Of a stretch of 64,000 nucleotides of DNA, positions 1-64,000 are shown piece by piece. Where the stretch lies: assembly GCF_000336695.1 (NCBI RefSeq), contig NZ_AOMC01000070.1:1023-65022 (forward strand). Direction: 5' to 3'. Within the stretch, counting starts at the first letter, position 1. Each line of letters begins with the position of its first letter. A model generated the notes under the pieces. It did not search any database. It worked only from the letters and a program-made list of their open reading frames with translations, and had not been told where the DNA came from. This DNA comes from Halococcus morrhuae DSM 1307. GTDB lineage: Archaea > Halobacteriota > Halobacteria > Halobacteriales > Halococcaceae. A program made the translations under genes and the position numbers.

Positions 1-186
1 CACCAAATTTGAGTGACACGCTTGCTCTGCCGTTGGAACTCAGTGAATGAGTCAGCTACGAAATCGTTCTGTCGTCAAGTCGCTATCCAACTACGATGCC
101 CCAAACGCCGTGAAAAATCGGATCAGCCGTGTCGCTCTGTGACCATCTCCGAATCTCTGGGTCGAGATTTCGACAAAGCCCTCGAT

Positions 187-1746
187 TCAGAACGGGTAAT
201 CGCGCGGATCGCGCTGAACGGAAACCCATTTCGGCTGGGTAAATTCTTCGAGAATGTATTCACCGTTGAACCGGCCGATTCCTGAGCCTTTGTAGCCGCC
301 GAACGGAACGTGCGGTTCGTCGTTCACCGACTGGTCGTTGACGTGAACCATTCCAGCTTCGATGTGATCTGCAACTCGTTCGGCATGAGCTATATCGCCG
401 TACACCGACGACGAAAGACCGAACTCCGTATCGTTCGCCAGTTCGATTGCTTCCTCGTCATCCCCAAACGGGATCACGGGTGCGATGGGTCCGAAGTGCT
501 CGTTACAAGCAGCAGCCATTTCGTTCGTTGCATCCGAAAGTACCGTCGGAAGGACGAAGAGACCGTTCGAATCGCCAAGCGAACTGTCACTACTGAGATC
601 GCCGGCCGAAACAGTCGTCCCTTCGACATCAGCGGCCGAGACGGCCGCACCACCGGTTTCGAGCGTCGCCCCTGCATCGACCGTCTCCTCGACATATTCG
701 AGCATCTGGTCACGCTGGCTCTCGTTGATGATCGGCCCGATGACCGTCTCTTCGGTTGCGGGGTCGCCAACGGGGAGGGATTTCGCCTTCTCAGTGAGTC
801 GTTCGACGTATTCGTCGTAGAGCGATTCGTGGACCAGATGGCGATTGATGGAGATACAGATTTGGCCCTGATGGAGGAAGGTTCCGAATGCGCCGGCATC
901 GACTGCGTCGTCCACAGCAGCGTCGTCCAAAACGACGTGTGGGCCGTTTCCACCCAGCTCCATCGCCGGATACGCCTGATGATCGACTGCGTTCTTTGCG
1001 ACTTCCGTCCCAACGCCGGTCGATCCGGTGAAGGCGATGGCCGACGATGCCGGATGACTCGCCATCCGGTCGCCGATCTCCGACCCGCTCCCAGTGACGA
1101 CGTTGAGAAGTCCATCGGGCAGTCCGGCGGCCTCGAAGATTCGCGCGATGAGGAGGCCGCCAGTGATTGGCGTATCCGAAGCGGGCTTGAGCACGACGGA
1201 ATTACCGGTTGCAAGCGCCGGGGCAACCGCTCGAATCGAGAGATGGAGCGGGAAATTCCACGGCGAGATGACGCCGACCACGCCGACGGGTTCGCGTTTG
1301 ACGAGGTTCTCCTTGCCCTCGATATTCGACGCGCGATGATCGCCCGAAATCCGTGTCGGAAAGCTCGCGGCCTCTTGGGTGATTCCGGCCGCGCTCTGGA
1401 ATTCGATACTGCCTTTTATCTTACTGGATCCGGATTCGACGGCCAGCAGTTCGAGGATGTCCTCGCGGTGTTCGCGTAGGAGCGACACAGCCTGCGAGAC
1501 GACTTCGGCACGTTCGGCTGGCGACTGCGCTGCCCATTCCGGCTGTGCAGCCGTGGCAGCCTCGTAGGCTTCATTGATGTCTTCTTCAGTCCCGCGTGGA
1601 ACCTCTGCGAACGCGGTCTCCGTCGCCGGGTTCTCTACTGTAATCGCGTCGCGGTTGTTGGCTGTCCACTCGCCATCGATGTAGAACCGATTCCACTCCG
1701 CCTCGACCGAGATTTCCGGTTGCTCAGAGTCAACTGCTTGTGACAC
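187..1746 (-). CDS. NAD(P)-dependent aldehyde dehydrogenase family protein
   Basis: A 519-residue ALDH-superfamily enzyme, predicted to oxidise an aldehyde to a carboxylic acid with NAD(P)+ in the cytoplasm. The Rossmann part carries the SPWNFPLHLS and FTGSTGVG motifs; the general-base Glu is E263 (MELGGNGP) and the nucleophile is C297 (HQGQICIS). Length is typical for the family. The start is GTG at 1746; a CTTATCC element lies on the minus strand about 25 bases upstream, suggesting a leaderless transcript. Its closest type is the benzaldehyde/vanillin dehydrogenase-like group, but the substrate cannot be fixed. Codon use is less GC-biased than in the genes that follow, and it stands alone, so recent acquisition is possible (inference). 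Confidence 0.93.
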   Translation of the reverse strand: MSQAVDSEQPEISVEAEWNRFYIDGEWTANNRDAITVENPATETAFAEVPRGTEEDINEAYEAATAAQPEWAAQSPAERAEVVSQAVSLLREHREDILELLAVESGSSKIKGSIEFQSAAGITQEAASFPTRISGDHRASNIEGKENLVKREPVGVVGVISPWNFPLHLSIRAVAPALATGNSVVLKPASDTPITGGLLIARIFEAAGLPDGLLNVVTGSGSEIGDRMASHPASSAIAFTGSTGVGTEVAKNAVDHQAYPAMELGGNGPHVVLDDAAVDDAVDAGAFGTFLHQGQICISINRHLVHESLYDEYVERLTEKAKSLPVGDPATEETVIGPIINESQRDQMLEYVEETVDAGATLETGGAAVSAADVEGTTVSAGDLSSDSSLGDSNGLFVLPTVLSDATNEMAAACNEHFGPIAPVIPFGDDEEAIELANDTEFGLSSSVYGDIAHAERVADHIEAGMVHVNDQSVNDEPHVPFGGYKGSGIGRFNGEYILEEFTQPKWVSVQRDPRDYPF

Positions 1747-1999
1747 ACACGAAGATACGTTCTGAATGGATAAGGACCGCTTGGAAGCGGAAATTCACCG
1801 TCGCCATCCGGGGCGAGGTTCATCCTAACGCAACCAAATCCGTCACGTGTCTGATGTCGGGAGCTTGCTCTTTCATTTAGATTGGGTTCGAAACCACCCT
1901 CTGAACCTCACAAAATAGCCGAAAACCATGCCAACCGTTCTATGACGCCCTCAACTGCTAGAACGAGTTCGTAAAATCTATTGACTAGTCTGGTGGCCT

Positions 2000-2446
2000 C
2001 TAACCGCCGAGCTCGGCAAGCGCGCGATCGGCGGCCTCGTTCACGTCGATGTCGCGCCGTCTGGCGTAGAGCACCGCGGCGGCCTCGATGGTGACGGCGA
2101 GGCGCTGCTGGAGTTCGTTGATCTCGGCGACCGCTTCCCGTTTGTCGATGCCGTCAGCGACGAGCGCGTCGAGGACCTGCTCGAACGCCGAGCGCCGGCG
2201 CAGGAGTTCCTCGTCGGGGACGAACCCCTCGGGAATCGTCGTGTCCGCGGGATCGAACGTGGGAACGAGCGCCTCGTTAGTGCGTTCGAGCAGCCCCTCG
2301 CCGACGGCGATGTCGGCCAGACGGGTCGCCTGCTCGGGCGAGAACCAGTCGCGATCGAGCGAGAGCGCGACGACGAACTCGCTTTCGGCCAGTTCGCCCT
2401 CGCCACGACCTTTGAACGGGGCGGCGACGGCGCTGCGAAGGCTCAC
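2000..2446 (-). CDS. DUF2240 family haloarchaeal protein
   Basis: A 148-residue soluble acidic protein that resembles the DUF2240 family found in archaea. The N-terminal half (residues 1-75) looks like a small winged-helix domain (segment SPEQATRLADIAVGEGLLER); the C-terminal half is helical with a coiled-coil-like stretch around EINELQQRLAVTIEAAAVLYARRR. The biochemical function is unknown. It is divergent from the S8e ribosomal gene with only about 80 bases between the two starts, so both promoters share that interval. The family call comes from remembered resemblance, not a search. Confidence 0.8.
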   Translation of the reverse strand: MSLRSAVAAPFKGRGEGELAESEFVVALSLDRDWFSPEQATRLADIAVGEGLLERTNEALVPTFDPADTTIPEGFVPDEELLRRRSAFEQVLDALVADGIDKREAVAEINELQQRLAVTIEAAAVLYARRRDIDVNEAADRALAELGG

Positions 2447-2527
2447 GACGGATGAGCGGGCGGCGGCGTGCTAAATCCGTCGATGGGCTATCGAGCGATT
2501 CAAGTGTGCGCTCGCCCGCGTTTGGAT

Positions 2528-2899
2528 ATGAAAGATCAGGGACGCGCACTCAAAAAGCGAACCGGCGGGCGACGGCGACGAACGACGAAGAAGCGCAAAC
2601 ACCAGCTCGGCCGCGAGCCGACCGAGACCCGCGTCGGCGACACGGTGCTGAAGACCGTCGACACGCGCGGCAACACGCGGACGGTCCGGGCGATCTCGAT
2701 CGACCACGCGAGCGTCGCGGTCGACGGCGAGACGCGAAGTGCAGACATCGAGGGTGTTGCCGAGAACCCTGCGAACCCGAACTACGTCCGGCGGAACATC
2801 ATCACCAAGGGCGCGCTCATCGAGACCAGCGAGGGCACCGCGCGGGTGACCTCCCGACCCGGCCAAGACGGCCAGGTCAACGCCGTTCTCGAAGAGTAG
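2528..2899 (+). CDS. rps8e: 30S ribosomal protein S8e
   Basis: Archaeal/eukaryotic-type small-subunit ribosomal protein eS8, 123 residues, which binds rRNA in the 30S body. The N-terminus MKDQGRALKKRTGGRRRRTT and the following KKRKHQLGREPTET are the family signature; the C-terminal ITKGALIETSEGTARVTSRP stretch is also typical. The start at 2528 is chosen because it begins exactly at the conserved MKDQG; an upstream extension to 2468 would add non-conserved residues. The gene is monocistronic, followed by a short gap with a T-rich stretch before the convergent alcohol dehydrogenase. Confidence 0.97.
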   Translation: MKDQGRALKKRTGGRRRRTTKKRKHQLGREPTETRVGDTVLKTVDTRGNTRTVRAISIDHASVAVDGETRSADIEGVAENPANPNYVRRNIITKGALIETSEGTARVTSRPGQDGQVNAVLEE

Positions 2900-2940
2900 C
2901 GGCCACAGAACGCCAATAAAACGTTTCTACGCTCGTCGAT

Positions 2941-4002
2941 TCAGAAGCTGTCGATGACGGGAATCCCCATCGTCTCGAAATCGTCCATCGCCGCCAGCTT
3001 CTCCGAGACGTCGTCGAGCGGGACGGTCTCGGAGACCACCGCGCTCGGATCGAGTGTACCGTCGGCGACCATCCGAAAGATCTCGTCGTAGTTGGTCGGA
3101 GCCATCCCGAGCGAGCCGATGAACTTGATCTCGCCCATTACCATCGCATCCGTCGGCAGCGAGACCATCCCTTGCTCGTCCTGCGTCGAGAGGCCTACCT
3201 GGACGTGCTGGCCGCGAGTGCCGAGACTCAGCACGGAGTTCCGGCAAGTGGTTTCGATGCCGAGCGCGTCCATCGAGACCGCCGCGCCGCCGTCCGCGAT
3301 GGCTTTCACCTCGTTGGCCGGATTCTCGACGTCGCTCGCGTTGACCGTCGCGCTCGCGCCGAGTTCTTTCGCCTTTTCGAGCTTTTCGTCTTGGAGATCG
3401 ACCGCGATGACGTTGCCGCCGAGCGCGCTGGCGATGTGCACAGCGGAAAGTCCGACACCACCGCAGCCGTGGACCGCCACCCAGTCGCCACCGCCGAGGT
3501 CGGCGCGGTGGGCGAGCGCGTGAAACGAGGTCATGAACCGGCAGCCGAGCCCGGCCATGTCGACCGAGGAGACGCCATCGGGGAGCACGACGGCGTTGTG
3601 ATCGGCTGCCGGGACGTGGAGCTGTTCGGCGAACGCGCCGGGTACCGATTCGACGAAGCCGAGCGGCCGGATGTTCTCGCAGGTGTTGCCGTGGCCGGTG
3701 CGACACTGTTTGCAGGTCCCATCGCCGAGGTTGAACGGCACCGTGACCTGCTGGCCCTCCTGGAGGTTCTCGACCTCGTCGCCGACCGCGACGACCGTGC
3801 CCGCCGGTTCGTGGCCGAGGATCTGACCCTCCTGAGGCCGGATACCGAGCCAGTCCCAATCGCCCTGCCAGCCGTGCCAGTCGCTTCGGCAGATGCCACA
3901 GGCCTCCATTTCGATCACCGCACCCGTTGGCTCCGGATCGGGTGCGTCCACGTTCTGGATGTCGAGCGGTTCGCCGTGTTCTTCGAGGACTGCTGCTCGC
4001 AT
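2941..4002 (-). CDS. zinc-dependent medium-chain alcohol dehydrogenase
   Basis: A 353-residue MDR-superfamily NAD(P)-dependent alcohol dehydrogenase. The GroES-like domain carries catalytic-zinc Cys in GICRSDWHG and the GHEPAG motif; the Rossmann domain has HGCGGVGLSAVHIA followed by VIAVDLQ, an acidic residue after beta-2 that favours NAD. The structural-zinc lobe reads CKQCRTGHGNTC, with only three of the usual four Cys, so this zinc site may use His or be weak. The start at 4002 (MRAAVLEEHG) matches family N-termini; an upstream in-frame ATG at 4053 would add 17 unlike residues. It is divergent from an acyl-CoA dehydrogenase. The substrate is unknown. Confidence 0.92.
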   Translation of the reverse strand: MRAAVLEEHGEPLDIQNVDAPDPEPTGAVIEMEACGICRSDWHGWQGDWDWLGIRPQEGQILGHEPAGTVVAVGDEVENLQEGQQVTVPFNLGDGTCKQCRTGHGNTCENIRPLGFVESVPGAFAEQLHVPAADHNAVVLPDGVSSVDMAGLGCRFMTSFHALAHRADLGGGDWVAVHGCGGVGLSAVHIASALGGNVIAVDLQDEKLEKAKELGASATVNASDVENPANEVKAIADGGAAVSMDALGIETTCRNSVLSLGTRGQHVQVGLSTQDEQGMVSLPTDAMVMGEIKFIGSLGMAPTNYDEIFRMVADGTLDPSAVVSETVPLDDVSEKLAAMDDFETMGIPVIDSF

Positions 4003-4027
4003 AGCTCGTATGCTATCGATGCCCATC

Positions 4028-4036
4028 GTAATAGAT
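4028..4036 (-). promoter_or_regulatory. TATA-like box for the alcohol dehydrogenase
   Basis: On the minus strand the AT-rich element ATCTATTAC lies 26-34 bases before the ATG at 4002, the spacing of a leaderless haloarchaeal promoter. The assignment rests on position and composition only. Confidence 0.4.
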
Positions 4037-4110
4037 GTATCGTGTGAACACACTGCTTTCTTTTGAACTGCCCGCCCACCACCATTTTCCGTCGTTCACG
4101 GATGGCAGGA

Positions 4111-4120
4111 AGATATTTTT
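4111..4120 (+). promoter_or_regulatory. TATA-like box for acyl-CoA dehydrogenase at 4143
   Basis: AGATATTTTT lies 23-32 bases before the ATG at 4143 in an otherwise GC-rich stretch. This fits a leaderless transcript beginning at or next to the start codon. Confidence 0.5.
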
Positions 4121-4142
4121 CGCTGGAAACCCATGACCACCT

Positions 4143-5279
4143 ATGGCGTTCCAGCTATCGGGAGAACACGAGGCCATCCGGACGGCCGTCCGCGAGTTCG
4201 CCGAGGAAGAGATCGTCCCTGTCGCGCGCGAGCACGACGAATCGGGCGAGTACCCTGAAGAACTCAGACAGGAGGCCGCCGAATACGATTTCGTCGCGCC
4301 GAACATCCCCGAGGAGTACGGTGGCGCGGGGATGGACGCGCTCGCGGGATCGATCGTGACCGAGGAGCTCTGGCGCGCCGACCCGGGCATCGGCAGCGCG
4401 GTCGGCTCGGCGGGTTTCGGCAGCGACATGCTCATCGAGTATGGCTCGGAGTGGATGAAGGAGGAGTGGCTGCCCGGGATCGCCGCCGGCGAAGCGGTCT
4501 CGGCGAGCGCTATCTCCGAACCCGCCCACGGCTCGAACGTCGCGGGCATCGAGACCCGTGCGGAGCAGGACGGCGACGAGTGGGTGATCGACGGGAACAA
4601 GACCTGGATCACCAACGGCTCGGTCGCGGACGTCGCCATCGTGATGACCAAGACCGATCCCGGCGCTGGTCATCAGGGGATCACGGCCTTTCTCGTACCG
4701 ACCGACAGTGAGGGATTCAGCGCCGAGAAGATCGACAACAAGCTCGGAATTCGTGCCTCCGACCTCGCCGAGTTGCGACTTGACGACGTCAGAGTTCCCG
4801 AGGAGAACGTTGTCGGCGAGGTGAACGAGGGGTTCTACCAGCTGATGGAGTTCTTCGCCTCCGGGCGAACGAGCGTCGCTGCCCAGGCCGTGGGGGCCGC
4901 ACAGGGTGCGCTCGATGCCGCCCGTGAGTACGCGACCGAGCGCGAGCAGTTCGACCAGCCGATCAGCGAGTTCCAGGCCATCCGGCACAAGCTCGCCGAG
5001 ATGGCGACGAACGTCGATGCCGCACGATCGCTCGCCTACCGGGCCGCGAGCGCGGTCGAGAGCGACGCCGACGACGCGGTACGGCTGGCGAGCATGGCGA
5101 AACTGTTCGCGAGCGAGCACGCCGTCGACGTGGCCGACGAGGCGATCCAGGTGTTCGGGGGTGCGGGCTACGTCACCGATCATCCCGCCGAGCGCTACTA
5201 CCGCGACGCACGCATCACGAAGATCTACGAGGGCACGAGCGAAATCCAGAAGAACATTATCGCCGATCGGCTGGTATGA
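4143..5279 (+). CDS. acyl-CoA dehydrogenase
   Basis: A 378-residue FAD-dependent acyl-CoA dehydrogenase of canonical length, predicted to catalyse the first step of beta-oxidation or of branched-chain acyl-CoA breakdown, passing electrons to ETF. The order is an N-terminal helical domain, a middle beta domain (AISEPAHGSN and KTWITNGSVAD) and a C-terminal helical domain (QFDQPISEFQAIRHKLAEM). The catalytic base is the Glu in KIYEGTSEIQ near the C-terminus, and the FAD-binding QVFGGAGY is present. It is one of three acyl-CoA dehydrogenases in the window. It is followed by a winged-helix gene that may regulate it. Chain-length preference cannot be read. Confidence 0.95.
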   Translation: MAFQLSGEHEAIRTAVREFAEEEIVPVAREHDESGEYPEELRQEAAEYDFVAPNIPEEYGGAGMDALAGSIVTEELWRADPGIGSAVGSAGFGSDMLIEYGSEWMKEEWLPGIAAGEAVSASAISEPAHGSNVAGIETRAEQDGDEWVIDGNKTWITNGSVADVAIVMTKTDPGAGHQGITAFLVPTDSEGFSAEKIDNKLGIRASDLAELRLDDVRVPEENVVGEVNEGFYQLMEFFASGRTSVAAQAVGAAQGALDAAREYATEREQFDQPISEFQAIRHKLAEMATNVDAARSLAYRAASAVESDADDAVRLASMAKLFASEHAVDVADEAIQVFGGAGYVTDHPAERYYRDARITKIYEGTSEIQKNIIADRLV

Positions 5280-5312
5280 ACGACGGCAGACTGTCGAACG
5301 GACGGACTTACC

Positions 5313-5330
5313 ATCCGCATGCTGGCGGAT
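5313..5330. promoter_or_regulatory. inverted repeat before winged-helix regulator
   Basis: ATCCGC-ATGCTG-GCGGAT is a perfect 6-base inverted repeat in the 91-base gap between the acyl-CoA dehydrogenase and the winged-helix gene at 5371. It could be an autoregulatory operator or a terminator hairpin for the upstream gene; no T-run follows it, which favours the operator. Confidence 0.3.
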
Positions 5331-5370
5331 CGCGAACCGACGGACGAGTCACTGCGGGCGGAGGCCGACG

Positions 5371-5895
5371 ATGAGCGAGGCACCGGAATGGGAATTCACC
5401 GAGCGCGACGTGGTGATCCTGCGCGAGCTCGCGGGCGACCCGCAGATCTCCTCGCGCCAGCTCACCGAGATCCTCGACGAGAAGTACGACATCGACGTCT
5501 CGCACGTCACGGTGAGCGAGTCGATCCGGCGCATGCGCGAGGAGGGCGTCTTCCGTGAGGCGATCATCCCGAACGAGGACTTTTTCATCTTCGGACTGTT
5601 CGAGTTCAAGTTCAACGCCGAGCACTTCGCCGACGAGTGGCGCGCGGCGATGGAGTACATTCGCGACTCGCCGAACACGCTGTTCTACTTCCTCTCTGAT
5701 GGGGAGTATCAGTGGAAGACGGTGATGATGTTCCCGACGCGCGAGGCCGAATCGCGCTGGATCCACGAGTTCTACAAGGAACACGGCAGCGTGGTCTCGA
5801 ACATCCGCAACTCCGTCGTGACGAACGTGCTCAAGTTCGGGACCGACCCCGAACTGCTCGAAAGCCTGAACGAGGGGCCGCGAACGAGGGAATAG
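5371..5895 (+). CDS. winged helix-turn-helix transcriptional regulator
   Basis: A 174-residue DNA-binding protein. Residues about 8-65 form a winged helix (TERDVVILRELAGDPQISSR, then a recognition helix around HVTVSESIRRMREEG), similar to Lrp/AsnC-type or generic haloarchaeal wHTH proteins. The remainder, with FFIFGLFEFKFNAEHFADEW and FYFLSDGEYQWKTVMMF, looks like an alpha/beta sensor domain of Lrp-like size. The start at 5371 puts the protein directly after the gap that follows the acyl-CoA dehydrogenase, so it probably responds to an acyl or amino-acid derived ligand (inference). It is convergent with the stress protein downstream. Confidence 0.85.
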   Translation: MSEAPEWEFTERDVVILRELAGDPQISSRQLTEILDEKYDIDVSHVTVSESIRRMREEGVFREAIIPNEDFFIFGLFEFKFNAEHFADEWRAAMEYIRDSPNTLFYFLSDGEYQWKTVMMFPTREAESRWIHEFYKEHGSVVSNIRNSVVTNVLKFGTDPELLESLNEGPRTRE

Positions 5896-5901
5896 CCGAA
5901 A

Positions 5902-6324
5902 TCAGCCGATGATCGTCACCGGGATCGAGACCTTGCGCGCGACCTCCTCGGCGACGCTGCCGAGCAGGAGGCGTCTGGTGCCCGAGCGGCCGTGGCTCCC
6001 GATGACGATCTGGTCGATCCCGTTGTCGTCGGCGTACTGGGTGATGACGTCGCTGGGCACGCCGCTCTCGGCGACCGTCGTGAGCTCGACGCCGTACTCG
6101 TCGGCCACCGCCTGTGCACTCTCTTGGATCTCGTCGCTCTCCTCGCGCGCTTCCTGCTGCCAGTGCTCGCCGAGGGTGTTGCCCGGTGCGCCGTAGCCCC
6201 ACTCGGCGGGATCGATGGCGTGGATGGCCGTGAGCTCGTCCCCGGCATGTTCGTCGAGGACGTATTCGAGCGCCTCGTGTGCCTGTTCCGAATCGTCGAA
6301 CGGAACCAGAACCCGCTTGCCCAT
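5902..6324 (-). CDS. universal stress protein, UspA family
   Basis: A 140-residue single-domain Usp protein, a cytoplasmic nucleotide-binding dimer. The N-terminal MGKRVLVPFDDSEQAHEALE is the family start, and the ATP-loop signature IVIGSHGRSGTRRLLLGSVA (G-x2-G-x9-G-S/T type) sits near the C-terminus, so ATP binding is likely. The start at 6324 is selected at MGKRV; an upstream ATG at 6348 would add eight non-family residues. It lies downstream of the acyl-CoA operon on the same strand with a 43-base gap. Its specific role is not known. Confidence 0.93.
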   Translation of the reverse strand: MGKRVLVPFDDSEQAHEALEYVLDEHAGDELTAIHAIDPAEWGYGAPGNTLGEHWQQEAREESDEIQESAQAVADEYGVELTTVAESGVPSDVITQYADDNGIDQIVIGSHGRSGTRRLLLGSVAEEVARKVSIPVTIIG

Positions 6325-6367
6325 ACATACCCTACCACGAGGCGACAAAAGAAGCTACCGTCGATCG

Positions 6368-6808
6368 TCAGCGCACCAGCGAGAGCAGCTCACAGGAGAG
6401 CACGGTCTCGCCGTTCTGATCGAGCACCGACACGCTGTATCTGATCGTCCCGTTCGCCCGCGGGTGCTCGCGTTCCGCCTTTTCGAGCACCTCGGTCTCG
6501 ACGTGGATGGTATCGCCGATGTAGGTCGGGGCGGAAAACCGGAGCGCATCGACCCCGTAGAACGCGATGACGTCGTCGCGCTGTTCGGGTGTTCTGGACT
6601 GCCAGAGCAGTCCCGTCATCGCCGAGAAGACGAACGCGCCGTGGACGATCCGCTCGCCGTATTCCGTATTCGCCATCCGCTCCGCGTCGGTATGGTGATG
6701 GTTGAAATCACCGCTCACGCCCGCGAAGTTCGTCACGTCGGCTTCCGTCACCGTCCGCCGCGCAGTCGTGCTCGTCTCGCCCTCGTCGATCGATTCGAAG
6801 GTACTCAT
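6368..6808 (-). CDS. MaoC-like (R)-specific enoyl-CoA hydratase
   Basis: A 146-residue hot-dog fold MaoC dehydratase, predicted to hydrate trans-2-enoyl-CoA. The hydratase-2 motif is clear: FAGVSGDFNHHHTD supplies the catalytic Asp and His, and YGERIVHGAFVFSAMTGL is the conserved helix. It is the last gene of a minus-strand group kinase - HADH - thioesterase - MaoC; its ATG overlaps the thioesterase stop (ATGA, 6805-6808), so translation is probably coupled. In that context it would supply or consume the enoyl-CoA made by the kinase/dehydrogenase pair at 8545-11067. Confidence 0.92.
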   Translation of the reverse strand: MSTFESIDEGETSTTARRTVTEADVTNFAGVSGDFNHHHTDAERMANTEYGERIVHGAFVFSAMTGLLWQSRTPEQRDDVIAFYGVDALRFSAPTYIGDTIHVETEVLEKAEREHPRANGTIRYSVSVLDQNGETVLSCELLSLVR

Positions 6809-7257
6809 CGCCCCTCCCGGAAGAGTCGGTAGCTCGTGCGCCCGACCGCGACGTCCTTCTCCTCGCCGTTCGGCGCGATGCTCGACACGGTTGCATCCGT
6901 CACACCCATCGACCCGCCCGCGCGGACGACCTCTGCCTCGACGGTCAGATCGTCGGTCGCGGGGCGGAGATAGGAGACGTTCAGATCGGTCGTCGTGAGC
7001 GCCGCGCCTTGGGGGTTCTCGAACGTCGAGCGGAGCGCGAACCCGCTCGCGGTGTCGACGAGCGTGGCCGCCACGCCCCCGTGGACGTTCGCCTCGCCGC
7101 CGGGCACGAGGTTGGTGAACTTCTCGTCGTAGGGCACGCGGAGCACGACGCGGCCGTGCTCGATCGTCTCGATCTCGATGCCGAGCCAGGAGAAGAAGCC
7201 GTGCTCGCCGATGATGGCTTCGAGCTGGCTCCGCTCGGCCGGCGAGAGGTCGCTCAT
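6805..7257 (-). CDS. PaaI-type hot-dog acyl-CoA thioesterase
   Basis: A 150-residue hot-dog thioesterase of the PaaI/4HBT group. The segment PGGEANVHGGVAATLVDTAS contains the HGG motif, with the Asp of VDTAS as the likely catalytic acid; SYLRPATDDLTVEAEVVRAG is the usual second-half motif. It is predicted to hydrolyse acyl-CoA and release CoA. It overlaps its neighbours on both sides by ATGA-type junctions (7254-7257 with the HADH gene, 6805-6808 with MaoC), which marks a tight operon. The start at 7257 (MSDLSPAER) fits the family length. Confidence 0.92.
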   Translation of the reverse strand: MSDLSPAERSQLEAIIGEHGFFSWLGIEIETIEHGRVVLRVPYDEKFTNLVPGGEANVHGGVAATLVDTASGFALRSTFENPQGAALTTTDLNVSYLRPATDDLTVEAEVVRAGGSMGVTDATVSSIAPNGEEKDVAVGRTSYRLFREGR

Positions 7258-8492
7258 CGACCCCCAGAGACCGGCTCGCCGTTCTCGTACTCGTAGAACC
7301 CGCGCCCACTCTCCTGCCCCGTGTTCCCGCCCTCGACCAGCTCGACGAGGTAGTCGGCCGGCTCGAAGCGCTCCTCGCCGGTCGCCTCGTGGAGCGTTTC
7401 GAGCTTTTCCAGAAACGTGTCGAGTCCCTCCTGATCCGCACGCCGGCACGGCCCCTCCGAGAAGCCAGCGCCGAGTCGCATGCCGGTATCGATGGCCTCG
7501 GGAGTCGCGACGTCCATCCCGACGAGCTTCGCGGCCTCGTTGACCATCCGGGCCTCGACACGCAGGGTGTCGAACCCCTCGCCGTCGCCCGCTTCGTAGT
7601 CCGCGCCGTCGCCGTCGACGGCTTCGCCGTCTGCCTGAGACGTCTCCGACGTCTCTCCGTTCTCGTAGTCGTAGTAGCCCTTTCCCGTCTTGCGGCCCAG
7701 CTCCTCGGCCTCGACTTTCTCCTCGATCAGCGGCGGGTTGGTGATGCCGGCCTCCTCGCGGACCGAGTAGCCGATGTCGACCCCTGTCAGATCGGCGAGC
7801 TCGAACGGCCCCATCGGATAGCCACGGCGATGGACCATCGCGGCGTCGGCCTCCCGGATGGTGGCCTCGTCGTTGGAGACCATCCAGGCGGGTTCGACCA
7901 TGAACGGTCCCAGAACGCTGTTGACGACGAACCCCTGGACGTCCTTCTGCACGTAGATCGGCGTCTTGCCGAGCGATACGACGAAATCGTGGGCGGTCTC
8001 GGCGGTCGCGTCCGACGTCCGCTCGCCGTAGATCACCTCGACGAGATCCATCTTGACGGGCGGGTTGAAGTAGTGGGTGCCGACCACCTGCGCCGCCCTG
8101 TCGGTGGCGCTCGCGATCTCGGTGATCGACAGCGAGGAAGTGTTCGAGGCGAGGATCGCCTCGTCGGGCGCTAGCTCGTCGAGTTCGGTGTAGATCTCCT
8201 TTTTCAGCGCCATCCGTTCGGGGGCGGCCTCGACGACCAGATCGGCGTCGCCAACCGCTTCGGCGAGATCGGTCGTCGTGTCGATGCGCGCGAGCACGTC
8301 GTCGGGATCGTCGACGATCCCGTTCTCGGCGAGTTTTCCGACGCTCCACTCGATGTTCTCGGAGCCCGACTCGATCAGATCCGTCTCGATGTCGCGCATC
8401 GTCACGTCGTAGCCGCCGAGCGCGACGACCTCGGTGATGCCGTGGCCCATGTTGCCCGCGCCGAGCACCGCCACCCGTTCGATGTCCGTCAT
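7254..8492 (-). CDS. 3-hydroxyacyl-CoA dehydrogenase with duplicated C-terminal domain
   Basis: A 412-residue NAD-dependent enzyme converting (S)-3-hydroxyacyl-CoA to 3-oxoacyl-CoA. The Rossmann motif is VLGAGNMGHGIT, the catalytic His is in GTHYFNPPVKMDLVEVI, and GFVVNSVLGPFM begins the first helical C-domain ending KTGKGYYDYENGE. A glycine/acidic linker (TSETSQADGEAVDGDGADYE) then leads to a second C-domain copy ending ESGRGFYEYENGE. One-domain HADs are about 290 residues, so the C-domain is duplicated, as in FadB-like and some archaeal enzymes. The start is at 8492 (MTDIERVAV). It lies 52 bases after the kinase gene and overlaps the thioesterase gene by four bases. Confidence 0.95.
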   Translation of the reverse strand: MTDIERVAVLGAGNMGHGITEVVALGGYDVTMRDIETDLIESGSENIEWSVGKLAENGIVDDPDDVLARIDTTTDLAEAVGDADLVVEAAPERMALKKEIYTELDELAPDEAILASNTSSLSITEIASATDRAAQVVGTHYFNPPVKMDLVEVIYGERTSDATAETAHDFVVSLGKTPIYVQKDVQGFVVNSVLGPFMVEPAWMVSNDEATIREADAAMVHRRGYPMGPFELADLTGVDIGYSVREEAGITNPPLIEEKVEAEELGRKTGKGYYDYENGETSETSQADGEAVDGDGADYEAGDGEGFDTLRVEARMVNEAAKLVGMDVATPEAIDTGMRLGAGFSEGPCRRADQEGLDTFLEKLETLHEATGEERFEPADYLVELVEGGNTGQESGRGFYEYENGEPVSGGR

Positions 8493-8544
8493 GGTCTTTC
8501 GAGCGATCGGCAGCGGTTTAACTCTCCCGTCGCCGGCGAACCGC

Positions 8545-9612
8545 TCATAGTGGCTCCTCACCCTCGATGATGCGCACCGCGCGATCGGCGAGTTCGGGCA
8601 CGCCCGTCTCCATCTTCGGATAGAGCGGGTCGTCGGCGTTGCCCTCCAGGTAGCGCCGGAAGAACATCTCGCCAAGCCCGGCGAGCTTGTAGACCGCGAG
8701 CGCACGATAGAACCGATCGTTCTCGTACTCGATCCCCGTCCGCTGCTCGTAGCGCTCGACGAGCTCCTGCCGACTGGGATAGCCTTCGCGGGTCATGAAC
8801 GTCGCGGTGAGCGAGTCGGTCGCCGCCGGGGGTTCGGGATCGCCCTCGTCCCACCAGTACGACAGCAGCCAGCCGAGATCGACGAGCGGGTTGCCGAGCG
8901 TGCTCAGCTCCCAGTCGAACACCGCGACGATCTCGGGTGGCGTTCCCGGCCCGAACATCACGTTGTCGAGCTTGTAGTCGCCCTGGACGAGCGTGTGCGT
9001 CGGCGCGTCGGGGACGTTCTCGGTCAGCCACTCCATCACGTCGTAGAGCGCGGGTACCTCGCGCTCCTCGCTCGTGACGTCGAACGCCCAGGTCAGCTGC
9101 TCGGACCAGCGGCTCACCTGCCGCTCGGTGAACCCCTCGGGATGGCCGAACTCGCCGAGGCCCGCCTCCTCGTAGTCGACCGCGTGGACCTCGGCGAGTC
9201 CGTCGACGAGCTCCTCGCCGATCCGTCGTCGGTGATCGGGCGTGGCGAAACGTTCGGGCTCACCCTCGCGCAGCACGTCGCCCGCGATGCGCTCCATCAC
9301 GTAGAAATCACAGCCCAAGACCGAGTGGTCCTCGCAGGCCAACACGGTGGGCGGCACTCTGACCGGCGTGTCCTGGAGCGCGTCCATCACGCGATACTCC
9401 CGCAGCACGTCGTGGGCGGTGTCGGCGACCTCGCCGGGTGGCGGTCGGCGAACCACGAGGTCGCGATCGCCCCACTCGACGAACAGCGTCTCGTTCGAGT
9501 GGCCCTCCTGATGGTGCTGAACGTCGAACGCCTCGACCGCTCCGAGTTCGCGCTCGAAGTAGTCGGCGAGCGACTCCCGATCGACGATGCGCGCGAAATA
9601 CTCGTCGCTCAT
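8545..9612 (-). CDS. APH-family phosphotransferase (ACAD10/11 kinase-like)
   Basis: A 355-residue protein-kinase-fold phosphotransferase of the aminoglycoside phosphotransferase family. The catalytic loop is QGDYKLDNVMF with D212 and N217; the metal-binding DWE starts at D233. NPLVDLGWLLSYWWDEGDP and the preceding features match the N-terminal domain of ACAD10/ACAD11 and bacterial LvaA, which phosphorylate the 4-hydroxyl of 4-hydroxyacyl-CoA. It is first gene of the minus-strand operon with HADH, thioesterase and MaoC, and divergent from an acyl-CoA dehydrogenase resembling the ACAD11 C-terminal half. Function as a 4-hydroxyacyl-CoA kinase is inferred from family and context; antibiotic resistance is unlikely. 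The start at 9612 (MSDEYF) fits the family. Confidence 0.85.
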   Translation of the reverse strand: MSDEYFARIVDRESLADYFERELGAVEAFDVQHHQEGHSNETLFVEWGDRDLVVRRPPPGEVADTAHDVLREYRVMDALQDTPVRVPPTVLACEDHSVLGCDFYVMERIAGDVLREGEPERFATPDHRRRIGEELVDGLAEVHAVDYEEAGLGEFGHPEGFTERQVSRWSEQLTWAFDVTSEEREVPALYDVMEWLTENVPDAPTHTLVQGDYKLDNVMFGPGTPPEIVAVFDWELSTLGNPLVDLGWLLSYWWDEGDPEPPAATDSLTATFMTREGYPSRQELVERYEQRTGIEYENDRFYRALAVYKLAGLGEMFFRRYLEGNADDPLYPKMETGVPELADRAVRIIEGEEPL

Positions 9613-9645
9613 CGGACCCCTCGATTCGACGGCGACTGCGATCTC

Positions 9646-9660
9646 GTTACCATTGGTAGA
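9646..9660. promoter_or_regulatory. candidate operator, GTTACC-N3-GGTA type
   Basis: GTTACCATTGGTAGA lies between the divergent kinase (start 9612) and dehydrogenase (start 9856) genes. Its left arm and core match the perfect palindrome GTTACCGGTGGTAAC at 17118, upstream of an SDR gene. Two such sites in front of acyl-CoA-type genes suggest one local regulator (inference). Confidence 0.35.
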
Positions 9661-9825
9661 TCGATTGTGCGCCCGGCTACGAATATCTACTGGACACATC
9701 TACGTCAACCGACACTTCTGTCGGCATTCCCCGTCGTCTGCGGCCTCATGTGGCCGATGACTTTGATCGGCGAAACCAGTCACATTCACCGACTGTGTGT
9801 GGAATCGTCAGTAATCGCCCTACCG

Positions 9826-9832
9826 TTTTACA
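9826..9832 (+). promoter_or_regulatory. TATA-like box for dehydrogenase at 9856
   Basis: TTTTACA lies 24-30 bases before the ATG at 9856, the leaderless spacing seen elsewhere in the window. Confidence 0.45.
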
Positions 9833-9855
9833 ATGTAGTGCCGAGAAGAGGGTGC

Positions 9856-11067
9856 ATGGACTACGACGACTCGGCGACCGCACAGGAACTGCGCGATCGC
9901 GCCCGTGAATTCATGGATGAAGTCGTGCTACCGAAGGAGCGCGCCAACGCCGCTGGCAGCGTCTCCCAGGAGACGATCGACGAACTACGAGAACAGGCCC
10001 GCGAGTACGACGTGTATGCACCCCAAATCTCCGAAGAGCATGGTGGAATGGGGATCGCGCTCCGGGACGTACTACCGCTGTTCGAGGAGGCGGGCCGAAG
10101 CCTACTCGGTGCGCCAGCGATGCGCGTCGACGCGCCCGACGAGGGGAACATGCACACGCTCGAACTCGTCGGCACCGCGGCGCAGAAAGAGGAGTGGCTC
10201 GATCCGCTGGTGGCGGGCGAGATTCGTTCTGGTTTCGCGATGACCGAACCAGCTCCCGGCGGCGGATCGGACCCGAAGATGCTCCGCACGACGGCCGAAA
10301 AGGAAGACGGTGAATGGGTCATCGACGGCCACAAATGGTGGACCACCCAGGGCAGTGCGGCCGACGTACTGCTGGTGATGGCTCGCACCGACGAGGAAGC
10401 CCACCCCTACGCCGGCTGCTCGATCATCCTCGTGCCGACCGACGCTGAGGGCGTCGAGATCGTTCGCGACATCCCCCATCTCGGTCAGGATCTCATGCCC
10501 GAGAGCCACGCCGAGATCCGCTTCGACGGGGTGTGCGTGCCCGAAGAAAACCTCCTCGGCGAGGAGAACGAGGGGTTCACGGTCGCTCAGCAGCGCCTCG
10601 GACCCGCGCGACTGACCCACTGCATGCGCTTTTCCGGGATGGCCGATCGCGCGCTCGACGTGGCGAAGGCCTACATGAACGAGCGCGAGGCGTTCGGCTC
10701 GTCGCTCGCGGACAAACAGGCCCAGCGGTTCGCGATCGCGGAGGCCGAAACCCGCCTGCACGCCGCGCGGACGATGGTGAGGGACGCCGCGACGAAGCTC
10801 GACGCCGGCGACGAGGCCAGAGTCGAGGTCTCGATGAGCAAGGTCTTCGCCGCCAACGTCGCCCAGGAGACGATCGATCTCGCGATCCAGTGCTGTGGTG
10901 GGGCCGGCATCAGCAGGGACCTGCCGCTCGCGGACTTCTACGACGCTGTGCGCGCCTTCCGCATCGTCGACGGGGCCGACGAGGTCCACAAGCGAACGAT
11001 CGCGCGTGCGGTCTTCGAGGACACCGACTCGGCCGAGATCGAGGCGGTGCCGCGTTTCGACGGCTGA
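9856..11067 (+). CDS. acyl-CoA dehydrogenase, ACAD11-like (Asp active site)
   Basis: A 403-residue acyl-CoA dehydrogenase fold protein. It has the middle-domain AMTEPAPGGGSDPKML and HKWWTTQGSAADVL and the C-terminal IQCCGGAGISRDLPLADFY. The usual active-site YEGT is replaced by IVDGADEVHKR, placing D372 where most family members have Glu; this is the pattern of ACAD10/ACAD11 and LvaC-like enzymes, which eliminate phosphate from 4-phosphoacyl-CoA. The start at 9856 follows a TATA-like box at the right distance; a much longer open frame upstream runs antisense through the kinase gene and is not real. It is divergent from the matching kinase gene. Confidence 0.9.
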   Translation: MDYDDSATAQELRDRAREFMDEVVLPKERANAAGSVSQETIDELREQAREYDVYAPQISEEHGGMGIALRDVLPLFEEAGRSLLGAPAMRVDAPDEGNMHTLELVGTAAQKEEWLDPLVAGEIRSGFAMTEPAPGGGSDPKMLRTTAEKEDGEWVIDGHKWWTTQGSAADVLLVMARTDEEAHPYAGCSIILVPTDAEGVEIVRDIPHLGQDLMPESHAEIRFDGVCVPEENLLGEENEGFTVAQQRLGPARLTHCMRFSGMADRALDVAKAYMNEREAFGSSLADKQAQRFAIAEAETRLHAARTMVRDAATKLDAGDEARVEVSMSKVFAANVAQETIDLAIQCCGGAGISRDLPLADFYDAVRAFRIVDGADEVHKRTIARAVFEDTDSAEIEAVPRFDG

Positions 11068-11125
11068 TCGTCGGGTTCGGACTGGCCGGGCACAACCTTT
11101 TGCGCCGGCCGACCGTCGATGATGC

Positions 11126-11524
11126 ATGGACCACGGAATCGTACACACGGACGACGTGCGTGTTACCGACCTCTCCGACGTCGAGGAGCTCCCGCCGAAT
11201 CTCGACATCCGTTCGGTCGACGACGCGCTCGATACCGACGAGACGAACGTCAAACTCTGGTATTTCGACCCCGGCGAGGAGATCCAGTACCACGCCCACG
11301 CAGAACAGGAGGAGCTCTACTACATCGTCGAAGGCGAGTTCTCGGTCAAGCTCGGCCGCTCGGGCGAGGAGGAGATCCACGAGGTCGGTCCGGGTACGTT
11401 CTACGCCGCCGGCCCCGAGATCGGTCACGGTCACCGCTATCTGGGTGACGATCAGGGGATCGTGCTCGCCATCGGTGCACCGTCGGTGGAGGATCCGGGA
11501 CTCGATCCGCACGACCTCGACTGA
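11126..11524 (+). CDS. cupin domain protein
   Basis: A 132-residue single cupin barrel. Motif 1 is EEIQYHAHAEQEELYYIVEG, giving His, His and Glu as metal ligands; motif 2 is VGPGTFYAAGPEIGHGHR with a further His. It probably binds a divalent metal and could be an isomerase, dioxygenase or sensor; the substrate is unknown. A CTTTTG element lies 24-29 bases upstream, so it is probably transcribed separately from the dehydrogenase that ends 58 bases before it. It is convergent with the amphi-Trp gene. Confidence 0.88.
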   Translation: MDHGIVHTDDVRVTDLSDVEELPPNLDIRSVDDALDTDETNVKLWYFDPGEEIQYHAHAEQEELYYIVEGEFSVKLGRSGEEEIHEVGPGTFYAAGPEIGHGHRYLGDDQGIVLAIGAPSVEDPGLDPHDLD

Positions 11525-11569
11525 TTATTCTCTCCTCTGTACCGACCATCACTTTTACTCTCTGACACT

Positions 11570-12058
11570 CTATTCGGAGACGACGCTGGCGTCGGGGGCG
11601 TTCTGCATCACGCTCCGCATGCCCTTGAGCGCGTTCTGCTTGCTCGTGTAGCCCTCGCCGCTCGTGGCGATGATGTTGCCGTTCCGGTGGACGAGCCGCC
11701 AGCGCCACTCGCTCGCCTTGTCCCGAAAGACCTCGAAACGACCGAGGCTGTGAGCGGGTTCGGCCCCGGCGTCGTCGCTCTCCGTAGACTCACTCTCGGC
11801 GGCCGAAGAAGTGCTCTCGCCCTCTTCGTCGCGTTCGTCCCATTCGAGTTCCAGTTCCAAACTCCGCTTTCCGGATTCGCGCTCGACCTCGATCTCGAAC
11901 GTCGGGGCCGCCGGCGGGTCGATATCGATCGATTGTGTCCCGTCTTCGAGCGTCACCGGCCCGTCGTTTTCGAGCGCCGTCGCCAGTGATCTGAGCACGC
12001 CGGCGATGTCTGCACGGCTCCGCCGGCGTTCGCTTTCGAACAGTGTTTCGTCGGCCAT
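11570..12058 (-). CDS. amphi-Trp / DUF1508 two-domain protein
   Basis: A 162-residue acidic protein made of two small modules. Residues about 1-75 (ETLFESERRRSRADIAGVLR and the strand-rich FEIEVERESGKRSLELELEW) resemble the haloarchaeal amphi-Trp domain. An acidic Ser/Glu linker follows, and residues about 105-162 (GRFEVFRDKASEWRWRLVHR, GEGYTSKQNALKGMRSVMQN) match DUF1508, the YegP-like domain. The biochemical function is unknown; DUF1508 proteins are thought to have stress-related roles in bacteria. It stands alone between a cupin and a glutaredoxin-like gene. Confidence 0.82.
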   Translation of the reverse strand: MADETLFESERRRSRADIAGVLRSLATALENDGPVTLEDGTQSIDIDPPAAPTFEIEVERESGKRSLELELEWDERDEEGESTSSAAESESTESDDAGAEPAHSLGRFEVFRDKASEWRWRLVHRNGNIIATSGEGYTSKQNALKGMRSVMQNAPDASVVSE

Positions 12059-12100
12059 ACCGTCGTTCCAGGCGGCGCGAGGATAAAAGGAGGTGTCCGA

Positions 12101-12346
12101 TCAGGCCGCGGCGTACGAACGATCGAGATGCTCGACGATGCGGTCGGACTCGCTCATCGTGATGCCGCGCTCGTCGTCGACGAGCACCGGGACGTCGCGC
12201 TGGCCGGAGACGCGCTTCACCTCGTCGCGTTTGGAGTGCAGCGCCTCGACCCAGATGCTGTCGAAGTCGATGTCCAGATCGTCGAGGCGATCGACGACGG
12301 CTTCGCAGTGCGGACAGCCTTCGAGACGGTAGAGCGTGATTGCCAT
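12101..12346 (-). CDS. glutaredoxin-like / GST N-terminal domain protein
   Basis: An 81-residue thioredoxin-fold protein. The redox motif CPHC occurs at residues 11-14 of MAITLYRLEGCPHCEAVVDR, followed by the cis-Pro segment RDVPVLVDDERGITMSESDR, which resembles the glutathione/thiol binding surface of glutaredoxins and GST N-domains. Haloarchaea use gamma-glutamylcysteine instead of glutathione, so the physiological thiol is probably different (known biology of the group). It is divergent from a peroxiredoxin-like gene with 73 bases between the starts; TATA-like elements GTTTTTGTC (minus) and GTTTTGTG (plus) sit in that interval. Confidence 0.9.
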   Translation of the reverse strand: MAITLYRLEGCPHCEAVVDRLDDLDIDFDSIWVEALHSKRDEVKRVSGQRDVPVLVDDERGITMSESDRIVEHLDRSYAAA

Positions 12347-12419
12347 GCCCCGTGTCCGATGGCCACGGACAAAAACCTCCCGCCGACGTCGTTTTGTGCC
12401 CGTCCGTCCAGCATGGGAC

Positions 12420-12896
12420 ATGCCACCATCCGAGGGCGAGCGCGCGCCCGATTTCACGGCGCTGCTCTGTGACGGCGAGACCTTCCACACGGCCAGCCTC
12501 TCGACCGTCTGCGACGGCGGCTGCGTGGTCGTCTTCTACGGCTTCTCGTTCAGCGCCATCGACGAGAACTGGTGGAAGCGCTACGAGCGTGCCGGCTGGA
12601 ACGAGTTCGAAATCCCTGTCGTGGGTGTGAGTCGCGAGGGCCCATACGCCCAGAATGCGTTCATCCGCTATCTCGATAGCCCGTTTCGACTGTTCAGCGA
12701 CGGCGAGAGGGCGGCCGCCGAGGCGTACGATCTACTCACGACGCGCTCGGGGATGGGCGAGACGCGAACCGCACGCCGTGCCGTCTTCGTCCTCGACGAC
12801 GATCGGCGCGTCGTCCACCGCTGGCTCGGCGAGGACTGGATCTCGCCCGTCCCACGCGCGGAGATCGAGGCAGCTGTCGCCGAACTCACCGGATAG
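12420..12896 (+). CDS. peroxiredoxin / AhpC-TSA-like redoxin domain protein
   Basis: A 158-residue thioredoxin-fold protein with the redoxin opening GERAPDFTALLCDGETFHTA. The position that normally holds the peroxidatic Cys in P-x3-T-x2-C reads GFSFSAIDENWWKRY, so that Cys is missing; Cys occurs instead at the earlier LLCDGE and VCDGGC positions. It therefore may not be a classical peroxidase. FVLDDDRRVVHRWLGEDWIS is the usual C-terminal strand-helix. The start at 12420 follows a GTTTTGTG element at leaderless distance. Its partner may be the divergent glutaredoxin-like protein. Confidence 0.8.
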   Translation: MPPSEGERAPDFTALLCDGETFHTASLSTVCDGGCVVVFYGFSFSAIDENWWKRYERAGWNEFEIPVVGVSREGPYAQNAFIRYLDSPFRLFSDGERAAAEAYDLLTTRSGMGETRTARRAVFVLDDDRRVVHRWLGEDWISPVPRAEIEAAVAELTG

Positions 12897-12940
12897 GCAG
12901 CGCCGACACGGCTATGGCGCGGACGCGCGAGGAAGTCGGT

Positions 12941-13927
12941 ATGTCGATCGCCGACTACCCACACCGGCCGGGCGCACACTGCGGGTCGGCCTCGCTGCGC
13001 AACCTGGCGGCGCGCTACGGCTGGGGGTTCGACGAGCCGCTCTGTTTCGGCCTCGGGGCGGGCATCGGCTTCGGCTACTACGAGGCGGGACCCGCCAGCC
13101 GCACCATCATGGGCCGAACCTCGTGGCTCGAATCGAGCTTCTTCGACACCCTCGCGATCCCGTTTGCGGAGGAAGACGGATCAGACTGGGAGACGGCTTG
13201 GGAGGCCGTCAACGCGCGAATCGTGGGCGGAACACCCGTCGTGCTGTTCGCCGACCTATACTACCTCGACTACTACGGAACTGACACCCACTTCGGCCCG
13301 CACACGCTCGTCTGCCTCGGCACCGAGGGAGACGACGTGCTGCTCTCTGACAGCGAGTTCGAGACCGTCCAGCGGCTGCCGATCGACCGCCTCCGGCAAG
13401 CATGGGGTTCGGAACACGGCTTCGTCGGGCCGCTGTCGAACCGCTGGCTCGCCGTCGATGGCGAGCGACCGTCGCCGAACGCGTCGATCGAGAGCGCGGC
13501 ACGGGCGGCGATCGTGCGGGCATCGGAGGGTATGCTCACCGACGATGAATCCGGCGCGTGGGGCACGCAGGGCGTGGCAGGGATCCGTCGGTTCGCACGC
13601 GAGTTGCCAGGATGGACGGAGCTGAACGACGTGTCCTGGAGCGCACGCTTCGCCTACCAGAACATCGAGCGCCGCGGCACCGGTGGCGGTGCGTTTCGGC
13701 GGCTGTACGCCGATTTCCTCGCTCAGCTCGATTTCCTGGACGATTCGTTCGCCGATCGGACCCGCGCGATCGCCGACGACTGGAGCGCACTCGGCGAGAC
13801 GCTCCGCGCGGCGAGCGAGACGCCGACCACGGAGATCTTCGAGCGCGCGAACGAGCAGGCTGCAATCATCGCCGATCGCGAGGAAGGACTGTTCGTCGAC
13901 CTCCGCAGGGAGGTGAGAGAAGATTGA
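12941..13927 (+). CDS. BtrH-like N-terminal domain / DUF4872 protein
   Basis: A 328-residue protein resembling BtrH, the acyltransferase of butirosin biosynthesis: an N-terminal C39-peptidase-like cysteine fold plus a C-terminal helical DUF4872. A papain-like triad can be proposed: C14 in GAHCGSASL, H121 in HFGPHTLVC and D137 in LLSDSEF. BtrH moves a gamma-Glu-aminobutyryl group from a carrier protein to an aminoglycoside; the archaeal substrate is unknown and no antibiotic genes are nearby. The start at 12941 follows a GAGGAAG purine stretch and fits the family N-terminus; an ATG at 12914 is the alternative. It precedes a CoA transferase gene by 37 bases and may be cotranscribed with it. Confidence 0.75.
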   Translation: MSIADYPHRPGAHCGSASLRNLAARYGWGFDEPLCFGLGAGIGFGYYEAGPASRTIMGRTSWLESSFFDTLAIPFAEEDGSDWETAWEAVNARIVGGTPVVLFADLYYLDYYGTDTHFGPHTLVCLGTEGDDVLLSDSEFETVQRLPIDRLRQAWGSEHGFVGPLSNRWLAVDGERPSPNASIESAARAAIVRASEGMLTDDESGAWGTQGVAGIRRFARELPGWTELNDVSWSARFAYQNIERRGTGGGAFRRLYADFLAQLDFLDDSFADRTRAIADDWSALGETLRAASETPTTEIFERANEQAAIIADREEGLFVDLRREVRED

Positions 13928-13964
13928 CGCGAAGGGTTATGATCCGGCCGCTGGAGCATTGGGT

Positions 13965-15137
13965 ATGCGACTCGATGGCGTCCGCGTGCTCGATCTGACG
14001 CGTCACTTGCCAGGCCCGTACGCCACCCAACTGCTCGCCGACGCCGGGGCGGAGGTCGTCAAGATCGAGGACACCGCCACCGGTGATCCGACCCGCTGGA
14101 TGAGTTTCGAGAGCGAGGGGAGCGACGGAACGCTGTTCGAGGCGGTCAATCGGGGCAAGCGAAGCGTCGCGCTCGACCTCAAAACCGACGCGGGGCGCGA
14201 GGCGTTCTTCGAGCTCGCGAGCGATGCCGACGCGCTGATCGAGGGGTTCCGGCCGGGCGTCACCGAACGCCTCGGCGTCGACGACGACTCGGTTCGCGAG
14301 CACAACCCCGAGATCGTCTACTGCTCGCTGTCGGGCTACGGACAGACCGGGCCGTACCGCACCCGTGCGGGCCACGATTTGAACTACGCCGCCTTTTCGG
14401 GCCTGCTCGACATGACCCGTGCCGACGAGAGCGCGACACCACAGGTGCCGGGCGTTCCGGTCGGCGATATGGCCGGCGGGCTCTTCGCCGCGTTCTCGAT
14501 CGTCGGCGCGCTCTGTTCGCGCGCGCTCGGCAACACCGACGGAGAGTACCTCGACATCGCCATGACTGACGTGTTGCTCTCCTTTTCGCAAGCGCTCGCG
14601 CCCGACGCGCTCGCGGGCGAGACGCCACGTCCCGGGAAGACGGCTCTCACGGGCGAGTTGCCGTGGTACGGGATCTACGAGACTGCCGACGGAAAGTTCG
14701 TCTCGATCGCGGCGCTCGAACCGCCGTTCTGGAACGCGTTCTGCGAGACCGTCGGCCGGGAGGACCTCGTCGAGACACACATGACGGACGACGCGGCGAC
14801 GCGTGCGGCGCTGCGCGAGGAACTGACAGAGCTGTTCGCCGCGAAGACCCGCGACGAGTGGGCCGAAACGTTCGCGGACAGCGACGCAACCGTCGAGCCG
14901 GTTCGCACCCTGCCGGAGGCGCTCGACCATCCACAGACCGACTCGCGAGGGATCGTCGAGCGGACGCAGTGGCCACAGCGGATCGGCTTTCCGGCGCGGT
15001 CGTCCGATCACGCTGACCCGGCAGCGGGCGTTCCGGGACACGGTGCACAGACCGGGGCGGTCCTCCGCGAGGCGGGCTACACCGATCGCGATATCGCGGA
15101 GCTGCGCGAGTCAGGGGCCGCGATTTTCGGCGAGTGA
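13965..15137 (+). CDS. CaiB/BaiF family (class III) CoA transferase
   Basis: A 390-residue class III CoA transferase that moves CoA between carboxylic acids or onto a substrate such as a racemising 2-methylacyl-CoA. The N-terminal GVRVLDLTRHLPGPYATQLL and GAEVVKIED are family signatures; the catalytic Asp is D168 in VPVGDMAGG. CSLSGYGQTGPYR is the usual CoA-binding loop. The start at 13965 (MRLDGVRV) is preferred over a TTG two codons earlier. The stop touches the stop of the convergent FMN oxidase gene. It could activate acids for the acyl-CoA pathway of this region; alternatively it is an alpha-methylacyl-CoA racemase-type enzyme. Confidence 0.92.
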   Translation: MRLDGVRVLDLTRHLPGPYATQLLADAGAEVVKIEDTATGDPTRWMSFESEGSDGTLFEAVNRGKRSVALDLKTDAGREAFFELASDADALIEGFRPGVTERLGVDDDSVREHNPEIVYCSLSGYGQTGPYRTRAGHDLNYAAFSGLLDMTRADESATPQVPGVPVGDMAGGLFAAFSIVGALCSRALGNTDGEYLDIAMTDVLLSFSQALAPDALAGETPRPGKTALTGELPWYGIYETADGKFVSIAALEPPFWNAFCETVGREDLVETHMTDDAATRAALREELTELFAAKTRDEWAETFADSDATVEPVRTLPEALDHPQTDSRGIVERTQWPQRIGFPARSSDHADPAAGVPGHGAQTGAVLREAGYTDRDIAELRESGAAIFGE

Positions 15138-16340
15138 TCAGGGACCGTCCACGCCCGATGGCCGGCGATCGAGCAGCATCGTCCTATCGAGGTCGTCGAA
15201 ACTCGTGTGGCCCGTGAGCGCGAGCGTCAGATCGAGATCGGCACGGAAGTTCTCGAGGACGGTTCCGACGCCGGCCTCGCCGTCGAGTGCCAGTCCGTAG
15301 GCGTAGGGTCGCCCGAGCAGGACGGCGTCGGCTCCGAGCGCGATCGCCTTCACGGCGTCCGCACCGCTGCGGATCCCACTATCGAACAGGACGGGTACGT
15401 CACCGACGGCATCGACCACGCCCGGAAGGGCGGTGAGTGCGCCGATCGCGCCATCGACCTGCCGGCCGCCGTGGTTCGAGACGATCACGCCATCGGCACC
15501 GCATTCGACGGCCCGTTCGGCATCGTCCGGGTGGAGCACGCCCTTGACGAGCAGGGGGAGGTCGGTCTCCGTACGGAGGCTCGCCAGATCGTCCCAAGTG
15601 AGTGAGGGGTCGCCGAAGATATCGATGAACTCCATGAGCGCCGTGCCCTCGTTCTCCTCGGGCGGGACGTCGAGGCGCTCGCGGAAGGCCGGGTCGGAGA
15701 AATAGTTCGCCACGCCCTCGCCGTCGAGGAAGGGGAGATAGCCCTGCTCGATGTCGCGCTCGCGCCAGCCGAGCAGGGGTGTGTCGAGCGTGACGACGAT
15801 CGCATCGTAGCCGGCGTTCTCGGCGCGCTCGACGAAGCTGCTCGCGATGTCGGGGTCGGCCGACCAGTAGAGCTGGAACCACTTCGGGGTCTCCCCCAGC
15901 TCCTCGGCGACGTCCTCCATCGTGTACGACGACGCCGAACTGAGCACCATCGGGACGTCGTGATCGGCCGCGGCCCGCGCGACCGCGAGTTCGCCCGCCT
16001 CGTGGATGATCGAGAGCGTGCCGAGCGGGGCGAGCAGGACCGGGAGATCGAGTTCGGTCCCGAAGAGATCGACCTGGAGGTCCCGTTCGGCGACGTCACG
16101 GAGCATTCGCGGGACGATCCGCCAGTCGGCGAACGCGTGGCGGTTCTCGGTGATCGTGTCCTCGGTGCCGGCCCCGCCGGCGACGTAGGCCGCCGCCTCG
16201 TTGCTCATCGCGGCCATCGCTCGCCGTTCGAGCTCCTCGTACCGAACCGGATGCTCGGGCGGGTCGTCGGCGAGCATCCCCGACGCGTAGACGTTGCACT
16301 GGCGGTGTTCGCCGTAGGGTTCCGAGGGGTCGTCACTCAT
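15138..16340 (-). CDS. FMN-dependent alpha-hydroxy acid oxidizing protein (lactate monooxygenase-like)
   Basis: A 400-residue FMN enzyme of the L-lactate dehydrogenase/glycolate oxidase family, oxidising an L-2-hydroxy acid to the 2-oxo acid. The C-terminal signature VIVSNHGGRQVDG supplies the catalytic His and substrate Arg; VPVLFDSGIRSGADAVKAIA and GADAVLLGRPYAYGL bind the FMN phosphate. The N-terminus (VRYEELERRAMAAMSNEAAA) and length are closest to lactate 2-monooxygenase-type proteins. The start at 16340 (MSDDPSEP) is preferred over 16376. It overlaps the upstream HAD gene region only if the longer start were used. Confidence 0.92.
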   Translation of the reverse strand: MSDDPSEPYGEHRQCNVYASGMLADDPPEHPVRYEELERRAMAAMSNEAAAYVAGGAGTEDTITENRHAFADWRIVPRMLRDVAERDLQVDLFGTELDLPVLLAPLGTLSIIHEAGELAVARAAADHDVPMVLSSASSYTMEDVAEELGETPKWFQLYWSADPDIASSFVERAENAGYDAIVVTLDTPLLGWRERDIEQGYLPFLDGEGVANYFSDPAFRERLDVPPEENEGTALMEFIDIFGDPSLTWDDLASLRTETDLPLLVKGVLHPDDAERAVECGADGVIVSNHGGRQVDGAIGALTALPGVVDAVGDVPVLFDSGIRSGADAVKAIALGADAVLLGRPYAYGLALDGEAGVGTVLENFRADLDLTLALTGHTSFDDLDRTMLLDRRPSGVDGP

Positions 16341-16372
16341 GCGAACGCCTGGCACGGCCGACACAAGTAGTT

Positions 16373-17068
16373 TCACCCGTCGTCGATACCGACCAGATCG
16401 ACGATTTCGAGCGGATCATCGACGCGATACGTGACGGCCGGATCGTCGGGGGTGGCCTCGCTCGCACTGCCCCCGAACGCGACGGTGTCGATACCCGCCC
16501 GCGCCGCGCCCTGCATGTCGTTCTCGTAGCGATCGCCAACCATCAGCGCCGCGGCGGGTTCGACGCCCGCCTTTTCGAGCGCGGTCTCGAACATCGCCGG
16601 GTCGGGTTTCGTCCGGTCGACCTCCTCGGAGGTCGTCACCGCGTCGAGCCGGTCGGCGACGCCGAACTGCGAGAGCAGCGCCTCGCCCTCCCAGGTGTCG
16701 ATGTCGCTCACGATGCCCTGGTGGACGTGGGTTTCGAGCCGGCGGATCGCCGCAACGGTTCCCGCAACCGGTTCGAGGTTCTCGCGGGTCGCACGCCTGA
16801 AGGCCGGCAGCCACTCCTCTTCGGGCAGTTCGTGGCCGACCATCGCCGTGACCGCGTGCTCGTAACCGACCCGCGCGCTGCGGAATTCGGTGCCCTCGCG
16901 CGTGCTGAAGTGCGATCCCAGTTCGTCGCGCCACGTGGCGAGCGCTTCCTCCCTATCGAGCTCGTGCTCGTCAGCGAGCGTCCCGACGAACGCCCGATGG
17001 CCCGCACGGACCGAGCCGAGATCGAGGATCACGCCGCCGATGTCCCAGAAGACCGCCTCGTAGTTCAT
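16373..17068 (-). CDS. HAD family hydrolase
   Basis: A 231-residue HAD-superfamily subfamily IA protein. Motif I is FWDIGGVILD with the nucleophile D9; the second Asp of the usual DxD is Gly, a variant common in the epoxide-hydrolase-like and related branches. Motif II Ser/Thr is in QGIVSDIDTW, the motif III Lys is in DRTKPDPAMF, and motif IV is MVGDRYENDMQGA. It is probably a phosphatase or dehalogenase of unknown substrate. It is divergent from the SDR gene, with a palindrome between them. Confidence 0.9.
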   Translation of the reverse strand: MNYEAVFWDIGGVILDLGSVRAGHRAFVGTLADEHELDREEALATWRDELGSHFSTREGTEFRSARVGYEHAVTAMVGHELPEEEWLPAFRRATRENLEPVAGTVAAIRRLETHVHQGIVSDIDTWEGEALLSQFGVADRLDAVTTSEEVDRTKPDPAMFETALEKAGVEPAAALMVGDRYENDMQGAARAGIDTVAFGGSASEATPDDPAVTYRVDDPLEIVDLVGIDDG

Positions 17069-17117
17069 GCCGATGCCACTCGGCGGCGCGACGAGTGTCT
17101 TCCGACGACGGAGAAAC

Positions 17118-17132
17118 GTTACCGGTGGTAAC
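17118..17132. promoter_or_regulatory. perfect palindrome GTTACC-GGT-GGTAAC
   Basis: A 6-base perfect inverted repeat with a 3-base spacer lies in the divergent HAD/SDR interval. A further GGTAAC half-site lies at 17188-17193, flanking the TATA-like element. This is the pattern of an operator for a dimeric regulator; a similar site occurs at 9646. Confidence 0.45.
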
Positions 17133-17166
17133 TAAGCGATACGCACCGACAATCGATGGTGGTGCC

Positions 17167-17177
17167 AGTATTTATTA
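17167..17177 (+). promoter_or_regulatory. TATA-like box for the SDR gene
   Basis: AGTATTTATTA is the most AT-rich stretch in the interval. Unlike most promoters here it lies about 53-63 bases before the ATG at 17230, so this transcript should have a leader; a Shine-Dalgarno-like GGAGG at 17219-17223 supports that. Confidence 0.45.
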
Positions 17178-17229
17178 GGATGCCATCGGTAACGATCGAT
17201 GTGATGGGAACCACCACGCGGAGGCGGCG

Positions 17230-18000
17230 ATGACGACCGAGCAGTTCAGCGTCGACGGCGACACGGCGCTCGTGACGGGCGCGTCGAGCGGTATCGGGCG
17301 CGCGATCGCCGAGCGCTTCGCGGCCGATGGGGCTGATGTCGTGATCTGCTCGCGCGAGCAGGAGAACGTCGATCCCGTGGCCGAGGGGATCGAAGAATCC
17401 GGGGGATCGGCGCTCGCCGTCGAGTGTGACGTGCGCGACCGCGAGTCCGTCGAGGCGCTCGTCGAGGCCACCGTCGCGGAGTTCGACGGACTCGACACAC
17501 TCGTCAACAACGCGGGCGCGAGCTTCATGGCGAACTTCGAGGGGATCTCCGAGAACGGCTGGAAGACGATCGTCGACATCAACCTCCACGGGACCTACCA
17601 CTGCACACAGGCCGCTGGCGAGGTGATGCGCGAGGGCGACGGAGGGACGATCATCAACTTCGCGAGCGTCGCCGGCCAGGAGGGTGCACCCTTCATGAGC
17701 CACTACGCCGCCGCCAAGGCGGGCGTCGCGAACCTCACCTCGACGCTCGCCTACGAGTGGGCCGACGACGGGGTGCGGGTCAACTGCATCGCGCCGGGGT
17801 TCGTCGCCACCCCGGGCGTGGCGAGCCAGATGGGCGTCACCGCCGACGAGATCGATCGGGAAGAGGTAGATCGCAAGATCGGCACGAGTGAGGAGATCGC
17901 CGACGTCGCTCAGTTCCTCGCGAGCCCCGCCGCGTCGTATCTCACCGGCGAGACGATCACCGCACGGGGCGTGCCGGACATCATGGAATCGCCAGAATGA
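17230..18000 (+). CDS. short-chain dehydrogenase/reductase (SDR)
   Basis: A 256-residue classical SDR, NAD(P)-dependent. The cofactor motif is TGASSGIGRAIAERF, NNAGA is present, and the catalytic residues are Ser in NFASVAGQ and Tyr/Lys in SHYAAAKAG. The C-terminal IAPGFVATPGVASQM and LTGETITARG are typical of the FabG/glucose dehydrogenase group. A GGAGG ribosome-binding sequence precedes the ATG. Its stop overlaps the start of the F420-type oxidoreductase (ATGA at 17997-18000), so the two are cotranscribed. The alcohol substrate is unknown. Confidence 0.93.
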   Translation: MTTEQFSVDGDTALVTGASSGIGRAIAERFAADGADVVICSREQENVDPVAEGIEESGGSALAVECDVRDRESVEALVEATVAEFDGLDTLVNNAGASFMANFEGISENGWKTIVDINLHGTYHCTQAAGEVMREGDGGTIINFASVAGQEGAPFMSHYAAAKAGVANLTSTLAYEWADDGVRVNCIAPGFVATPGVASQMGVTADEIDREEVDRKIGTSEEIADVAQFLASPAASYLTGETITARGVPDIMESPE

Positions 18001-19004
18001 GCGACGCCGCCGATCGCGACGTGTTCCTCCCGGTGGGTGCACAGCCGAGCATCGACGCGCTCTGCGAGCAGGCCGAACGCGCCGAGGAACTCGGCTACGA
18101 TCGGGTCTGGCTGCCCGAGACGTGGGGTCGCGACGCAGTGACGGTGCTTACCTCGATCGCCCACCGGACCGACGAGATCGGCATCGGCACGTCGATCGTC
18201 CCCATCTACTCGCGCTCGCCCGCGCTGCTCGGCCAGACCGCCGCCACGCTCCAGGAGGTCTCGGACGGGCGCTTTCGGCTGGGTCTCGGCCCGTCGGGAC
18301 CGATCGTCGTCGAGAACTGGCACGGCGTCGACTACGGAAATCCGCTCCGCCGGACGCGCGAGACCGTCGAGATCGTCAAGGAGGTGCTCACGGGCGAAGA
18401 GGTCGACTACGACGGCGACTACTTCGATCTCTCGGGCTTCCGGCTGCGCTGCGAGCCACCGGAGCCCGCGCCGGCGGTCGACGCGGCCGGGATGGGTCCG
18501 AAGAGCGTGGAGCTCGCCGGGCGCTTCGCCGACGGCTGGCACGCGCTCATGCTCACCCGCGAGGGGATTCGCGAGCGTCTCGACGACCTCCAGCGTGGGG
18601 CGGCGCTCGCGGACCGCGACCCCGACGACGTGCGCGTGACGCTCTCGCTGACCTGTGCGGCGCTCGACGACGGCGAGCGCGCCCGCGAGTCCGTCCGCCA
18701 GCATCTCGCCTTCTACGTCGGTGGGATGGGAACGTTCTACCGGGACAGCCTCGCACGGATCGGCCACGAGGACACCGCCGAGACGATCTACGAACACTGG
18801 CAGACCGGCGATCGCGAGGCGGCGATGGCGGCCGTCGACGACGAGCTCCTGGACGCGATCGCGGTCGCCGGCACGCCCGAAGAAGCTCGCGAACGTTTCG
18901 GACGGTTCGCCGCCATCGATGGCGTCGATCGCGTCTCGGTGTCGTTCCCGCGCGACGCGACGCTCGACGAGATCGAGGCGACGACCGCAGCACTCGCTCC
19001 CTGA
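17997..19004 (+). CDS. LLM-class oxidoreductase, probable F420-dependent
   Basis: A 335-residue luciferase-like (LLM) TIM-barrel protein. The N-terminal PSIDALCEQAERAEELGYDR, VWLPETWGRDAV and IGIGTSIVPIYSRSPALLGQ are typical of the F420-dependent methylene-H4MPT reductase/alkanal group, and the protein resembles a haloarchaeal F420 subfamily. Haloarchaea make F420, so F420 is the likely cofactor rather than FMN (family knowledge; not shown by sequence alone). It is translationally coupled to the SDR gene through a four-base overlap, suggesting the pair acts on the same metabolite. Confidence 0.9.
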   Translation: MSDAADRDVFLPVGAQPSIDALCEQAERAEELGYDRVWLPETWGRDAVTVLTSIAHRTDEIGIGTSIVPIYSRSPALLGQTAATLQEVSDGRFRLGLGPSGPIVVENWHGVDYGNPLRRTRETVEIVKEVLTGEEVDYDGDYFDLSGFRLRCEPPEPAPAVDAAGMGPKSVELAGRFADGWHALMLTREGIRERLDDLQRGAALADRDPDDVRVTLSLTCAALDDGERARESVRQHLAFYVGGMGTFYRDSLARIGHEDTAETIYEHWQTGDREAAMAAVDDELLDAIAVAGTPEEARERFGRFAAIDGVDRVSVSFPRDATLDEIEATTAALAP

Positions 19005-19037
19005 ACAGTCCAACTCAGGCTGTCCTCCATGGAGCAG

Positions 19038-20075
19038 TCAGTCGGTGTCGATCGGTTCGTGGACGATCCGGTAGCCGTCGTCGGTCGCGGTCACGTCCTC
19101 GATCGCGTGGAACCGCAACGAGCGTTCCTGTTTCGTCGTGACGGGGAAATCGTAGTGGTCGGCCTCGTAGGCGAAATCGTCGACACCGTGTCCGTCGACG
19201 AACGCGCGGTGATCGTCGAGGCGCGTTCTCGCGATGGTCCGTGAGAGCGCGGGGGCGTCGTCGACGCGCTCGTCGAACGCCTCCGCGAACGCCGCCGCGC
19301 GCTCGGAACCGATCGAGTCGCGCGCGGCGGCCATCGCGGCGAGGCTCGTCGTGCCCGTCCCCCAGAACGGATCGAGAACCGTCTCTCCGACGACGCTATA
19401 CATGTTGACGAGTCGATACGGGATCGTGAACGGGTAGGCCGCCGATCGATCCCGGCGGTCGTCGCCGTCGAGCGTTTGATGCTCGCCGGTGACGTCCGTC
19501 CAGAGGTCCGAAAACCAGCGATTTCGCTCCTCCCAGAAGTAGGCCGACTCGTAGCGTCGCTCCGCGTTCGGCTCGAACTGCCGCGTCCCGCCGTTGCGAA
19601 AGACCAGAATGTACTCGTGTTCGAGCGTGACGTAGGCGTTCGGCGGAACCATGCCGCTGCCCATGAACTTCGCGCCCGAGTTGGTCGGCTTCCGCCAGAG
19701 GATCTCGGGGAGGGGCTCGAACCCGCGCGCTTCGAACGCGTCGATAATCCGGGAGTGGTTTCCCCAGACGCGAAAGCTCCCATCGATCTTCCGCGTCGCG
19801 TCGCCGACGTTGACGCAGGCGATGCCACCGTCGACGAGCACGCGCGCGAGTTCGTCCCAGACCGCGCCGAGCTGATCGTGCATCAGCTCGAACGCCCCGC
19901 GCCCGTCGCCGGTGTCGAGCCGATCGCCGATGTCGGGGTCGAGTTCGGCGAACAAGTCGTCCCACATCTCGATCATCGGATACGGCGGCGAGGTGACGAC
20001 GAGTTCGACGCTGTCGTCGGCGACCCCGTCGAGCTGCCGTGAATCGCCGACGACGACGCGATGGCTGGTCTCCAT
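19038..20075 (-). CDS. orphan DNA methyltransferase, probable CTAG N4-cytosine type (Zim-like)
   Basis: A 345-residue S-adenosylmethionine DNA methylase. Motif IV is TSPPYPM (residues 28-34), the SPPY form characteristic of N4-cytosine enzymes; motif I, DPFWGTGTTSLAAM, comes later, so the order is the beta class. The length and the TSPPYPMIEMWDDLF stretch match the orphan haloarchaeal CTAG methylase represented by HVO_0794 of Haloferax volcanii. No restriction endonuclease is next to it. CTAG is strongly avoided in this window, which fits. The exact specificity is inferred from the family. Confidence 0.85.
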   Translation of the reverse strand: METSHRVVVGDSRQLDGVADDSVELVVTSPPYPMIEMWDDLFAELDPDIGDRLDTGDGRGAFELMHDQLGAVWDELARVLVDGGIACVNVGDATRKIDGSFRVWGNHSRIIDAFEARGFEPLPEILWRKPTNSGAKFMGSGMVPPNAYVTLEHEYILVFRNGGTRQFEPNAERRYESAYFWEERNRWFSDLWTDVTGEHQTLDGDDRRDRSAAYPFTIPYRLVNMYSVVGETVLDPFWGTGTTSLAAMAAARDSIGSERAAAFAEAFDERVDDAPALSRTIARTRLDDHRAFVDGHGVDDFAYEADHYDFPVTTKQERSLRFHAIEDVTATDDGYRIVHEPIDTD

Positions 20076-20131
20076 TGGCGATAGCCACCACGCCGTCGGT
20101 GAAAACGTCCGCGGAGATCGAATCTAAAGTA

Positions 20132-20674
20132 TCAGGCCGCGAGCTTCTCGGCGAACTTCTCCCGCACCTTCTCGATCTTCGGCTGTGCGTGGATGGAGCA
20201 GTAGGCGTCGTCGGGGTTTTTCTCGTAGTAATTCTGGTGCTCCTCGCTGGCCTCGTAGAACGTGTCGAGCGGTTCGACCTCGGTGACGACGTCGTCATCG
20301 TAACCACCCTCCGCGTCGAGCGCGTCGACGTAGGCCGCGGCCTTCTCCTGTTGGTCGTCGCCGTGGGTGAAGATCGCCGAGCGGTACTGGCTGCCGACGT
20401 CGGGGCCCTGTCGGTTCAGCTGGGTCGGATCGTGGACGGTGAAGAACACGTCCAGGAGGTCCTCGTAGGCGATGTGCTCGGGGTCGTATTCGATCTGGAC
20501 GACCTCCGCGTGGCCGGTGGTGCCCGAACAGACCTCACGGTAGGTCGGGTTCTCGGTGTGACCGCCCGCGTAGCCCGAGGTCACGTCGAGCACGCCGTCG
20601 AGCTCCTCGACGGGGGCCTCGATACACCAGAAGCAGCCGCCGGCGAGCGTCGCGCGTTCGGTTTCGGTTGCCAT
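20132..20674 (-). CDS. msrA: peptide-methionine (S)-S-oxide reductase
   Basis: A 180-residue MsrA that reduces methionine-S-sulfoxide in proteins. The catalytic motif GGCFWC is at residues 12-17 with the nucleophile C14; EVVQIEYDPEHIAYEDLLDV and DPTQLNRQGPDVGSQYRSAI are family hallmarks, and NYYEKNPDDAYC supplies the resolving region. A GTTTTCCCC element lies 25-34 bases upstream on the minus strand. It is divergent from the thiamine-diphosphate enzyme. It is not fused to MsrB. Confidence 0.96.
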   Translation of the reverse strand: MATETERATLAGGCFWCIEAPVEELDGVLDVTSGYAGGHTENPTYREVCSGTTGHAEVVQIEYDPEHIAYEDLLDVFFTVHDPTQLNRQGPDVGSQYRSAIFTHGDDQQEKAAAYVDALDAEGGYDDDVVTEVEPLDTFYEASEEHQNYYEKNPDDAYCSIHAQPKIEKVREKFAEKLAA

Positions 20675-20723
20675 ACGCTCGATTGGGCGTGCTCGGGGGA
20701 AAACCCATCGGCCCGGTCGGGGT

Positions 20724-20733
20724 GAGGTATTTC
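20724..20733 (+). promoter_or_regulatory. TATA-like box with flanking inverted repeat
   Basis: GAGGTATTTC lies 25-34 bases before the ATG pair at 20755/20758. GGTGA and TCACC (20721-20725 and 20732-20736) flank the AT-rich core as a 5-base inverted repeat, possibly an operator. Confidence 0.35.
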
Positions 20734-20757
20734 ACCACGGGCCACGATGGATCGATG

Positions 20758-22443
20758 ATGAGTGACTACACCGGCGCGGAGCTGTTCGTCGACGCGCTCG
20801 CCGACTACGGTGTCACGCACGTCTTCGGCAATCCCGGAACGACCGAGCTCCCGGTCGTCCACGCCCTCGCCGACAGCGAGATCGAGTACGTGCTGGGGCT
20901 CCACGAGGACATCGCGGTCGGGATGGCCGGTGGCTACGCCCAGACGCGCCGGTATCATGCCCACCACGACGACTCGATCAGCCCGCTCGGCGTGGCGAAC
21001 CTCCATCTCGCGCCGGGGCTCGCCCACGGTCTCGGCAATCTCTACGCCGCAAAGGTCGCCGGTGCGCCGCTGCTGGTGACGGCCGGCAACCACAGTTTGG
21101 ACTTCCGCCACGAGGAACCGATCCTTTCGGGCGATCTCCTCAGGATGACCCGACAGTTCTGTAAGGACAGTCAGGAGATCCTCGATGTCGAGGCGATTCC
21201 GACGATGGTCCGCCGGGCGGTGCGGACGGCGCTCACGCCGCCGACGGGACCCGTCTTTCTGGGACTCCCGTTGGACACGATGCTCGCCGAAACCGACGCC
21301 AGCCCCGAGCGACTCGGACCGATTCCCACGGCGGGGGGCGGCGACGCAGCGAGCATCGAACGTGCGGTCGATCTTCTGATCGAAGCCGATGCGCCGGTGC
21401 TGGTCGTCGGCGACCACGTGGCTCGGGCGGGCGCGGACGCGGTCGCGGCGGCCGTCGATCTGGCCGAGACGAGCGGCGCGCGCGTCCACGGCGAGATCCT
21501 CCTCTCGGAGGTCGACTTCCCGATGGATCACGAGCAGTGGGTCTCGCCGATCCCGCCGGACGAGGAGCTCGCCCGGACGCTGTTGAGCGCCGACACCGTG
21601 GTTTTCGCCGGCTGTTCGACCAACACGACGCTGACGCGCCACGAGGGCGACCTCGTCGCCAGCGACACGACCTGTATCCATCTGAGTGACGCGATCCACG
21701 AGATCGGAAAGAACCAGCCCGCCGACGCGGCCGTCGTCGGCGACCCCGGTGACGTGATGGACGAACTCGCCACCCGACTTCGCGAACGCCTCGACGACGA
21801 ACAGAAGGAAGAACGGCTCGATACGGTGCGCTCGGTGAAAGAGATGGTCGAGGGGCAGCTGGCCACGATGGGCGAGGGCGACGAGGACGACCCGCGCGCC
21901 TCGAAAGCCGAACTCGTCGATGCGCTCGAAGCGGCCGCACCGGACGCCTACATCGTCGATGAGGGAATCACCGCGAAATACGCGATGCTGACGCGCTGGC
22001 CGCTCCAGCCCGAGCAGTACATCTCGAACAAGGGCGGCGGACTTGGCTACGGACTTCCCGCATCGGTTGGCGCGGCGCTCGCCGAGAGTCAGCGCGAGAG
22101 TCCACGAGACGTCGTGGGGTTCGTCGGCGATGGCTCGTATCTCTACTACCCGCACTCGCTCTACACCGCCGCACGATACGACCTCGATCTCACAGTTGTC
22201 ATTCCCGACAACAGAAATTATCGGATCCTGAAGGACAACACGCTCGACGTGATGGGTGGCGAGGAAGACGAGTACGACTGGCAGGACATGGAGTTCGATC
22301 CGCCCGTCGATATCCCGACGAACGTCGAGAGCCACGGTGCGCGCGGTCAGCTCGTCGAATCGCCCGAAGAGATCGCCCCTGCCGTTGAGGAAGCACTCGA
22401 CAGGGACGGTCCGGACGTGCTCGACGTGCTGGTCCACGACTGA
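20758..22443 (+). CDS. thiamine-diphosphate enzyme, benzoylformate decarboxylase/acetolactate synthase-like
   Basis: A 561-residue ThDP enzyme with the three usual domains. The Pyr domain contains FGNPGTTELPVVHALA and the catalytic E50 in GLHEDIAVGMAGGYA; the central domain follows (VLVVGDHVARAG); the PP domain has GGGLGYGLPASVGAA and the GDGSYLYYP...DNRNY metal/ThDP motif. Overall it is closest to 2-oxoacid decarboxylases such as benzoylformate decarboxylase. It probably decarboxylates a 2-oxo acid or forms an acyloin; the product is unknown. Two ATG codons (20755 and 20758) are possible; MSDYTG is chosen. The upstream in-frame extension lies in the promoter. Confidence 0.92.
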   Translation: MSDYTGAELFVDALADYGVTHVFGNPGTTELPVVHALADSEIEYVLGLHEDIAVGMAGGYAQTRRYHAHHDDSISPLGVANLHLAPGLAHGLGNLYAAKVAGAPLLVTAGNHSLDFRHEEPILSGDLLRMTRQFCKDSQEILDVEAIPTMVRRAVRTALTPPTGPVFLGLPLDTMLAETDASPERLGPIPTAGGGDAASIERAVDLLIEADAPVLVVGDHVARAGADAVAAAVDLAETSGARVHGEILLSEVDFPMDHEQWVSPIPPDEELARTLLSADTVVFAGCSTNTTLTRHEGDLVASDTTCIHLSDAIHEIGKNQPADAAVVGDPGDVMDELATRLRERLDDEQKEERLDTVRSVKEMVEGQLATMGEGDEDDPRASKAELVDALEAAAPDAYIVDEGITAKYAMLTRWPLQPEQYISNKGGGLGYGLPASVGAALAESQRESPRDVVGFVGDGSYLYYPHSLYTAARYDLDLTVVIPDNRNYRILKDNTLDVMGGEEDEYDWQDMEFDPPVDIPTNVESHGARGQLVESPEEIAPAVEEALDRDGPDVLDVLVHD

Positions 22444-22485
22444 CCCGACGGAAAGCATTTGCCGGGCGTCGTACCATCGTTAACA

Positions 22486-23355
22486 ATGCGGAAGGCGATT
22501 CTCGTCGTGCTGTGCGCAGCGGCGGTCGTCCTCGCCGGCTGCAACGGGATCGCGCTCGGCGGTGACGAAACCCCGGCCCGGACGGTGACGCCCGCGGCCG
22601 TCCCCACCGACGAGCCCACGCCGACGCCCGTGCCACGGCTCGCGCCGGGCCTCACCGAGAGAGGTGTGACCGACGCGTTCGCGCTCGGTGAAGCCCACGC
22701 GTCTGTTCTCGGCAACGCCTCCTACACCCTGAACGGGAATTTCTCCGTCGAATACGCGAACGGGACCGCCTACAATCGGGGGACGACCGATGCCCGACTC
22801 GCGGCCAACAGCAATCGGTACTACGTCCGGCAAAACGCCTCCGGGCTGCTCTTCGGTGACGGCGCATTCGTCAGGGCGATCTGGTCGAACGGCGAGCGCG
22901 TTCTCGTGGCCGACACGGCGAACGACAGTACGTCGTACGAATCCCCGCGGAACGTCGAAGGCGAGTCGGTGCCACCCCGGGAGGCACTCTCGATCGATCC
23001 GACGAAGCGCCAACAGCTGTACGCCTATCTCGGCTCGGTCGAGACCCGCGTGACCGGGACCGAGACGCGAAACGGAACGACGATCCATCGCGTCGAGTCG
23101 ACGAACGTGATGAACCCGGCCGCCTTCGAGGTCCAATGGACTGACCCACGGGACCTCTCGCTCGTCGCATTCGTCGATTCGCGCGGGCTCGTCCACGAGT
23201 ATCGACTCGATTACACGGCGTCGCTCGATGGCACTCCCGTCGACGTTCGCCGACACGTGCGCTACACGGACTTCGGAAACACCACCGTCGAACGCCCGCC
23301 GTGGTACGGCGAAGCCATCGCAAACGTTTCGACCGTTACGACGACTGCTGGTTGA
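22486..23355 (+). CDS. haloarchaeal lipoprotein, DUF7537-like
   Basis: A 289-residue exported lipoprotein. The signal sequence MRKAILVVLCAAAVVLAGC ends in a lipobox with C19 as the lipid-modified residue. A Pro/Thr-rich linker (TPTPVPRLAPGL) follows, then a beta-rich domain with several N-glycosylation sequons (NASY, NGTAY, NDST, NGTT). The domain resembles the LolA/outer-membrane lipoprotein-like family common in haloarchaea. The ligand is unknown. The start at 22486 puts Met directly before the positively charged n-region. It is convergent with the GlcD-type gene, with only three bases between stops. Confidence 0.85.
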   Translation: MRKAILVVLCAAAVVLAGCNGIALGGDETPARTVTPAAVPTDEPTPTPVPRLAPGLTERGVTDAFALGEAHASVLGNASYTLNGNFSVEYANGTAYNRGTTDARLAANSNRYYVRQNASGLLFGDGAFVRAIWSNGERVLVADTANDSTSYESPRNVEGESVPPREALSIDPTKRQQLYAYLGSVETRVTGTETRNGTTIHRVESTNVMNPAAFEVQWTDPRDLSLVAFVDSRGLVHEYRLDYTASLDGTPVDVRRHVRYTDFGNTTVERPPWYGEAIANVSTVTTTAG

Positions 23356-23358
23356 GAT

Positions 23359-24768
23359 TCAATCGATCCGCAGACGCTCGCCCTCGGCGGTTTCGGGAAA
23401 GATCTTGCCGGGGTTCAGCGTGTCCTTCGGATCGAGCGCCCGCTTGATCGCGCGCATCGTCTCGACGCTACCCTCGCCGTGTTCAGCGACCATGTACTCG
23501 CGCTTGCCCCGGCCGACGCCGTGCTCGCCGGTCGCGGTGCCACCGAGTTCGATGGTCCGCTGGACGACGGCATCGGAGATCTCGCGGCCGGCTGCGAGTT
23601 CGTCCTCGTCGTTCGGATCGACCAGCACGTTGTAGTGGACGTTGCCGTCGCCGGCGTGGCCGAACGTCGTCACGTCGAGGCCGTGCTCGTCGCCGCGCGC
23701 CTTCGCGTAGCGGACGATCTCGGGGAAGTGGCTGATCGGAACAGTAACATCACCGGGTTTGGCCGGGCGACGCGGCGGATCGTAAGCGATCATGGCGTTC
23801 GCGAGGTTCCGTCTGGCGTCCCACAGCTCGTCCATCTCGTCGCCGGCGGCCATCTCGAAGCGGTCGGCGTCGTGCTCTGCGAAAATTTCGCGGCACGCCT
23901 CGATCTCGGCCTCGACGTGGTGGTTCGCGTGGAATTCGAGGAAGACGGTCGGAACGTTCGGGAGGTCGGTTCCGGAGTAGGCGTTGGCGATCTTCGTGCT
24001 CAGCGGGTCGATGAGCTCGATCGTCGCCACGTCGACGCCGGCCTGCATCGTCGCGGCGATCGCCGCAGCGGCCGCGTCGAGATCGTCAAAGGTCGCCCGC
24101 CCGCCACGGATCTGTTTCGGTCGGCGGGCGAGTTCGAACGTTACGCGCGTGACGACCGCGAGCGTCCCCTCGCTGCCGATCAGGAGATCGGTCAGGTTGT
24201 AGCCGCTCGAAGTCTTGACCGCCTGACCACCGGTCTCGATCACCGTGCCGTCGGCCAGGACGGCTTCGAGACCGAGCACCCAGTCGCTCACCTCGCCGTA
24301 TTTGACCGTCTTCGCGCCGCTGGCATCGTTCGCGACCATCCCGCCCACGGTCGAGATGTCGCCCGACTGCGGCAACGGGGGCAAGAACAGTTCCTCGTCG
24401 GCGACGGCCTCGTTCACCGCCGATCCGAGCACGCCAGGCTCGACGGCGATCTGGAAGTCCTCCGGCCGGATTTCGAGCACTCGATCCATCCGGGTGCAGT
24501 CCATGCTGATGCCCTCGAAGGCCGGCAGTGCGTTCCCCTCCAACCCCGTGCCCGCCGCGTACGGCGTCACCGGCACCTCGCGTTCGTTGGCCGCGGCGAG
24601 CACCGCGCTCACCTCCTCTGGGGATTCGGGCCAACAGACCGCGTCGGGTCGCACGCGCTCGTCGTCGGGGGTTCCCCAGTCACCCGCGTGGCCGTCGCGG
24701 TCGTCGTCGCCGAACGACATCTGCCCGTCCGCGAGGTGGTCGGTGAGGAACGAACAGTCGTACGCCAT
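23359..24768 (-). CDS. FAD-linked oxidase, GlcD/D-lactate dehydrogenase family
   Basis: A 469-residue VAO-family flavoprotein that oxidises D-lactate, glycolate or another 2-hydroxy acid. The PCMH FAD domain has PVTPYAAGTGLEGNALPAFE and GGMVANDASGAKTVKYGEVSD; the C-terminal FAD-oxidase domain has TTFGHAGDGNVHYNVLVDP and TGEHGVGRGKREYM. Length is normal for GlcD/DLD without an attached iron-sulfur domain. GTTTTATCC lies 24-32 bases before the ATG. The electron acceptor is not visible nearby. Together with the FMN oxidase at 15138 the window has enzymes for both stereochemical types of 2-hydroxy acid. Confidence 0.95.
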   Translation of the reverse strand: MAYDCSFLTDHLADGQMSFGDDDRDGHAGDWGTPDDERVRPDAVCWPESPEEVSAVLAAANEREVPVTPYAAGTGLEGNALPAFEGISMDCTRMDRVLEIRPEDFQIAVEPGVLGSAVNEAVADEELFLPPLPQSGDISTVGGMVANDASGAKTVKYGEVSDWVLGLEAVLADGTVIETGGQAVKTSSGYNLTDLLIGSEGTLAVVTRVTFELARRPKQIRGGRATFDDLDAAAAAIAATMQAGVDVATIELIDPLSTKIANAYSGTDLPNVPTVFLEFHANHHVEAEIEACREIFAEHDADRFEMAAGDEMDELWDARRNLANAMIAYDPPRRPAKPGDVTVPISHFPEIVRYAKARGDEHGLDVTTFGHAGDGNVHYNVLVDPNDEDELAAGREISDAVVQRTIELGGTATGEHGVGRGKREYMVAEHGEGSVETMRAIKRALDPKDTLNPGKIFPETAEGERLRID

Positions 24769-24791
24769 GTGTTGGCTTCACGGGTGGCAGG

Positions 24792-24800
24792 GATAAAACT
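24792..24800 (-). promoter_or_regulatory. TATA-like box for the GlcD-type gene
   Basis: GTTTTATCC (minus strand) lies 24-32 bases before the ATG at 24768, a good leaderless promoter match. Confidence 0.55.
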
Positions 24801-24879
24801 CCGCTCCGAGTGGGATGCACCGATGATTCCCGACCACGCCCGTCGTTTCGGCTGGCTGTCAGAGGAACGTGATCCGCAA

Positions 24880-24965
24880 CACATAAATTATCCTATTATC
24901 TCATCTGTGTTCTGGCTGAAAAATCATGGTATATTTTATTACCTTTCAACATATATCGATAGTAC
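24880..24965. promoter_or_regulatory. AT-rich island before membrane channel gene
   Basis: About 85 bases between two divergent genes are strikingly AT-rich, with CATAAATTATCC, GGTATATTTTATTACC and ATATATCGATAG. GGTATATTTTATTACC (24929-24944) is itself a near-palindrome (GGTA at one end, TACC at the other). Several TATA-like elements overlap here; the nearest to the ATG at 25015 is about 60 bases away, so a leadered transcript or regulatory binding is likely. Confidence 0.45.
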
Positions 24966-25014
24966 GGTCGATCACGGATGCGGAACGCTCCCGTACGATC
25001 GGCCGCTACGAACC

Positions 25015-26118
25015 ATGAACCATGCATACACGCTCGAAAGCACAGTGCTACAGCTACAGGTCCCACAGTTCCTCCAGGAGACTGTCGCGGGCATCATCGC
25101 GTTCCTGCCGGTGCTTCTCAGCGCCATCGTCGTCCTGCTCGTCGGCTGGATAGTCGGTCGGCTCCTCGGTGCCGTCGTCACCCGCGTCGTCGAGGGGATC
25201 GGCCTCTCGGAGTATACACAGGGGACGCCGCTCGAACAGGACGATCGCGGCGACGGCGGTATCGCGGGCGCGCTCGGAAAGCTCGTCAAATACATCGTCT
25301 ATTTCTACGCCGCACTCGCCGCATCGGACATCCTCGGCATCGCGATCCTCTCGCAGTTGCTCTCGGACATCGGCACGTTTCTGCCGGTCATCCTCTCAGC
25401 GGTCGTCGTTCTCGTCATCGGGTTCGTCGTTGGACGGATCGTTGGCGGCATCATCGCGGACGTCGTCGGCGGGTTCAACCTCGGGAGCTACTTCCACGAC
25501 ACGCCGCTCGAACGGGTTACGCGGTCGGCCGGCGGCATCGGCGGCATCGTCGGCACGCTCGTCGAGTACTACATCTACTTCCTCACGCTGCTCACCGCGG
25601 CGGGTATCCTGCAGATCCCGGCGCTGTCGCGGCTGTTGAACGACTTCGCCGGGTTCGTTCCGGCGCTCATCGGCGGGGTGGCCGTCCTCATCGTCGGCGC
25701 ACTCGCCGCGGAGTTCGTCGAGGACGTCGTCGCCAGCACCGACGGGAGCCGGCTGACGGATCTCGTCGGCCTCGGGGTGAAACTGTTCGTCTACTACCTC
25801 GCCATCACCATCGCGCTCGACACGATGGGTTTCGATGCGACTGTGCTCACGACGCTGTTCACCTCGTTCGTGACCGCCTTCTTCGGCGCGCTCGCGGTCG
25901 CTCTCGCCCTCGCCATCGGTATCGGTCTCGGCTGGGGCAGCAAGGACTACGTCGCCGAGAACATCGACGATTGGCTGTCGAGCGCGCGCAGTAGTGCCGA
26001 CGATCTCACTGAGGAGGGTGGGACTACCGGAACTCGCGGTACCGACGACCGGGACACGTTCGACGACGACACGCGGGGCGGTTCCGGGCCGAGTGGCACG
26101 GGCGACCCCGACGTCTGA
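25015..26118 (+). CDS. MscS-related membrane protein with triplicated helix repeat
   Basis: A 367-residue integral membrane protein containing conserved TM-helix repeats (PF05552-like) found in the MscS channel superfamily. Three copies of one unit can be seen: FLPVLLSAIVVLLVGWIVGR, FLPVILSAVVVLVIGFVVGR and FVPALIGGVAVLIVGALAAE, each followed by an amphipathic segment, with TPLEQ or TPLER after the first two. The C-terminal 60 residues are hydrophilic and acidic (Gly/Asp/Thr-rich). No full MscS beta domain is present, so ion conduction is uncertain. The start at 25015 excludes a long antisense-derived extension. It precedes an AI-2E family gene by 47 bases. Confidence 0.85.
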   Translation: MNHAYTLESTVLQLQVPQFLQETVAGIIAFLPVLLSAIVVLLVGWIVGRLLGAVVTRVVEGIGLSEYTQGTPLEQDDRGDGGIAGALGKLVKYIVYFYAALAASDILGIAILSQLLSDIGTFLPVILSAVVVLVIGFVVGRIVGGIIADVVGGFNLGSYFHDTPLERVTRSAGGIGGIVGTLVEYYIYFLTLLTAAGILQIPALSRLLNDFAGFVPALIGGVAVLIVGALAAEFVEDVVASTDGSRLTDLVGLGVKLFVYYLAITIALDTMGFDATVLTTLFTSFVTAFFGALAVALALAIGIGLGWGSKDYVAENIDDWLSSARSSADDLTEEGGTTGTRGTDDRDTFDDDTRGGSGPSGTGDPDV

Positions 26119-26136
26119 ACCCGTTCGCACAACGAC

Positions 26137-26142
26137 TTTTTA
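26137..26142 (+). promoter_or_regulatory. TATA-like box for the AI-2E family gene
   Basis: TTTTTA lies 24-29 bases before the ATG at 26166. The same T-run could also help terminate the upstream transcript. Confidence 0.4.
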
Positions 26143-26165
26143 CCCGTTCCGGCTCTGTTCGCGGC

Positions 26166-27431
26166 ATGGCTAGCCTGCTCGGCGACTACGACCGCTCGCG
26201 GATCCCGGTCTGGCTCCTGGCGGTCGTCTTCTCGCTCGCGCTCTCGTTCATCATCTGGCGATATATCGGGACGTTCGTTCTCGGACTGTTCGTCTACTAC
26301 ATCACGCGCCCGATCCACCGTCGGCTCGCCGATCACATCCCGACGTCGAGCCTCGCGGCGGCGGTCTCGCTGTCGACGGTCGCGCTGCCGGTGATCGTGC
26401 TCATCGGCTACACGCTCTACGTCGGGACGTTTCAGCTCGCCGATATCGCCGAGAGTGCGAACCTCCAACCCGTGCTCGACGCACTCGAACCGTACGTCGA
26501 GAACGCTGGCGTCGGCACCGAGCCACAGGCCGTCATCAGCTCGGCGATCGAGAACCCACAGCAGTTCCTGAGCGGCGGCGTGATCGACGCGATCACCGAG
26601 GCTGCGACGCCGCTGTTCGCGTATCTCGGCGCGTTCGGCAACGCGCTCATCCACCTGTTCGTCGTGCTGGCGCTCGCCTTCTACCTCCTGCGCGACGACC
26701 ACAAGCTCGCGGCGTGGTTTCGCAGCCAGCTCGCCGGCGACGGGACGCCAATGTACGCCTACCTCGACGCGGTCGATCGCAATCTGAAGACGATCTACTT
26801 CGGTAACATCCTGAACGCCTTCTCGACGGCGATCCTCGCGGCGATCTCGTACAACCTGCTCAACGCCGTCAGCCCGGCCGGCGTCGCCGTGCCCTCGCCC
26901 ACGCTTCTGGGACTGCTCACCGGCGTCGGCAGTCTCGTACCGGTCATCGGCATGAAGATCGTCTACGTCCCGGTCGCGCTGTTGCTCGGCGTCGAGGCCG
27001 TTCTCGTCAGCCCCGCACTGCTCTGGTTCCCGCTCGTCTTCGCAGCCGTTTCGCTGGTCATCGTCGATACGATCCCCGACCTCGTGCTCCGACCCTACGT
27101 CTCCGGCCGGGATCTCCACACCGGCTCGGTGATGATCGCCTACATCATCGGTCCACTCCTCTTCGGCTGGTACGGACTCTTCCTCGGGCCGCTGTTGCTC
27201 GTGCTGTTCGTTCACTTCGCCCGCATCCTCCTGCCGGAGCTCATCCGTGGCGAACCGCTCACCGCACGGGCGACGGCGGGCAACCCGCTCCACCCGTCCA
27301 ACGAGCTCTCCGTCCCTGAACCGGAACCGGTCGATCCGACGGACGAGTCGGACGCCGAGACCGATGGCGCAGGGCCTGCCGACGACGAGTCGTCACGATC
27401 GCTCGACGACGGGACTGGAAATAGGGAATAA
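26166..27431 (+). CDS. AI-2E family transporter (PerM-like membrane protein)
   Basis: A 421-residue membrane protein of the AI-2E/PerM family (PF01594). About eight hydrophobic segments are visible, among them VWLLAVVFSLALSFIIWRYI at the start, IHLFVVLALAFYLLRDD in the middle and the signature region LLGLLTGVGSLVPVIGMKIV and IGPLLFGWYGLFLGPLLLVL. The last 70 residues form an acidic soluble tail. Members export small molecules or act as Na+/H+ antiporters; the substrate here is unknown. It is probably transcribed from its own promoter, directly after the MscS-like gene. Confidence 0.92.
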   Translation: MASLLGDYDRSRIPVWLLAVVFSLALSFIIWRYIGTFVLGLFVYYITRPIHRRLADHIPTSSLAAAVSLSTVALPVIVLIGYTLYVGTFQLADIAESANLQPVLDALEPYVENAGVGTEPQAVISSAIENPQQFLSGGVIDAITEAATPLFAYLGAFGNALIHLFVVLALAFYLLRDDHKLAAWFRSQLAGDGTPMYAYLDAVDRNLKTIYFGNILNAFSTAILAAISYNLLNAVSPAGVAVPSPTLLGLLTGVGSLVPVIGMKIVYVPVALLLGVEAVLVSPALLWFPLVFAAVSLVIVDTIPDLVLRPYVSGRDLHTGSVMIAYIIGPLLFGWYGLFLGPLLLVLFVHFARILLPELIRGEPLTARATAGNPLHPSNELSVPEPEPVDPTDESDAETDGAGPADDESSRSLDDGTGNRE

Positions 27432-27437
27432 ACCACG

Positions 27438-27456
27438 CCCGGATGGTTTATCCGGG
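27438..27456. promoter_or_regulatory. palindrome CCCGGAT-GGTTT-ATCCGGG over a TATA-like box
   Basis: A perfect 7-base inverted repeat encloses GTTTATCC, which lies 24-31 bases before the ATG at 27477. A protein bound here would block TBP, so this is a good candidate repressor operator for the quinone oxidoreductase gene. Confidence 0.45.
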
Positions 27457-27476
27457 TAGACCCCTAACCATCGGTG

Positions 27477-28445
27477 ATGAAAGCCGTAGAAATCACCGAA
27501 TTCGGCGACAGTGACGTCATCGAGACGACCGAGCGCGAGGTCCCGGAGCCCGGCGACGGCGAGGTCCGTGTCGCCGTCGAGGCAGCGGGGATCAACTTCG
27601 CGGACATCATGCAGCGCCGTGGTCACTACGTCGGTGGTCCGGAGCCGCCGTACGTGCCGGGCATGGAAGCTGCCGGCACCATCGATGCGGTCGGCGACGG
27701 CGTCGACCGCGAGGTCGGCGAGCGCGTGGTCGCCATGACCGACGAGGGCTACGCCGAGTACACCACCGCCGACGCCGCCGGACTGTTCGACATCCCGGAA
27801 TCGATGAGCTTTCCCGAAGCAGCGGGCTTTCCCGTCCAGTTCCTGACCGCCCACAACACGCTGTTCGAGTGGGGTGGGTTGGAAGAGGACGAGCGCGTGC
27901 TGATTCACGCGGCCGCGGGCGGCGTCGGGACCGCCGCGACACAGCTCGCGAGCGAGGCCGGCGCGGAGGTCTTCGGCACCGCGAGCACGCAGGAGAAGCT
28001 CGATCTCGCCGAACGCCTCGGGCTCGACCATCCTATCAACTACACCGAGACCGAGTTCGCCGAAGCGGTGAACGACGCTACCGACGGCGAGGGCGTCGAT
28101 CTCGTTCTCGACGGGATCGGCGGCGACACCACGACTGACAGCCTCGACTGTCTCACCCACTTCGGCCGGATGGTTTCGTACGGTGCCGCGAGCGGCGAAC
28201 CCGGCTATCCCGACACGAGCACGCTGCTGTTCAACAACTTCACCATCCAGGGCTACCATCTCGGCCAGTCGATGCAGCGCGCCCCCGAGCGCGTGCTCGA
28301 TGCCGTCCCGCATCTGACCGAACTGCTCACGAACGGCGAACTCGAAGTGGTCGTCGGCGAGACGTTCCCGCTGGCCGAGGCCGCCGATGCTCACGAGTAC
28401 ATCGAGAACCGGAAGTCGAGCGGCAAGGTCGTTCTCGAACCCTAA
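27477..28445 (+). CDS. NADPH:quinone reductase-like MDR oxidoreductase
   Basis: A 322-residue zinc-independent medium-chain reductase of the quinone oxidoreductase type. The N-terminal MKAVEITEFGDSDVIETTER and GINFADIMQRRG are typical; the zinc-ligand Cys/His are absent. The NADPH loop is HAAAGGVGTAATQLASEAG, with GTASTQEK after it. It is predicted to reduce quinones or alkenals. The start at 27477 is chosen over a GTG one codon earlier. Its promoter is overlapped by a perfect palindrome. The stop overlaps the stop of the convergent mptE gene by four bases. Confidence 0.93.
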   Translation: MKAVEITEFGDSDVIETTEREVPEPGDGEVRVAVEAAGINFADIMQRRGHYVGGPEPPYVPGMEAAGTIDAVGDGVDREVGERVVAMTDEGYAEYTTADAAGLFDIPESMSFPEAAGFPVQFLTAHNTLFEWGGLEEDERVLIHAAAGGVGTAATQLASEAGAEVFGTASTQEKLDLAERLGLDHPINYTETEFAEAVNDATDGEGVDLVLDGIGGDTTTDSLDCLTHFGRMVSYGAASGEPGYPDTSTLLFNNFTIQGYHLGQSMQRAPERVLDAVPHLTELLTNGELEVVVGETFPLAEAADAHEYIENRKSSGKVVLEP

Positions 28446-29134
28446 TCGACCGGTAGCACGCTCGTGTCGATCCCATCGCGCCGCCCGTCGAGAACCGAAA
28501 ACCGCTCGCCGCGCCGGCGTTCGAGCCAGTAGAGCAGTCGTTCGGCCCACACGAGTTTCCGTTTCTTCATCGGAGCCACCGATTCGTCGTCGAAATCCCA
28601 GCCGACGAACTGCAAACTACTCGCCCCGCAGTGATCGGCCAGGAAGGCCGCGCGATCCCCATCGGTGAACCCGCCGAGGTTCACCACCGGACCGGCTGGC
28701 GCGGCTTGGGTCGTAGCGAGCACGTGCTCGATATCGAGGGTCGGTACGATTTCTTCGACCAGCGGACCGTTGTCGCCGTGGGCGTGGACCGCGACCGGCG
28801 TGCCCGCTGCCGTGAGCACCCGTACCGTCTCCGGATTCTTGTCGAGATCGGTGATCATGCAGTCGACGGCGATGCCGGCTTCCTGGAGACGGTCGACGGC
28901 GGTCGAGGCGGCGAACACGCTGCCGTCCGTCGTGTCGGCCGCATCGAGATCGGTTTCGAGCGATGGGCCGGCCCCGGCGATCACGACCGTCTCACCCGTC
29001 ACGTCGAGTCGATCGAGGTCGAACGGGCCGACGAGATCGGCGAGGCGGTCGCGGACGTGCTCGTCGCTTGCGCGGTCGAAGCCGAAGTCGGCGAGAATCG
29101 CCCCGTAGACTGGTTCCCACGTGGTGAAGTTCAT
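28442..29134 (-). CDS. mptE: 6-hydroxymethyl-7,8-dihydropterin pyrophosphokinase, MptE-like
   Basis: A 230-residue DUF115/MptE family enzyme, the archaeal replacement for FolK: it transfers diphosphate from ATP to 6-hydroxymethyl-dihydropterin. Visible motifs are VIAGAGPSLETDLD, an S/T-rich nucleotide loop, IAVDCMITDLDKNPETV and AVHAHGDNGPLVEEIVP. Its ATG overlaps the stop of folP by four bases (29131-29134), with folP upstream on the same strand, so consecutive steps of folate-type pterin synthesis are translationally coupled. Function is assigned from family and this context. Confidence 0.9.
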   Translation of the reverse strand: MNFTTWEPVYGAILADFGFDRASDEHVRDRLADLVGPFDLDRLDVTGETVVIAGAGPSLETDLDAADTTDGSVFAASTAVDRLQEAGIAVDCMITDLDKNPETVRVLTAAGTPVAVHAHGDNGPLVEEIVPTLDIEHVLATTQAAPAGPVVNLGGFTDGDRAAFLADHCGASSLQFVGWDFDDESVAPMKKRKLVWAERLLYWLERRRGERFSVLDGRRDGIDTSVLPVD

Positions 29135-29949
29135 CGCAGCGCAGCTCTGTCGCCGAGTGTGTCACCGATGCGGGCCGCATCGCGGGTCTCGGCGACGTCG
29201 TGGGTGCGGATCACGTCCGCACCGCGCTCGACGGCCAGCGCCGTCGCGGCGAGGCTCGCGGGCAGTCGGCCGTCCGTCTCGCGGCCGACGATCTCGCCGA
29301 GGAAGTTCTTCCGGTTGATCGAGACCAGCATCGGGCGGTCGATGGCTCCGAACGCCGCGAGCCGGCGGAACGTCTCGCGGTCGTCGTCGAGGGTTTTGTC
29401 CTCGCTCCAGCCGCCGAAGGCGGGATCGATGATCGTCTTGCCGGTGAGGTTCTCGGTGAGCGCGTCGTAGATGTCGTCGACGTCCGCGAGCGCGCCGGGC
29501 CGTTCGAGATCCGGCGGACTGGCCATCTTCACGACCGCCGCGTCGTGCGCCTTGCAGACGCGAGGTAGTTCGGGATCGGCGAAGCCACAGACGTCGTTCA
29601 CCATGTCGAAGGTCGCGTCGAGCGCCGCCGCGGCGACCTCGTGATATCGAGTCTCGATCGAGAACACCGCCTCCCCCGTGACGCGCTCGATCGTCTCGAT
29701 GGCCGTATCGAGTCGCTCGCGCTCCTCGGCGGCCGAGAGCACCTCGAAGCGCTTGTTCGCCGATTCGAGCCCCACGTCGATGATCTCCGCGCCCTCGTCG
29801 ATGAGCTCGTCGACGTAGGCGGCGGCGTCGGCGGGGTCGGCGAACACGCTCGGCTCGTAGGGTGACTGGTCGCTGACGTTGAGCACACCCATGATCCGCG
29901 CTGGGTGTCCGTCGCCGATCGGGAGACCGGCGGCCTCGACGGTCTGCAT
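29131..29949 (-). CDS. folP: dihydropteroate synthase
   Basis: A 272-residue TIM-barrel dihydropteroate synthase joining the pterin diphosphate to p-aminobenzoate. Family features are RIMGVLNVSDQSPYEPSVFA, EGAEIIDVGLESANKRF (the usual Gly-Gly-Glu-Ser loop is altered to GLES), MVNDVCGFADPEL, TIIDPAFGGWSEDKTLDDDR and ADVIRTHDVAETRDA. The common bacterial residues GGEST and SRK are diverged (SINRKNFLG is retained in part), as usual in archaeal proteins. The start at 29949 follows GCTTTTGCC at leaderless distance. It is the first gene of the folP-mptE operon. Confidence 0.9.
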   Translation of the reverse strand: MQTVEAAGLPIGDGHPARIMGVLNVSDQSPYEPSVFADPADAAAYVDELIDEGAEIIDVGLESANKRFEVLSAAEERERLDTAIETIERVTGEAVFSIETRYHEVAAAALDATFDMVNDVCGFADPELPRVCKAHDAAVVKMASPPDLERPGALADVDDIYDALTENLTGKTIIDPAFGGWSEDKTLDDDRETFRRLAAFGAIDRPMLVSINRKNFLGEIVGRETDGRLPASLAATALAVERGADVIRTHDVAETRDAARIGDTLGDRAALR

Positions 29950-30001
29950 GGTCGAACGTTGGCGAGCGTGGGCAAAAGCGACCCGTTCGAGGGACGCGCG
30001 A

Positions 30002-30008
30002 CTTTTAG
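30002..30008 (+). promoter_or_regulatory. TATA-like box for the gene at 30031
   Basis: CTTTTAGG-type element 23-29 bases before the ATG at 30031; the divergent folP promoter (GCTTTTGCC, minus strand, about 29971-29979) shares the same interval. Confidence 0.4.
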
Positions 30009-30030
30009 GCACAACCGTCGTATCCGGGGT

Positions 30031-30525
30031 ATGGGCAAGGTCAATATCGCGCTGCGCGGCTGGCGGTTCGACGAGTCGGCGGTGTTCACCGACGACGGTG
30101 ATATCAAACCGATCGACGAGATGGAACCGACGACCAGAGAGCGCATCGTCAGGCTTCGCCAGCTCATCGACTCCCCGTGTCACGCCTGCTGGCTCATCCA
30201 CGGCGACAGCGAGCTCGACGCCTGCAACGACGCGGCAGCCGTCTACGGCGAACCGCTGAGCGAGGTCGTCCTCTGCGAGGAGCACGAACCCGACTTCCGC
30301 TACTGGTTTCGTGAGCAGGGCGGGGCCGACCACCGCGGCGAGCCGGCGCTTCAGGACGCCTTCCACGAGTGGTTCGCCGACGGCGGGCGTGCACCGGAGG
30401 AGTACGAACCGGTCGAGCACGTCGACACCGACCCGACGGCGGTCCCCTCGGTGTCAGGCACGGGATCGGCGGCCGATGCCGAACAGGAGGCCCAGAGCGT
30501 GGACCTCGACAGCCTCGACATCTGA
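30031..30525 (+). CDS. conserved haloarchaeal hypothetical protein with CxxC
   Basis: A 164-residue acidic protein that I cannot assign to a characterised family. The N-terminal MGKVNIALRGWRFDESAVFT is followed by a helical stretch, then SPCHACWLIHGDSELDACND with a CxxC pair, and later VVLCEEHEPDFRYWF with another Cys and His; the four Cys and His could form a zinc site (inference). The last 40 residues are low-complexity acidic. Its stop overlaps the trmJ start (TGATG, 30523-30527), so it is cotranscribed with an RNA methylase gene and may act in the same process. Confidence 0.8.
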   Translation: MGKVNIALRGWRFDESAVFTDDGDIKPIDEMEPTTRERIVRLRQLIDSPCHACWLIHGDSELDACNDAAAVYGEPLSEVVLCEEHEPDFRYWFREQGGADHRGEPALQDAFHEWFADGGRAPEEYEPVEHVDTDPTAVPSVSGTGSAADAEQEAQSVDLDSLDI

Positions 30526-31256
30526 TGGGGGTCGCCGTCGCCGTCGTCGATGCCGAGACGCCGGGCAACGTCGGGACGATCGCGCGGGCGATGAAGAACT
30601 TCGGGTTCGGTAGTTTGCAACTCGTCGACCCGCCCGACCTCGATCCCGACGGCGAGGCCTACGGGTTCGCCGGTCACGCCCGCGAGGACGTCTTGCCGAA
30701 CCACGACGTGCTCACGTTCGACGAACTGGTCTCGGAGTTCTACACGGTGGGGTTCACCGCCATGACCGGCCGTGACGAGGGGCGACACGTCCGCTATCCG
30801 TTCAAGACGCCCGCCGAGCTCGCCGAGCACCTCGCGGATGTCGAGGGCGACATCGCGCTCGTCTTCGGGCGCGAGGGCACAGGATTATCGAACGAGGAGT
30901 TCGCCCGCATCGACGAGGTCTGTTCGATCCCGGCCAGCCCCGACTACCCAGTTCTCAATCTCGGCCAGGCGGCCACGGTCGCTCTCTACGAACTTCGAGG
31001 GCTCACACTCGACGAGATGCACCATCCCGATCGCCACGATCGGGCCGACGAGCGCGCGCTCGAAGGGCTGTACGACCAGTTCCAGTCGTTTCTGGCTGCC
31101 ATCGACCGACCGGAGGAAAAACGCGCGAAAACCGAGCGCATGCTCCGGCGCGTGCTCGGGCGCGCCCACCCGACGGGGCGGGAGGTCACGACGCTGCGCG
31201 GACTGTTCCGCCGGGCGGAGATGCAGATCGACCGTGCACGAGACGAGGAATCGTAG
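30525..31256 (+). CDS. trmJ: tRNA/rRNA 2'-O-methyltransferase, TrmJ-like SPOUT family
   Basis: A 243-residue SpoU-family SPOUT methylase. Motif 1 is VDAETPGNVGTIARAMKNFG, motif 2 ALVFGREGTGLSNEEF and motif 3 PVLNLGQAATVALYEL, which together form the knotted SAM site. The C-terminal extension, helical and basic, is typical of archaeal TrmJ, which makes 2'-O-methylcytidine at tRNA position 32. The start at 30525 shares bases with the preceding stop. It is convergent with the HTH gene. The exact tRNA target is inferred from the family. Confidence 0.9.
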   Translation: MGVAVAVVDAETPGNVGTIARAMKNFGFGSLQLVDPPDLDPDGEAYGFAGHAREDVLPNHDVLTFDELVSEFYTVGFTAMTGRDEGRHVRYPFKTPAELAEHLADVEGDIALVFGREGTGLSNEEFARIDEVCSIPASPDYPVLNLGQAATVALYELRGLTLDEMHHPDRHDRADERALEGLYDQFQSFLAAIDRPEEKRAKTERMLRRVLGRAHPTGREVTTLRGLFRRAEMQIDRARDEES

Positions 31257-31286
31257 TCGGACCGATCGTAGTCGAACCGACGCCGA

Positions 31287-31967
31287 CTACAGATCCGGCG
31301 TCGCTTGCGGTTCGGTCTCCCCGTCGTTGATGACCAGCGTGTTTTCGACGAGGTTGCCGTGTGCGCGCCGGAACCGTTCCGAGAGCGCCTGATGGGAGAT
31401 ATCGAGCTCGTCGGCGAGATCGGCGACCGAGAGATCGCGCGGCACCTCGTAGTAGCCGTGCTCGAACGCCGCATCCAGCGCCTCGGCCTGCTCCTCGGTG
31501 AGGCCGAAGCGGGCGTGACGTTCGTTTTCCATCGCGTAGATGGCCTCGACATCGATCTCGATGTCGTGTTCCTGGCAGAAATCGTACGTCCGTGACAGCG
31601 CATCGCGGTCGGGAAAGAGCAGTCTGAGCTGCCAGCGTCCCCGCTCGCTTTCGGCGTTCAGCACGGTCGCCTGCTCTTCGAGAAGCGCGTGGACGACGAA
31701 CTGGACGCGGGCGATCCACTCCATCCGGTAGAGCCACTCGCCATCGAGATCGGAGAGTCGCTCGACGTTCTCGACGCTCGGGTCCGACGCGAAGGCGTCT
31801 TCGAGCGCTTCACGATCGGACGCGCTCGCCCAGACGAACGGCATGACGCGGTCGACGTCGTGGGCGACGACCCGCTCGACGTCGAAGGTCGCCTCGGGCA
31901 CGCGCTCGATGGCCTCCCCGAGTGCGAACGTCTCGGCAGCGACCGATAGTTCGCCGATGGTGCTCAT
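31287..31967 (-). CDS. bacterioopsin-activator-type HTH-10 transcriptional regulator
   Basis: A 226-residue haloarchaeal regulator. Residues about 1-150 form the Bat-type sensor/effector part (ERGRWQLRLLFPDRDALSRT, FCQEHDIEIDVEAIYAMENE), and the C-terminal HTH-10 domain reads FGLTEEQAEALDAAFEHGYY, then PRDLSVADLADELDISHQAL and SERFRRAHGNLVENTL. Such proteins regulate genes by oxygen, light or metabolite signals, but the target cannot be inferred from context. AGTTATTCC lies 26-33 bases upstream on the minus strand. It is divergent from dnaJ. Confidence 0.9.
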   Translation of the reverse strand: MSTIGELSVAAETFALGEAIERVPEATFDVERVVAHDVDRVMPFVWASASDREALEDAFASDPSVENVERLSDLDGEWLYRMEWIARVQFVVHALLEEQATVLNAESERGRWQLRLLFPDRDALSRTYDFCQEHDIEIDVEAIYAMENERHARFGLTEEQAEALDAAFEHGYYEVPRDLSVADLADELDISHQALSERFRRAHGNLVENTLVINDGETEPQATPDL

Positions 31968-31991
31968 TCACCCAGTCGTGGGCTACGCGGC

Positions 31992-32000
31992 GGAATAACT
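31992..32000 (-). promoter_or_regulatory. TATA-like box for the HTH-10 gene
   Basis: AGTTATTCC on the minus strand lies about 26-33 bases before the ATG at 31967. Confidence 0.4.
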
Positions 32001-32071
32001 ATTTCCCTCCTCGATCGAGCACGAGTATCGAACCCGTTCTGTTGAAGTGTCCGAAGCCAATATACTGGGCA

Positions 32072-33265
32072 ATGAGTGAGGACTTCTACTCGGTACTCGG
32101 CGTCTCGCGCGACGCCGGCGAGGACGAAATCAAACAGGCCTATCGCAAGCAGGCCGCCGAGTACCACCCCGACGTCTCCGACGACCCGAACGCCGACGAG
32201 AAGTTCAAACAGGCGAAGAAGGCAAAGGAGGTGCTCACCGACGACCAGAAACGCCAGGCCTACGACCAAATGGGTCACGAGCGCTTCGAGCAGGCCGAAA
32301 AACGCGGCGGGTTCGACGGCGGCGGTGCGGGGCGGGGCGGCGGGATGGGCGGCATGGGCGGTGCCGGCGGCGACCCGTTCGGCGGCATGGGTGGCGGCGG
32401 GATGGGCGGTGGCGGGCTCGGCGACATCTTCGAGCAGTTCTTCAACGGCGGTGGCGGTCGCGGCGGCGGTGGCCAGAGCGGCCCACGCCAGGGCTCCGAT
32501 CTCAGAACCGACCTCTCGATCGAACTGGAGGAGGCCGCCGCGGGCGCAGAAAAGCAGTTCACCATCACCCGCCCCGAGACCTGCCCGGACTGTGAGGGAT
32601 CGGGCCATCCCGAAAGCGCCGACGCCGAAACCTGCCCGCAGTGTGACGGCCGCGGCCAGACGACACAGGTCCAGCAGACCTCGCTCGGCCGCGTCCAGCA
32701 GACCCAGACCTGTCGGCGCTGTGGCGGCGACGGCACACTCTACTCCGAGGACTGTTCGACCTGCGGCGGCGACGGCCACGTACGCAACGAAGCCAGCCTC
32801 TCGGTCGAGGTCCCCCCTGGCATCCGCGACGGCCAGACCCTCCGGATGGAGCGCGAGGGCGCACCCGGCGAGAACGGCGGGCCCAATGGTGATTTGCTCA
32901 TCGAGATCAGCGTCCGCAAACACCCCGAGTTCGATCGCGAAGGCAACGATCTCGCCCACCGCGCGGCCATCTCCTTCCCCCAGGCGACCTTCGGCGCAAC
33001 CATCGAAGTACCCACGCTCGACGGCACCGTCGAAATGGACATCCCTGCCGGCACTCAGAGCGGCGAGACCTTCCGCCTCGAAGGGAAGGGCATGCCCCGC
33101 CTGCGCCGCCGCGGCACCGGCGATCTCTTCGTCCGCACGCAGGTCATCACCCCCGACGAACTGAACGAGGACCAGCGCGACGCGCTCGAAGCGTTCGCCG
33201 AGGCCGGCGGCGAGGAGATCGAGGTCGAGGAAGGGTTTTTCGAGAAGCTCAAACACTCGCTCTAG
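32072..33265 (+). CDS. dnaJ: chaperone protein DnaJ (Hsp40)
   Basis: A 397-residue type I Hsp40. The J domain occupies residues 1-70 with HPD at 32-34; a Gly/Met/Phe-rich linker follows (about 80-140); the zinc domain has four repeats (CPDCEGSG, CPQCDGRG, CRRCGGDG, CSTCGGDG); and the C-terminal substrate domains close the protein. It stimulates DnaK ATPase and delivers unfolded proteins. Unlike the common grpE-dnaK-dnaJ order, neither partner lies in this window. The start at 32072 gives the canonical MSEDFYSVLGVSRDA. The gene ends at a T6 terminator and a stem-loop-rich gap. Confidence 0.97.
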   Translation: MSEDFYSVLGVSRDAGEDEIKQAYRKQAAEYHPDVSDDPNADEKFKQAKKAKEVLTDDQKRQAYDQMGHERFEQAEKRGGFDGGGAGRGGGMGGMGGAGGDPFGGMGGGGMGGGGLGDIFEQFFNGGGGRGGGGQSGPRQGSDLRTDLSIELEEAAAGAEKQFTITRPETCPDCEGSGHPESADAETCPQCDGRGQTTQVQQTSLGRVQQTQTCRRCGGDGTLYSEDCSTCGGDGHVRNEASLSVEVPPGIRDGQTLRMEREGAPGENGGPNGDLLIEISVRKHPEFDREGNDLAHRAAISFPQATFGATIEVPTLDGTVEMDIPAGTQSGETFRLEGKGMPRLRRRGTGDLFVRTQVITPDELNEDQRDALEAFAEAGGEEIEVEEGFFEKLKHSL

Positions 33266-33272
33266 AACCCAC

Positions 33273-33278
33273 TTTTTT
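33273..33278 (+). terminator. T-run terminator after dnaJ
   Basis: Six consecutive T residues follow the dnaJ stop by about eight bases, typical of intrinsic archaeal termination at U-runs. Confidence 0.5.
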
Positions 33279-33279
33279 A

Positions 33280-33600
33280 CTCCTCGGGTGCGCTCGCTTT
33301 GCTCGCGCACCACTCGTCGCAAAAACCTGGACTAAAAACTCCCGCTCACTCGGCCTTCGGCCTCGCTCACGGTGAACCGCGCTCGCTGCTCACGGTTCAC
33401 TTCGTTCACCGTTCGCTTTCCGAGGTTCTCCCTCCGGTCGAACCTCGCTTCGCTCGCGCGGACACGACTGCTCCACAACCGCACAGCACGCCTCCGCCGA
33501 AGCCCTCGGCGCGCGCTCCCTTCGGTCGCTACTCACTCGCTTCGCTCGCTCGCGCCCCTCGCCCTTCATCCACCAGGACCGCACCGCGGCCGCGTAGCCG
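33280..33600. repeat. stem-loop-rich intergenic block
   Basis: The 388-base gap after dnaJ holds no credible gene apart from the small one at 33654. It is full of short perfect inverted repeats: GTGCGC/GCGCAC (33288-33310), GGCC-TTC-GGCC (33352-33362), GTGAACCG/CGGTTCAC (33372-33400) and CGAGGTTC/GAACCTCG (about 33420-33447), plus repeated CGCTTCGCTCGC-like words whose loops read TTCG. This pattern recurs in haloarchaeal intergenic DNA; its function is unknown. Confidence 0.7.
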
Positions 33601-33653
33601 GCAGGCGCACGGCGAGCCACCGAGTATAACCGTCGGCGAGCGCTGGTATCGAC

Positions 33654-33803
33654 ATGGCAGAGACAGAACCCGCCGTCGAGACGTTTCTGGACCGTGCGGA
33701 CGCGGTGTTCGAGGATTACGAGAACGGTTACGTGGACCCCGATGCAGCGCTGTCGACGCTCGAATCACACGTCGACACGCTGCGCGAGGATCTCGAATCG
33801 TAG
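33654..33803 (+). CDS. small acidic helical protein, 49 residues
   Basis: A 49-residue open frame starting MAETEPAVETFLDRADAVFE and ending TLREDLES, strongly acidic and predicted fully helical, as for real haloarchaeal microproteins. Codon use is GC-rich in third positions throughout, and it begins at a good distance after the repeat block, on the same strand as the aminotransferase gene that starts 44 bases after its stop. A TATA-like AGTATAAC (about 33622-33630) lies about 25-30 bases before its ATG. It may be independent or part of the aminotransferase transcript. No function can be assigned. Confidence 0.65.
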   Translation: MAETEPAVETFLDRADAVFEDYENGYVDPDAALSTLESHVDTLREDLES

Positions 33804-33847
33804 CGAAAACCTGAACAGTTATCGCATTTCGGGCCGCGAGTAGAGAC

Positions 33848-34969
33848 ATGACGGACTTCTCGAACCGGGTCGAATCGGTCGCCATCAGCGGCATCCGTGA
33901 AGTGTTCGAGGCGGCCGGCGGCGACGCCATCAACCTCGGCCTCGGACAGCCCGACTTCCCGACGCCCGATCACGCACGACAGGCCGCCGTCGACGCCATC
34001 GAGAGCGGCGCGGCCGACGGCTACACCTCGAACGCCGGCATCCCCGACCTCCGTGAGGCGGTGAGCGACAAACATGCTCGGGACAACGATCTCGATGTCG
34101 ATCCGGACGAGATCATCGCCACCGCCGGCGGGAGCGAGGCACTCCATCTCGCGATGGAGGCCCACGTGAGTTCGGGCGAGGAGGTCATCGTTCCCGATCC
34201 CGGCTTCGTCTCCTACGCCGCACTCACTCATCTCGCGGGTGGCGAGCCCGTTCCGATCGAACTCCGCGAGGATCTCACGATGAGTCCCGCGGCGGTCGAG
34301 GAGGCGATCACCGACGATACCGCCGCGTTCGTCGTCAACAGCCCCGCCAACCCCACCGGGGCCGTCCAGAGCGAAGAGGACATGCGCGAGTTCGCCCGGA
34401 TCGCCGACGAACACGACGTGCTCTGCATCTCGGACGAGGTCTACGAGCACATCGTCTTCGAGGGCGAACACCACAGCCCCATGAAATTCGCCGAAACGGA
34501 CAACGTCGTCGTGGTGAACGCCTGCTCGAAGGCCTACTCGATGACCGGCTGGCGGCTCGGCTGGATCGCGGCGAGCGAGCGCCGCACCGACCGCATGCTC
34601 CGCGTCCACCAGTACGTCCAGGCCTGCGCGAGCGCGCCCGCCCAGTACGCCGCCGCAGCCGCCCTCTCGGGCCCACAGGATCCCGTTCACGAGATGGTCG
34701 ATGCCTTCGAGCAGCGCCGTGACGTCCTGCTCGACGGGCTCGCCGACGCGGGTCTCGACACGCCCACGCCCGAGGGTGCGTTCTACGCGATGCCCGACGC
34801 GCCGGAGGGCTGGGTCGACGAATGTCTCGACCGCGGCGTGGTCGTCGTTCCTGGCGAGGCCTTCGGCAACGGCGGCGAGGGGTACGCCCGCATCTCCTAC
34901 GCGACGGGCATCGAGGAGCTCAAAGACGCCATCGAGATCATGGGCGACGCCGCGAACGCGGTTCGCTGA
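33848..34969 (+). CDS. class I/II aminotransferase (PLP-dependent)
   Basis: A 373-residue fold-type I aminotransferase of the aspartate/aromatic group. INLGLGQPDFPTPDHARQAA and GGSEALHLAMEA are N-terminal features; NSPANPTGAVQSEEDMREFA contains the Asn that faces PLP; SDEVYEHIVFEGEHHSP gives the Asp and Tyr; the Schiff-base Lys is in NACSKAYSMTGWRLGWIAA. A GTTATCGC element lies 22-30 bases before the start. The substrate (aspartate, aromatic or alanine) is not determinable. No pathway neighbours are present. Confidence 0.94.
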   Translation: MTDFSNRVESVAISGIREVFEAAGGDAINLGLGQPDFPTPDHARQAAVDAIESGAADGYTSNAGIPDLREAVSDKHARDNDLDVDPDEIIATAGGSEALHLAMEAHVSSGEEVIVPDPGFVSYAALTHLAGGEPVPIELREDLTMSPAAVEEAITDDTAAFVVNSPANPTGAVQSEEDMREFARIADEHDVLCISDEVYEHIVFEGEHHSPMKFAETDNVVVVNACSKAYSMTGWRLGWIAASERRTDRMLRVHQYVQACASAPAQYAAAAALSGPQDPVHEMVDAFEQRRDVLLDGLADAGLDTPTPEGAFYAMPDAPEGWVDECLDRGVVVVPGEAFGNGGEGYARISYATGIEELKDAIEIMGDAANAVR

Positions 34970-35034
34970 CACCGCTAACGCTCCGCCGGACGGGCAAATT
35001 TCCCGTAATATGTCGTGATCGGTACCGAACGCTA

Positions 35035-35052
35035 CATCATAATATATTACTC
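35035..35052 (+). promoter_or_regulatory. AT-rich promoter region of the sugar porter gene
   Basis: ATCATAATATATTACTCG is the only AT-rich stretch in the 207-base gap before the transporter. It lies about 125-140 bases before the chosen ATG (35177) or about 60-75 before an alternative in-frame GTG at 35111, so a leadered message is likely. Confidence 0.4.
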
Positions 35053-35176
35053 GCGTCCGTGTTAATGTCTGTGTAATGGTTCATCGAACAGACCGAACGA
35101 GAGTCTCCGTGTGTCATCGAGAACAGCCACAGCGGAACCGTCCCGATCGAGTCCGGCCGATGTCCGGTGGTTGTCG

Positions 35177-36607
35177 ATGAATATCGCCGACCGGTTGCTC
35201 AACGCCGAGCGCGAACACAGCACCTTCGTCTACGTCATCGCCGCCATCGCCGCTCTCAACGGGCTGTTGTTCGGCTTCGATATCGGCGTCATCTCCGGTG
35301 CACTGCTCTACATCGACCAGACGTTCACGCTGTCGCCGTTTTTGGAAGGGGTCGTCACCAGCAGCGTGCTCGTGGGAGCGATGATCGGCGCGGCGACCGG
35401 CGGGAAACTGGCCGATCGATTCGGCCGTCGTCGGCTGACGCTCGCGGGTGCGGCCGTCTTCTTCGTCGGCTCGTTCGGGATGGCGCTGTCGCCGACGATC
35501 GAGTGGCTCGTCTTCTGGCGGGTCGTCGAGGGTACCGCCGTCGGCGTCGCGTCGATCGTCGGCCCGCTGCTGATCTCGGAGACCGCTCCCTCCGACATCC
35601 GCGGCGCGCTCGGCTTCCTCCAGCAGCTGATGATCACGATCGGCATCCTCCTGGCGTACGTCGTCAACTACGCCTTCGCCCCCGAGTTCCTCGGCATCAC
35701 CGGCTGGCGCTGGATGCTGTGGTTCGGCGCGGTGCCCGCCACGGTGCTGGCGATCGGGACCTATTTCCTGCCCGAGAGCCCGCGCTGGCTCATCGAGCAC
35801 GACCGGATCGAGGAGGCAAAGAGCGTGCTCTCGCGCATTCGCGACACGGACGACGTCGACGATGAGATCGATAACGTCCGCGAGGTCAGCGAGATTGAGG
35901 AGAAGGGTGGCCTCTCGGATCTGCTCGAACCGTGGGTTCGCCCGGCGCTCGTCATCGGCGTCGGCCTCGCGGTCATCCAGCAGGTCAGCGGCATCAACAC
36001 CGTCATCTACTACGCACCGACGATCCTCAACAACATCGGGTTCAACGAGATCGCCTCGATCGTCGGGACGGTCGGCGTCGGCGTCGTCAACGTGCTGCTG
36101 ACGGTCGTCGCCATCCTTCTCGTCGATCGTGTGGGCCGGCGGCCGCTGTTGCTCGTCGGTACCGCCGGGATGACTGTGATGCTCGGGATACTGGGCCTCG
36201 GCTTCGTCCTGCCAGGGCTGTCGGGCGTCGTCGGCTACGTGACGCTCGCGAGCATGATCGGCTACGTCGCCTTCTACGCGATCAGCCTCGGCCCGGTGTT
36301 CTGGCTGCTCATCTCGGAGATCTATCCGCTTCGCATCCGCGGGACCGCCGAGGGCGTCGCCAGCGTGTTCAACTGGGGTGCGAACTTCCTCGTCGCGCTG
36401 ACCTTCCTCCCGCTGATCAACAGGCTCGGCGAGGGGCTCTCGTTCTGGCTGCTCGGCGGGTTCTGCCTCCTCGCGTTCGTGTTCATCTACGCGCGCGTTC
36501 CCGAGACGATGGGACGCTCGCTCGAAGAGATCGAGGCCGACCTCCGCGAGAGCGCCATCGTTGGCTCTGACAGCGAGGAACGCCCGGAATCCGTGACGAA
36601 CGACTGA
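35177..36607 (+). CDS. MFS sugar porter family transporter
   Basis: A 476-residue 12-helix major facilitator of the sugar porter family. Signatures are NGLLFGFDIGVISGALLYID in helix 1, the loop DRFGRRRLTLAG, the mid-protein PESPRWLIEHDR, the helix-7 QQVSGINTVIYYAPTI and the closing PETMGRSLEEIEADL. The family takes up sugars or polyols by H+ or Na+ symport; the exact sugar cannot be read. Two starts are possible: ATG 35177 (chosen, MNIADRLLNA) or GTG 35111, which would add a charged 22-residue extension. Confidence 0.93.
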   Translation: MNIADRLLNAEREHSTFVYVIAAIAALNGLLFGFDIGVISGALLYIDQTFTLSPFLEGVVTSSVLVGAMIGAATGGKLADRFGRRRLTLAGAAVFFVGSFGMALSPTIEWLVFWRVVEGTAVGVASIVGPLLISETAPSDIRGALGFLQQLMITIGILLAYVVNYAFAPEFLGITGWRWMLWFGAVPATVLAIGTYFLPESPRWLIEHDRIEEAKSVLSRIRDTDDVDDEIDNVREVSEIEEKGGLSDLLEPWVRPALVIGVGLAVIQQVSGINTVIYYAPTILNNIGFNEIASIVGTVGVGVVNVLLTVVAILLVDRVGRRPLLLVGTAGMTVMLGILGLGFVLPGLSGVVGYVTLASMIGYVAFYAISLGPVFWLLISEIYPLRIRGTAEGVASVFNWGANFLVALTFLPLINRLGEGLSFWLLGGFCLLAFVFIYARVPETMGRSLEEIEADLRESAIVGSDSEERPESVTND

Positions 36608-36710
36608 GATCGCTTCGGTCACAACCGTTCGTAAGAGCGGCCCACATCGCCCGACGTGACGGGTCGACGACTGCCCATACAACTATGTGATTGACAGTTC
36701 TAGTGTGGGC

Positions 36711-37562
36711 ATGGCTATTGCACGGCACGGCGACGGGATCGGTGGTGAGTTCGCCGCGCTTGCCTCGCAGGTCCACCCGGTGTTCATGCTGCCACCGCTC
36801 GCCGCGTCCTGGTTCGGCGCGGTGCTCGCTCCGTCGCTTCTGCCGCAGGTGGCGTTCGTCCACATGCTGGCGATGTTCTTCGCAGTCTACACCGCCCACG
36901 TCAAGGATGGCTACGTCGATTTCTACCTCCGTAGCGAGGACGACGACCACCCGCTGACGTTGGCGGGCTGTCGCCTCGGACTCGCACTCTCGACGACGGG
37001 CTTCGCGCTCTGTACCGGCTGGCTCTGGCTCGCCGTCGGGCCGGGTGCAGCGATTGTGACCCTGCCGACGTGGTTCATCGCCTACCTCCACGCACCTCAG
37101 CTCGACACCAACCCGATCGGCGCGACGCTCGGCTATCCGCTCGGCATCGCCCTCGCGATCGTCGGCGGCTACTACGCACAGACCACGACGATCTCGGCCC
37201 CGCTGCTCGCCTTCGCGGCGGTCTTCCTCGTGCTCCTCTCGGGGATCAAGGTCATCGACGACGCGAAGGACTACGACTACGATCGTTCGATCAGCAAGCG
37301 CACCGTCGCGGTGGCGCTCGGTCGCGAGCGGGCCCGCCGGAGCGCCCACGCTCTCATCGGGCTCGCACTCGTGGGCGTGCTCGCCGGTGCGTTCCTCGAA
37401 CTGTTCCCGCCGAGTACCGCCCTCGCCGCTGCCGCCTTCGGCGTCGTCGCGCTCGCTACCCGTCGGTTCGAACCTCAGCGCGCGACCGAACTACTCATGC
37501 GTGGCTCGTATCTGTTCCTGGCGCTGCTCTTTCTCGCCGTACTCGTCCGTCCGCTGTCGTGA
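36711..37562 (+). CDS. UbiA-family prenyltransferase
   Basis: A 283-residue membrane protein with about eight hydrophobic helices. The two Asp-rich motifs of the UbiA family are seen in diverged form: AHVKDGYVDFYLRSEDD and VIDDAKDYDYDRSISKRTVA. Family members attach isoprenoids to aromatic or lipid acceptors (menaquinone, heme, archaeal lipid or carotenoid steps). HVKDG replaces the usual first-motif NDxxD, so the acceptor is likely atypical. The start at 36711 is chosen at MAIARHG; a nearer upstream start (36687) adds eight residues. No quinone or carotenoid genes are adjacent. Confidence 0.82.
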   Translation: MAIARHGDGIGGEFAALASQVHPVFMLPPLAASWFGAVLAPSLLPQVAFVHMLAMFFAVYTAHVKDGYVDFYLRSEDDDHPLTLAGCRLGLALSTTGFALCTGWLWLAVGPGAAIVTLPTWFIAYLHAPQLDTNPIGATLGYPLGIALAIVGGYYAQTTTISAPLLAFAAVFLVLLSGIKVIDDAKDYDYDRSISKRTVAVALGRERARRSAHALIGLALVGVLAGAFLELFPPSTALAAAAFGVVALATRRFEPQRATELLMRGSYLFLALLFLAVLVRPLS

Positions 37563-37655
37563 GTCGGTCGCCGGCATCTCCCGTTCCGGGGGGAGTGTGC
37601 CCGCTGAGAAACAGTTGGTTCGGCTGTCGCTCCTCGATGGAGCCCCGAAACTCCA

Positions 37656-38834
37656 TCAGTTGGCGGTACTCACGATCTTCACCACGTCACCCTCTTCGAG
37701 TTCGTGATCGTCGCCGATCCGCCGATCCGAGCGCGCGTCCACGGCGTGGAGATAGCCGTCACCGATGTCCGAGTGGACGGCGTAGGCGAGATCGAGCGGC
37801 GTCGAGCCGCTCGGCAACAGGAACGCGTCCGGTAGGACGTTGCCCTGGCCGTCGGTCCACTTCGTCTCGTTCTGGACGGGATACACAGTAATATTGTCGA
37901 GCAGGTCGTAGACGGCCGTATCGAGTGCTCGCTGAACGCCGGTGCCGCCGTGGGTCGCCATGAGGTCGCGCAACTCGTCGAGCTGCGTGCGCTGGGCGTC
38001 CGTGAGCTCGCCAGCGACCGAGAAGTCGGGGTCGCCGGGATCGTAGTCGATGGCCCCACCCTCGACGCCACGGCGGAGCGCGAGTTCGCCCTCGGCGCTC
38101 GCCGGGATCGTCTCGGCGAGCTCCTGAAGCCGTTCGACGTTGCCTGTGGGCGCGATATCGGCTTTGTTCGCCACGACGACGAGCGGTTTCGTGCGCGCAC
38201 GGATGTCGCGGGCCAGTTCGCGCCGATGGTCGTCGGTCCACTCGCGCGGATCGGCGGGGTAGTCGAGTTCGCGCAGCGTCGCAGCGATCGCCGCCTCGCT
38301 CGCGCCGACGCCGGTGAGCATCTCCGCGAGCGATTCGTCGATATCGAACCCCGGGGATCGGGACTGGCGCTCGACGGATTCCCAGTTGCGCGCGATGATG
38401 CCCGCAAGCCAGCGCTCGATCTCCTCGGTGACGAAGTCGACGTCCTCGGCGGGATCGTGGGCACCGATCTCGACTGGTTCACCCTCGGCGTTCGTCCCGC
38501 CGGAGGCGTCGACGACGTTGAGGATGACGTCGGCGCTCGTGAGTTCGTCGAGGAACTGGTTGCCCAGTCCTCGTCCTTCGTGTGCGCCCGGCACCAGCCC
38601 GGCGACATCGAGCAGCTCGATCGGGACATAGCGTGTGCCGTCGTGGCAGTCGTCGTCGCCACAGCGCTCGTCACGTGCGAGACATGGACAGTCGGTACGG
38701 ACGTGCGAGACCCCGTGATTCGGGTCGATCGTCGTGAACGGATAGCCCGCGACGTCGACGTCGGCCATCGTCGCCGCGGCGAAGAACGTCGACTTGCCGG
38801 CGTTCGGCTTGCCAGCAAGCGCGAGCGAGAGCAT
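37656..38834 (-). CDS. Obg/YchF-type TRAFAC GTPase with TGS domain
   Basis: A 392-residue translation-factor-class P-loop protein. G1 is AGKPNAGKST, G3 is DVAGLVPGAHEGRGLGNQFL, and G4 is NKAD, which gives GTP specificity; bacterial YchF has the ATP-selective NxxE instead. The central acidic insert FDIDESLAEMLTGVGASEAA is typical of the archaeal family, and the C-terminal TGS domain (TVYPVQNETKW to GDVVKIVSTAN) binds RNA. It probably associates with ribosomes. The start at 38834 (MLSLALAGKP) is chosen at the conserved beta-1. A bactofilin-like gene starts upstream on the same strand, its stop 8 bases before this start. Confidence 0.93.
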   Translation of the reverse strand: MLSLALAGKPNAGKSTFFAAATMADVDVAGYPFTTIDPNHGVSHVRTDCPCLARDERCGDDDCHDGTRYVPIELLDVAGLVPGAHEGRGLGNQFLDELTSADVILNVVDASGGTNAEGEPVEIGAHDPAEDVDFVTEEIERWLAGIIARNWESVERQSRSPGFDIDESLAEMLTGVGASEAAIAATLRELDYPADPREWTDDHRRELARDIRARTKPLVVVANKADIAPTGNVERLQELAETIPASAEGELALRRGVEGGAIDYDPGDPDFSVAGELTDAQRTQLDELRDLMATHGGTGVQRALDTAVYDLLDNITVYPVQNETKWTDGQGNVLPDAFLLPSGSTPLDLAYAVHSDIGDGYLHAVDARSDRRIGDDHELEEGDVVKIVSTAN

Positions 38835-38841
38835 GGCTCGA

Positions 38842-39801
38842 TTACTCGGCCGATGTGAAACTGCCTTTCGATTCGTCGAGTTCGGCCCGCTCGTCGGTCG
38901 ATTCCGCCCGTTCGTCGACCGACTCGTCACTTTCGTCGCCGTCGGCCGGAGCGGGGGCAGCGAGGTCGTCGCGCCCCTGGACGATGGTCATCTCGCCGCG
39001 GGTGCGCATCGCTCCCTCGACGACCGCCCCCTCGTGGAGGCGCAGTTGTTCGCAGGCGATATCGCCACGGACGTGGGCTCCTGCGGCGATCTCGACCGAT
39101 CCACCGCGGGTCGTCACGTCGCCGTGTACAGTAGTGCCCCGCTCGACGGTGATCGATTCGCGTGCACGGAGACTGCCGAACAGTTCGCTGTCCTCGCCGA
39201 CGACGATCGATTCGGCACGGAGGTTGCCGTGGAGCCGACAGTCGTCGCCGACCCGAGCGGGCGTCGAGACGCGCCAGGCGTCGTCGCCGACGGTGGCGTT
39301 TTTCGGAACCACGACCGGCTGTTCGTCGTGGCCCTCGAACACCTCCGAGAGCACGTCGTCGGCCATCTCCTCCTCGCCGAGTCTGAGGAGATGGGTGAGA
39401 TACGTAAAGAGGAAGACGAGCGTCGGCACCGGGTTGCGGATGACGATCCAGCCGTTGGCGTCGAACCCCTCCGCGATCTCGACGTCGTCGCCGATGTCGA
39501 GGTCGCCGGCGACGACGAGCTGGCCGTCGATCTCGGCGCGCTCGCCGATGTAGGCGTTCTCGCCGACGAGGACGTTGCCCGAGACCGTACACCACATGTC
39601 GAGCCGGCAGTCGGAGCTGGCCTCGATATCGCCCTCGAAGGAGACCTGCTCGCCGGCGACGACGTTCCGGCCGCGCACGCCCAGGGAGATCGTGCTCTGG
39701 GTGCCGACGATCACGTCGACGTCGGTCACGATGGCGTGTTCTTCGACCGTCGTCCCGTCTGGCACGACGAGTTCGGAAAGCGGGTCCGAGCGAAACGACA
39801 C
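38842..39801 (-). CDS. bactofilin-like polymer-forming cytoskeletal protein
   Basis: A 319-residue protein composed of two beta-helical bactofilin-type segments. The first (residues about 20-115) has repeating VxGxxxI turns such as SGNVLVGENAYIGERAEIDG and GQLVVAGDLDIGDDVEIAEG; the second (about 170-275) has GNLRAESIVVGEDSELFGSL and TTVHGDVTTRGGSVEIAAGA. Between them lies the hydrophobic NPVPTLVFLFTYLTHLLRLG, possibly membrane-associating, and the C-terminal 45 residues are acidic. Bactofilins polymerise without nucleotide. The start is GTG at 39801, with GATTTATTAGC 21-31 bases upstream. The next gene in the operon is a GTPase. Confidence 0.82.
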   Translation of the reverse strand: MSFRSDPLSELVVPDGTTVEEHAIVTDVDVIVGTQSTISLGVRGRNVVAGEQVSFEGDIEASSDCRLDMWCTVSGNVLVGENAYIGERAEIDGQLVVAGDLDIGDDVEIAEGFDANGWIVIRNPVPTLVFLFTYLTHLLRLGEEEMADDVLSEVFEGHDEQPVVVPKNATVGDDAWRVSTPARVGDDCRLHGNLRAESIVVGEDSELFGSLRARESITVERGTTVHGDVTTRGGSVEIAAGAHVRGDIACEQLRLHEGAVVEGAMRTRGEMTIVQGRDDLAAPAPADGDESDESVDERAESTDERAELDESKGSFTSAE

Positions 39802-39821
39802 ACCGTCGATCCGGGGCCATC

Positions 39822-39832
39822 GCTAATAAATC
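39822..39832 (-). promoter_or_regulatory. TATA-like box for the bactofilin/GTPase operon
   Basis: GATTTATTAGC on the minus strand lies 21-31 bases before the GTG at 39801 and supports that start. Confidence 0.5.
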
Positions 39833-39858
39833 CCGCCTCCCGTCACGAACGCGAGCGG

Positions 39859-39867
39859 CTTTTATCC
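39859..39867 (+). promoter_or_regulatory. TATA-like box for the DUF5800 gene
   Basis: CTTTTATCC lies 21-29 bases before the ATG at 39888, a typical haloarchaeal leaderless promoter. Confidence 0.5.
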
Positions 39868-39887
39868 GTGACGGGCGTAATCGGGGT

Positions 39888-40085
39888 ATGACTGCGCTGT
39901 CGTTCGACGAGCAGGGCGTCGATGTCGTCTACGAAGGCACGGAGTTCCGCCTCGAACGCGCCCTCGTCGAGGAGGCCACCGGCAAGACCTATCCCGACGT
40001 CACCGACCACGAAGTGCTCAAGATCGTCGCCCCGGACCCGAACCTCTCGGGCGAACCGAAACGCATCGGCGACATCACCGCCTGA
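39888..40085 (+). CDS. DUF5800 family small protein
   Basis: A 65-residue small acidic protein that resembles the haloarchaeal DUF5800 family. Sequence starts MTALSFDEQGVDVVYEGTEF and ends NLSGEPKRIGDITA; the helix-turn pattern around LVEEATGKTYPDVTDHEVLK suggests a compact alpha/beta fold. No function is known. It has its own TATA-like box and is divergent from the bactofilin operon, followed by the 44-residue membrane protein. Confidence 0.8.
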   Translation: MTALSFDEQGVDVVYEGTEFRLERALVEEATGKTYPDVTDHEVLKIVAPDPNLSGEPKRIGDITA

Positions 40086-40090
40086 GCAGG

Positions 40091-40097
40091 ATTTAAG
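40091..40097 (+). promoter_or_regulatory. TATA-like box for the small membrane protein at 40121
   Basis: ATTTAAG lies 24-30 bases before the ATG at 40121, directly after the DUF5800 stop. Confidence 0.45.
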
Positions 40098-40120
40098 TTC
40101 CCGCCCGGACTGGCTCGACC

Positions 40121-40255
40121 ATGAGCGCGCTCTCGAAATACGATCACCCGGCGTGGTTGACGATCGCGAGTACGGTCGTCGGCTACGGCGTGATCCTGAT
40201 CGCGATGACCGTCGTCCTCTTTCTGGTTCCGTACCTGCTTTTCACGCTGCTCTGA
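40121..40255 (+). CDS. small single-helix membrane protein, 44 residues
   Basis: A 44-residue protein, too short for a usual gene call, beginning MSALSKYDHPAWLTIASTVV and continuing as one long hydrophobic helix with Pro-Tyr in the middle of the C-terminal part. A TATA-like ATTTAAG lies 24-30 bases before the ATG. The short hydrophilic N-terminus plus one transmembrane segment is the layout of haloarchaeal single-span proteins. It lies between the DUF5800 gene and a convergent hypothetical gene. Function unknown. Confidence 0.65.
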   Translation: MSALSKYDHPAWLTIASTVVGYGVILIAMTVVLFLVPYLLFTLL

Positions 40256-40358
40256 TCGTACTGTCGAACGGAGCTGATCGGAGATTCACGAGGCGCAAAC
40301 GTCGCCCGTTGTGGTGGAGTTCCACGATCTTCCCTTTACGCACTTCCGACCGACAGTA

Positions 40359-40634
40359 TCACATCCCCATATCGCTGGCCGACTCGGGCACCGGGAGATC
40401 GTGTGGCGACGTTCCCAACAACTCGGCGGCGTGGTCGAGCGCCATGTCGAAGCCGTAGTACCGTTCGAGTTCGTCGCCGTCGGCCGTCGGTCGTACCTTG
40501 AGCATCGCGTACCCCTCCTGATTCTGTGCGATGGCTGCCGATCGTCCATCCGATTCGAGGGCGAGCACGCGCTCGGTGTCAGTCTCGGTATAGCGGGCGG
40601 TGATGCCGTTCGCCGCGGCGGTCTCGTCGGTCAT
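40359..40634 (-). CDS. conserved haloarchaeal hypothetical protein
   Basis: A 91-residue acidic protein with the sequence ITARYTETDTERVLALESDG followed by AIAQNQEGYAMLKVRPTADG, which suggests a small beta-rich domain, and a C-terminal helix with DMALDHAAELLGTSPHDLPV. I recognise it only as a conserved haloarchaeal domain (DUF7111-like), with no known function. The start at 40634 follows GCTTTTGCGG (minus strand, about 40658-40667). It is convergent with the 44-residue membrane protein gene. Confidence 0.75.
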   Translation of the reverse strand: MTDETAAANGITARYTETDTERVLALESDGRSAAIAQNQEGYAMLKVRPTADGDELERYYGFDMALDHAAELLGTSPHDLPVPESASDMGM

Positions 40635-40753
40635 CGATCCGCATTGTGCGGGCCGCCGCAAAAGCGCGCCGGGTCGTGTGTCGTGCTTGCACCCCGAACG
40701 ACTCGCTCGCCGCGCCGCCATCGTGCGGATCGACACGTCCTCACCCAAAAGGC

Positions 40754-40760
40754 CTATAAT
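40754..40760 (+). promoter_or_regulatory. TATA-like box for the membrane protein at 40783
   Basis: CTATAAT lies 23-29 bases before the ATG at 40783 and directly abuts the TGACTGACCGTTCAGT near-palindrome at 40761. Confidence 0.5.
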
Positions 40761-40778
40761 TGACTGACCGTTCAGTTA
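40760..40778. promoter_or_regulatory. candidate TetR-type operator
   Basis: TTGACTGACCGTTCAGTTA is a near-palindrome (ACTGA / TCAGT arms, 4-base core) immediately after the TATA-like box. Palindromes of the TGACTGACCGGTCAGTCA type recur upstream of TetR-controlled genes in haloarchaea (recollection of group genomes, not verified here). Binding would overlap the transcription start. Confidence 0.4.
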
Positions 40779-40782
40779 CAGT

Positions 40783-41052
40783 ATGGGCAGTTCCGATTCC
40801 GGAGCGGCAATGGCCGACGGCAGCCCGCTGTCGGACAGCGGTTCCGGGGAGGACAGAAACATGCGTCGCTACATGTGGGGTGGCATCATCGCCGCGCTCA
40901 TCTCGTGGCTGATCGTGCCAGTCGTCGGCCTCGTGGCCGTCTACTGTGGCTGGGTCGTCTACCAGCACAAGGATCGCCTCCAGGGTGGTCTGATCGCCGG
41001 CGTCGGCGGCGTCGGCGTCCTCACGTGGGTCGTCTACCTGCTGACGATGTAA
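40783..41052 (+). CDS. small two-helix membrane protein
   Basis: An 89-residue protein with a Ser/Gly-rich N-terminus (30 residues), then hydrophobic helices WGGIIAALISWLIVPVVGLV and GLIAGVGGVGVLTWVVYLLT separated by a YQHKDRLQ loop. No family is recognised. The ATG at 40783 lies within a few bases of a palindromic operator candidate, so expression is probably repressed under some condition. It is followed by a hairpin-forming gap, then azlC. Confidence 0.75.
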   Translation: MGSSDSGAAMADGSPLSDSGSGEDRNMRRYMWGGIIAALISWLIVPVVGLVAVYCGWVVYQHKDRLQGGLIAGVGGVGVLTWVVYLLTM

Positions 41053-41137
41053 CGACGAGCGGCCAGTAGCACCGATCGAAAACCACCGATTTTCGAATCG
41101 CGCGTCACCCGCGGTTCATTCCGATGACAGAACCATT

Positions 41138-41185
41138 ATGAACGCCAGTGCCGTCGTTGTCGATGATGTGCGCCAGACGGAGTGA
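41138..41185 (+). other. 15-codon upstream ORF before azlC
   Basis: A short frame encodes MNASAVVVDDVRQTE and ends in TGA at 41183-41185, overlapping the GTG start of azlC (41182) in the form GTGA. Four of its 15 residues are Val, three consecutive. It may be a leader peptide coupling translation to azlC, or chance. There is no direct evidence that it is translated. Confidence 0.25.
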
Positions 41186-41934
41186 GAGCAGTGGCTGAAG
41201 CGGAGTCGGCGACCGAGCGCTCGGTGGAGACGGATACCGAACCCGACGACGGAGGCATGACCTTCACGTTCGCGGGCGTCCGCGAGGGGTTCATCACCGG
41301 CTTTCCGGTCGCGGTCGGCGTCGCGGGCTACGGCGTCGTCTTCGGCGTCATCGCCGATCAGGCGGGGCTGAGCGTCGCCGAGGCGGCGCTGATGAGTGCG
41401 ACCGTTCTCGCGGGGGCGGCACAGCTGATCGGGGTCGAGCTTTGGGCCGACTCGGTGCCGATGGCGACCGTCGTCGCTACCGTCGGGATCGTCAACCTCC
41501 GCTATCTCCTGATGGGCGCGGCGCTGCGTCCCTGGTTTCGCCAGCTCTCGCCGCGGGCGGCCTACGGCAGCGTCTTCTTCACCGCCGACGAGAACTGGGC
41601 GCTCACCATCGGCAAGCTCCGCTCGGGCAGCAAGCGAGGTGCGTTCCTGCTCGGTAGCGGCCTCGTGCTCTGGCTGCTGTGGATCGTTGCGACCGTCCTC
41701 GGCGTGACCGCCGGCGATTTCCTCGGCACGCCCGAACAGTACGGGCTGGACTACGTCCTCACGGCCCTGTTCCTCACGCTCGCGGTCGGGCTCTGGCAGG
41801 GCCGCGAATCGATCCGGCCGTGGCTCGCGGCCGCGGGTGTCGCGCTCGTCGCGAACGCCGTCCTCCCCGGCGAGTGGTACGTCATCGTCGGCGCGCTCGC
41901 GGGCGCAGTCGTCAGAATGGTGAGCTATGAGTAA
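41182..41934 (+). CDS. azlC: AzlC family branched-chain amino acid export protein
   Basis: A 250-residue membrane protein, the large component of the AzlCD branched-chain amino-acid exporter (proton-coupled). About six hydrophobic segments are visible, including GVVFGVIADQAGLSVAEAAL, ATVLAGAAQLIGVELWADSV, NLRYLLMGAALRPWFRQLSP and LLWIVATVLGVTAGDFLGTP. The start GTG at 41182 is the first in frame; ATG at 41257 (MTFTFAGVREG) is a shorter alternative. Its last 8 bases overlap azlD. A 15-codon Val-rich frame overlaps its start. Confidence 0.9.
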   Translation: MRAVAEAESATERSVETDTEPDDGGMTFTFAGVREGFITGFPVAVGVAGYGVVFGVIADQAGLSVAEAALMSATVLAGAAQLIGVELWADSVPMATVVATVGIVNLRYLLMGAALRPWFRQLSPRAAYGSVFFTADENWALTIGKLRSGSKRGAFLLGSGLVLWLLWIVATVLGVTAGDFLGTPEQYGLDYVLTALFLTLAVGLWQGRESIRPWLAAAGVALVANAVLPGEWYVIVGALAGAVVRMVSYE

Positions 41935-42241
41935 CGCGCTCGCGCTCGATCCCACGGTCGTCGCCCTCATCGTCGGAATGGCGGCCGTCACCTACGCCAC
42001 GAAGGCCGGCGGGCTCTGGCTGGTCGGTCGCATCGACCTCTCCGAGCGCGCCGAGGCCGGTCTCGACGTGCTGCCGGGCGCGGTTGTCGTCGCGTTCATC
42101 GCGCCTGCGCTCGCCGACGGCGGTGTTCCGGAGTGGGTCGCCGCCGGTGCGACCGTCGCCGTCGCCCACAAAACCGGAAGTCTGTTGCTGTCGCTCGGTG
42201 TCGGTGTGGGCACCGTACTGGCCGTTAGAAGCGTCGTCTGA
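41927..42241 (+). CDS. azlD: AzlD family branched-chain amino acid export protein
   Basis: A 104-residue membrane protein, the small partner of AzlC. It has about three helices, including VVALIVGMAAVTYATKAGGL, LDVLPGAVVVAFIAPALADG and LLLSLGVGVGTVLAVRSVV. The start lies inside the end of azlC (eight-base overlap), so translation is coupled, as usual for the pair. It is convergent with the acyl-CoA dehydrogenase at 42253. Confidence 0.92.
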   Translation: MSNALALDPTVVALIVGMAAVTYATKAGGLWLVGRIDLSERAEAGLDVLPGAVVVAFIAPALADGGVPEWVAAGATVAVAHKTGSLLLSLGVGVGTVLAVRSVV

Positions 42242-42252
42242 CGTCGCGTGGC

Positions 42253-43395
42253 TCAGTCGAGCAGGTTGTCGGCGATCGTGTTGCGCAGGATCTCGCTCGT
42301 CCCCTCGTAGATCTCGTTGAGCTTCGCGTCCCGATAGAACCGCTCGGCAGGGAAGTCCTTCGTGTAGCCGTAGCCGCCGTGGATCTGGATGCCCTCGTTG
42401 GCCACTTCACGGCTGATCTCGCTGGCGTACAGTTTCGCCTGTGCGGACTCCTTCCGAAACTCCTCGCCGCGGATCTTCAGATCCGCCGCGCGATGCATCA
42501 GCATGCGGGCGGCCTGGAGCTTGGTGTCCATGTCGGCGAGCTTGTGCTGGATCGTCTGGAACTCGCTGATCGGCTGGTCGAACTGCTCGCGGTCCTGGGC
42601 GTACGCCAGCGCCTCGTCGAGTGCGGCCTGTGCGATGCCGACACCGCGAGCGGCGATGGTGATGCGGCCGCCGTTGAGCGTCTTGAGCGCGTGGACGAAC
42701 CCGCGCCCCTCCTCGCCGAGGCGTCGCTCCTCGGGGATGCGCATGTCCGAAAATCGCAGTTCGGCCGTGGGACAGCCCTTATCGCCGAGTTTGTCCTCGG
42801 TTCCCTCGACGTGGAAGCCGTCGTCCTCGTCGGGTCGGACGATGAACGAGGAGATCCCCTTGTTGCCGGCGTCGGGATCGGTCTTCGCGAACAGGGTGAT
42901 CGTGTCGGCGACCGAGCCGTTGGAGATCCAGAGCTTCCCGCCGTCGACGACGTACTCGTCGCCGTCCTTCTCGGCCGTGGTCTCCATCGCCGGCACGTCG
43001 CTGCCCGCACCGGCCTCCGAGAGCGCGAACGCGCCAATGTCGTCGCCCTCCGCGAGCGGCGTCAGATACTCCTCTTTCTGTGCTTCGGTCCCGAACTCGG
43101 CGAGCATGTTGCCCGCGAGACTGATGTGGGCGGCGACGACGGTGCCGAGCCCGCCCGATCCGCGTGCAATCTCCGACAGGCCGATGGCGTAGGAGTGGTA
43201 GTCGAGCCCCGCACCGCCGTACTCCTCGGCGAAGGGCATGCCCATCAGTCCGAGCTCGCCCATCTCGCTCACGAGATCGTGGGGGAACTCGTCCGTCTCG
43301 TCGATCTCGGCGGCACGGGGTTTGATCTCCTCGTCGACGAACTCGGAGACCATCTCCTCGATCTGGCGCTGCTCGGCCGAGAGACTGAAGTCCAT
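42253..43395 (-). CDS. acyl-CoA dehydrogenase
   Basis: A 380-residue acyl-CoA dehydrogenase with the standard three domains. ALSEAGAGSDVPAMETTAEK and GGKLWISNGSVADTITLFAK form the middle domain; REQFDQPISEFQTIQHKLAD and IQIHGGYGYTKDFPAERFYR are in the C-terminal domain. The catalytic base is the Glu of NEIYEGTSEIL. It transfers electrons to ETF. It is the closest in layout to short/branched-chain enzymes and is independent of the dehydrogenases at 4143 and 9856. The gene is monocistronic; AGTAAAG lies 24-30 bases before its start. Confidence 0.95.
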   Translation of the reverse strand: MDFSLSAEQRQIEEMVSEFVDEEIKPRAAEIDETDEFPHDLVSEMGELGLMGMPFAEEYGGAGLDYHSYAIGLSEIARGSGGLGTVVAAHISLAGNMLAEFGTEAQKEEYLTPLAEGDDIGAFALSEAGAGSDVPAMETTAEKDGDEYVVDGGKLWISNGSVADTITLFAKTDPDAGNKGISSFIVRPDEDDGFHVEGTEDKLGDKGCPTAELRFSDMRIPEERRLGEEGRGFVHALKTLNGGRITIAARGVGIAQAALDEALAYAQDREQFDQPISEFQTIQHKLADMDTKLQAARMLMHRAADLKIRGEEFRKESAQAKLYASEISREVANEGIQIHGGYGYTKDFPAERFYRDAKLNEIYEGTSEILRNTIADNLLD

Positions 43396-43492
43396 AATCG
43401 TTCATCCGGCCCGCGTTGCTTTACTGTTCCGCCCAGCGATCGCACACCCGGTCGCGTCGCTTATGGCTATCGGCTCCCGAGTGTGTATATCC

Positions 43493-44059
43493 ATGCCATC
43501 GATCATCGAGCGGGTTCGAGAGGACATCGAGACGGCGCTGGCGAAGGATCCGGCGGCCAAGAGCGCGCTCGAAGTCGTGCTCGCCTATCCGGGCATGCAC
43601 GCCCTCTGGACACACCGACTCACACACGCCTGCTGGAAGCGCGGGTTTGGGCTGTTCGCCAGAGTTCTCTCGCATATCACCCGACTGCTCACCGGCGTCG
43701 AGATCCATCCGGGAGCCGAGATCGGCCGGCGATGTTTCATCGATCACGGGGCGGGCGTCGTCGTCGGCGAGACGACAGACATCGGTGACGACGTGATGCT
43801 CTATCAGGGCGTGACGCTCGGTGGCGACACGCTCGACGACGAGAAGCGCCATCCGACACTGGACGACGGATCGACGATCGGGGCGAACGCCACCCTGCTC
43901 GGCCCGATCACCGTTGGCGAGGGCGCGAGCGTCGGTGCCGGCTCCGTCGTGCTCGAATCGGTGCCGCCCAACTGCACCGTCGTCGGCAACCCCGCGAAGC
44001 TCGTCGGGGACTGTCTCGACGACGAGGGCGTCGAACTCGGTGGCGAGTTCGCGGAGTAG
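43493..44059 (+). CDS. cysE: serine O-acetyltransferase
   Basis: A 188-residue left-handed beta-helix acetyltransferase that makes O-acetyl-L-serine, the precursor of cysteine. IERVREDIETALAKDPAAKS and LWTHRLTHACWKRGFG are the N-terminal helical region; IHPGAEIGRRCFIDHGAGVVVG with the catalytic His-rich IDHGAG, then hexapeptide repeats GETTDIGDDVMLYQGVTLGG and KRHPTLDDGSTIGANATLLG, end in VPPNCTVVGNPAKLV. CTTATGG lies about 30 bases upstream. A cysteine synthase gene is not seen in this window. Confidence 0.94.
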   Translation: MPSIIERVREDIETALAKDPAAKSALEVVLAYPGMHALWTHRLTHACWKRGFGLFARVLSHITRLLTGVEIHPGAEIGRRCFIDHGAGVVVGETTDIGDDVMLYQGVTLGGDTLDDEKRHPTLDDGSTIGANATLLGPITVGEGASVGAGSVVLESVPPNCTVVGNPAKLVGDCLDDEGVELGGEFAE

Positions 44060-44094
44060 CTGCTCGATCACCGAACGCGTTTCGATCCCGCTTC

Positions 44095-44535
44095 TCAACC
44101 ACTCGTCGCACCACCGGCAACGTAGCCTTCGATGGCGAACAGGCAGGTGAACGCCGCGAGCAGCGGCCAGAACAGCGTGTTGCCGGTGTAAAGCCACGGC
44201 ACGCGCTCGATGCCGATCGGATTGGCCGCGACGAGCGCGTTCAGCAGCCAGAACGGGCTGTACTCCGCCCGCGGAAGCACGTTGCTCATGCTCGCCCAGA
44301 GAACGATCGCCAGCATCGTGCCGCCGAGAAACCCCGCCAGCGCACCCGTGCGTGCTCGTGATCGCCACCGACCAGCCGATCGGCGGCCGGCGACGAAACC
44401 ACAGCCGAGGCCGACGGCGAGAACGAGACCGATCGCGAGCGGCCACAAGAGTTCGGGAACGGGCACCGTGGCCCCCACGACAGCCGCCGCGATGGCGACC
44501 CCGCTCCCGGCGACGACGGCTCGCGGGTCGATCAT
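44095..44535 (-). CDS. hypothetical membrane protein, four helices
   Basis: A 146-residue membrane protein with about four hydrophobic segments (AVVAGSGVAIAAAVVGATVP, LLWPLAIGLVLAVGLGCGFV, TGALAGFLGGTMLAIVLWAS and LFWPLLAAFTCLFAIEGYVA), with a basic loop RRSAGRWRSRAR between helices 2 and 3. A DUF5518-like four-helix layout is possible, but I do not recognise a specific family. It is transcribed away from cysE's end region, convergent with cysE, and preceded by the Gly/Met-rich protein gene. Confidence 0.7.
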   Translation of the reverse strand: MIDPRAVVAGSGVAIAAAVVGATVPVPELLWPLAIGLVLAVGLGCGFVAGRRSAGRWRSRARTGALAGFLGGTMLAIVLWASMSNVLPRAEYSPFWLLNALVAANPIGIERVPWLYTGNTLFWPLLAAFTCLFAIEGYVAGGATSG

Positions 44536-44592
44536 CCGTCGGATCGGTTCATCCGTGGATAGTTCGTTCGCGTGTCACGAAAAGTGGTCGTC

Positions 44593-45021
44593 TCAGTCTT
44601 CGAGCGCGTCGGCGATGCGTTCGAGCGTTCGGCGGATGTCGTGGACCTCGTCGCGGAGCTGGCGGACCTCGCGGACCATCTCCTCGTTGCTACCCTCTTC
44701 GGCCGGGCCGCCGGGGCCTGCACCCGGACCGCCGCCCATGCCGCCCGGGCCGCCACCCATGCCGCCGCCGGGACCGCCGCCCATCATGCCGCCCATCATC
44801 TGTGCGAACGGGTTGCCGCCACCGCCACCCATGCCGCCGGGACCGCCACCGCCGCCCATCATCTCTTCCATGCGCTCCTCGCGGCTCATCTCGTCGCCCT
44901 CTCCTTCCTCGTCGCGCTGTTCGCGGATCTCTTCGACGCGCTCGCGGAAGGACTGTTCCTCGTCCTCGCCCGATTGCTCGGTCGCCTCGTCGTCGGTGTG
45001 TTCGGGTTCGTCGTCTGCCAT
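44593..45021 (-). CDS. Gly/Met-rich low-complexity protein with coiled-coil end
   Basis: A 142-residue protein in three parts: an acidic N-terminus (about 1-50, ending in RMEEMMG), a core of about 60 residues consisting almost only of Gly, Met, Pro and Ala (repeats of GGPGGMGGG and MMGGMMGGG), and an acidic heptad-like C-terminal coiled coil MVREVRQLRDEVHDIRRTLE. No enzymatic motif is seen. The coiled coil may mediate oligomerisation and the flexible core may phase-separate or act as a linker (inference). Codon use remains normal for the genome, so it is not an assembly artefact. Confidence 0.75.
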   Translation of the reverse strand: MADDEPEHTDDEATEQSGEDEEQSFRERVEEIREQRDEEGEGDEMSREERMEEMMGGGGGPGGMGGGGGNPFAQMMGGMMGGGPGGGMGGGPGGMGGGPGAGPGGPAEEGSNEEMVREVRQLRDEVHDIRRTLERIADALED

Positions 45022-45066
45022 GCGCCCCGGTTCGCCGGCCCGCCGGAAAAGCGTTCGGTACCGATA

Positions 45067-45795
45067 TCAAGCGAACCCATCGAGACTGGCCTGGAGTTCC
45101 CGATCGGTCGCTCCTTCGTCAATTTCGCAGCCAACGAGATCGCGCAGATCGACCGCGTAGGTCGTGCCCCGATGATCGAGCACCAACACCCGTCCCTTGC
45201 TCCCACGGACGACGCCGCTCAGCATCGTCTCGGCGAGCGGGCGTCCATCCAGGTCGAGTCCGTAGTCGAAGGTGAACTGCTTGCGAACGTCGAACTCGGC
45301 GAGGAGGTCGTTCCAAGCGTTTTCGTCGATGATCTCACCGAATCCCTGGATCTTCGTCGCCACGCGCACGCGCTCGGTGATGTCGTGTTCGACCCTGATC
45401 GCCGTCTCGCGCTCGCGCGCGATCCGGCCGTCGGGAACGGTTCGTACGTGGGCGGCGCGGTCGGCACCCTGCTCGCGCAGGCGGGTTTCGAGCCGTTCCA
45501 GTCTGGTGACGCCCACCTTGAAAACGGCTGGCGCAAAGGCGGCAAGGTAGATCGCGTGCTCGGCCTCGGAGTCGCGGTTGTTCGCCACTGACCATGGCGT
45601 GGTGTGGAGTTCGCAGTACGGCGAGCGATCGCGCTCACAAGCAATGTGGCGCTCGCCGTCGATCGTCCCGGCACAGTGGCGCTCGGAGAGGGTGTAGGCG
45701 AGTTCGGTTCCGGGGGCGAGCGACAGTCGGCGGACGGCTCCCGCCTCGGCGACCAGGAGGGCGGGCTCGTCGTTGCGATACCCCACGATCTGCAC
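45067..45795 (-). CDS. DUF2797 family protein with zinc-cluster and GIY-YIG-like part
   Basis: A 242-residue protein resembling DUF2797. Residues about 39-65 contain HCAGTIDGERHIACERDRSP and the following YCELH, a Cys/His set that could bind zinc. Next, NRDSEAEHAIYLAAFAPAVF and KVGVTRLERLETRLREQGAD have the Y-x-K-x-G-x-T spacing of GIY-YIG endonucleases. The C-terminal part is alpha/beta, unknown. The start is taken as GTG at 45795, which fits the minus-strand GGTTTTGTCC element at -24 to -33; an ATG at 45882 would run through that promoter. A nucleic-acid role is inferred only. Confidence 0.75.
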   Translation of the reverse strand: MQIVGYRNDEPALLVAEAGAVRRLSLAPGTELAYTLSERHCAGTIDGERHIACERDRSPYCELHTTPWSVANNRDSEAEHAIYLAAFAPAVFKVGVTRLERLETRLREQGADRAAHVRTVPDGRIARERETAIRVEHDITERVRVATKIQGFGEIIDENAWNDLLAEFDVRKQFTFDYGLDLDGRPLAETMLSGVVRGSKGRVLVLDHRGTTYAVDLRDLVGCEIDEGATDRELQASLDGFA

Positions 45796-45846
45796 ACCGG
45801 TTGTCGGCGGGCGCGGGACAAAACCCCACCGCCATCGGCCCGCACG

Positions 45847-45858
45847 CTTTTTTCTATC
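45847..45858 (+). promoter_or_regulatory. TATA-like box for the BsuPI-domain gene
   Basis: CTTTTTTCTATC lies 18-29 bases before the ATG at 45876, a strong T-rich element. Confidence 0.45.
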
Positions 45859-45875
45859 GCTGCTCGACACTCCGC

Positions 45876-46208
45876 ATGGCACTCACCGGCAGTCTCGACG
45901 CGACCGTCGAATCCGATCGCGTCTCGTTCACCTTCACCGTCGCAAACGACGGCGACGACCCCGTGACCCTCTCCTTTCGGGACTCGTGTAGCGCCGATTT
46001 CGCCGTTCTCGACGGCGACGAGGAGCGCTGGCGCTGGTCACACGGCCGGATGTTCACCCAGGCGCTTCAGTCCGAATCGATCGATCCCGGCGAGTCGGTG
46101 AGCTACGAGGGCGAGTGGCAGCAGCCGGAAACGGGTACGCACACCGCGGTGGCGACGCTCGAAGCCGACAATCAGAACTGTGAGGCCAGCACCGAGATCT
46201 CGATGTAG
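45876..46208 (+). CDS. BsuPI-like intracellular proteinase inhibitor domain protein
   Basis: A 110-residue beta-sandwich protein resembling the BsuPI family. The sequence VSFTFTVANDGDDPVTLSFR, then SIDPGESVSYEGEWQQPETG and THTAVATLEADNQNCEAST, shows the alternating strand pattern of an Ig-like fold. Bacillus BsuPI inhibits an intracellular serine protease; the haloarchaeal target is unknown. No signal peptide is seen, so the protein is cytoplasmic. It is divergent from DUF2797 and convergent with the epimerase. Confidence 0.82.
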   Translation: MALTGSLDATVESDRVSFTFTVANDGDDPVTLSFRDSCSADFAVLDGDEERWRWSHGRMFTQALQSESIDPGESVSYEGEWQQPETGTHTAVATLEADNQNCEASTEISM

Positions 46209-46209
46209 C

Positions 46210-47139
46210 TCAGGTCAGTTCCGTGATGAGTTCGCGTGTCGCACGACGGACCGCGGCGTCGCTCGACAGTTCGGGCGACCAGCCGAGCGCCGAGAGTTTC
46301 TCGATCGAGAGGCGCATCCGTGGCACGTCGCCGGTCCAGCCGCGATCGCCGCCCGTGTAGCTGTATTCCGGATCGAGTCCCATCTCGTCGGCGACGATGT
46401 CCGCGATGCGCGTGACGGAAGTCGTCGTCCGCGTCCCGAGATTGTAGGTGTTCATCGACCGGTCTCCGTGTTCGACGACGTGGGTGATCGCCTCGATGCA
46501 GTCGTCGACGTGGAGATAGGACTTCTCCTGACGGCCATCGCCGAGGATTTCGAGCTCGTGGGGATCGTCGGCGAGCTTCTCGATGAAGTCCGGGACGACG
46601 TTGCCGCGCTGGTGCGGGCCGACGATGTTCGCGAAGCGGAAGAGCCAGACGGTGAACTCGTGGGAGTGGGCGTACGTCGAGAGGATCCCCTCGTCGGCGA
46701 GCTTGCTCGCGCCGTAGATGGAGATGGGTTCGAGCGGCGCGTAGTCCTCGGGGGTCGGCATCGGCGCTTCACCGTACACAGTCGAAGAAGAGGTGAATGC
46801 TACGTTCGTGACACCGACCTCGCGGGCGCGTTCGAGCACGTTGTAGGTCATCGCGCCGTTCTCCTCGAACAGCTTTCGGGGGTCCGCGTAGTTGGTATCG
46901 GTGTAGGCCGCGAAGTGGAACACGCAGTCGAGATCCTCGGTGAGAACCGACGCCACGTCGTCGGGATCGGTCATATCGGCCTCGACGAACGTCGCGCCGT
47001 CGGGAACGCGCTCACGCGAACCCTTCGAGAGGTCATCGGCGACCACGATGTCGTTGTCGGCACAGAGCCGCGCGGCGAGATGCGAGCCGACGAGTCCCGC
47101 CCCGCCGGTAACGAGCACGCGCTTGCCGGAGAGTTGCAT
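46210..47139 (-). CDS. NAD-dependent epimerase/dehydratase (UDP-glucose 4-epimerase-like)
   Basis: A 309-residue extended SDR of the GalE/dTDP-glucose dehydratase group. The NAD motif is LVTGGAGLVGSHLAARL (residues 9-25); the active site has Ser in AFTSSSTVYGEAPMPTP and Tyr-x3-Lys in PISIYGASKLADEGIL; RFANIVGPHQRGNVVPDFIE is the sugar-nucleotide region. It interconverts or modifies a nucleotide sugar, probably for surface glycans. The start at 47139 (MQLSGKRVLVTGG) excludes a long upstream extension. It is divergent from the Dsb-like lipoprotein gene. Confidence 0.93.
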   Translation of the reverse strand: MQLSGKRVLVTGGAGLVGSHLAARLCADNDIVVADDLSKGSRERVPDGATFVEADMTDPDDVASVLTEDLDCVFHFAAYTDTNYADPRKLFEENGAMTYNVLERAREVGVTNVAFTSSSTVYGEAPMPTPEDYAPLEPISIYGASKLADEGILSTYAHSHEFTVWLFRFANIVGPHQRGNVVPDFIEKLADDPHELEILGDGRQEKSYLHVDDCIEAITHVVEHGDRSMNTYNLGTRTTTSVTRIADIVADEMGLDPEYSYTGGDRGWTGDVPRMRLSIEKLSALGWSPELSSDAAVRRATRELITELT

Positions 47140-47223
47140 GTCTCGGATGCCGAGGCTCGAACCATGTGTCTTCCGGTTGCTATTCGGCCGTCCGTCCCCA
47201 TCTGGGCGTCGACGGTCGCGGGA

Positions 47224-47230
47224 TTTATCC
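47224..47230 (+). promoter_or_regulatory. TATA-like box for the Dsb-trm56 operon
   Basis: TTTATCC lies 25-31 bases before the ATG at 47255. Confidence 0.45.
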
Positions 47231-47254
47231 CCGGTCCGCCGCGATAACGGACCA

Positions 47255-47908
47255 ATGAACCAGGACCGCGATTCGCCCGCTTCGCCGGGCCTACCGCGCA
47301 TCGACAGGCGACGAGCGTTACTCGGCATCGGTGGGCTGACCGCGAGCACGCTGGCCGGCTGTCTCGGCGGGGCGTCGAGCGGCTCCAACGGCTCCGGCGG
47401 TGGCGACACGCTGCCGACGCCGGTGCAGGGCGACCCCGAAGCGAGCACGACCGTAACCGTCTTCGAGGACTTCGCCTGCCCGCACTGTCAGACGTACGTC
47501 CTCGACGTCCTGCCGACGATCGCTTCGCAGTATATCGACCTGGGGAAGATCCGGTACGAACACTACGACTTCCCGGTCGTCAACGATATCTCCTGGCGCG
47601 CGGCGAGCGCCGCCCGCGCAGTGCAGCAACGCACCGGCGCGAAGCAGTTCTTCAAATACGCGACGGCGCTCTACGAGAACCAGTCGTCGCTCGGATCGAA
47701 GACCTACGCCTCGCTGGCCAAGGAGATGGATCTCGATGGGAGCGCCGTCCGGAAGGCCGCCGAAAACCAGACGCACGAATCGACCGTCTCGGCGAACAAG
47801 CAGACCGGGAAGGATCGTGGCGTGGAGGGGACGCCGACGGTGTTCGTCGGCGATACAACCGTGGAGCCGACGGTCGAGGCGATCAGCTCGGCCATCGAGT
47901 CGGCCTGA
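47255..47908 (+). CDS. DsbA/thioredoxin-fold lipoprotein, Tat-exported
   Basis: A 217-residue exported disulfide oxidoreductase. The N-terminus carries a twin-arginine motif (RRRALLGIGGLTASTLAGC, residues 18-36) ending in a lipobox with C36, so it is exported folded and lipid-anchored. The redox motif is C75-P-H-C78 in EDFACPHCQTYV, and the cis-Pro loop VEGTPTVFVGDTTV is near the C-terminus. It probably oxidises or isomerises disulfides in surface proteins. Its stop overlaps the aTrm56 start (TGATG), so the two share a transcript. Confidence 0.93.
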   Translation: MNQDRDSPASPGLPRIDRRRALLGIGGLTASTLAGCLGGASSGSNGSGGGDTLPTPVQGDPEASTTVTVFEDFACPHCQTYVLDVLPTIASQYIDLGKIRYEHYDFPVVNDISWRAASAARAVQQRTGAKQFFKYATALYENQSSLGSKTYASLAKEMDLDGSAVRKAAENQTHESTVSANKQTGKDRGVEGTPTVFVGDTTVEPTVEAISSAIESA

Positions 47909-48450
47909 TGCGGGGCGATCCCGAACTCACCGTTCTCCGACTCGGTCATCGGCCCGGCCGCGACGAGCGCATGAGCACGCACGTCGGCCTGACCGCCCGT
48001 GCGCTCGGTGCCGACCGGGTGGTGTTCGCGGGCAAGGCGGAGGGACCGAAGGAGACCGTCACCGACATCACCGACCGCTTCGGCGGCCCGTTCGATGTCG
48101 AGGTAAGTGACTCCTACCGACCGCTCATGGAGGAGTTCGATGGGCGCGTCGTCCATCTCACGATGTACGGACTACCAGTTCAGGAGGTCGAAGAAGAGAT
48201 CCGCAGTACGCATCGGAGCGGGCCGCTGTTGGTCGTCGTCGGGGCCGAGAAAGTTCCGTTCGACGTCTACGAGGCGGCCGATCACAACGTCGCCGTCACC
48301 AACCAGCCCCACTCCGAGGTCGCCTCGCTCGCGGTCTTTTTGGATCGACTCCACGAGGGACGCGAACTCGATCGTGAGTGGGTCGATGCCGACCGGCGCG
48401 TGATTCCCGAGGAGCGCGGCAAGCGCGTCGAGGGGACCGACGAGCGGTGA
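47908..48450 (+). CDS. tRNA (cytidine(56)-2'-O)-methyltransferase, aTrm56
   Basis: A 180-residue archaeal SPOUT methylase that 2'-O-methylates C56 in the T-loop of tRNA. The LTVLRLGHRPGRDERMSTHV N-terminus, LVVVGAEKVPFDVYEAADHN and AVTNQPHSEVASLAVFLDRL are characteristic. It overlaps the Dsb-like gene start by TGATG (translational coupling). The tRNA target is assigned from the aTrm56 family; downstream, tfe starts 39 bases after its stop, preceded by its own TATA-like box. Confidence 0.95.
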   Translation: MRGDPELTVLRLGHRPGRDERMSTHVGLTARALGADRVVFAGKAEGPKETVTDITDRFGGPFDVEVSDSYRPLMEEFDGRVVHLTMYGLPVQEVEEEIRSTHRSGPLLVVVGAEKVPFDVYEAADHNVAVTNQPHSEVASLAVFLDRLHEGRELDREWVDADRRVIPEERGKRVEGTDER

Positions 48451-48456
48451 ACGATG

Positions 48457-48466
48457 GGTTTACGGC
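48457..48466 (+). promoter_or_regulatory. TATA-like box for tfe
   Basis: GGTTTACGG-type element 24-33 bases before the ATG at 48490. Confidence 0.4.
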
Positions 48467-48489
48467 GCTGGCGCACCCCCGTACGGTAA

Positions 48490-49005
48490 ATGGCGTTTGA
48501 GGAGCTTCTCGAAGACCCCGTCGTCCAAACCTATCTCCACGAGCTCGTCGGTCCGCGTGGGATGCCCGTCGCCGCAGCGCCGCCCGATGGCGAAGTGACG
48601 GACGAAGAGCTCGCCGAGGAGCTCGATCTCGAACTCAACGACGTCCGGCGAGCGCTGTTCATCCTCTACGAGAACGATCTGGCCGACTACCGACGGCTGC
48701 GCGACGAGGACTCGGGCTGGCTCACCTATCTCTGGACGCTCGAATACGGCTCGATCCCCGAGAACCTCCGCGACGAGATGCACCGACTGCTCGACGCGCT
48801 CGAAGAGCGCCGCGAGTACGAGCGCAACCACGAGTTCTTCCTCTGTGAGGTCGACTCCATCCGGTTCGAGTTCGAGGAGGCGATGGAGTTCGACTTCGAG
48901 TGTCCTCAGTGTGGCTCCGAGCTCGACGCGCTCGACAACGACCACCTCGTCACGGCGATGGACGACCGCATCGATGAACTCCGCGCCGAACTCAACGTGG
49001 CCTGA
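48490..49005 (+). CDS. tfe: transcription factor E
   Basis: A 171-residue archaeal TFE (TFIIE-alpha homologue) that assists promoter opening by RNA polymerase. The N-terminal winged helix is visible (EVTDEELAEELDLELNDVRR, then LFILYENDLADYRRLRDEDS), and the C-terminal zinc-ribbon region contains FFLCEVDSIRFEF and FDFECPQCGSELDALDN with three to four Cys. Its stop overlaps the DUF2110 start (TGATG at 49003-49007). The coupling with DUF2110 is conserved in haloarchaea (group knowledge). Confidence 0.95.
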   Translation: MAFEELLEDPVVQTYLHELVGPRGMPVAAAPPDGEVTDEELAEELDLELNDVRRALFILYENDLADYRRLRDEDSGWLTYLWTLEYGSIPENLRDEMHRLLDALEERREYERNHEFFLCEVDSIRFEFEEAMEFDFECPQCGSELDALDNDHLVTAMDDRIDELRAELNVA

Positions 49006-49670
49006 TGGTCGTTCTCGCAACCAAATGCTACGTCGAGGGCGACGCCCGCGAGCGCGCGCTCGACGGGCTCCGCTCGCTGGTCGACAACGCCATCGGTGAG
49101 CTCGGCGTCGAGTACGACGTCGGCGTCCGTCACGACGACTTCCCGAGCGTCACCGTCGAGGGCGAGGACGAGACCGTCGCCAGGAACGTCCTCGACGAGC
49201 GATGGGGGACGATCACGCCGGATTTCGAGAGCGGTGACACCTACACCGGAACGCTCGAATCGTGGGACGAGTCCGGGTTCGTCCTCGACGCCGGCGAAGA
49301 CATCCGCGTTCCGAGCGCCGAGCTCGGGCTCGGGCCGGGCACGCCCGAACAGATCCGCACGCGATTCGGGCTCGTCCAGCACGTTCCCATGCAGTTCGTC
49401 TACGGCGAGCCACACCGACTGGCCGACGCCGAGCGCGATCGGCTCTACGAGTGGTCGCGCGGTGCGGGGCGAGTGAACGCAAACAGCGCGACGCGCGGAG
49501 AGGTGCGGGCGACCGTCAACCGTGCGGGCCACGCGACCGACATCGTCACCGTCGAGCGACTCGGCCTGCTGGAACAGAGCATCATCTGCGGCGAGGGGAC
49601 CGACCCGCCCGGCCTGCTGTCGAGCATCGGTGGCTACCTGCCGGCCGAGCTGCTCTGTGTCGTGCCATGA
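49005..49670 (+). CDS. DUF2110 family protein
   Basis: A 221-residue archaeal protein of unknown biochemical function belonging to the DUF2110 family, in tight operon with tfe. Segments YDVGVRHDDFPSVTVEGEDE and SGFVLDAGEDIRVPSAELGL suggest beta-rich nucleic-acid-binding folds, and the C-terminal part VERLGLLEQSIICGEGTDPP is well conserved-looking. The start overlaps the tfe stop and its stop overlaps the lipoprotein start by four bases, so it is translated in series with both. Context suggests a transcription- or RNA-related role (inference). Confidence 0.85.
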   Translation: MVVLATKCYVEGDARERALDGLRSLVDNAIGELGVEYDVGVRHDDFPSVTVEGEDETVARNVLDERWGTITPDFESGDTYTGTLESWDESGFVLDAGEDIRVPSAELGLGPGTPEQIRTRFGLVQHVPMQFVYGEPHRLADAERDRLYEWSRGAGRVNANSATRGEVRATVNRAGHATDIVTVERLGLLEQSIICGEGTDPPGLLSSIGGYLPAELLCVVP

Positions 49671-50422
49671 GCCGCAAGCGAGCGCTCGCCGGCGTCCTGC
49701 TGGTCGCCTTTCTCGTCCTTGCAGGCTGTTCGTCGGTGCTCGGTCCGGATTCCGTCGACGAGCAGGCGCTCGCGGAAAACGAAAGTTACGACTGGAGCAG
49801 CAATGCCAACGCCTCGATCAACGTCACCGGCGGCGAGTACGAGGCCGTCTACAAGGTCGACAACCGCACGCAGTTCCCCATCCACAGCCGCGACGGACTC
49901 GGCCGCGAAGGGCCGCTCGCGATCTCGGCGCTCAGGTTCCAGTATCCGAACGGGACGGTCGTCGGTCCATCGTCGCCGGCGCTGAACGCGACCAATCAGG
50001 AGAAACGGACGATGATCTCGCTGCCCGCGCGCAACGGCAAGCTCGCCTTCAGCGCATCGGCACAGGGCAAGCGACTCTCGACGCAGACGTTCGTTTCGGG
50101 CACCTACGAGGTGACGATCCCCCAGGGGATGCGCGTCACCTACGAACCGCTCGCGCGCGTCTCACCCGGTGATCATCGGACGACGCGCACCGACACCGGA
50201 CGGGTGCAGATCAGTTGGCCGGACGTCCAGAGCAACGCAGTCATCGTCCGCTACTATCTCGCGCGCGACCTCTACATCTTCGCCGCGGGGGCGGCCGTGC
50301 TCGTCGTGGTCGCGCTCGCCGGCGCGCTCTACTACCTCCGCCAGATCCGCGAACTGGAGCGCCGGCGCGAGCAGGCCGGTCCGGACGTCGATACCGGCGA
50401 GAACGACGGTCCTGGTCTCTGA
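49667..50422 (+). CDS. DUF5803 family lipoprotein
   Basis: A 251-residue exported membrane protein. The signal sequence MSRKRALAGVLLVAFLVLAGC ends in a lipobox with C21; the extracytoplasmic part has N-glycosylation sequons (NESY, NASI, NGTV, NATN) and a beta-rich core; a C-terminal transmembrane helix (LYIFAAGAAVLVVVALAGAL) precedes a short basic/acidic cytoplasmic tail. The family DUF5803 is haloarchaeal, function unknown. The ATG overlaps the DUF2110 stop by four bases, which makes it the last gene of the tfe operon. Confidence 0.85.
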   Translation: MSRKRALAGVLLVAFLVLAGCSSVLGPDSVDEQALAENESYDWSSNANASINVTGGEYEAVYKVDNRTQFPIHSRDGLGREGPLAISALRFQYPNGTVVGPSSPALNATNQEKRTMISLPARNGKLAFSASAQGKRLSTQTFVSGTYEVTIPQGMRVTYEPLARVSPGDHRTTRTDTGRVQISWPDVQSNAVIVRYYLARDLYIFAAGAAVLVVVALAGALYYLRQIRELERRREQAGPDVDTGENDGPGL

Positions 50423-50508
50423 GAGCACTCCATTGCTCGATTTTCGACGATGACTGCGTCGCGACCGAGTGCCAGAACGACTAATTGACGCCCGCGCGTA
50501 GCAACCCT

Positions 50509-51786
50509 ATGAGCGACAACGCAGCCGCCGGGACCGTCGAGGCACAGGGACCCGTCGAGATCGACGACGAACTCGCCCGCCATCTCGAAAACAAGCGCGA
50601 GGAGCTGCTGGAGAAGTTCGGTGTCCACGACGAGTTCCCCGACGCAGTGCTCGACGAGGCCGCCGAGCGTACCGACGACATCGCCGGGGACATCGAGACC
50701 GAACTCGACGTGCGCGAGGACCTCCGGGAGCTGACGACGTGGACGACCGATCCGATCGACGCGCGCGATTTCGACGACGCGCTGAGCATCGAGAAACGCG
50801 ACGACGAGTACGTGCTCTGGGTCCACATCGCCGACGTCACTCATTACGTCGATCCCGACAGCGAGATGTGGGCCGAAGCCGTCAGGCGCGCGAACACGGT
50901 GTACCTACCCGACTACACCATCCACATGCTGCCCGCGGCGCTCGCCGAGACGGTCTGCTCGCTCGTCCCCGACGAGGACCGACTCGCCCACACCGTCGAG
51001 ATGCACCTGGACCGCGAGACGCTCACGTACGAGGAGATCGACATCTACAAATCGGTGATCCGCAGCGACGAACGCCTGACCTACACGCAGGCCGAGGAGC
51101 GCCTCGACGACTCCGAGAGCGATCTCCACGAGGAGAGTTCGCTGGTGTTCGAACTCGCCGATCGCATGCATGAACAGCGCAAGGCCGACGGCTCCTTGGT
51201 GCTGAACCCGCGCCGCGACCGCGCACACACCATCATCGAGGAGTGCATGCTGAAGGCGAACAAAGCCGTCACGCACGAACTGATGTGGAACAGGGGTGTG
51301 GAGGCGATGTACCGCGTCCACCCACAGCCCTCGCCCGAGCAGTGGGACGATGCACTCCAGGAGATCCAGGAGCTTGACGGCGTCTCGATCCCCGGCGAGG
51401 CATGGGGCGACGACCCGCGCATCGCGGTCAACGCCACGCTCGAAGAGGCACCCGAGCGCCAGCTCGGCAAGATCCAGTTCGCCGTGATGAAGGTCATGCC
51501 CCGCGCACGCTACATGAACGATCCGTTCGGGGGCCATCACGCGCTCAATTTCGACATCTATGGCCACTTCACGAGTCCGATCCGCCGGCTGTCGGACTTG
51601 GTGAACCATTGGATCGTCCACGAAAACGACGTGCCCGAGGACCTGCTGGGACTCTGCGATCACGCTTCCGACCAACAGCAGGCCGCCGAGAAATGCGAAC
51701 GCGAGTACAAGCAGTTCCTGGAGGAGGTCGGCCTGGATGCGGATGCAGTGAACAATCGGGGAATCGAGATCGTCGACGACGAATAG
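50509..51786 (+). CDS. rnr: ribonuclease R-type exoribonuclease (RNB domain)
   Basis: A 425-residue 3'-5' exoribonuclease of the RNase II/R family. The catalytic RNB motif is DPIDARDFDD (residues 81-90), whose Asp residues bind Mg2+; YVLWVHIADVTHYV, PHQPSPEQW-like RVHPQPSPEQWDD and YGHFTSPIRRLSDLVNHWIV complete the family. The usual cold-shock and S1 RNA-binding domains are absent, so it is essentially the catalytic core alone, as in other haloarchaea that lack an exosome (known for Haloferax). The start at 50509 is the ATG after a short upstream alternative at 50485. Confidence 0.94.
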   Translation: MSDNAAAGTVEAQGPVEIDDELARHLENKREELLEKFGVHDEFPDAVLDEAAERTDDIAGDIETELDVREDLRELTTWTTDPIDARDFDDALSIEKRDDEYVLWVHIADVTHYVDPDSEMWAEAVRRANTVYLPDYTIHMLPAALAETVCSLVPDEDRLAHTVEMHLDRETLTYEEIDIYKSVIRSDERLTYTQAEERLDDSESDLHEESSLVFELADRMHEQRKADGSLVLNPRRDRAHTIIEECMLKANKAVTHELMWNRGVEAMYRVHPQPSPEQWDDALQEIQELDGVSIPGEAWGDDPRIAVNATLEEAPERQLGKIQFAVMKVMPRARYMNDPFGGHHALNFDIYGHFTSPIRRLSDLVNHWIVHENDVPEDLLGLCDHASDQQQAAEKCEREYKQFLEEVGLDADAVNNRGIEIVDDE

Positions 51787-51800
51787 CGGTTCAGTCGTGG

Positions 51801-52124
51801 TCAGGCCCAGCCATCGGGAACGAAGAACTCGCCGTCGGTCAGGTCGATTCCATTGTCCTCCATCCGGTTGATCGCACTGGCGACGCGTGCCACCGATGGG
51901 GAATCATCCGGCATGAACAGAACCGGGGCGTGTGGCGCGTCCAAACCGAGGAAATCGTCGTCATGAGTCAGCACTGCTCGGGCGTCCTCGCCGGCTCTGC
52001 TCTCGATTTCGGTATCGTCGGTCCCGGTTCCGTACGCATCCCGAACGAGTTCGAGTTCGTGGCCCGCCGCGCGAACCGCGTTGACGACAGCGTCCGAAAC
52101 GTTCTCGTCGACGATGATCCGCAC
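51801..52124 (-). CDS. DUF5615 PIN-like toxin-type protein
   Basis: A 107-residue protein of the PIN-like fold (DUF5615, Mut7-C-related). The N-terminal MRIIVDENVSDAVVNAVRAA carries the conserved acidic D6 with E7-N, AVLTHDDDFLG has the second Asp cluster, and APVLFMPDDSPSVARVASAI follows. Such proteins are proposed RNases in toxin-antitoxin pairs. It starts two bases after the DUF433 gene on the same strand, the classical order antitoxin then toxin. Toxicity has not been shown from sequence alone. Confidence 0.88.
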   Translation of the reverse strand: MRIIVDENVSDAVVNAVRAAGHELELVRDAYGTGTDDTEIESRAGEDARAVLTHDDDFLGLDAPHAPVLFMPDDSPSVARVASAINRMEDNGIDLTDGEFFVPDGWA

Positions 52125-52126
52125 GA

Positions 52127-52441
52127 TCAGTCGTCCGATCTCGGTTTCGGGTCGGCGGTGTCTCGCGGTTCGATGCCGAGGTCCTCGGGTCGGATCGGAT
52201 CCGCGTTTTCGATGTTCTCTTGGCGGCGCTTCTGCACCGCTCTGATCTCCTCGGGGTTGTCGTAGTAGTAGGTGATCGCACGATGGATGTCCGCGAGTTC
52301 GAGGTCGTACCGGACGGCCATCTCCTCGGGCATGAGGTTGCCGTCGACGACTAGCGAGACGACTTGGTGGACGCCGATACGCCGCCCCTCGATTCTGGGC
52401 TTGCCGCCCAGTACCTCCGGTGTCGAGACGATCTCGGCCAT
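52127..52441 (-). CDS. DUF433 family antitoxin-like protein
   Basis: A 104-residue DUF433 protein. VSTPEVLGGKPRIEGRRIGV and HQVVSLVVDGNLMPEEMAVR, followed by YDLELADIHRAITYYYDNPE, form the HTH-like DUF433 fold. The C-terminal tail (about 35 residues, EDLGIEPRDTADPKPRSDD) is disordered and probably wraps the DUF5615 partner. GGTTTTATCC lies 22-31 bases before the ATG at 52441. The gene pair is a typical haloarchaeal toxin-antitoxin module. Confidence 0.9.
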   Translation of the reverse strand: MAEIVSTPEVLGGKPRIEGRRIGVHQVVSLVVDGNLMPEEMAVRYDLELADIHRAITYYYDNPEEIRAVQKRRQENIENADPIRPEDLGIEPRDTADPKPRSDD

Positions 52442-52462
52442 GTGGGCTCTATGCACGCCAGC

Positions 52463-52472
52463 GGATAAAACC
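52463..52472 (-). promoter_or_regulatory. TATA-like box for the toxin-antitoxin operon
   Basis: GGTTTTATCC on the minus strand lies 22-31 bases before the ATG at 52441. Confidence 0.55.
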
Positions 52473-52506
52473 TATCGCGGCGTGCAGTCGTAGTGGATGC
52501 CCGCCG

Positions 52507-53814
52507 TTAGAGGTCGTACTGCCCTCTCACCAGCTCCCCGATGCCGCGCTCTTCGAGACGGTCCATCGGCGCGAGCATCGTGAGTTGCACGACGCCGGGC
52601 AGGCGACCGATCTCGACGCCGCCAGTGAAGGTGCATCGGCCGCGGATTTCGCCCTCGGACATGTCGAGCAGATTGCCCGCGCGGTCGAAGGCGTTCTCGG
52701 TCGCGGCGTTGATGGTCTCGCCGCTGCCGATGACCTGTATCGGCCCCATCTCCTCGACCATCTCGACGCCGTGCTCGTCGGCGAGCGCGCGGCCGGTCTC
52801 GCGTTCCATCTCGGTGTAGGGCGCTGCGATGTGCGAGAGATCCGCTTCGTTCGGGAGCAAGAGCGGGCCGTCGATGTCGAGCCCTTTGATGACCTCGACG
52901 CCAAGTTCGGTGCGCCCGCTCACATCGGTGGTGTGCAGCGATAGCTCGCCATCGCCCTGGTTTGCGTGGAGGTCGCCGACGTAGACCCCGCCGCCGTCGA
53001 CCTTCACCGGGCAGATGAGCACTGCGCCCTCGCGGACAGCGTTGACGTCCATGTGGCCGTCCGTGCGCTCCGCGAGCGCCTCCTCGTCCGGAAGCCCCCA
53101 ATCGTGCTCGGCTCCGATGAGGAACTGACCGAAGTCGCCGGCGTTGTGCGAGTCCGGCAGTTCGACCGGCGGTGTGGTGCCGACGTTGCCGATGAAGGGT
53201 CGGAGATGACCGAGCGTGCCGGCCATTCCAGAGGGTTTGTAGAGGAGGATCGGATGCTGGCGGGAGTTCTCGGGCAGCGCCATCGCCTCGCGGGCGTTCT
53301 CGGCGAGCTCCTCGGCCGCCGCATCGTCCATCGTCAGCCCCACAGACCTGTCTTCGTCGAAGGCCACGGTGTAGCCGAACTCGAAGCCAAATGACGAGGC
53401 GTTTGCACCGCACTCGGCACACTTGATGGACTCTTCGCCTGTGCCCTCGACGATACTTTCTGGCCACTCGGTGCCGCATTCGGGACAGCGATGATCGACG
53501 AACGGATCGTCGCCGAAGGCCTCGTCGCGCTCTCGCATGCTGCCGGTGCTCGTCGCGACGCTCGTCACTTCGATGTCCTCGATCGTGAGCGCGATCGCGT
53601 CGCCCACCTCGGCGTTCTCGACGGCGATCGGCCGTGTCACCTCGTGGCCACCCCTGAAGTCGGGCGTGATCATCGGTCCCCAGCACGCCGGCGGCGTGTG
53701 AGTGCGAACGGTGCCACCGTCGGCGACGGTGCCGGCCCACTCCTGATCGGGGCCGACCAACCCGAGCGTGTACTGGTCGACGGTGAGTTCTTCTTGGATC
53801 TCGCGTTGTGCCAT
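52507..53814 (-). CDS. acetamidase/formamidase family protein with zinc-ribbon insert
   Basis: A 435-residue FmdA/AmdA family protein predicted to hydrolyse a short amide. The N-terminal VRTHTPPACWGPMITPDFRG, the GDAIALTIEDIEVTS strand, GGNVGTTPP-like FIGNVGTTPPVELPDSHNAG, VYVGDLHANQGDGELSLHTT and the C-terminal GEIRGRCTFTGGVEIGRLPG are family features. An insert with CPECGTEWPE and CAECGAN adds a four-Cys zinc ribbon that ordinary acetamidases lack. The start at 53814 (MAQREIQEEL) is preferred over 53850, which falls in the promoter. It stands alone. Confidence 0.88.
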   Translation of the reverse strand: MAQREIQEELTVDQYTLGLVGPDQEWAGTVADGGTVRTHTPPACWGPMITPDFRGGHEVTRPIAVENAEVGDAIALTIEDIEVTSVATSTGSMRERDEAFGDDPFVDHRCPECGTEWPESIVEGTGEESIKCAECGANASSFGFEFGYTVAFDEDRSVGLTMDDAAAEELAENAREAMALPENSRQHPILLYKPSGMAGTLGHLRPFIGNVGTTPPVELPDSHNAGDFGQFLIGAEHDWGLPDEEALAERTDGHMDVNAVREGAVLICPVKVDGGGVYVGDLHANQGDGELSLHTTDVSGRTELGVEVIKGLDIDGPLLLPNEADLSHIAAPYTEMERETGRALADEHGVEMVEEMGPIQVIGSGETINAATENAFDRAGNLLDMSEGEIRGRCTFTGGVEIGRLPGVVQLTMLAPMDRLEERGIGELVRGQYDL

Positions 53815-53910
53815 GACCAGAGTCACTATGACACACAATGACATAAGCACCTCTGTCGGATCAATGCCAAGAACCCATACCGGTGGATCGCGCCGGACGA
53901 GCCCGACCGA

Positions 53911-54078
53911 CTATTCGGCGATCGCCTGTGCAACGAGCGCGATAATGATGACCGGGATGCCGATGCCCGATGCGATGAGTACCACGAGAATCAGGATCTT
54001 GCCGACGGTGCTCGCCTCGCCCCAGATCGAACGCCGTGCGTCGTTGATGCTCTCCGCGAGGTCGGTGATTGCGCCCAT
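53911..54078 (-). CDS. small single-helix membrane protein, 55 residues
   Basis: A 55-residue protein starting MGAITDLAESINDARRSIWG, with an amphipathic N-terminal stretch and one hydrophobic helix (ILILVVLIASGIGIPVIIIALVA). It looks like a membrane-anchored microprotein; no family is recognised. The ATG at 54078 is chosen at the point where the charged N-terminus begins; an upstream ATG at 54108 would add ten residues. Confidence 0.7.
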   Translation of the reverse strand: MGAITDLAESINDARRSIWGEASTVGKILILVVLIASGIGIPVIIIALVAQAIAE

Positions 54079-54184
54079 ACTCGTTCCATTGAGGTGACGT
54101 CCCCTCACCGTTTGGCCGTCCTATGCAAGCGTCCATGATTCACTATCGGGTCAATTCGACCACGAGCTTCGACGAACGCAGGAA

Positions 54185-54365
54185 GGCGGTTTCGCGAGCA
54201 AAGAGACGATCATCATCCACTCCGGAGCGGTAGTGCGAGCCACCGTCACCGCGAGCGAACGCAGTGAGCGAGCGGGCGCGAGGACGACCGGAGGGAGTCC
54301 GATGCGCTTTTTGGTCCAGATTTTTGCCTGAGCGAAGCGCGCCGCTGGCGCGCGAGCGAAGTGCA
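54185..54365. repeat. stem-loop-rich intergenic DNA downstream of tRNA-Ala
   Basis: Between the 55-residue membrane protein and the tRNA lie about 300 bases with no gene that I can support. The right part holds repeated GAGCGAACGCAGTGAGCGAG-type words and the palindrome GCGCGCC-GCT-GGCGCGC (about 54338-54354), the same style as the block at 33280. Two T- or A-runs (54310-54325 region, 54364-54370) are present. Confidence 0.6.
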
Positions 54366-54370
54366 AAAAG
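54364..54370 (-). terminator. T-run terminator after tRNA-Ala
   Basis: On the minus strand the sequence CTTTTTG follows the tRNA 3' end by about seven bases, a typical archaeal tRNA terminator. Confidence 0.45.
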
Positions 54371-54376
54371 GTGGGA

Positions 54377-54448
54377 TGGACTCGTCGGGATTTGAACCCG
54401 AGGCCTTCCCCGTGCCAGGGGGATGATCTACCACTGATCTACGAGCCC
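54377..54448 (-). tRNA. tRNA-Ala (anticodon GGC)
   Basis: A 72-base tRNA on the minus strand. The acceptor stem pairs GGGCTCG with CGAGTCC; the third pair is G-U, the hallmark of alanine tRNA. The anticodon loop is CTGGCAC, giving anticodon GGC for codons GCC and GCU. The T-arm GGGTTCAAATCCC and the D-arm are canonical, and discriminator base is A. CCA is not encoded, as is usual in this group. GTTTATGAG (minus strand, 54473-54481) lies 25-33 bases upstream as its promoter box. Confidence 0.95.
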
Positions 54449-54472
54449 GCATCCCCTGCTATCGCCGTCTAT

Positions 54473-54481
54473 CTCATAAAC
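54473..54481 (-). promoter_or_regulatory. TATA-like box for tRNA-Ala
   Basis: GTTTATGAG on the minus strand lies 25-33 bases before the tRNA 5' end. Confidence 0.5.
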
Positions 54482-54625
54482 CCATCGTCATCGAGTCGAA
54501 ACGGTTTACTTCGGTGCGGGAAGTGTTGGGAGTGGGAACAGCACGGCCGCAAATCCGACTCGTCCACGTGGACTCCGAGATTGCGGTAGTGTCCGTAGCG
54601 TTTCGTGCGACTCCTATCCTCAACA

Positions 54626-55087
54626 ATGGCACGAATGCATACACGACGCCGCGGCTCGTCCGATTCGGACAAGCCCGTGGCGGACGATCCACCGGAGTGG
54701 AGCGACGTCGACGCCGACGCGGTCGAGAACCGCGTCGTCGAGCTGGCCGAACAGGGCCACAGCCCGAGCGAGATCGGTCTCAAGCTCCGCGACGAGGGCG
54801 TCCAGGGCACGCCGGTGCCGAACGTCCAGCTGGCGACCGACAAGAAAGTCACCGAGATCCTCGACGAGCACGACGCGGCGTCGGGGCTCCCCGAGGACTT
54901 CCGGAACCTGCTCGAACGGGCCGTCAGACTGCGCGAGCACATGACCACGAACCCGAACGACGCCCAAAACAAGCGCGCGCTCCAGAACACGGAGGCGAAG
55001 GTCCGCCGGCTCGCCGACTACTACCGCGGCGACGAACTCGACGCGGACTTCGAGTACACCTACGAGCACGCAGAGGAACTCCTGTAG
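54626..55087 (+). CDS. rps15: 30S ribosomal protein S15
   Basis: A 153-residue archaeal/eukaryotic-type S15 (uS15) that binds 16S rRNA helix 22. The N-terminal MARMHTRRRGSSDSDKPVAD and DPPEWSDVDADAVENRVVEL form the archaeal extension; QGHSPSEIGLKLRDEGVQGT and NLLERAVRLREHMTTNPNDA are the core helices. The start at 54626 gives the conserved MARMHT. It is the first gene of a ribosomal operon; its stop is directly followed by the start of the RecJ-like gene. Confidence 0.97.
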   Translation: MARMHTRRRGSSDSDKPVADDPPEWSDVDADAVENRVVELAEQGHSPSEIGLKLRDEGVQGTPVPNVQLATDKKVTEILDEHDAASGLPEDFRNLLERAVRLREHMTTNPNDAQNKRALQNTEAKVRRLADYYRGDELDADFEYTYEHAEELL

Positions 55088-56197
55088 ATGGCGATCGCCG
55101 GTCGCCCCGAGGACTCGCCCGCGGCCGACAGCGCCGCCGACGCGCTTCGCGAGGCCGCGTTCGTCCGACTGCTCGCGAGCGACGACGCCGACTCGCTCGC
55201 GGCGGCCGGACTGCTCGGTCGCGCGCTCGCCGAGCGGGACGTCCCGTTCCAGGCGCGCGTCACCGGGCGAGCCACGGCGGCGACCGACGATGCGACGACC
55301 GTCCACATCGGTGTCGAGGGTGGTGATCTCACCCTCTTCGGGGAACCGTCGGCCAGCGAGACGGCCGTCGGGATCGCCCGCGATCTCGGTGGCGATCCCG
55401 ACCCGATTCTCGCGCTCGCCGGTTCCTTTCCGACCGATTTCGACGAGAGCACTGCCCTCGCGGACGCCCGCGAGCGTGATCTCGTCGAGCAGCGGCCCGG
55501 CGTCGCGGTGCCGGTCGCCGACCTCGCCGACGGGTTGGCGCACACGACGCTCGTCCACGCCCCCTTCTCGGGGGACGAGGAGGCGGCCGCGGCGACGCTC
55601 GATGGACGGGACGATCCCCGGGAGATCGCCTCCCTGCTCGCGCTCTCGGTGGCGTCCGCGGACGACGCGACGCCACGGGCCGCCGAGTCGGTGGCGCGTG
55701 CGCTCAGACCGTACACCATCATCGAGAATGACGAACGCGCGATCAGCGGGCAGCCGGTGACTGTCGGCGGCTACGCCGACGTGCTCCGTGCGTGTGCCCG
55801 CGAGCGACCCGGCGTCGGCCTCGCGCTGGCGCTCGGTCACGACGTGTGGGACGCCGCGCTCGCGGCCTGGCGGACACATGGAAACCGGGCACACGCGGCG
55901 CTCGACGGGATGACGACCGAACGCCATCGGGGCCTGTTCGTTGCCCGTGTCGACGACGCACCGCTCGCAACGGTCGCCCGCCTTCTGCGTGATTTCCGCT
56001 CGCCGGAACCGGTCGCGCTCGCCGTCTCGGAGACGCGTGCAGCGGCCGCAGCGATCGACGATGTGAAGATCGGCGGACGGATGGACGAGGCGGCAGCGGC
56101 CGCGGGCGGTGACGGCGACGGGAGCGCCCGGCGCGGTCGCGCGCGCTTCGAGGACGCCGACGCGTTCGTCACGGCGTTCCGGGAGGCGTCGGCGTGA
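55088..56197 (+). CDS. degenerate RecJ-like protein (RecJ3-type)
   Basis: A 369-residue protein related to the RecJ/DHH superfamily and to the archaeal GAN/Cdc45-type proteins. The first motif is preserved only in part (SDDADSLAAAGLL, residues 31-43, where active enzymes have a DxDG/HADGDG loop), and no DHH motif is visible anywhere, so it is probably catalytically inactive. It begins directly after the S15 stop (no gap) and its stop overlaps the Pcc1 start (GTGA). In Haloferax an equivalent RecJ3 in the same ribosomal neighbourhood acts with other replication proteins (group knowledge). A structural replisome role is inferred. Confidence 0.82.
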   Translation: MAIAGRPEDSPAADSAADALREAAFVRLLASDDADSLAAAGLLGRALAERDVPFQARVTGRATAATDDATTVHIGVEGGDLTLFGEPSASETAVGIARDLGGDPDPILALAGSFPTDFDESTALADARERDLVEQRPGVAVPVADLADGLAHTTLVHAPFSGDEEAAAATLDGRDDPREIASLLALSVASADDATPRAAESVARALRPYTIIENDERAISGQPVTVGGYADVLRACARERPGVGLALALGHDVWDAALAAWRTHGNRAHAALDGMTTERHRGLFVARVDDAPLATVARLLRDFRSPEPVALAVSETRAAAAAIDDVKIGGRMDEAAAAAGGDGDGSARRGRARFEDADAFVTAFREASA

Positions 56198-56454
56198 AGC
56201 GCGCACGACTCCGGACGGATTCCGCAGCTGCGGGGATCGTCGCGGCGGCGCTCGAACCGGACAACACGGCGGAGATGGACACTGCGGTCGTCGGCGACAG
56301 CATCGAGACGGTGCTCGAGCGCGAGCGGGTCGGCGGGTTGCGCTCGACGGTCGACGACTACGTCGTCAACCTCACGGTGGCCGAACGAATCGTACGGATC
56401 GCGAACGAACACGACGAAGCGGACGACGACAGAACGGACAACGACATAGCATGA
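56194..56454 (+). CDS. pcc1: KEOPS complex subunit Pcc1
   Basis: An 86-residue small alpha/beta protein of the Pcc1 family, the dimerisation platform of the KEOPS complex that makes N6-threonylcarbamoyl-adenosine (t6A) in tRNAs. SAAAGIVAAALEPDNTAEMD, VLERERVGGLRSTVDDYVVN and LTVAERIVRIANEHDEADDD are typical. The start is GTG at 56194, overlapping the RecJ-like stop; its stop overlaps the S3ae start (ATGA at 56451-56454), so all four operon genes are translated in series. The other KEOPS subunits are not in this window. Confidence 0.9.
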   Translation: MKRARLRTDSAAAGIVAAALEPDNTAEMDTAVVGDSIETVLERERVGGLRSTVDDYVVNLTVAERIVRIANEHDEADDDRTDNDIA

Positions 56455-57086
56455 GCGAACGTTCAGTATCACGACAGCAGCAGACCAAGCGGTGGTACAC
56501 CGTCTTCGCGCCCGAGTCCTTCGACCGGGCCGAGCTCGGTGAGACCCCCGCCGACGAACCGAACGCGGTGCTCGATCGCACCATCGAAACGACCCTCGGC
56601 GAGCTGACCGACGATGCCGGTGCGAACAACGTCAAGCTCACCTTCCGCATCACCGACATCGGCAGCGACGCCGCCTACACCGAGTTCGAGAAACACGAAC
56701 TCACGCGCGATTACCTCGGCAGCCTGGTGCGCCGCGGTGCCTCGAAGGTCGAGGCTTACCTCACCGTGCGCACGAGCGACGACTATCGCGTGCGCATCCA
56801 GCCGGTGGCCTTCACCACGAAAAAGGCCGACGACAGCCAGGAGAAGGCGATCCGCAAGGAGATGACCGAGCTCGTCGAGGAGGCCGCGAGCGAGCGCACC
56901 TTCGAGGAGCTCACCGACAGCGTCACGCAGGGGCGACTGTCGAGCGCCATCTACGGCGAGGCACGGACGATCTACCCGCTGCGACGCGTCGAGATCGGCA
57001 AGCTCGCGCTCGATGCACACCCCGACGAGGTCGCCGAAGAGGAAGCGACCGCCGTCGACGTCGACGAGAGCGACGTCGAGGTCTGA
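56451..57086 (+). CDS. rps3ae: 30S ribosomal protein S3Ae
   Basis: A 211-residue archaeal eS1 protein (S3Ae), which lies at the mRNA exit of the small subunit. MSERSVSRQQQTKRWYTVFA, ETTLGELTDDAGANNVKLTF, HELTRDYLGSLVRRGASKVE and TIYPLRRVEIGKLALDAHPD are family-typical, and the C-terminus is acidic. The start at 56451 overlaps the Pcc1 stop by four bases. It closes the operon S15 - RecJ-like - Pcc1 - S3ae, convergent with halocyanin. Confidence 0.97.
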   Translation: MSERSVSRQQQTKRWYTVFAPESFDRAELGETPADEPNAVLDRTIETTLGELTDDAGANNVKLTFRITDIGSDAAYTEFEKHELTRDYLGSLVRRGASKVEAYLTVRTSDDYRVRIQPVAFTTKKADDSQEKAIRKEMTELVEEAASERTFEELTDSVTQGRLSSAIYGEARTIYPLRRVEIGKLALDAHPDEVAEEEATAVDVDESDVEV

Positions 57087-57087
57087 G

Positions 57088-57504
57088 CTACTCGACAACG
57101 GTAAATTTTCCGACCATTCCCGTCGGCTCGTGTGGAATGCAGAAGTAGTTGTACGTCCCAGGTACCTCGAAGGTGTGTTTGTACGTTTCGCCGCTCGCGA
57201 TACCGCCGCCACCGTTCGAGTTCCACGCCTCGCGGGCGGCTCCCTCGTCGTCGAATCCGCCGGAGGCGAAGAACGTCGCCGCGTCGGGGATGCGTGACTG
57301 GTAGGCAGTCACGGTGTGGGTTCGCGAACCCGTGTTGTGCCAGACGACCGGCTCGCCGACGCGTGGCTCGAAGTCGTCCTCGGGGAGGAAGTCGCTCGAA
57401 CTCATCCCGATGTCGTAGTCGGGTTGCTCGCGCGAGGAGCCGATACAGCCGGTGAGACCGACGGCAACGCCCACGGTCGCGGTGAGAAACGCGCGGCGGT
57501 TCAT
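57088..57504 (-). CDS. halocyanin/plastocyanin-like copper lipoprotein
   Basis: A 138-residue type-1 copper protein. The signal sequence RRAFLTATVGVAVGLTGC has a twin-arginine-like start and a lipobox Cys. The copper ligands are visible: His in VVWHNTGSRTHTVTAY and Cys, His, Met in YNYFCIPHEPTGMVGKF. Halocyanin carries electrons between respiratory complexes or to terminal oxidases on the outer face of the membrane. CCTATACCC (minus strand, 57527-57535) lies 23-31 bases upstream. It is monocistronic and convergent with S3ae. Confidence 0.93.
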   Translation of the reverse strand: MNRRAFLTATVGVAVGLTGCIGSSREQPDYDIGMSSSDFLPEDDFEPRVGEPVVWHNTGSRTHTVTAYQSRIPDAATFFASGGFDDEGAAREAWNSNGGGGIASGETYKHTFEVPGTYNYFCIPHEPTGMVGKFTVVE

Positions 57505-57602
57505 GGATTCGGCTTCGAGCGCCGGGGGTATAGGCCCCGCGATACCGGCCCGTCCGACGGCGAGCAGAAACGCCTAAACCGCCCGTCGGCGATGGCGCTG
57601 AC

Positions 57603-58307
57603 ATGGCTACTCGGCCGCGGTTCGTCGCCGCCCTCAGCCTCGCCGACGGCGTCACGGCGACGAACGCCGCCCTCGGTTTTCTCGCGGCCGCGCTCGCGCC
57701 GTTCTCGCCCCCGCTGGCCGCCCGACTTGTCCTGCTGGCGGCGGTCGCGGACGGACTCGACGGCGTGCTCGCGACGCACGTCGGCAGCACGCCCGTCGGC
57801 GAGTTCCTGGATTCGCTGGCCGACGTGGCATCGTTCTGTGTCGCGCCCGCGCTGCTGGTCGTCTCGACAGTGCGCCTCGGACGGGGAATGACGCTGTCGG
57901 CGGGGATGGAATGGCTGGCGCTCGCCGTCGCGGCGCTATTCGTCGTCAGCGGCGTCGTCAGACTCGGCCTCTACACGGCCTACGACGTCGAGCGCGGGCT
58001 GACCGAGGGCGTCCAGACGACGCTCGCGGCGACGGTGTTGGCAGCGGGCTTGCTCGCCGGGATCGCGACGCCGGCGGTCCTCATCGGCGCGACCGCAGTC
58101 TTCGCCGGGCTGATGGTCGCGCCGATCGGCTATCCCGATCTCCGCGTGCGCGACGCGCTCATCATGGGCGTCGTGCAGGCGGGGGCGATCGTTGCGCCGA
58201 CCGTTCTCTTTCGGGTATTTCCGCGCGCACTCCTCGTCTGCGCGCTCGCGTATCTCGTGCTCGGGCCGCGATTCTATCCGACGGGCGGCGAAGGGAAACG
58301 CACTTAG
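57603..58307 (+). CDS. pssA: CDP-alcohol phosphatidyltransferase family, probable archaetidylserine synthase
   Basis: A 234-residue integral membrane CDP-alcohol phosphatidyltransferase with about six helices. The catalytic motif is diverged: ADGLDGVLATHVGSTPVGEF and then LDSLADVASF give Dx2DGx2A...Gx3Dx3D, but the usual Arg after Ala is Thr. The place, just downstream of the RecJ3/S15 operon, matches the archaetidylserine synthase of Haloferax, which attaches serine to CDP-archaeol. Archaetidylserine is needed for archaeosortase-dependent lipid anchoring (known in Haloferax). The serine specificity is inferred from context. Confidence 0.85.
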   Translation: MATRPRFVAALSLADGVTATNAALGFLAAALAPFSPPLAARLVLLAAVADGLDGVLATHVGSTPVGEFLDSLADVASFCVAPALLVVSTVRLGRGMTLSAGMEWLALAVAALFVVSGVVRLGLYTAYDVERGLTEGVQTTLAATVLAAGLLAGIATPAVLIGATAVFAGLMVAPIGYPDLRVRDALIMGVVQAGAIVAPTVLFRVFPRALLVCALAYLVLGPRFYPTGGEGKRT

Positions 58308-58330
58308 GCGATTCGGGCGAACGCCGCAGC

Positions 58331-59650
58331 ATGAGCGACGGGGACGAGCCTGCGGACGACGGCGAGCAGCCGGCCGACGAGGACGGGGGCGAACTCGAGG
58401 CACGGACGCCCGAGGCGCTCGACGAACGTCTCGACGAGATCGAAGCGGAACTCGACGAGGCCGAGACCGAAGCCGACCTCGATAGCGTCGAAAGCGATCT
58501 CGACGAGGTCGAAGCGGAGATCGAAGCGGCGGATCTCCCCGAACCCGACGAAGACGAGGAGGACGCCGACGACCCGCGCGAGGAGCTCGAATCGCGCGTG
58601 ACGGAACTACGCGACGCGCTCGACGACCAGCGCGGCCCGTACGCCGAGGACGCGGTCGAGGAGATCGAGGGTGCGAAATCGACGCTCACCGAGACGCGCT
58701 GGACCGAGCAGGGCGAGGACGAGATCGCCGACACGGTGCACTCCTTCCTCGACACCGTCGGCGAGACGCTCGACGAGGAGTTCACGGCCGCGAACGACGA
58801 ATCCGAAGGGCTCGCGGCGGCGCTCGACGACGTGATCGAGGCGATCGAGGAGCGAGCACTCGATCCCGACGACGATGCCGAAACCGTCGCCGAACTGATC
58901 GAGGCCGCCGACGATCTCACGACGGGGCTCGACGACGCCGAGGAGTGGGACGATCTCTCGGTGCGAGAGAAACTCACCGTCGAGGGGTTCTACGACGTGC
59001 TCACGCCCGAGACCCGGAAGGACTTCCCGCCGGAGTGGAACGCCATCAAGATCTACGAGGAGCAGGGCGATCCCGAACCCATCCTGCGCGGACTCGACAT
59101 GTTCGGGTCGGAGTTCATGGAGGAACACTGCATCGAGTCGCTGAAGCGCATGGGCGCGCCCGAGGCCTACGACGTGATGGAGGAGCGCGCTCAGAAGCGC
59201 AACAAACCGCCGATCGAGGTGCTCGGGAAGATCGGCGACGATCGCGCACTCGACACTCTCCACGAGTATATCGAAGGTGAGAGCGATCCGGCGCTCCAGA
59301 AGGTCACGATCAAGGCCATCGGCGAGATCGGCTCGACGGAGTCGACACAACCTGTGGCCGACCGGCTGGTGGCCGACAACGAGACCGTCCGCTCGAATGC
59401 GGCACGCGCGCTCGGCCTTATCGGCGACACGCGCGCGATCGCGCCACTCGCCGACGTGCTCTCCGACGACGACTCGAACGCCGTGCGCGCGAGCGCGGCG
59501 TGGGCGCTCAACCAGATCGGCACCGAGAACGCGCTCGACGCCGCCCGCGAGCACGCCGACGACCGCTCGTTCCTCGTCCAGAGCGAGGCAGAGAAGGCCG
59601 ACCACGCGCTGGCCGACGAGAACGGCGACGCCGCCGAAACGACCGCCTGA
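58331..59650 (+). CDS. acidic coiled-coil protein with HEAT repeats
   Basis: A 439-residue very acidic protein. Residues 1-115 form a long Glu/Asp/Leu-rich coiled coil (EALDERLDEIEAELDEAETE); residues about 195-260 contain FYDVLTPETRKDFPPEWNAI, which suggests a specific domain; and the C-terminal half has HEAT repeats (GKIGDDRALDTLHEYIEG, IKAIGEIGSTESTQPVADRL, ARALGLIGDTRAIAPLADVL and AWALNQIGTENALDAAREHA). HEAT arrays bind proteins; the partner is unknown. The start at 58331 is 23 bases after the pssA stop. A GTTTATATAC box follows it for the next gene. Confidence 0.85.
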   Translation: MSDGDEPADDGEQPADEDGGELEARTPEALDERLDEIEAELDEAETEADLDSVESDLDEVEAEIEAADLPEPDEDEEDADDPREELESRVTELRDALDDQRGPYAEDAVEEIEGAKSTLTETRWTEQGEDEIADTVHSFLDTVGETLDEEFTAANDESEGLAAALDDVIEAIEERALDPDDDAETVAELIEAADDLTTGLDDAEEWDDLSVREKLTVEGFYDVLTPETRKDFPPEWNAIKIYEEQGDPEPILRGLDMFGSEFMEEHCIESLKRMGAPEAYDVMEERAQKRNKPPIEVLGKIGDDRALDTLHEYIEGESDPALQKVTIKAIGEIGSTESTQPVADRLVADNETVRSNAARALGLIGDTRAIAPLADVLSDDDSNAVRASAAWALNQIGTENALDAAREHADDRSFLVQSEAEKADHALADENGDAAETTA

Positions 59651-59672
59651 GACGCGTTCCATCGAGACGAAC

Positions 59673-59682
59673 GTTTATATAC
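59673..59682 (+). promoter_or_regulatory. TATA-like box for the PLD gene
   Basis: GTTTATATAC lies 23-32 bases before the GTG at 59705, one of the strongest TATA-like elements in the window, and it supports the GTG start. Confidence 0.6.
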
Positions 59683-59704
59683 TCGAACGCGACCATCGCG
59701 GCGT

Positions 59705-61333
59705 GTGTCCGTTCGTGCCGTCGTGCTCGCACTGGTTCTCGTCGTCGCCTCGTTGAGCGGGTCGGTGCTGGCGGCCGACAACGAATCCGTCGAGAAACCC
59801 GACGGTCCACATATCGAGACGGTCTATCCCAACCCCCTCGCCGATGGCGATGCGGGCGAGTACGTCGTCGTCGACGTTCCCGACCGGACGAACCTCTCGG
59901 GCTTGTCGATCGGCGATAACGAGACGACGATCGCGCTACCCAACGAGACCGCCGAGGGGCGCGTCGCGGTGACGAACGATCCGAACGCGACGAACCTCTC
60001 GGCGTCGACGGTGATCTCGAACGACTCGTTGAGTCTCGCCAACGGTGGCGAGGAACTCGTCCTCGCCGACGGCGGGAGCGTCGTCGACGAAACGACCTAC
60101 GAGAACGCGCCCGACGCCGAGGTATGGAACCGGACCGCCGATGGCTGGATGTGGGAACATCGCGGCGCGACTGATTTCCAGGCGGTGCGATCCGAGGCTG
60201 CGACGGCGCGGGCGTTCGTTCTGCCCGACGCACCGGACGTCCCGATCGACGTTCTCGATTCGGCGGACGAACGTATCCTGCTCGCTGGCTACTCCTTTTC
60301 CTCCGAGCGCGCCGCGCGTGCGCTCGAACGGGCCGCCGAGCGCGGCGTCGAGGTGCGGATGGTGGTCGACGACGCACCGGTCGGTGGCATCAGCGAGCGA
60401 CAGGCCGAACTGCTCGACGAACTCACGCGGGCGGGCATCCCGGTCGACGTCATCGGCGGTGACTGGGCACGATACGACTATCACCATCCCAAATACGCCG
60501 TCGTCGACGACCGTGCGCTCGTCATGACCGAAAACTGGAAGCCGTCGGGTATCGGCGGGAAGTCGAGCCGTGGCTGGGGCGCGGTCGTCGAGGGTGACGT
60601 CGCCGACCGACTCGCCGCGGTATTCCACGCGGACGCGGACTGGCGCGACACCGCCCCGTGGAGCACGTTCCGCGCGAACCACACGTTCGAGGACGACGAG
60701 GTGGCCAACGAGAGCTATCCGACGACTTTCGAGCCGACGAACGTGAGCATCGAGAGCGCCCAGCTGCTCGCCGCGCCCGACAACGCCGAAAACGCGCTCG
60801 TCGAGCGGCTCGACGACGCCGACGAGTCGATCGACATCGTCCAGGCCTCCATCGGCAGTCGGCAACAGCCGTTCCTCCGGGCGGCGATCCGCGCGGCCGA
60901 ACGCGGCGTCAGGGTGCGAATCCTGCTCGGCGGCGCGTGGTACTCCGAGGAGGACAACAGCGCCCTCGCCGAGTGGCTGAACGGGAGAGCCGCCGCCCGA
61001 AACCTCTCGCTCGAAGCGAAGGTCGCCGAATCGGGATCGCGCTTCGAGAAGATCCACGCCAAGGGCGTGATCATCGACGGTGAGGAGGTCGTGGTCGGCA
61101 GCATGAACTGGAACAACAACTCCGCCAGGGAAAATCGTGAAATAGCTCTCGTGCTCGACGGCGAGGCGGCCGGCGACTACTACGGAAAGGTGTTCGAGGC
61201 CGACTGGACCGGTGGCGAGGAACGCAGCCTCGACACCGGGACCGAGACACCGCTTCCCGTAGGTGTGATCGCGGCGGTGGCCGGCGTCGTGGTGCTCGCT
61301 GCCGTCGTCGCTCGCCGCATCGAGTTCGAGTAG
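59705..61333 (+). CDS. exported lamin-tail / phospholipase D-like protein
   Basis: A 542-residue exported protein starting at GTG 59705. A signal peptide (VVLALVLVVASLSGSVLAAD) is followed by a lamin-tail-like beta domain (about 28-140, GPHIETVYPNPLADGDAGEY and NGGEELVLADGGSVVDETTY). Two phospholipase D domains follow, with HxK motifs HPKYAVVD (about residue 261) and HAKGVIID (about residue 450). A C-terminal transmembrane helix (GVIAAVAGVVVLAAVVARRI) anchors it. The PLD half cleaves phosphodiesters, of lipids or nucleic acids; many LTD-PLD proteins are nucleases (inference). It could be a surface nuclease for DNA use. Confidence 0.85.
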   Translation: MSVRAVVLALVLVVASLSGSVLAADNESVEKPDGPHIETVYPNPLADGDAGEYVVVDVPDRTNLSGLSIGDNETTIALPNETAEGRVAVTNDPNATNLSASTVISNDSLSLANGGEELVLADGGSVVDETTYENAPDAEVWNRTADGWMWEHRGATDFQAVRSEAATARAFVLPDAPDVPIDVLDSADERILLAGYSFSSERAARALERAAERGVEVRMVVDDAPVGGISERQAELLDELTRAGIPVDVIGGDWARYDYHHPKYAVVDDRALVMTENWKPSGIGGKSSRGWGAVVEGDVADRLAAVFHADADWRDTAPWSTFRANHTFEDDEVANESYPTTFEPTNVSIESAQLLAAPDNAENALVERLDDADESIDIVQASIGSRQQPFLRAAIRAAERGVRVRILLGGAWYSEEDNSALAEWLNGRAAARNLSLEAKVAESGSRFEKIHAKGVIIDGEEVVVGSMNWNNNSARENREIALVLDGEAAGDYYGKVFEADWTGGEERSLDTGTETPLPVGVIAAVAGVVVLAAVVARRIEFE

Positions 61334-61362
61334 ACGAGTAATTCGTCAGGTCGGCCTGCCGT

Positions 61363-61512
61363 TCAGTCCAGCTCCGCTATCGCGTCGTCGATGTCGAACG
61401 CCTCGGTCTGCTCGGAGCCTTCCTCACCCCGATCGACCCCTTCCTGATCCTCATCGATCTCGACTTCCGGGCCCTCCTCTTCGGTGAACTCGGTGTGAAC
61501 GCCCCAAGGCAT
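61363..61512 (-). CDS. small acidic protein, 49 residues
   Basis: A 49-residue open frame MPWGVHTEFTEEEGPEVEID ending FDIDDAIAELD, with strong GC3 codon use in the second half and the acidic composition of haloarchaeal proteins. It is preceded on the same strand by a 24-residue frame (61586 to 61512) whose TGA overlaps the ATG as TGATG. The evidence is codon bias and acidity only; no homologues can be recalled. It lies in the 329-base gap between the PLD gene and the RecJ/DHH gene, otherwise without gene content. Confidence 0.45.
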   Translation of the reverse strand: MPWGVHTEFTEEEGPEVEIDEDQEGVDRGEEGSEQTEAFDIDDAIAELD

Positions 61513-61662
61513 CAGGACCACCCGTTCCGAACACGTTCGATCACCCGATACCGATTCGTCTCGATGAAGAGCGGTGCGACACTCATGATGGAATGCAAAA
61601 TAGGCGCTACACGTGCTTAGGTCCGTCGGCCGGTGGGGTCTGTTCGGGTTTCGCCGGGTCTC

Positions 61663-63555
61663 TCAGTCCTCGAAGCCGGCGACGGATGCGCTGCCGAGCT
61701 CCTCGTCGATCTCCGCCGCACCCATCTTCGTTTCGAGCGCGTCGAGGACTTCCTCGCGCATCCCCTTGACGAACTTGATCGAGCCGACGACGAGATGGCC
61801 GCCGCCGCTGACGCCGCCGTCGGTCTCGGCTTCGAGCTCCTCGACCATCTGCGGGATGTCGAGACGCACGCCGTCCGAACGGAGCACGGCGAAGTCGGGG
61901 CCGTAGCCGACCGTGACGACGGGCCCGTCGCTGTCGGCCACTTTGCGGTCGTGGATCGCGCCCGTGGTCTTGCCGGGGGCCGGATACGTGAATCGGTGGG
62001 CGTGACGCTCGACGTCGATCCGGTAGAGATCGGCACCGTTGTCGAGAGTCGCGCTCTCGACGTGTGGCATGGCGGCGTCGAGCTGTTCGTCGGTGTCGCG
62101 TGCGGCCCGTTCGGCGAAGAACTCGACGAGGGCGTCGTGTCGGGAGTCGTCGGCGGCATCGACGCCGAGCACGTCCGTGAGAAGCGATTCGCCAGCGCTG
62201 TAGCGCAGCCAGTGGGCCGCGTAGTCGAGCGCGTCGCCGATCGACTGGAGGTCGTCCTCGTCGTAGCCTGCCTCGCGCGCGAGGGCGAGGTAGTCGGCCA
62301 TCGCGTCGGCCTCCGAGCGGTCGGTGAGACCGGCGACCGCCGGCACGTGTGTGAGTTCATCGGTGATCTCGGGATGGATCATGCGGGCGAGTTCGACACA
62401 GAGCATCCCGGTCGTCACTCGATAATCCTCGCCGTGGAGGTAGGGGTTGACGTGTTCGGCGAGCAGCCCGTCGACCGCATCGGGATCGGGATGGTGGTGG
62501 TCGACGGCGACGATGGGGATGTCGTACTGGGCGAGCGCCTCGTAGGCCGGGACGTCCTCCTCGGTCGATCCGTTGTCGAGCATCACCAGAAGTGGGAGCT
62601 GCTGGCCGTGGCGGTCGCGGTCGCCGAGCGCGAAGTTCAGATCGCGAGTGACGTCTTCCATCTCGTAGTAGGGTGCCTTGCTCGGCAGCCGCTTGAGCAG
62701 ATGGCGCGCCGCCGAGGGGTCGCCGTGGACCTCCTCGATGAACCGTTCGAGCGCGAGCGCAATGGGGATCGAGGCACACATCCCGTCGCCGTCGGCGTGA
62801 TGGCGGATGCGGATCGGTCGGTTCTCCAGCACGGCACGACGTAGACGCGTCGCCACGGCTTCGAGATCGTCCTGCATCGTTTCGAGCGCCGGCCAGTCGA
62901 CGAGCGGCTGCACGTCGTGGGGCGTCGCCTGTTCTTCGAGCGCGCTGTCGAGGCGCTCGCGGATCTCGTCGCTCTCGTCGACGGCGTCGAGCGATTCGAC
63001 CTCCAGCTGGAGCGCGCCCTCGCGGCGCTCGACCCGGCCGGTGACTCTGACGATGTCGCCGAGTTCAAACGACGGGTAGGCACGGACGCCGGCTGCCTCG
63101 AAGGCCGCACACGGAACGATCCCGACGCCGTCGCGCAGCGTGAACACGGTCGGCCCGCCGGTCTGTTTGATCTGGACGAGCTCGCCCTCGACGGTGACCG
63201 ACTCACCGACCCGCTCGGTGAGATCGTCGGTCGCCGTGATGTCGGGATCGTGGTCGACCTGGACCGTCTCGCGGTCCGCGGCATCGATCGATTCGAACCC
63301 GAGATCGCCGTTCTCCCTGACGTCGACGAGGCGTACGGTGAGCTCGTCGCCGACGTCGTAGCTCCCGTCGAGGTTCGATTCGTGAACGAGACCGGAGACC
63401 GATGCAGAGAGATCGACGAAGACACCGTATTCGACGACACCGTTGACCGTCGCCCGGTAGCACGCACCCTCCTCGACGTCCTCGATCGTACAGTCGGGAG
63501 CGAGATCGTACACGGGGTCGTCCCCGGTCGCCTCGGAGCGCGATGGCGTAGACAT
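61663..63555 (-). CDS. RecJ/DHH family nuclease with S1 and OB domains
   Basis: A 630-residue archaeal RecJ-family phosphoesterase. The N-terminal S1-type RNA/ssDNA-binding domain occupies about 28-90 (VEYGVFVDLSASVSGLVHES), an OB fold about 115-190 (VTVEGELVQIKQTGGPTVFT), and the catalytic DHH part has HADGDG at 253-258 and DHHHP at 352-356, both complete. The C-terminal DHHA1 part has GGVSGGGHLVVGSIKFVKGM. It is predicted to degrade single-stranded nucleic acid. The start at 63555 (MSTPSRSEA) follows CGTTAAAG at leaderless distance. It is divergent from the JAMM gene. Confidence 0.92.
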   Translation of the reverse strand: MSTPSRSEATGDDPVYDLAPDCTIEDVEEGACYRATVNGVVEYGVFVDLSASVSGLVHESNLDGSYDVGDELTVRLVDVRENGDLGFESIDAADRETVQVDHDPDITATDDLTERVGESVTVEGELVQIKQTGGPTVFTLRDGVGIVPCAAFEAAGVRAYPSFELGDIVRVTGRVERREGALQLEVESLDAVDESDEIRERLDSALEEQATPHDVQPLVDWPALETMQDDLEAVATRLRRAVLENRPIRIRHHADGDGMCASIPIALALERFIEEVHGDPSAARHLLKRLPSKAPYYEMEDVTRDLNFALGDRDRHGQQLPLLVMLDNGSTEEDVPAYEALAQYDIPIVAVDHHHPDPDAVDGLLAEHVNPYLHGEDYRVTTGMLCVELARMIHPEITDELTHVPAVAGLTDRSEADAMADYLALAREAGYDEDDLQSIGDALDYAAHWLRYSAGESLLTDVLGVDAADDSRHDALVEFFAERAARDTDEQLDAAMPHVESATLDNGADLYRIDVERHAHRFTYPAPGKTTGAIHDRKVADSDGPVVTVGYGPDFAVLRSDGVRLDIPQMVEELEAETDGGVSGGGHLVVGSIKFVKGMREEVLDALETKMGAAEIDEELGSASVAGFED

Positions 63556-63581
63556 TCTTGACAGTCGTTCGCCGCGACCGA

Positions 63582-63590
63582 CTTTAACGC
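63582..63590 (-). promoter_or_regulatory. TATA-like box for the RecJ/DHH gene
   Basis: GCGTTAAAG on the minus strand lies 27-35 bases before the ATG at 63555. Confidence 0.5.
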
Positions 63591-63653
63591 TTGGCAAACA
63601 CGGTGGTCGGCGCTCCGGAACGCTTAGATGGACGCCGAGCGACGTGTGCCCAT

Positions 63654-64000
63654 ATGGGGCTGTTCCGGTCACGTGAGCTACTCGGCATCGCCGCCGACAC
63701 CATGGAGTTCGCTCGCTCGGCGGCCGCCGAGACCCACCCGAACGAGTATATGGGGCTCCTGCGAAGCCAACCCGCCGACGAGCTCGATCTCGACGACGCC
63801 GGCAGCGTGATCACCGACGTGCTCGTCATCCCCGCGACGGAGTCGAACCCGGTCAGCGCCACGGTGAAAACGAGCCTCGTGCCCAACGACATGCGCGCCG
63901 CCGGATCGATCCACTCCCATCCCAACGGCGTGCTCCGACCGAGCGCCGAGGACCGCGCCACGTTCGGCAAGGGTGACGCACACGTCATTCTCGGCGCACC
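63654..64000 (+). CDS. JAMM/MPN metalloprotease, partial at window edge
   Basis: The first 115 residues of a JAMM-domain zinc protease, running off the right end of the window. The metal motif is complete: E31 in NEYMGLLR, then H87-S-H89-P with S97 and D100 in SIHSHPNGVLRPSAED. Archaeal JAMM proteins remove ubiquitin-like SAMP tags (demonstrated for HvJAMM1 in Haloferax), which is the likely role here. CTTAGAT lies about 30 bases upstream. The C-terminus and therefore the full length are unseen. Confidence 0.88.
   Translation, partial: MGLFRSRELLGIAADTMEFARSAAAETHPNEYMGLLRSQPADELDLDDAGSVITDVLVIPATESNPVSATVKTSLVPNDMRAAGSIHSHPNGVLRPSAEDRATFGKGDAHVILGA

Follow-up and report, generated by a model that had tools for sequence, protein, structure and literature searches.

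The window analyzed here, a 64-kb stretch of haloarchaeal DNA, carries two divergent genes encoding a kinase and an acyl-CoA dehydrogenase (ACAD). These genes and the features that surround them are as follows.

4143 to 5279, plus strand: ordinary acyl-CoA dehydrogenase
5371 to 5895, plus strand: winged-HTH regulator candidate
6368 to 6808, minus strand: MaoC-family enoyl-CoA hydratase (PF01575, 2.5e-24)
6805 to 7257, minus strand: PaaI-like hotdog thioesterase (TIGR00369, 1.5e-22; PF03061)
7254 to 8492, minus strand: 3-hydroxyacyl-CoA dehydrogenase adjoining the kinase gene, with 3HCDH_N and two 3HCDH domains (PF02737, 4.8e-62; PF00725, 2.8e-45)
8545 to 9612, minus strand: APH3-type kinase of 355 aa, candidate 4-hydroxyacyl-CoA 4-O-kinase
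9613 to 9855, no strand assigned: candidate divergent promoter region common to the kinase operon and the ACAD gene
9648 to 9658, no strand assigned: operator-like palindrome TACCATTGGTA
9824 to 9835, plus strand: conserved TATA-box-like element CGTTTTACAATG
9856 to 11067, plus strand: ACAD10/11-type ACAD of 403 aa, candidate 4-phosphoacyl-CoA phospho-eliminating enzyme

The minus-strand genes form an operon in which the kinase gene is followed by those for the 3-hydroxyacyl-CoA dehydrogenase (3HCDH), the thioesterase and the hydratase. This arrangement, proposed in a sequence-only reading of the same DNA, is borne out by the Pfam and TIGR matches and by the gene junctions, which are 4-base overlaps at 3HCDH/thioesterase and thioesterase/MaoC and a gap of 52 bases between the kinase and 3HCDH genes. 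That reading also noted that the window lacks a CoA ligase and a thiolase, and neither was found within the 64 kb. The genome contains 17 matches to the AMP-forming ligase family PF00501, some of which are fragments, and three strong thiolase matches; those on the same contig all fall outside the window. That no CoA ligase adjoins the pair in this genome was counted against the interpretation given below. The ordinary ACAD, with the catalytic Glu of a YEGTSE motif and without the HCMR motif described below, is orthologous to the ACAD of the Hfx. mediterranei cluster (78% identity). The regulator candidate has no Pfam match at 1e-5 and is orthologous to an annotated winged-HTH gene of that same cluster (74% identity).

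Two elements stand out in the divergent intergenic region. The palindrome lies 36 to 46 bp upstream of the kinase start within a 13-bp block, TTACCATTGGTAG, that is kept in 8/8 aligned congeneric sequences, and the exact sequence TACCANTGGTA occurs once in the 2.99 Mb assembly, where about one occurrence is also expected by chance. The second element, CGTTTTACAATG, is kept in eight congeners and may be a TATA box. It lies 21 to 32 bp ahead of the ATG of the ACAD gene, a position compatible with a leaderless transcript.

The kinase matches the APH family (PF01636, E 1.7e-44) and, as had been noted earlier, carries the motif QGDYKLDN. Residues D212 (base), N217 and D233 (Mg ligand) constitute the APH3 catalytic Asp/Asn/Asp set, are invariant in 30/30 haloarchaeal orthologues, and correspond to D220, N225 and the following Asp of mouse ACAD11. 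Likewise invariant in these 30 orthologues, and nearly so in a wider kinase alignment, are R71 (beside E72) and R164, the equivalents of the proposed CoA-contact arginines of ACAD11. The first of these, next to the alphaC Glu, is Arg84 when counted on the 8v3u chain and R86 in the published numbering, and the second is R176. Among solved chains the closest are 9o56 (6e-64), 3dxp (3e-52) and ACAD11 (4e-50), within a range of 6e-64 to 5e-49. A function in aminoglycoside resistance was considered and rejected, the sole NCBIfam match, APH(3'), reaching 29.8 bits where the cut-off is 205.

The ACAD has VDGADEVH in place of YEGT, as the sequence-only reading had observed, and D372 maps to the catalytic-base position. 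Asp rather than Glu occupies this position in 30/30 haloarchaeal orthologues. The protein also carries R247 together with H255-C256-M257-R258, the HCMR phosphate site specific to ACAD10/11, which is invariant in the same orthologues. Mouse ACAD11 cannot do without the HCMR motif, and its D753 is catalytic (PMC12440821). A comparison with ACAD11, suggested earlier as a check, places mouse R626, R631, H634, R637 and D753 on R247, R252, H255, R258 and D372 of the window protein, all invariant in 30/30. The HCMR/Asp motif set is retained in 30/30 orthologues and lacking in each of the 13 further ACADs of this genome that were compared, which puts its occurrence far beyond chance. Of the mapped residues, only R252, which is common to all ACADs, is shared by the ordinary ACAD of the window and T. 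thermophilus 1ws9, and both have Glu as the base. The phosphate-binding set R247/H255/R258, not mentioned in the sequence-only reading, is the strongest sign for our interpretation. The closest PDB chains to the ACAD are 4hr3 and ACAD11, and a fold search with its model returned 4hr3, 2wbi (human ACAD11) and 8v3u (ACAD11 D220A) as best matches.

Kinase and ACAD are found together in 146/294 haloarchaeal genomes, and no genome has only one of them (Fisher p 7e-88, with genomes counted as independent and no correction for relatedness). Presence varies within 10 genera, and the two genes agree in all 10. Positions of the two genes were mapped in 128 genomes; they are unlinked in 45 and lie within 500 bp of each other in 66; 64 of these 66 pairs are divergent, and the spacing is 85 to 314 bp. 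The coupling of the two genes is thus a genomic one. No second kinase–ACAD system was found in the genome by a search for PF01636 and the ACAD motif; it has just one further PF01636 match, a short kinase-like ORF whose adjoining ACAD lacks the HCMR/Asp motif. In a search of 295 genomes at E <= 1e-90 for the pair in other classes of the phylum, matches were confined to the haloarchaeal class, at a threshold strict enough that distant copies could be missed.

In gene trees, kinase and ACAD each form a single haloarchaeal clade amid bacterial homologues, a pattern consistent with a single acquisition of bacterial origin. The ACAD tree contains 64 non-outgroup rows from nine NCBI phyla plus mouse ACAD11 (LvaC is not a row), and R, R, H, M, R and D are retained in 64/64. 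The haloarchaeal ACAD clade (support 100) has a Chloroflexota MAG sequence as its sister (99) and belongs to a subclade that also holds sequences from Thermus, Chloroflexota and Actinomycetota; the ACAD of Thermus is in an adjoining group. We know of no characterized member among these bacterial relatives and of no assayed member of the haloarchaeal kinase or ACAD clades. Mouse ACAD11 occupies a separate subclade beside that of the haloarchaeal protein, so the two are related and share an active site but are not orthologues in the strict sense. This placement, among those bacterial relatives and apart from ACAD11, was also counted against the interpretation.

The surroundings of the pair vary among relatives. 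A congener has two AMP-ligase genes between the 3HCDH and kinase genes, and in Hfx. mediterranei, where the pair, WP_004060557 and WP_004060558, resides on pHME132, a ligase and a 3HCDH-ECH fusion are close by. These neighbors (3HCDH, PaaI and MaoC, with CoA ligase in relatives) fit the feeding of an enoyl-CoA into beta-oxidation, although their role in the pathway is inferred.

Taken together, the active-site residues, the PDB and fold matches, the co-occurrence in 146/294 genomes and the neighboring genes make the assignment of a reaction class, a 4-hydroxyacyl-CoA kinase with a phospho-eliminating ACAD, well supported by analogy to characterized relatives with the same residues. We consider it highly probable that the pair carries out, as two archaeal proteins, the ACAD10/ACAD11 (LvaA plus LvaC) reaction. 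Of the split function proposed in the sequence-only reading, the reaction class therefore stands, and the qualification concerns the position of the ACAD outside the ACAD11 subclade. Given the match to the active sites of both ACAD10/ACAD11 halves, the 4-hydroxyl of 4-hydroxy acids is probably removable via phosphorylation and elimination. A CoA ligase encoded elsewhere would activate the 4-hydroxy acid. The kinase would then phosphorylate the 4-hydroxyl of the 4-hydroxyacyl-CoA with ATP to give 4-phosphoacyl-CoA, D212 acting as base and N217 and D233 positioning ATP/Mg. In the ACAD, D372 and FAD would expel the phosphate, held by R247, H255 and R258, yielding trans-2-enoyl-CoA without net oxidation. 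A MaoC or crotonase hydratase, 3HCDH and thiolase would complete ordinary beta-oxidation. Levulinate is just one candidate substrate.

The chemistry could be as proposed while serving detoxification or clearance of hydroxy acids, such as those from the oxidized lipids of other organisms, instead of growth with levulinate or 4-hydroxy acids as substrate. Such a role concerns function only and is compatible with the kinase–ACAD reaction. The PaaI-type thioesterase within the operon favors it, as does the proposal that mammalian ACAD10/11 clear 4-hydroxy acids arising by lipid peroxidation (PMC12440821), but the beta-oxidation neighbors, and the CoA ligase and the alcohol and aldehyde dehydrogenase genes near the pair in relatives, suggest catabolism. 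We regard clearance as possible but somewhat unlikely.

It is improbable that the pair acts like the bacterial 25-hydroxysteroid kinase system, removing a hydroxyl elsewhere than C4 (3-, 5- or side-chain) from branched, isoprenoid or steroid-derived acids. The predicted kinase structure (pLDDT 91) matches 3dxp and then the 25-hydroxysteroid kinase (9fsg, 9ft5) and Rv3168, the wider kinase family is diverse, the haloarchaeal ACAD clade stands apart from that of ACAD11, and the Hfx. mediterranei cluster contains an SCP2 sterol-binding-domain gene. That this superfamily also acts on steroid alcohols was a further point counted against our interpretation. However, kinase profile scores place 9o56 (3e-110) and ACAD11 (2e-93) far ahead of the 25-hydroxysteroid kinase (1.2e-32), which is therefore not the closest relative and was also far weaker in the kinase search against the PDB (4e-12). 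The steroid enzyme does not share the alphaC Arg-Glu of ACAD11 in the same profile alignment, and the phosphate-binding triad of the ACAD is spaced as in ACAD11.

An ordinary ACAD beside an unrelated small-molecule kinase, paired by accident or by common inheritance of a catabolic island, is very improbable: resistance and metabolite kinases are common among APH proteins and the ACAD matches broad ACAD models, acryloyl-CoA reductase among them (all below curated cut-offs), but the replacement of Glu by Asp, a charged HCMR site where an ordinary ACAD has a hydrophobic acyl pocket, co-occurrence in 146/146 genomes, including the 45 with unlinked genes, and kinase–ACAD adjacency repeated across many bacterial phyla argue against it.

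If the kinase–ACAD reaction is as proposed, about half of haloarchaeal species, whose membranes are made of isoprenoids and not of fatty acids, would possess a dedicated entry of 4-hydroxy acids into beta-oxidation, the function of hundreds of genes labelled 'phosphotransferase' or 'acyl-CoA dehydrogenase' would be fixed, and natural two-protein versions would be available for mechanistic study of an unusual redox-neutral flavin elimination. A more specific and rather doubtful proposal is that the haloarchaeal pair converts 4-hydroxybutyryl-CoA (and 4-hydroxyvaleryl-CoA) to crotonyl- or pentenoyl-CoA in place of 4-hydroxybutyryl-CoA dehydratase, thereby setting the 4-hydroxy monomer share in storage polyesters. 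The dehydratase is an oxygen-sensitive radical enzyme, whereas the kinase–ACAD route would be oxygen-tolerant. The reaction would be relevant to polyester engineering, since Hfx. mediterranei already produces 4-hydroxybutyrate-containing PHA from gamma-butyrolactone (PMC6631277).

Among known systems, the cassettes of Thermus thermophilus HB8 pTT27 and Deinococcus likewise cluster ACAD, kinase, MaoC and PaaI thioesterase genes, but both include a histidine phosphatase and have an SDR where the window has 3HCDH. Thermus also has DUF6285, a small gene after the kinase that was found in 0/98 haloarchaea with DUF6285, not LvaB itself, as the query. The 25-hydroxysteroid kinase (9fsg, 9ft5; PMC8449060) shares the superfamily and the phosphorylation of an alcohol before elimination, but differs in its steroid substrate, its identity of about 22% and its position outside the ACAD10/11 branch. 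Levulinate-utilizing Pseudomonas (PMC6692424, citing Rand 2017) has separate kinase and ACAD genes, LvaA and LvaC, and in some haloarchaea SDR and CoA ligase genes also lie near the pair; there, however, no single lva operon and no LvaB-like gene was identified. P. putida needs LvaB as a partner of the kinase, and the lack of an identified haloarchaeal counterpart was counted against our interpretation; reported lva homologues come from Alpha-, Beta- and Gammaproteobacteria. Mammalian ACAD10/ACAD11 (PMC12440821, PMC11342911) combine an APH3 kinase with an Asp-type ACAD whose tested catalytic and phosphate-site residues are identical to those of the haloarchaeal proteins; the haloarchaeal kinase also retains R176 and the Arg next to the alphaC Glu. 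The mammalian enzyme is one fused protein, whereas the archaeal version consists of two separate, divergent genes without a HAD domain. The ACAD10/11 reaction was assigned between 2017 and 2025 in proteobacteria and mammals only; archaea are not mentioned in either mammalian paper, and our literature searches found no archaeal case, in agreement with the sequence-only reading. The kind of reaction is thus already known, and the kinase–ACAD route would be new for archaea.

The kinase and acyl-CoA dehydrogenase (ACAD) genes lie where the sequence-only reading had placed them, and the kinase residues that it named (D212, N217 and D233) are present.

8545-9612, minus strand: APH-family kinase, 355 aa (PF01636, E 1.7e-44)
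9856-11067, plus strand: ACAD, 403 aa, with Asp372 at the position of the Glu of ordinary ACADs

The replacement of the catalytic Glu by Asp in the ACAD was verified by residue mapping (D372). As had been described, the kinase gene leads an operon, wherein it is followed by genes for a 3-hydroxyacyl-CoA dehydrogenase (3HCDH), a PaaI thioesterase and a MaoC hydratase, with 4-base overlaps at the last two junctions. CoA ligases and thiolases are encoded elsewhere in the genome (assembly of 167 contigs, 2.99 Mb), and thus the pathway can be complete. Outside the window (G000:C70:82092-85013; approximately 17000-20000 of locus L123), an AMP-forming CoA ligase appears as two pieces, and a transposase-like ORF of 465 aa lies between them on the minus strand, reflecting either insertion-sequence disruption or a mixed assembly. 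At 13959-16376 of the window, a CaiB-type class III CoA-transferase gene and an FMN-dependent 2-hydroxy-acid dehydrogenase/lactate-oxidase-like gene are convergent.

A 2025 structure paper on ACAD11 (PMC12440821) identifies D220, N225, R86 and R176 as special residues of the kinase domain, R626, H634 and R637 as the phosphate surroundings (the last two from the HCMR motif, the first an Arg upstream of it), and D753 as the base. The kinase residues map to D212, N217, R71 and R164 of the window protein. The first of the two ACAD11 kinase arginines, R86 in the paper, is residue 84 by count on the chain sequence and adjoins the alphaC Glu in both numberings. The ACAD residues map to R247, H255, R258 and D372. 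No residue of either set varies among 30 haloarchaeal orthologues of each protein. Thirteen further ACADs from this genome were aligned, and none of them carries the R/H/R triad or has Asp as the base. In a tree of 66 ACADs, the R/R/H/M/R residues and the Asp are kept in 64 of the 64 non-outgroup rows, with the Cys of HCMR replaced by Val or Ala in a few.

These shared active-site residues suggest that the pair carries out a two-step reaction. The kinase would phosphorylate 4-hydroxyacyl-CoA with ATP to give 4-phosphoacyl-CoA, from which the ACAD would eliminate phosphate with the help of its flavin. The resulting trans-2-enoyl-CoA would enter ordinary beta-oxidation.

In the PDB, the ACAD comes closest to 4hr3 and to ACAD11 (E 2e-71 to 2e-61), above every ordinary ACAD, and a fold search with its AlphaFold model (pLDDT 90) returned 4hr3, human ACAD11 and ACAD11 D220A in the same order. 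For the kinase, the closest chains are 9o56, 3dxp and ACAD11 (E 4e-50). That the kinase acts in the manner of 25-hydroxysteroid kinase remains a rival explanation, because this enzyme comes next after the top hit, 3dxp, in the fold search with the kinase model (pLDDT 91), although it is far weaker than ACAD11 by kinase profile (1.2e-32 versus 2e-93).

Co-occurrence was assessed in an even sample of 294 genomes across the class. With a cut-off fixed before results were seen (E <= 1e-110), the ACAD was found in 146 genomes. Kinase matches at 1e-20 occur in 166, with best scores falling into two groups separated by a gap (8e-78 to 2e-52); a cut set post hoc inside this gap leaves 146 genomes on the strong side, which are the same 146 that carry the ACAD. 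The Fisher p value of 7e-88 is inflated by relatedness. A cruder count, compiled by hand from the two genome lists, found 10 genera wherein presence varies among species, and the two genes agree in all 10. In the 128 genomes that have coordinates listed for both, the genes are within 500 bp of each other in 66 (64 of these pairs are divergent, like that of the window), within 6 kb in another 17, and unlinked in 45; hence the co-occurrence is more than linkage. The proposal of a split ACAD10/11-like system is supported for its reaction class by residues, co-occurrence, structure matches and neighbour genes. Some haloarchaea carry up to eight kinases and four ACADs of this type (genomes G201, G198 and G145), which suggests substrate diversification.

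The ACADs of haloarchaea group in a single clade (SH-aLRT 100), sister to a Chloroflexota MAG sequence (99) within a bacterial radiation, and haloarchaeal kinases form one clade (100) amid bacterial sequences. This pattern fits a single acquisition from bacteria with later losses in many species. Mouse ACAD11 falls in a separate subclade with Deinococcus, Pseudomonas and 4hr3 sequences, and therefore the haloarchaeal ACAD is not a strict ACAD11 orthologue despite the same active site. We know of no characterised member of its own subclade.

In haloarchaea, the genes that recur near the pair encode 3HCDH (in many cases as a fusion with enoyl-CoA hydratase, ECH), MaoC, PaaI, a second ordinary ACAD, a winged-HTH protein and, frequently, an SDR. 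Levulinate use requires an LvaD-like SDR; SDRs are too promiscuous to be assigned this role. A FabG-like SDR gene in the window overlaps that of an F420-dependent LLM oxidoreductase of the TIGR04024 family (17230-19004), and both recur near the kinase or ACAD in other genera. At the congener locus L086, two AMP-forming ligases separate 3HCDH from the kinase. The Haloferax mediterranei plasmid pHME132 carries the pair with a 3HCDH-ECH fusion, a ligase, a Zn-alcohol dehydrogenase and an aldehyde dehydrogenase. Further along this cluster (L206, record 36000-52000) are genes for SCP2, Zn-alcohol dehydrogenase, aldehyde dehydrogenase, MFS and alkyl-sulfatase-domain proteins, a set that hints at breakdown of alkyl sulfates or long-chain alcohols. 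Hfx. mediterranei converts gamma-butyrolactone into PHA containing 4-hydroxybutyrate (4HB) (PMC6631277), which implies that it forms 4HB-CoA and makes 4HB a plausible substrate.

The 243-bp region between the divergent genes contains three blocks conserved among eight congeneric sequences.

9648-9658 (palindrome), between the divergent genes: block TTACCATTGGTAG with the palindrome TACCA-T-TGGTA (TACCATTGGTA)
Intergenic: block TACGAATA, varying slightly
21-32 bp upstream of the ACAD start: block CGTTTTACAATG

We infer that these are operator and TATA boxes. An exact TACCANTGGTA occurs in the whole assembly only at the palindrome; because approximately one chance match is expected (reversed control), the weight rests on congener conservation. 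In another family (L098, 8135-8146), a similar exact site precedes an SDR gene adjoining the pair.

Thermus HB8 pTT27 has the row SDR, MaoC, PaaI, AMP-ligase, SDR, ACAD, kinase, DUF6285 and histidine phosphatase, and Deinococcus has SDR, MaoC, PaaI, ACAD, kinase and histidine phosphatase. The small DUF6285 gene, which may not be LvaB, is absent from all 98 haloarchaea searched for it. Pseudomonas putida has LvaB, described in PMC6692424 as an LvaA-interacting protein of 12 kDa, whereas the haloarchaeal pair is without an identified counterpart; the P. citronellolis cluster likewise is without lvaB (PMC6692424). At the level of reaction class, strong genomic evidence thereby extends a known reaction to a third domain of life.
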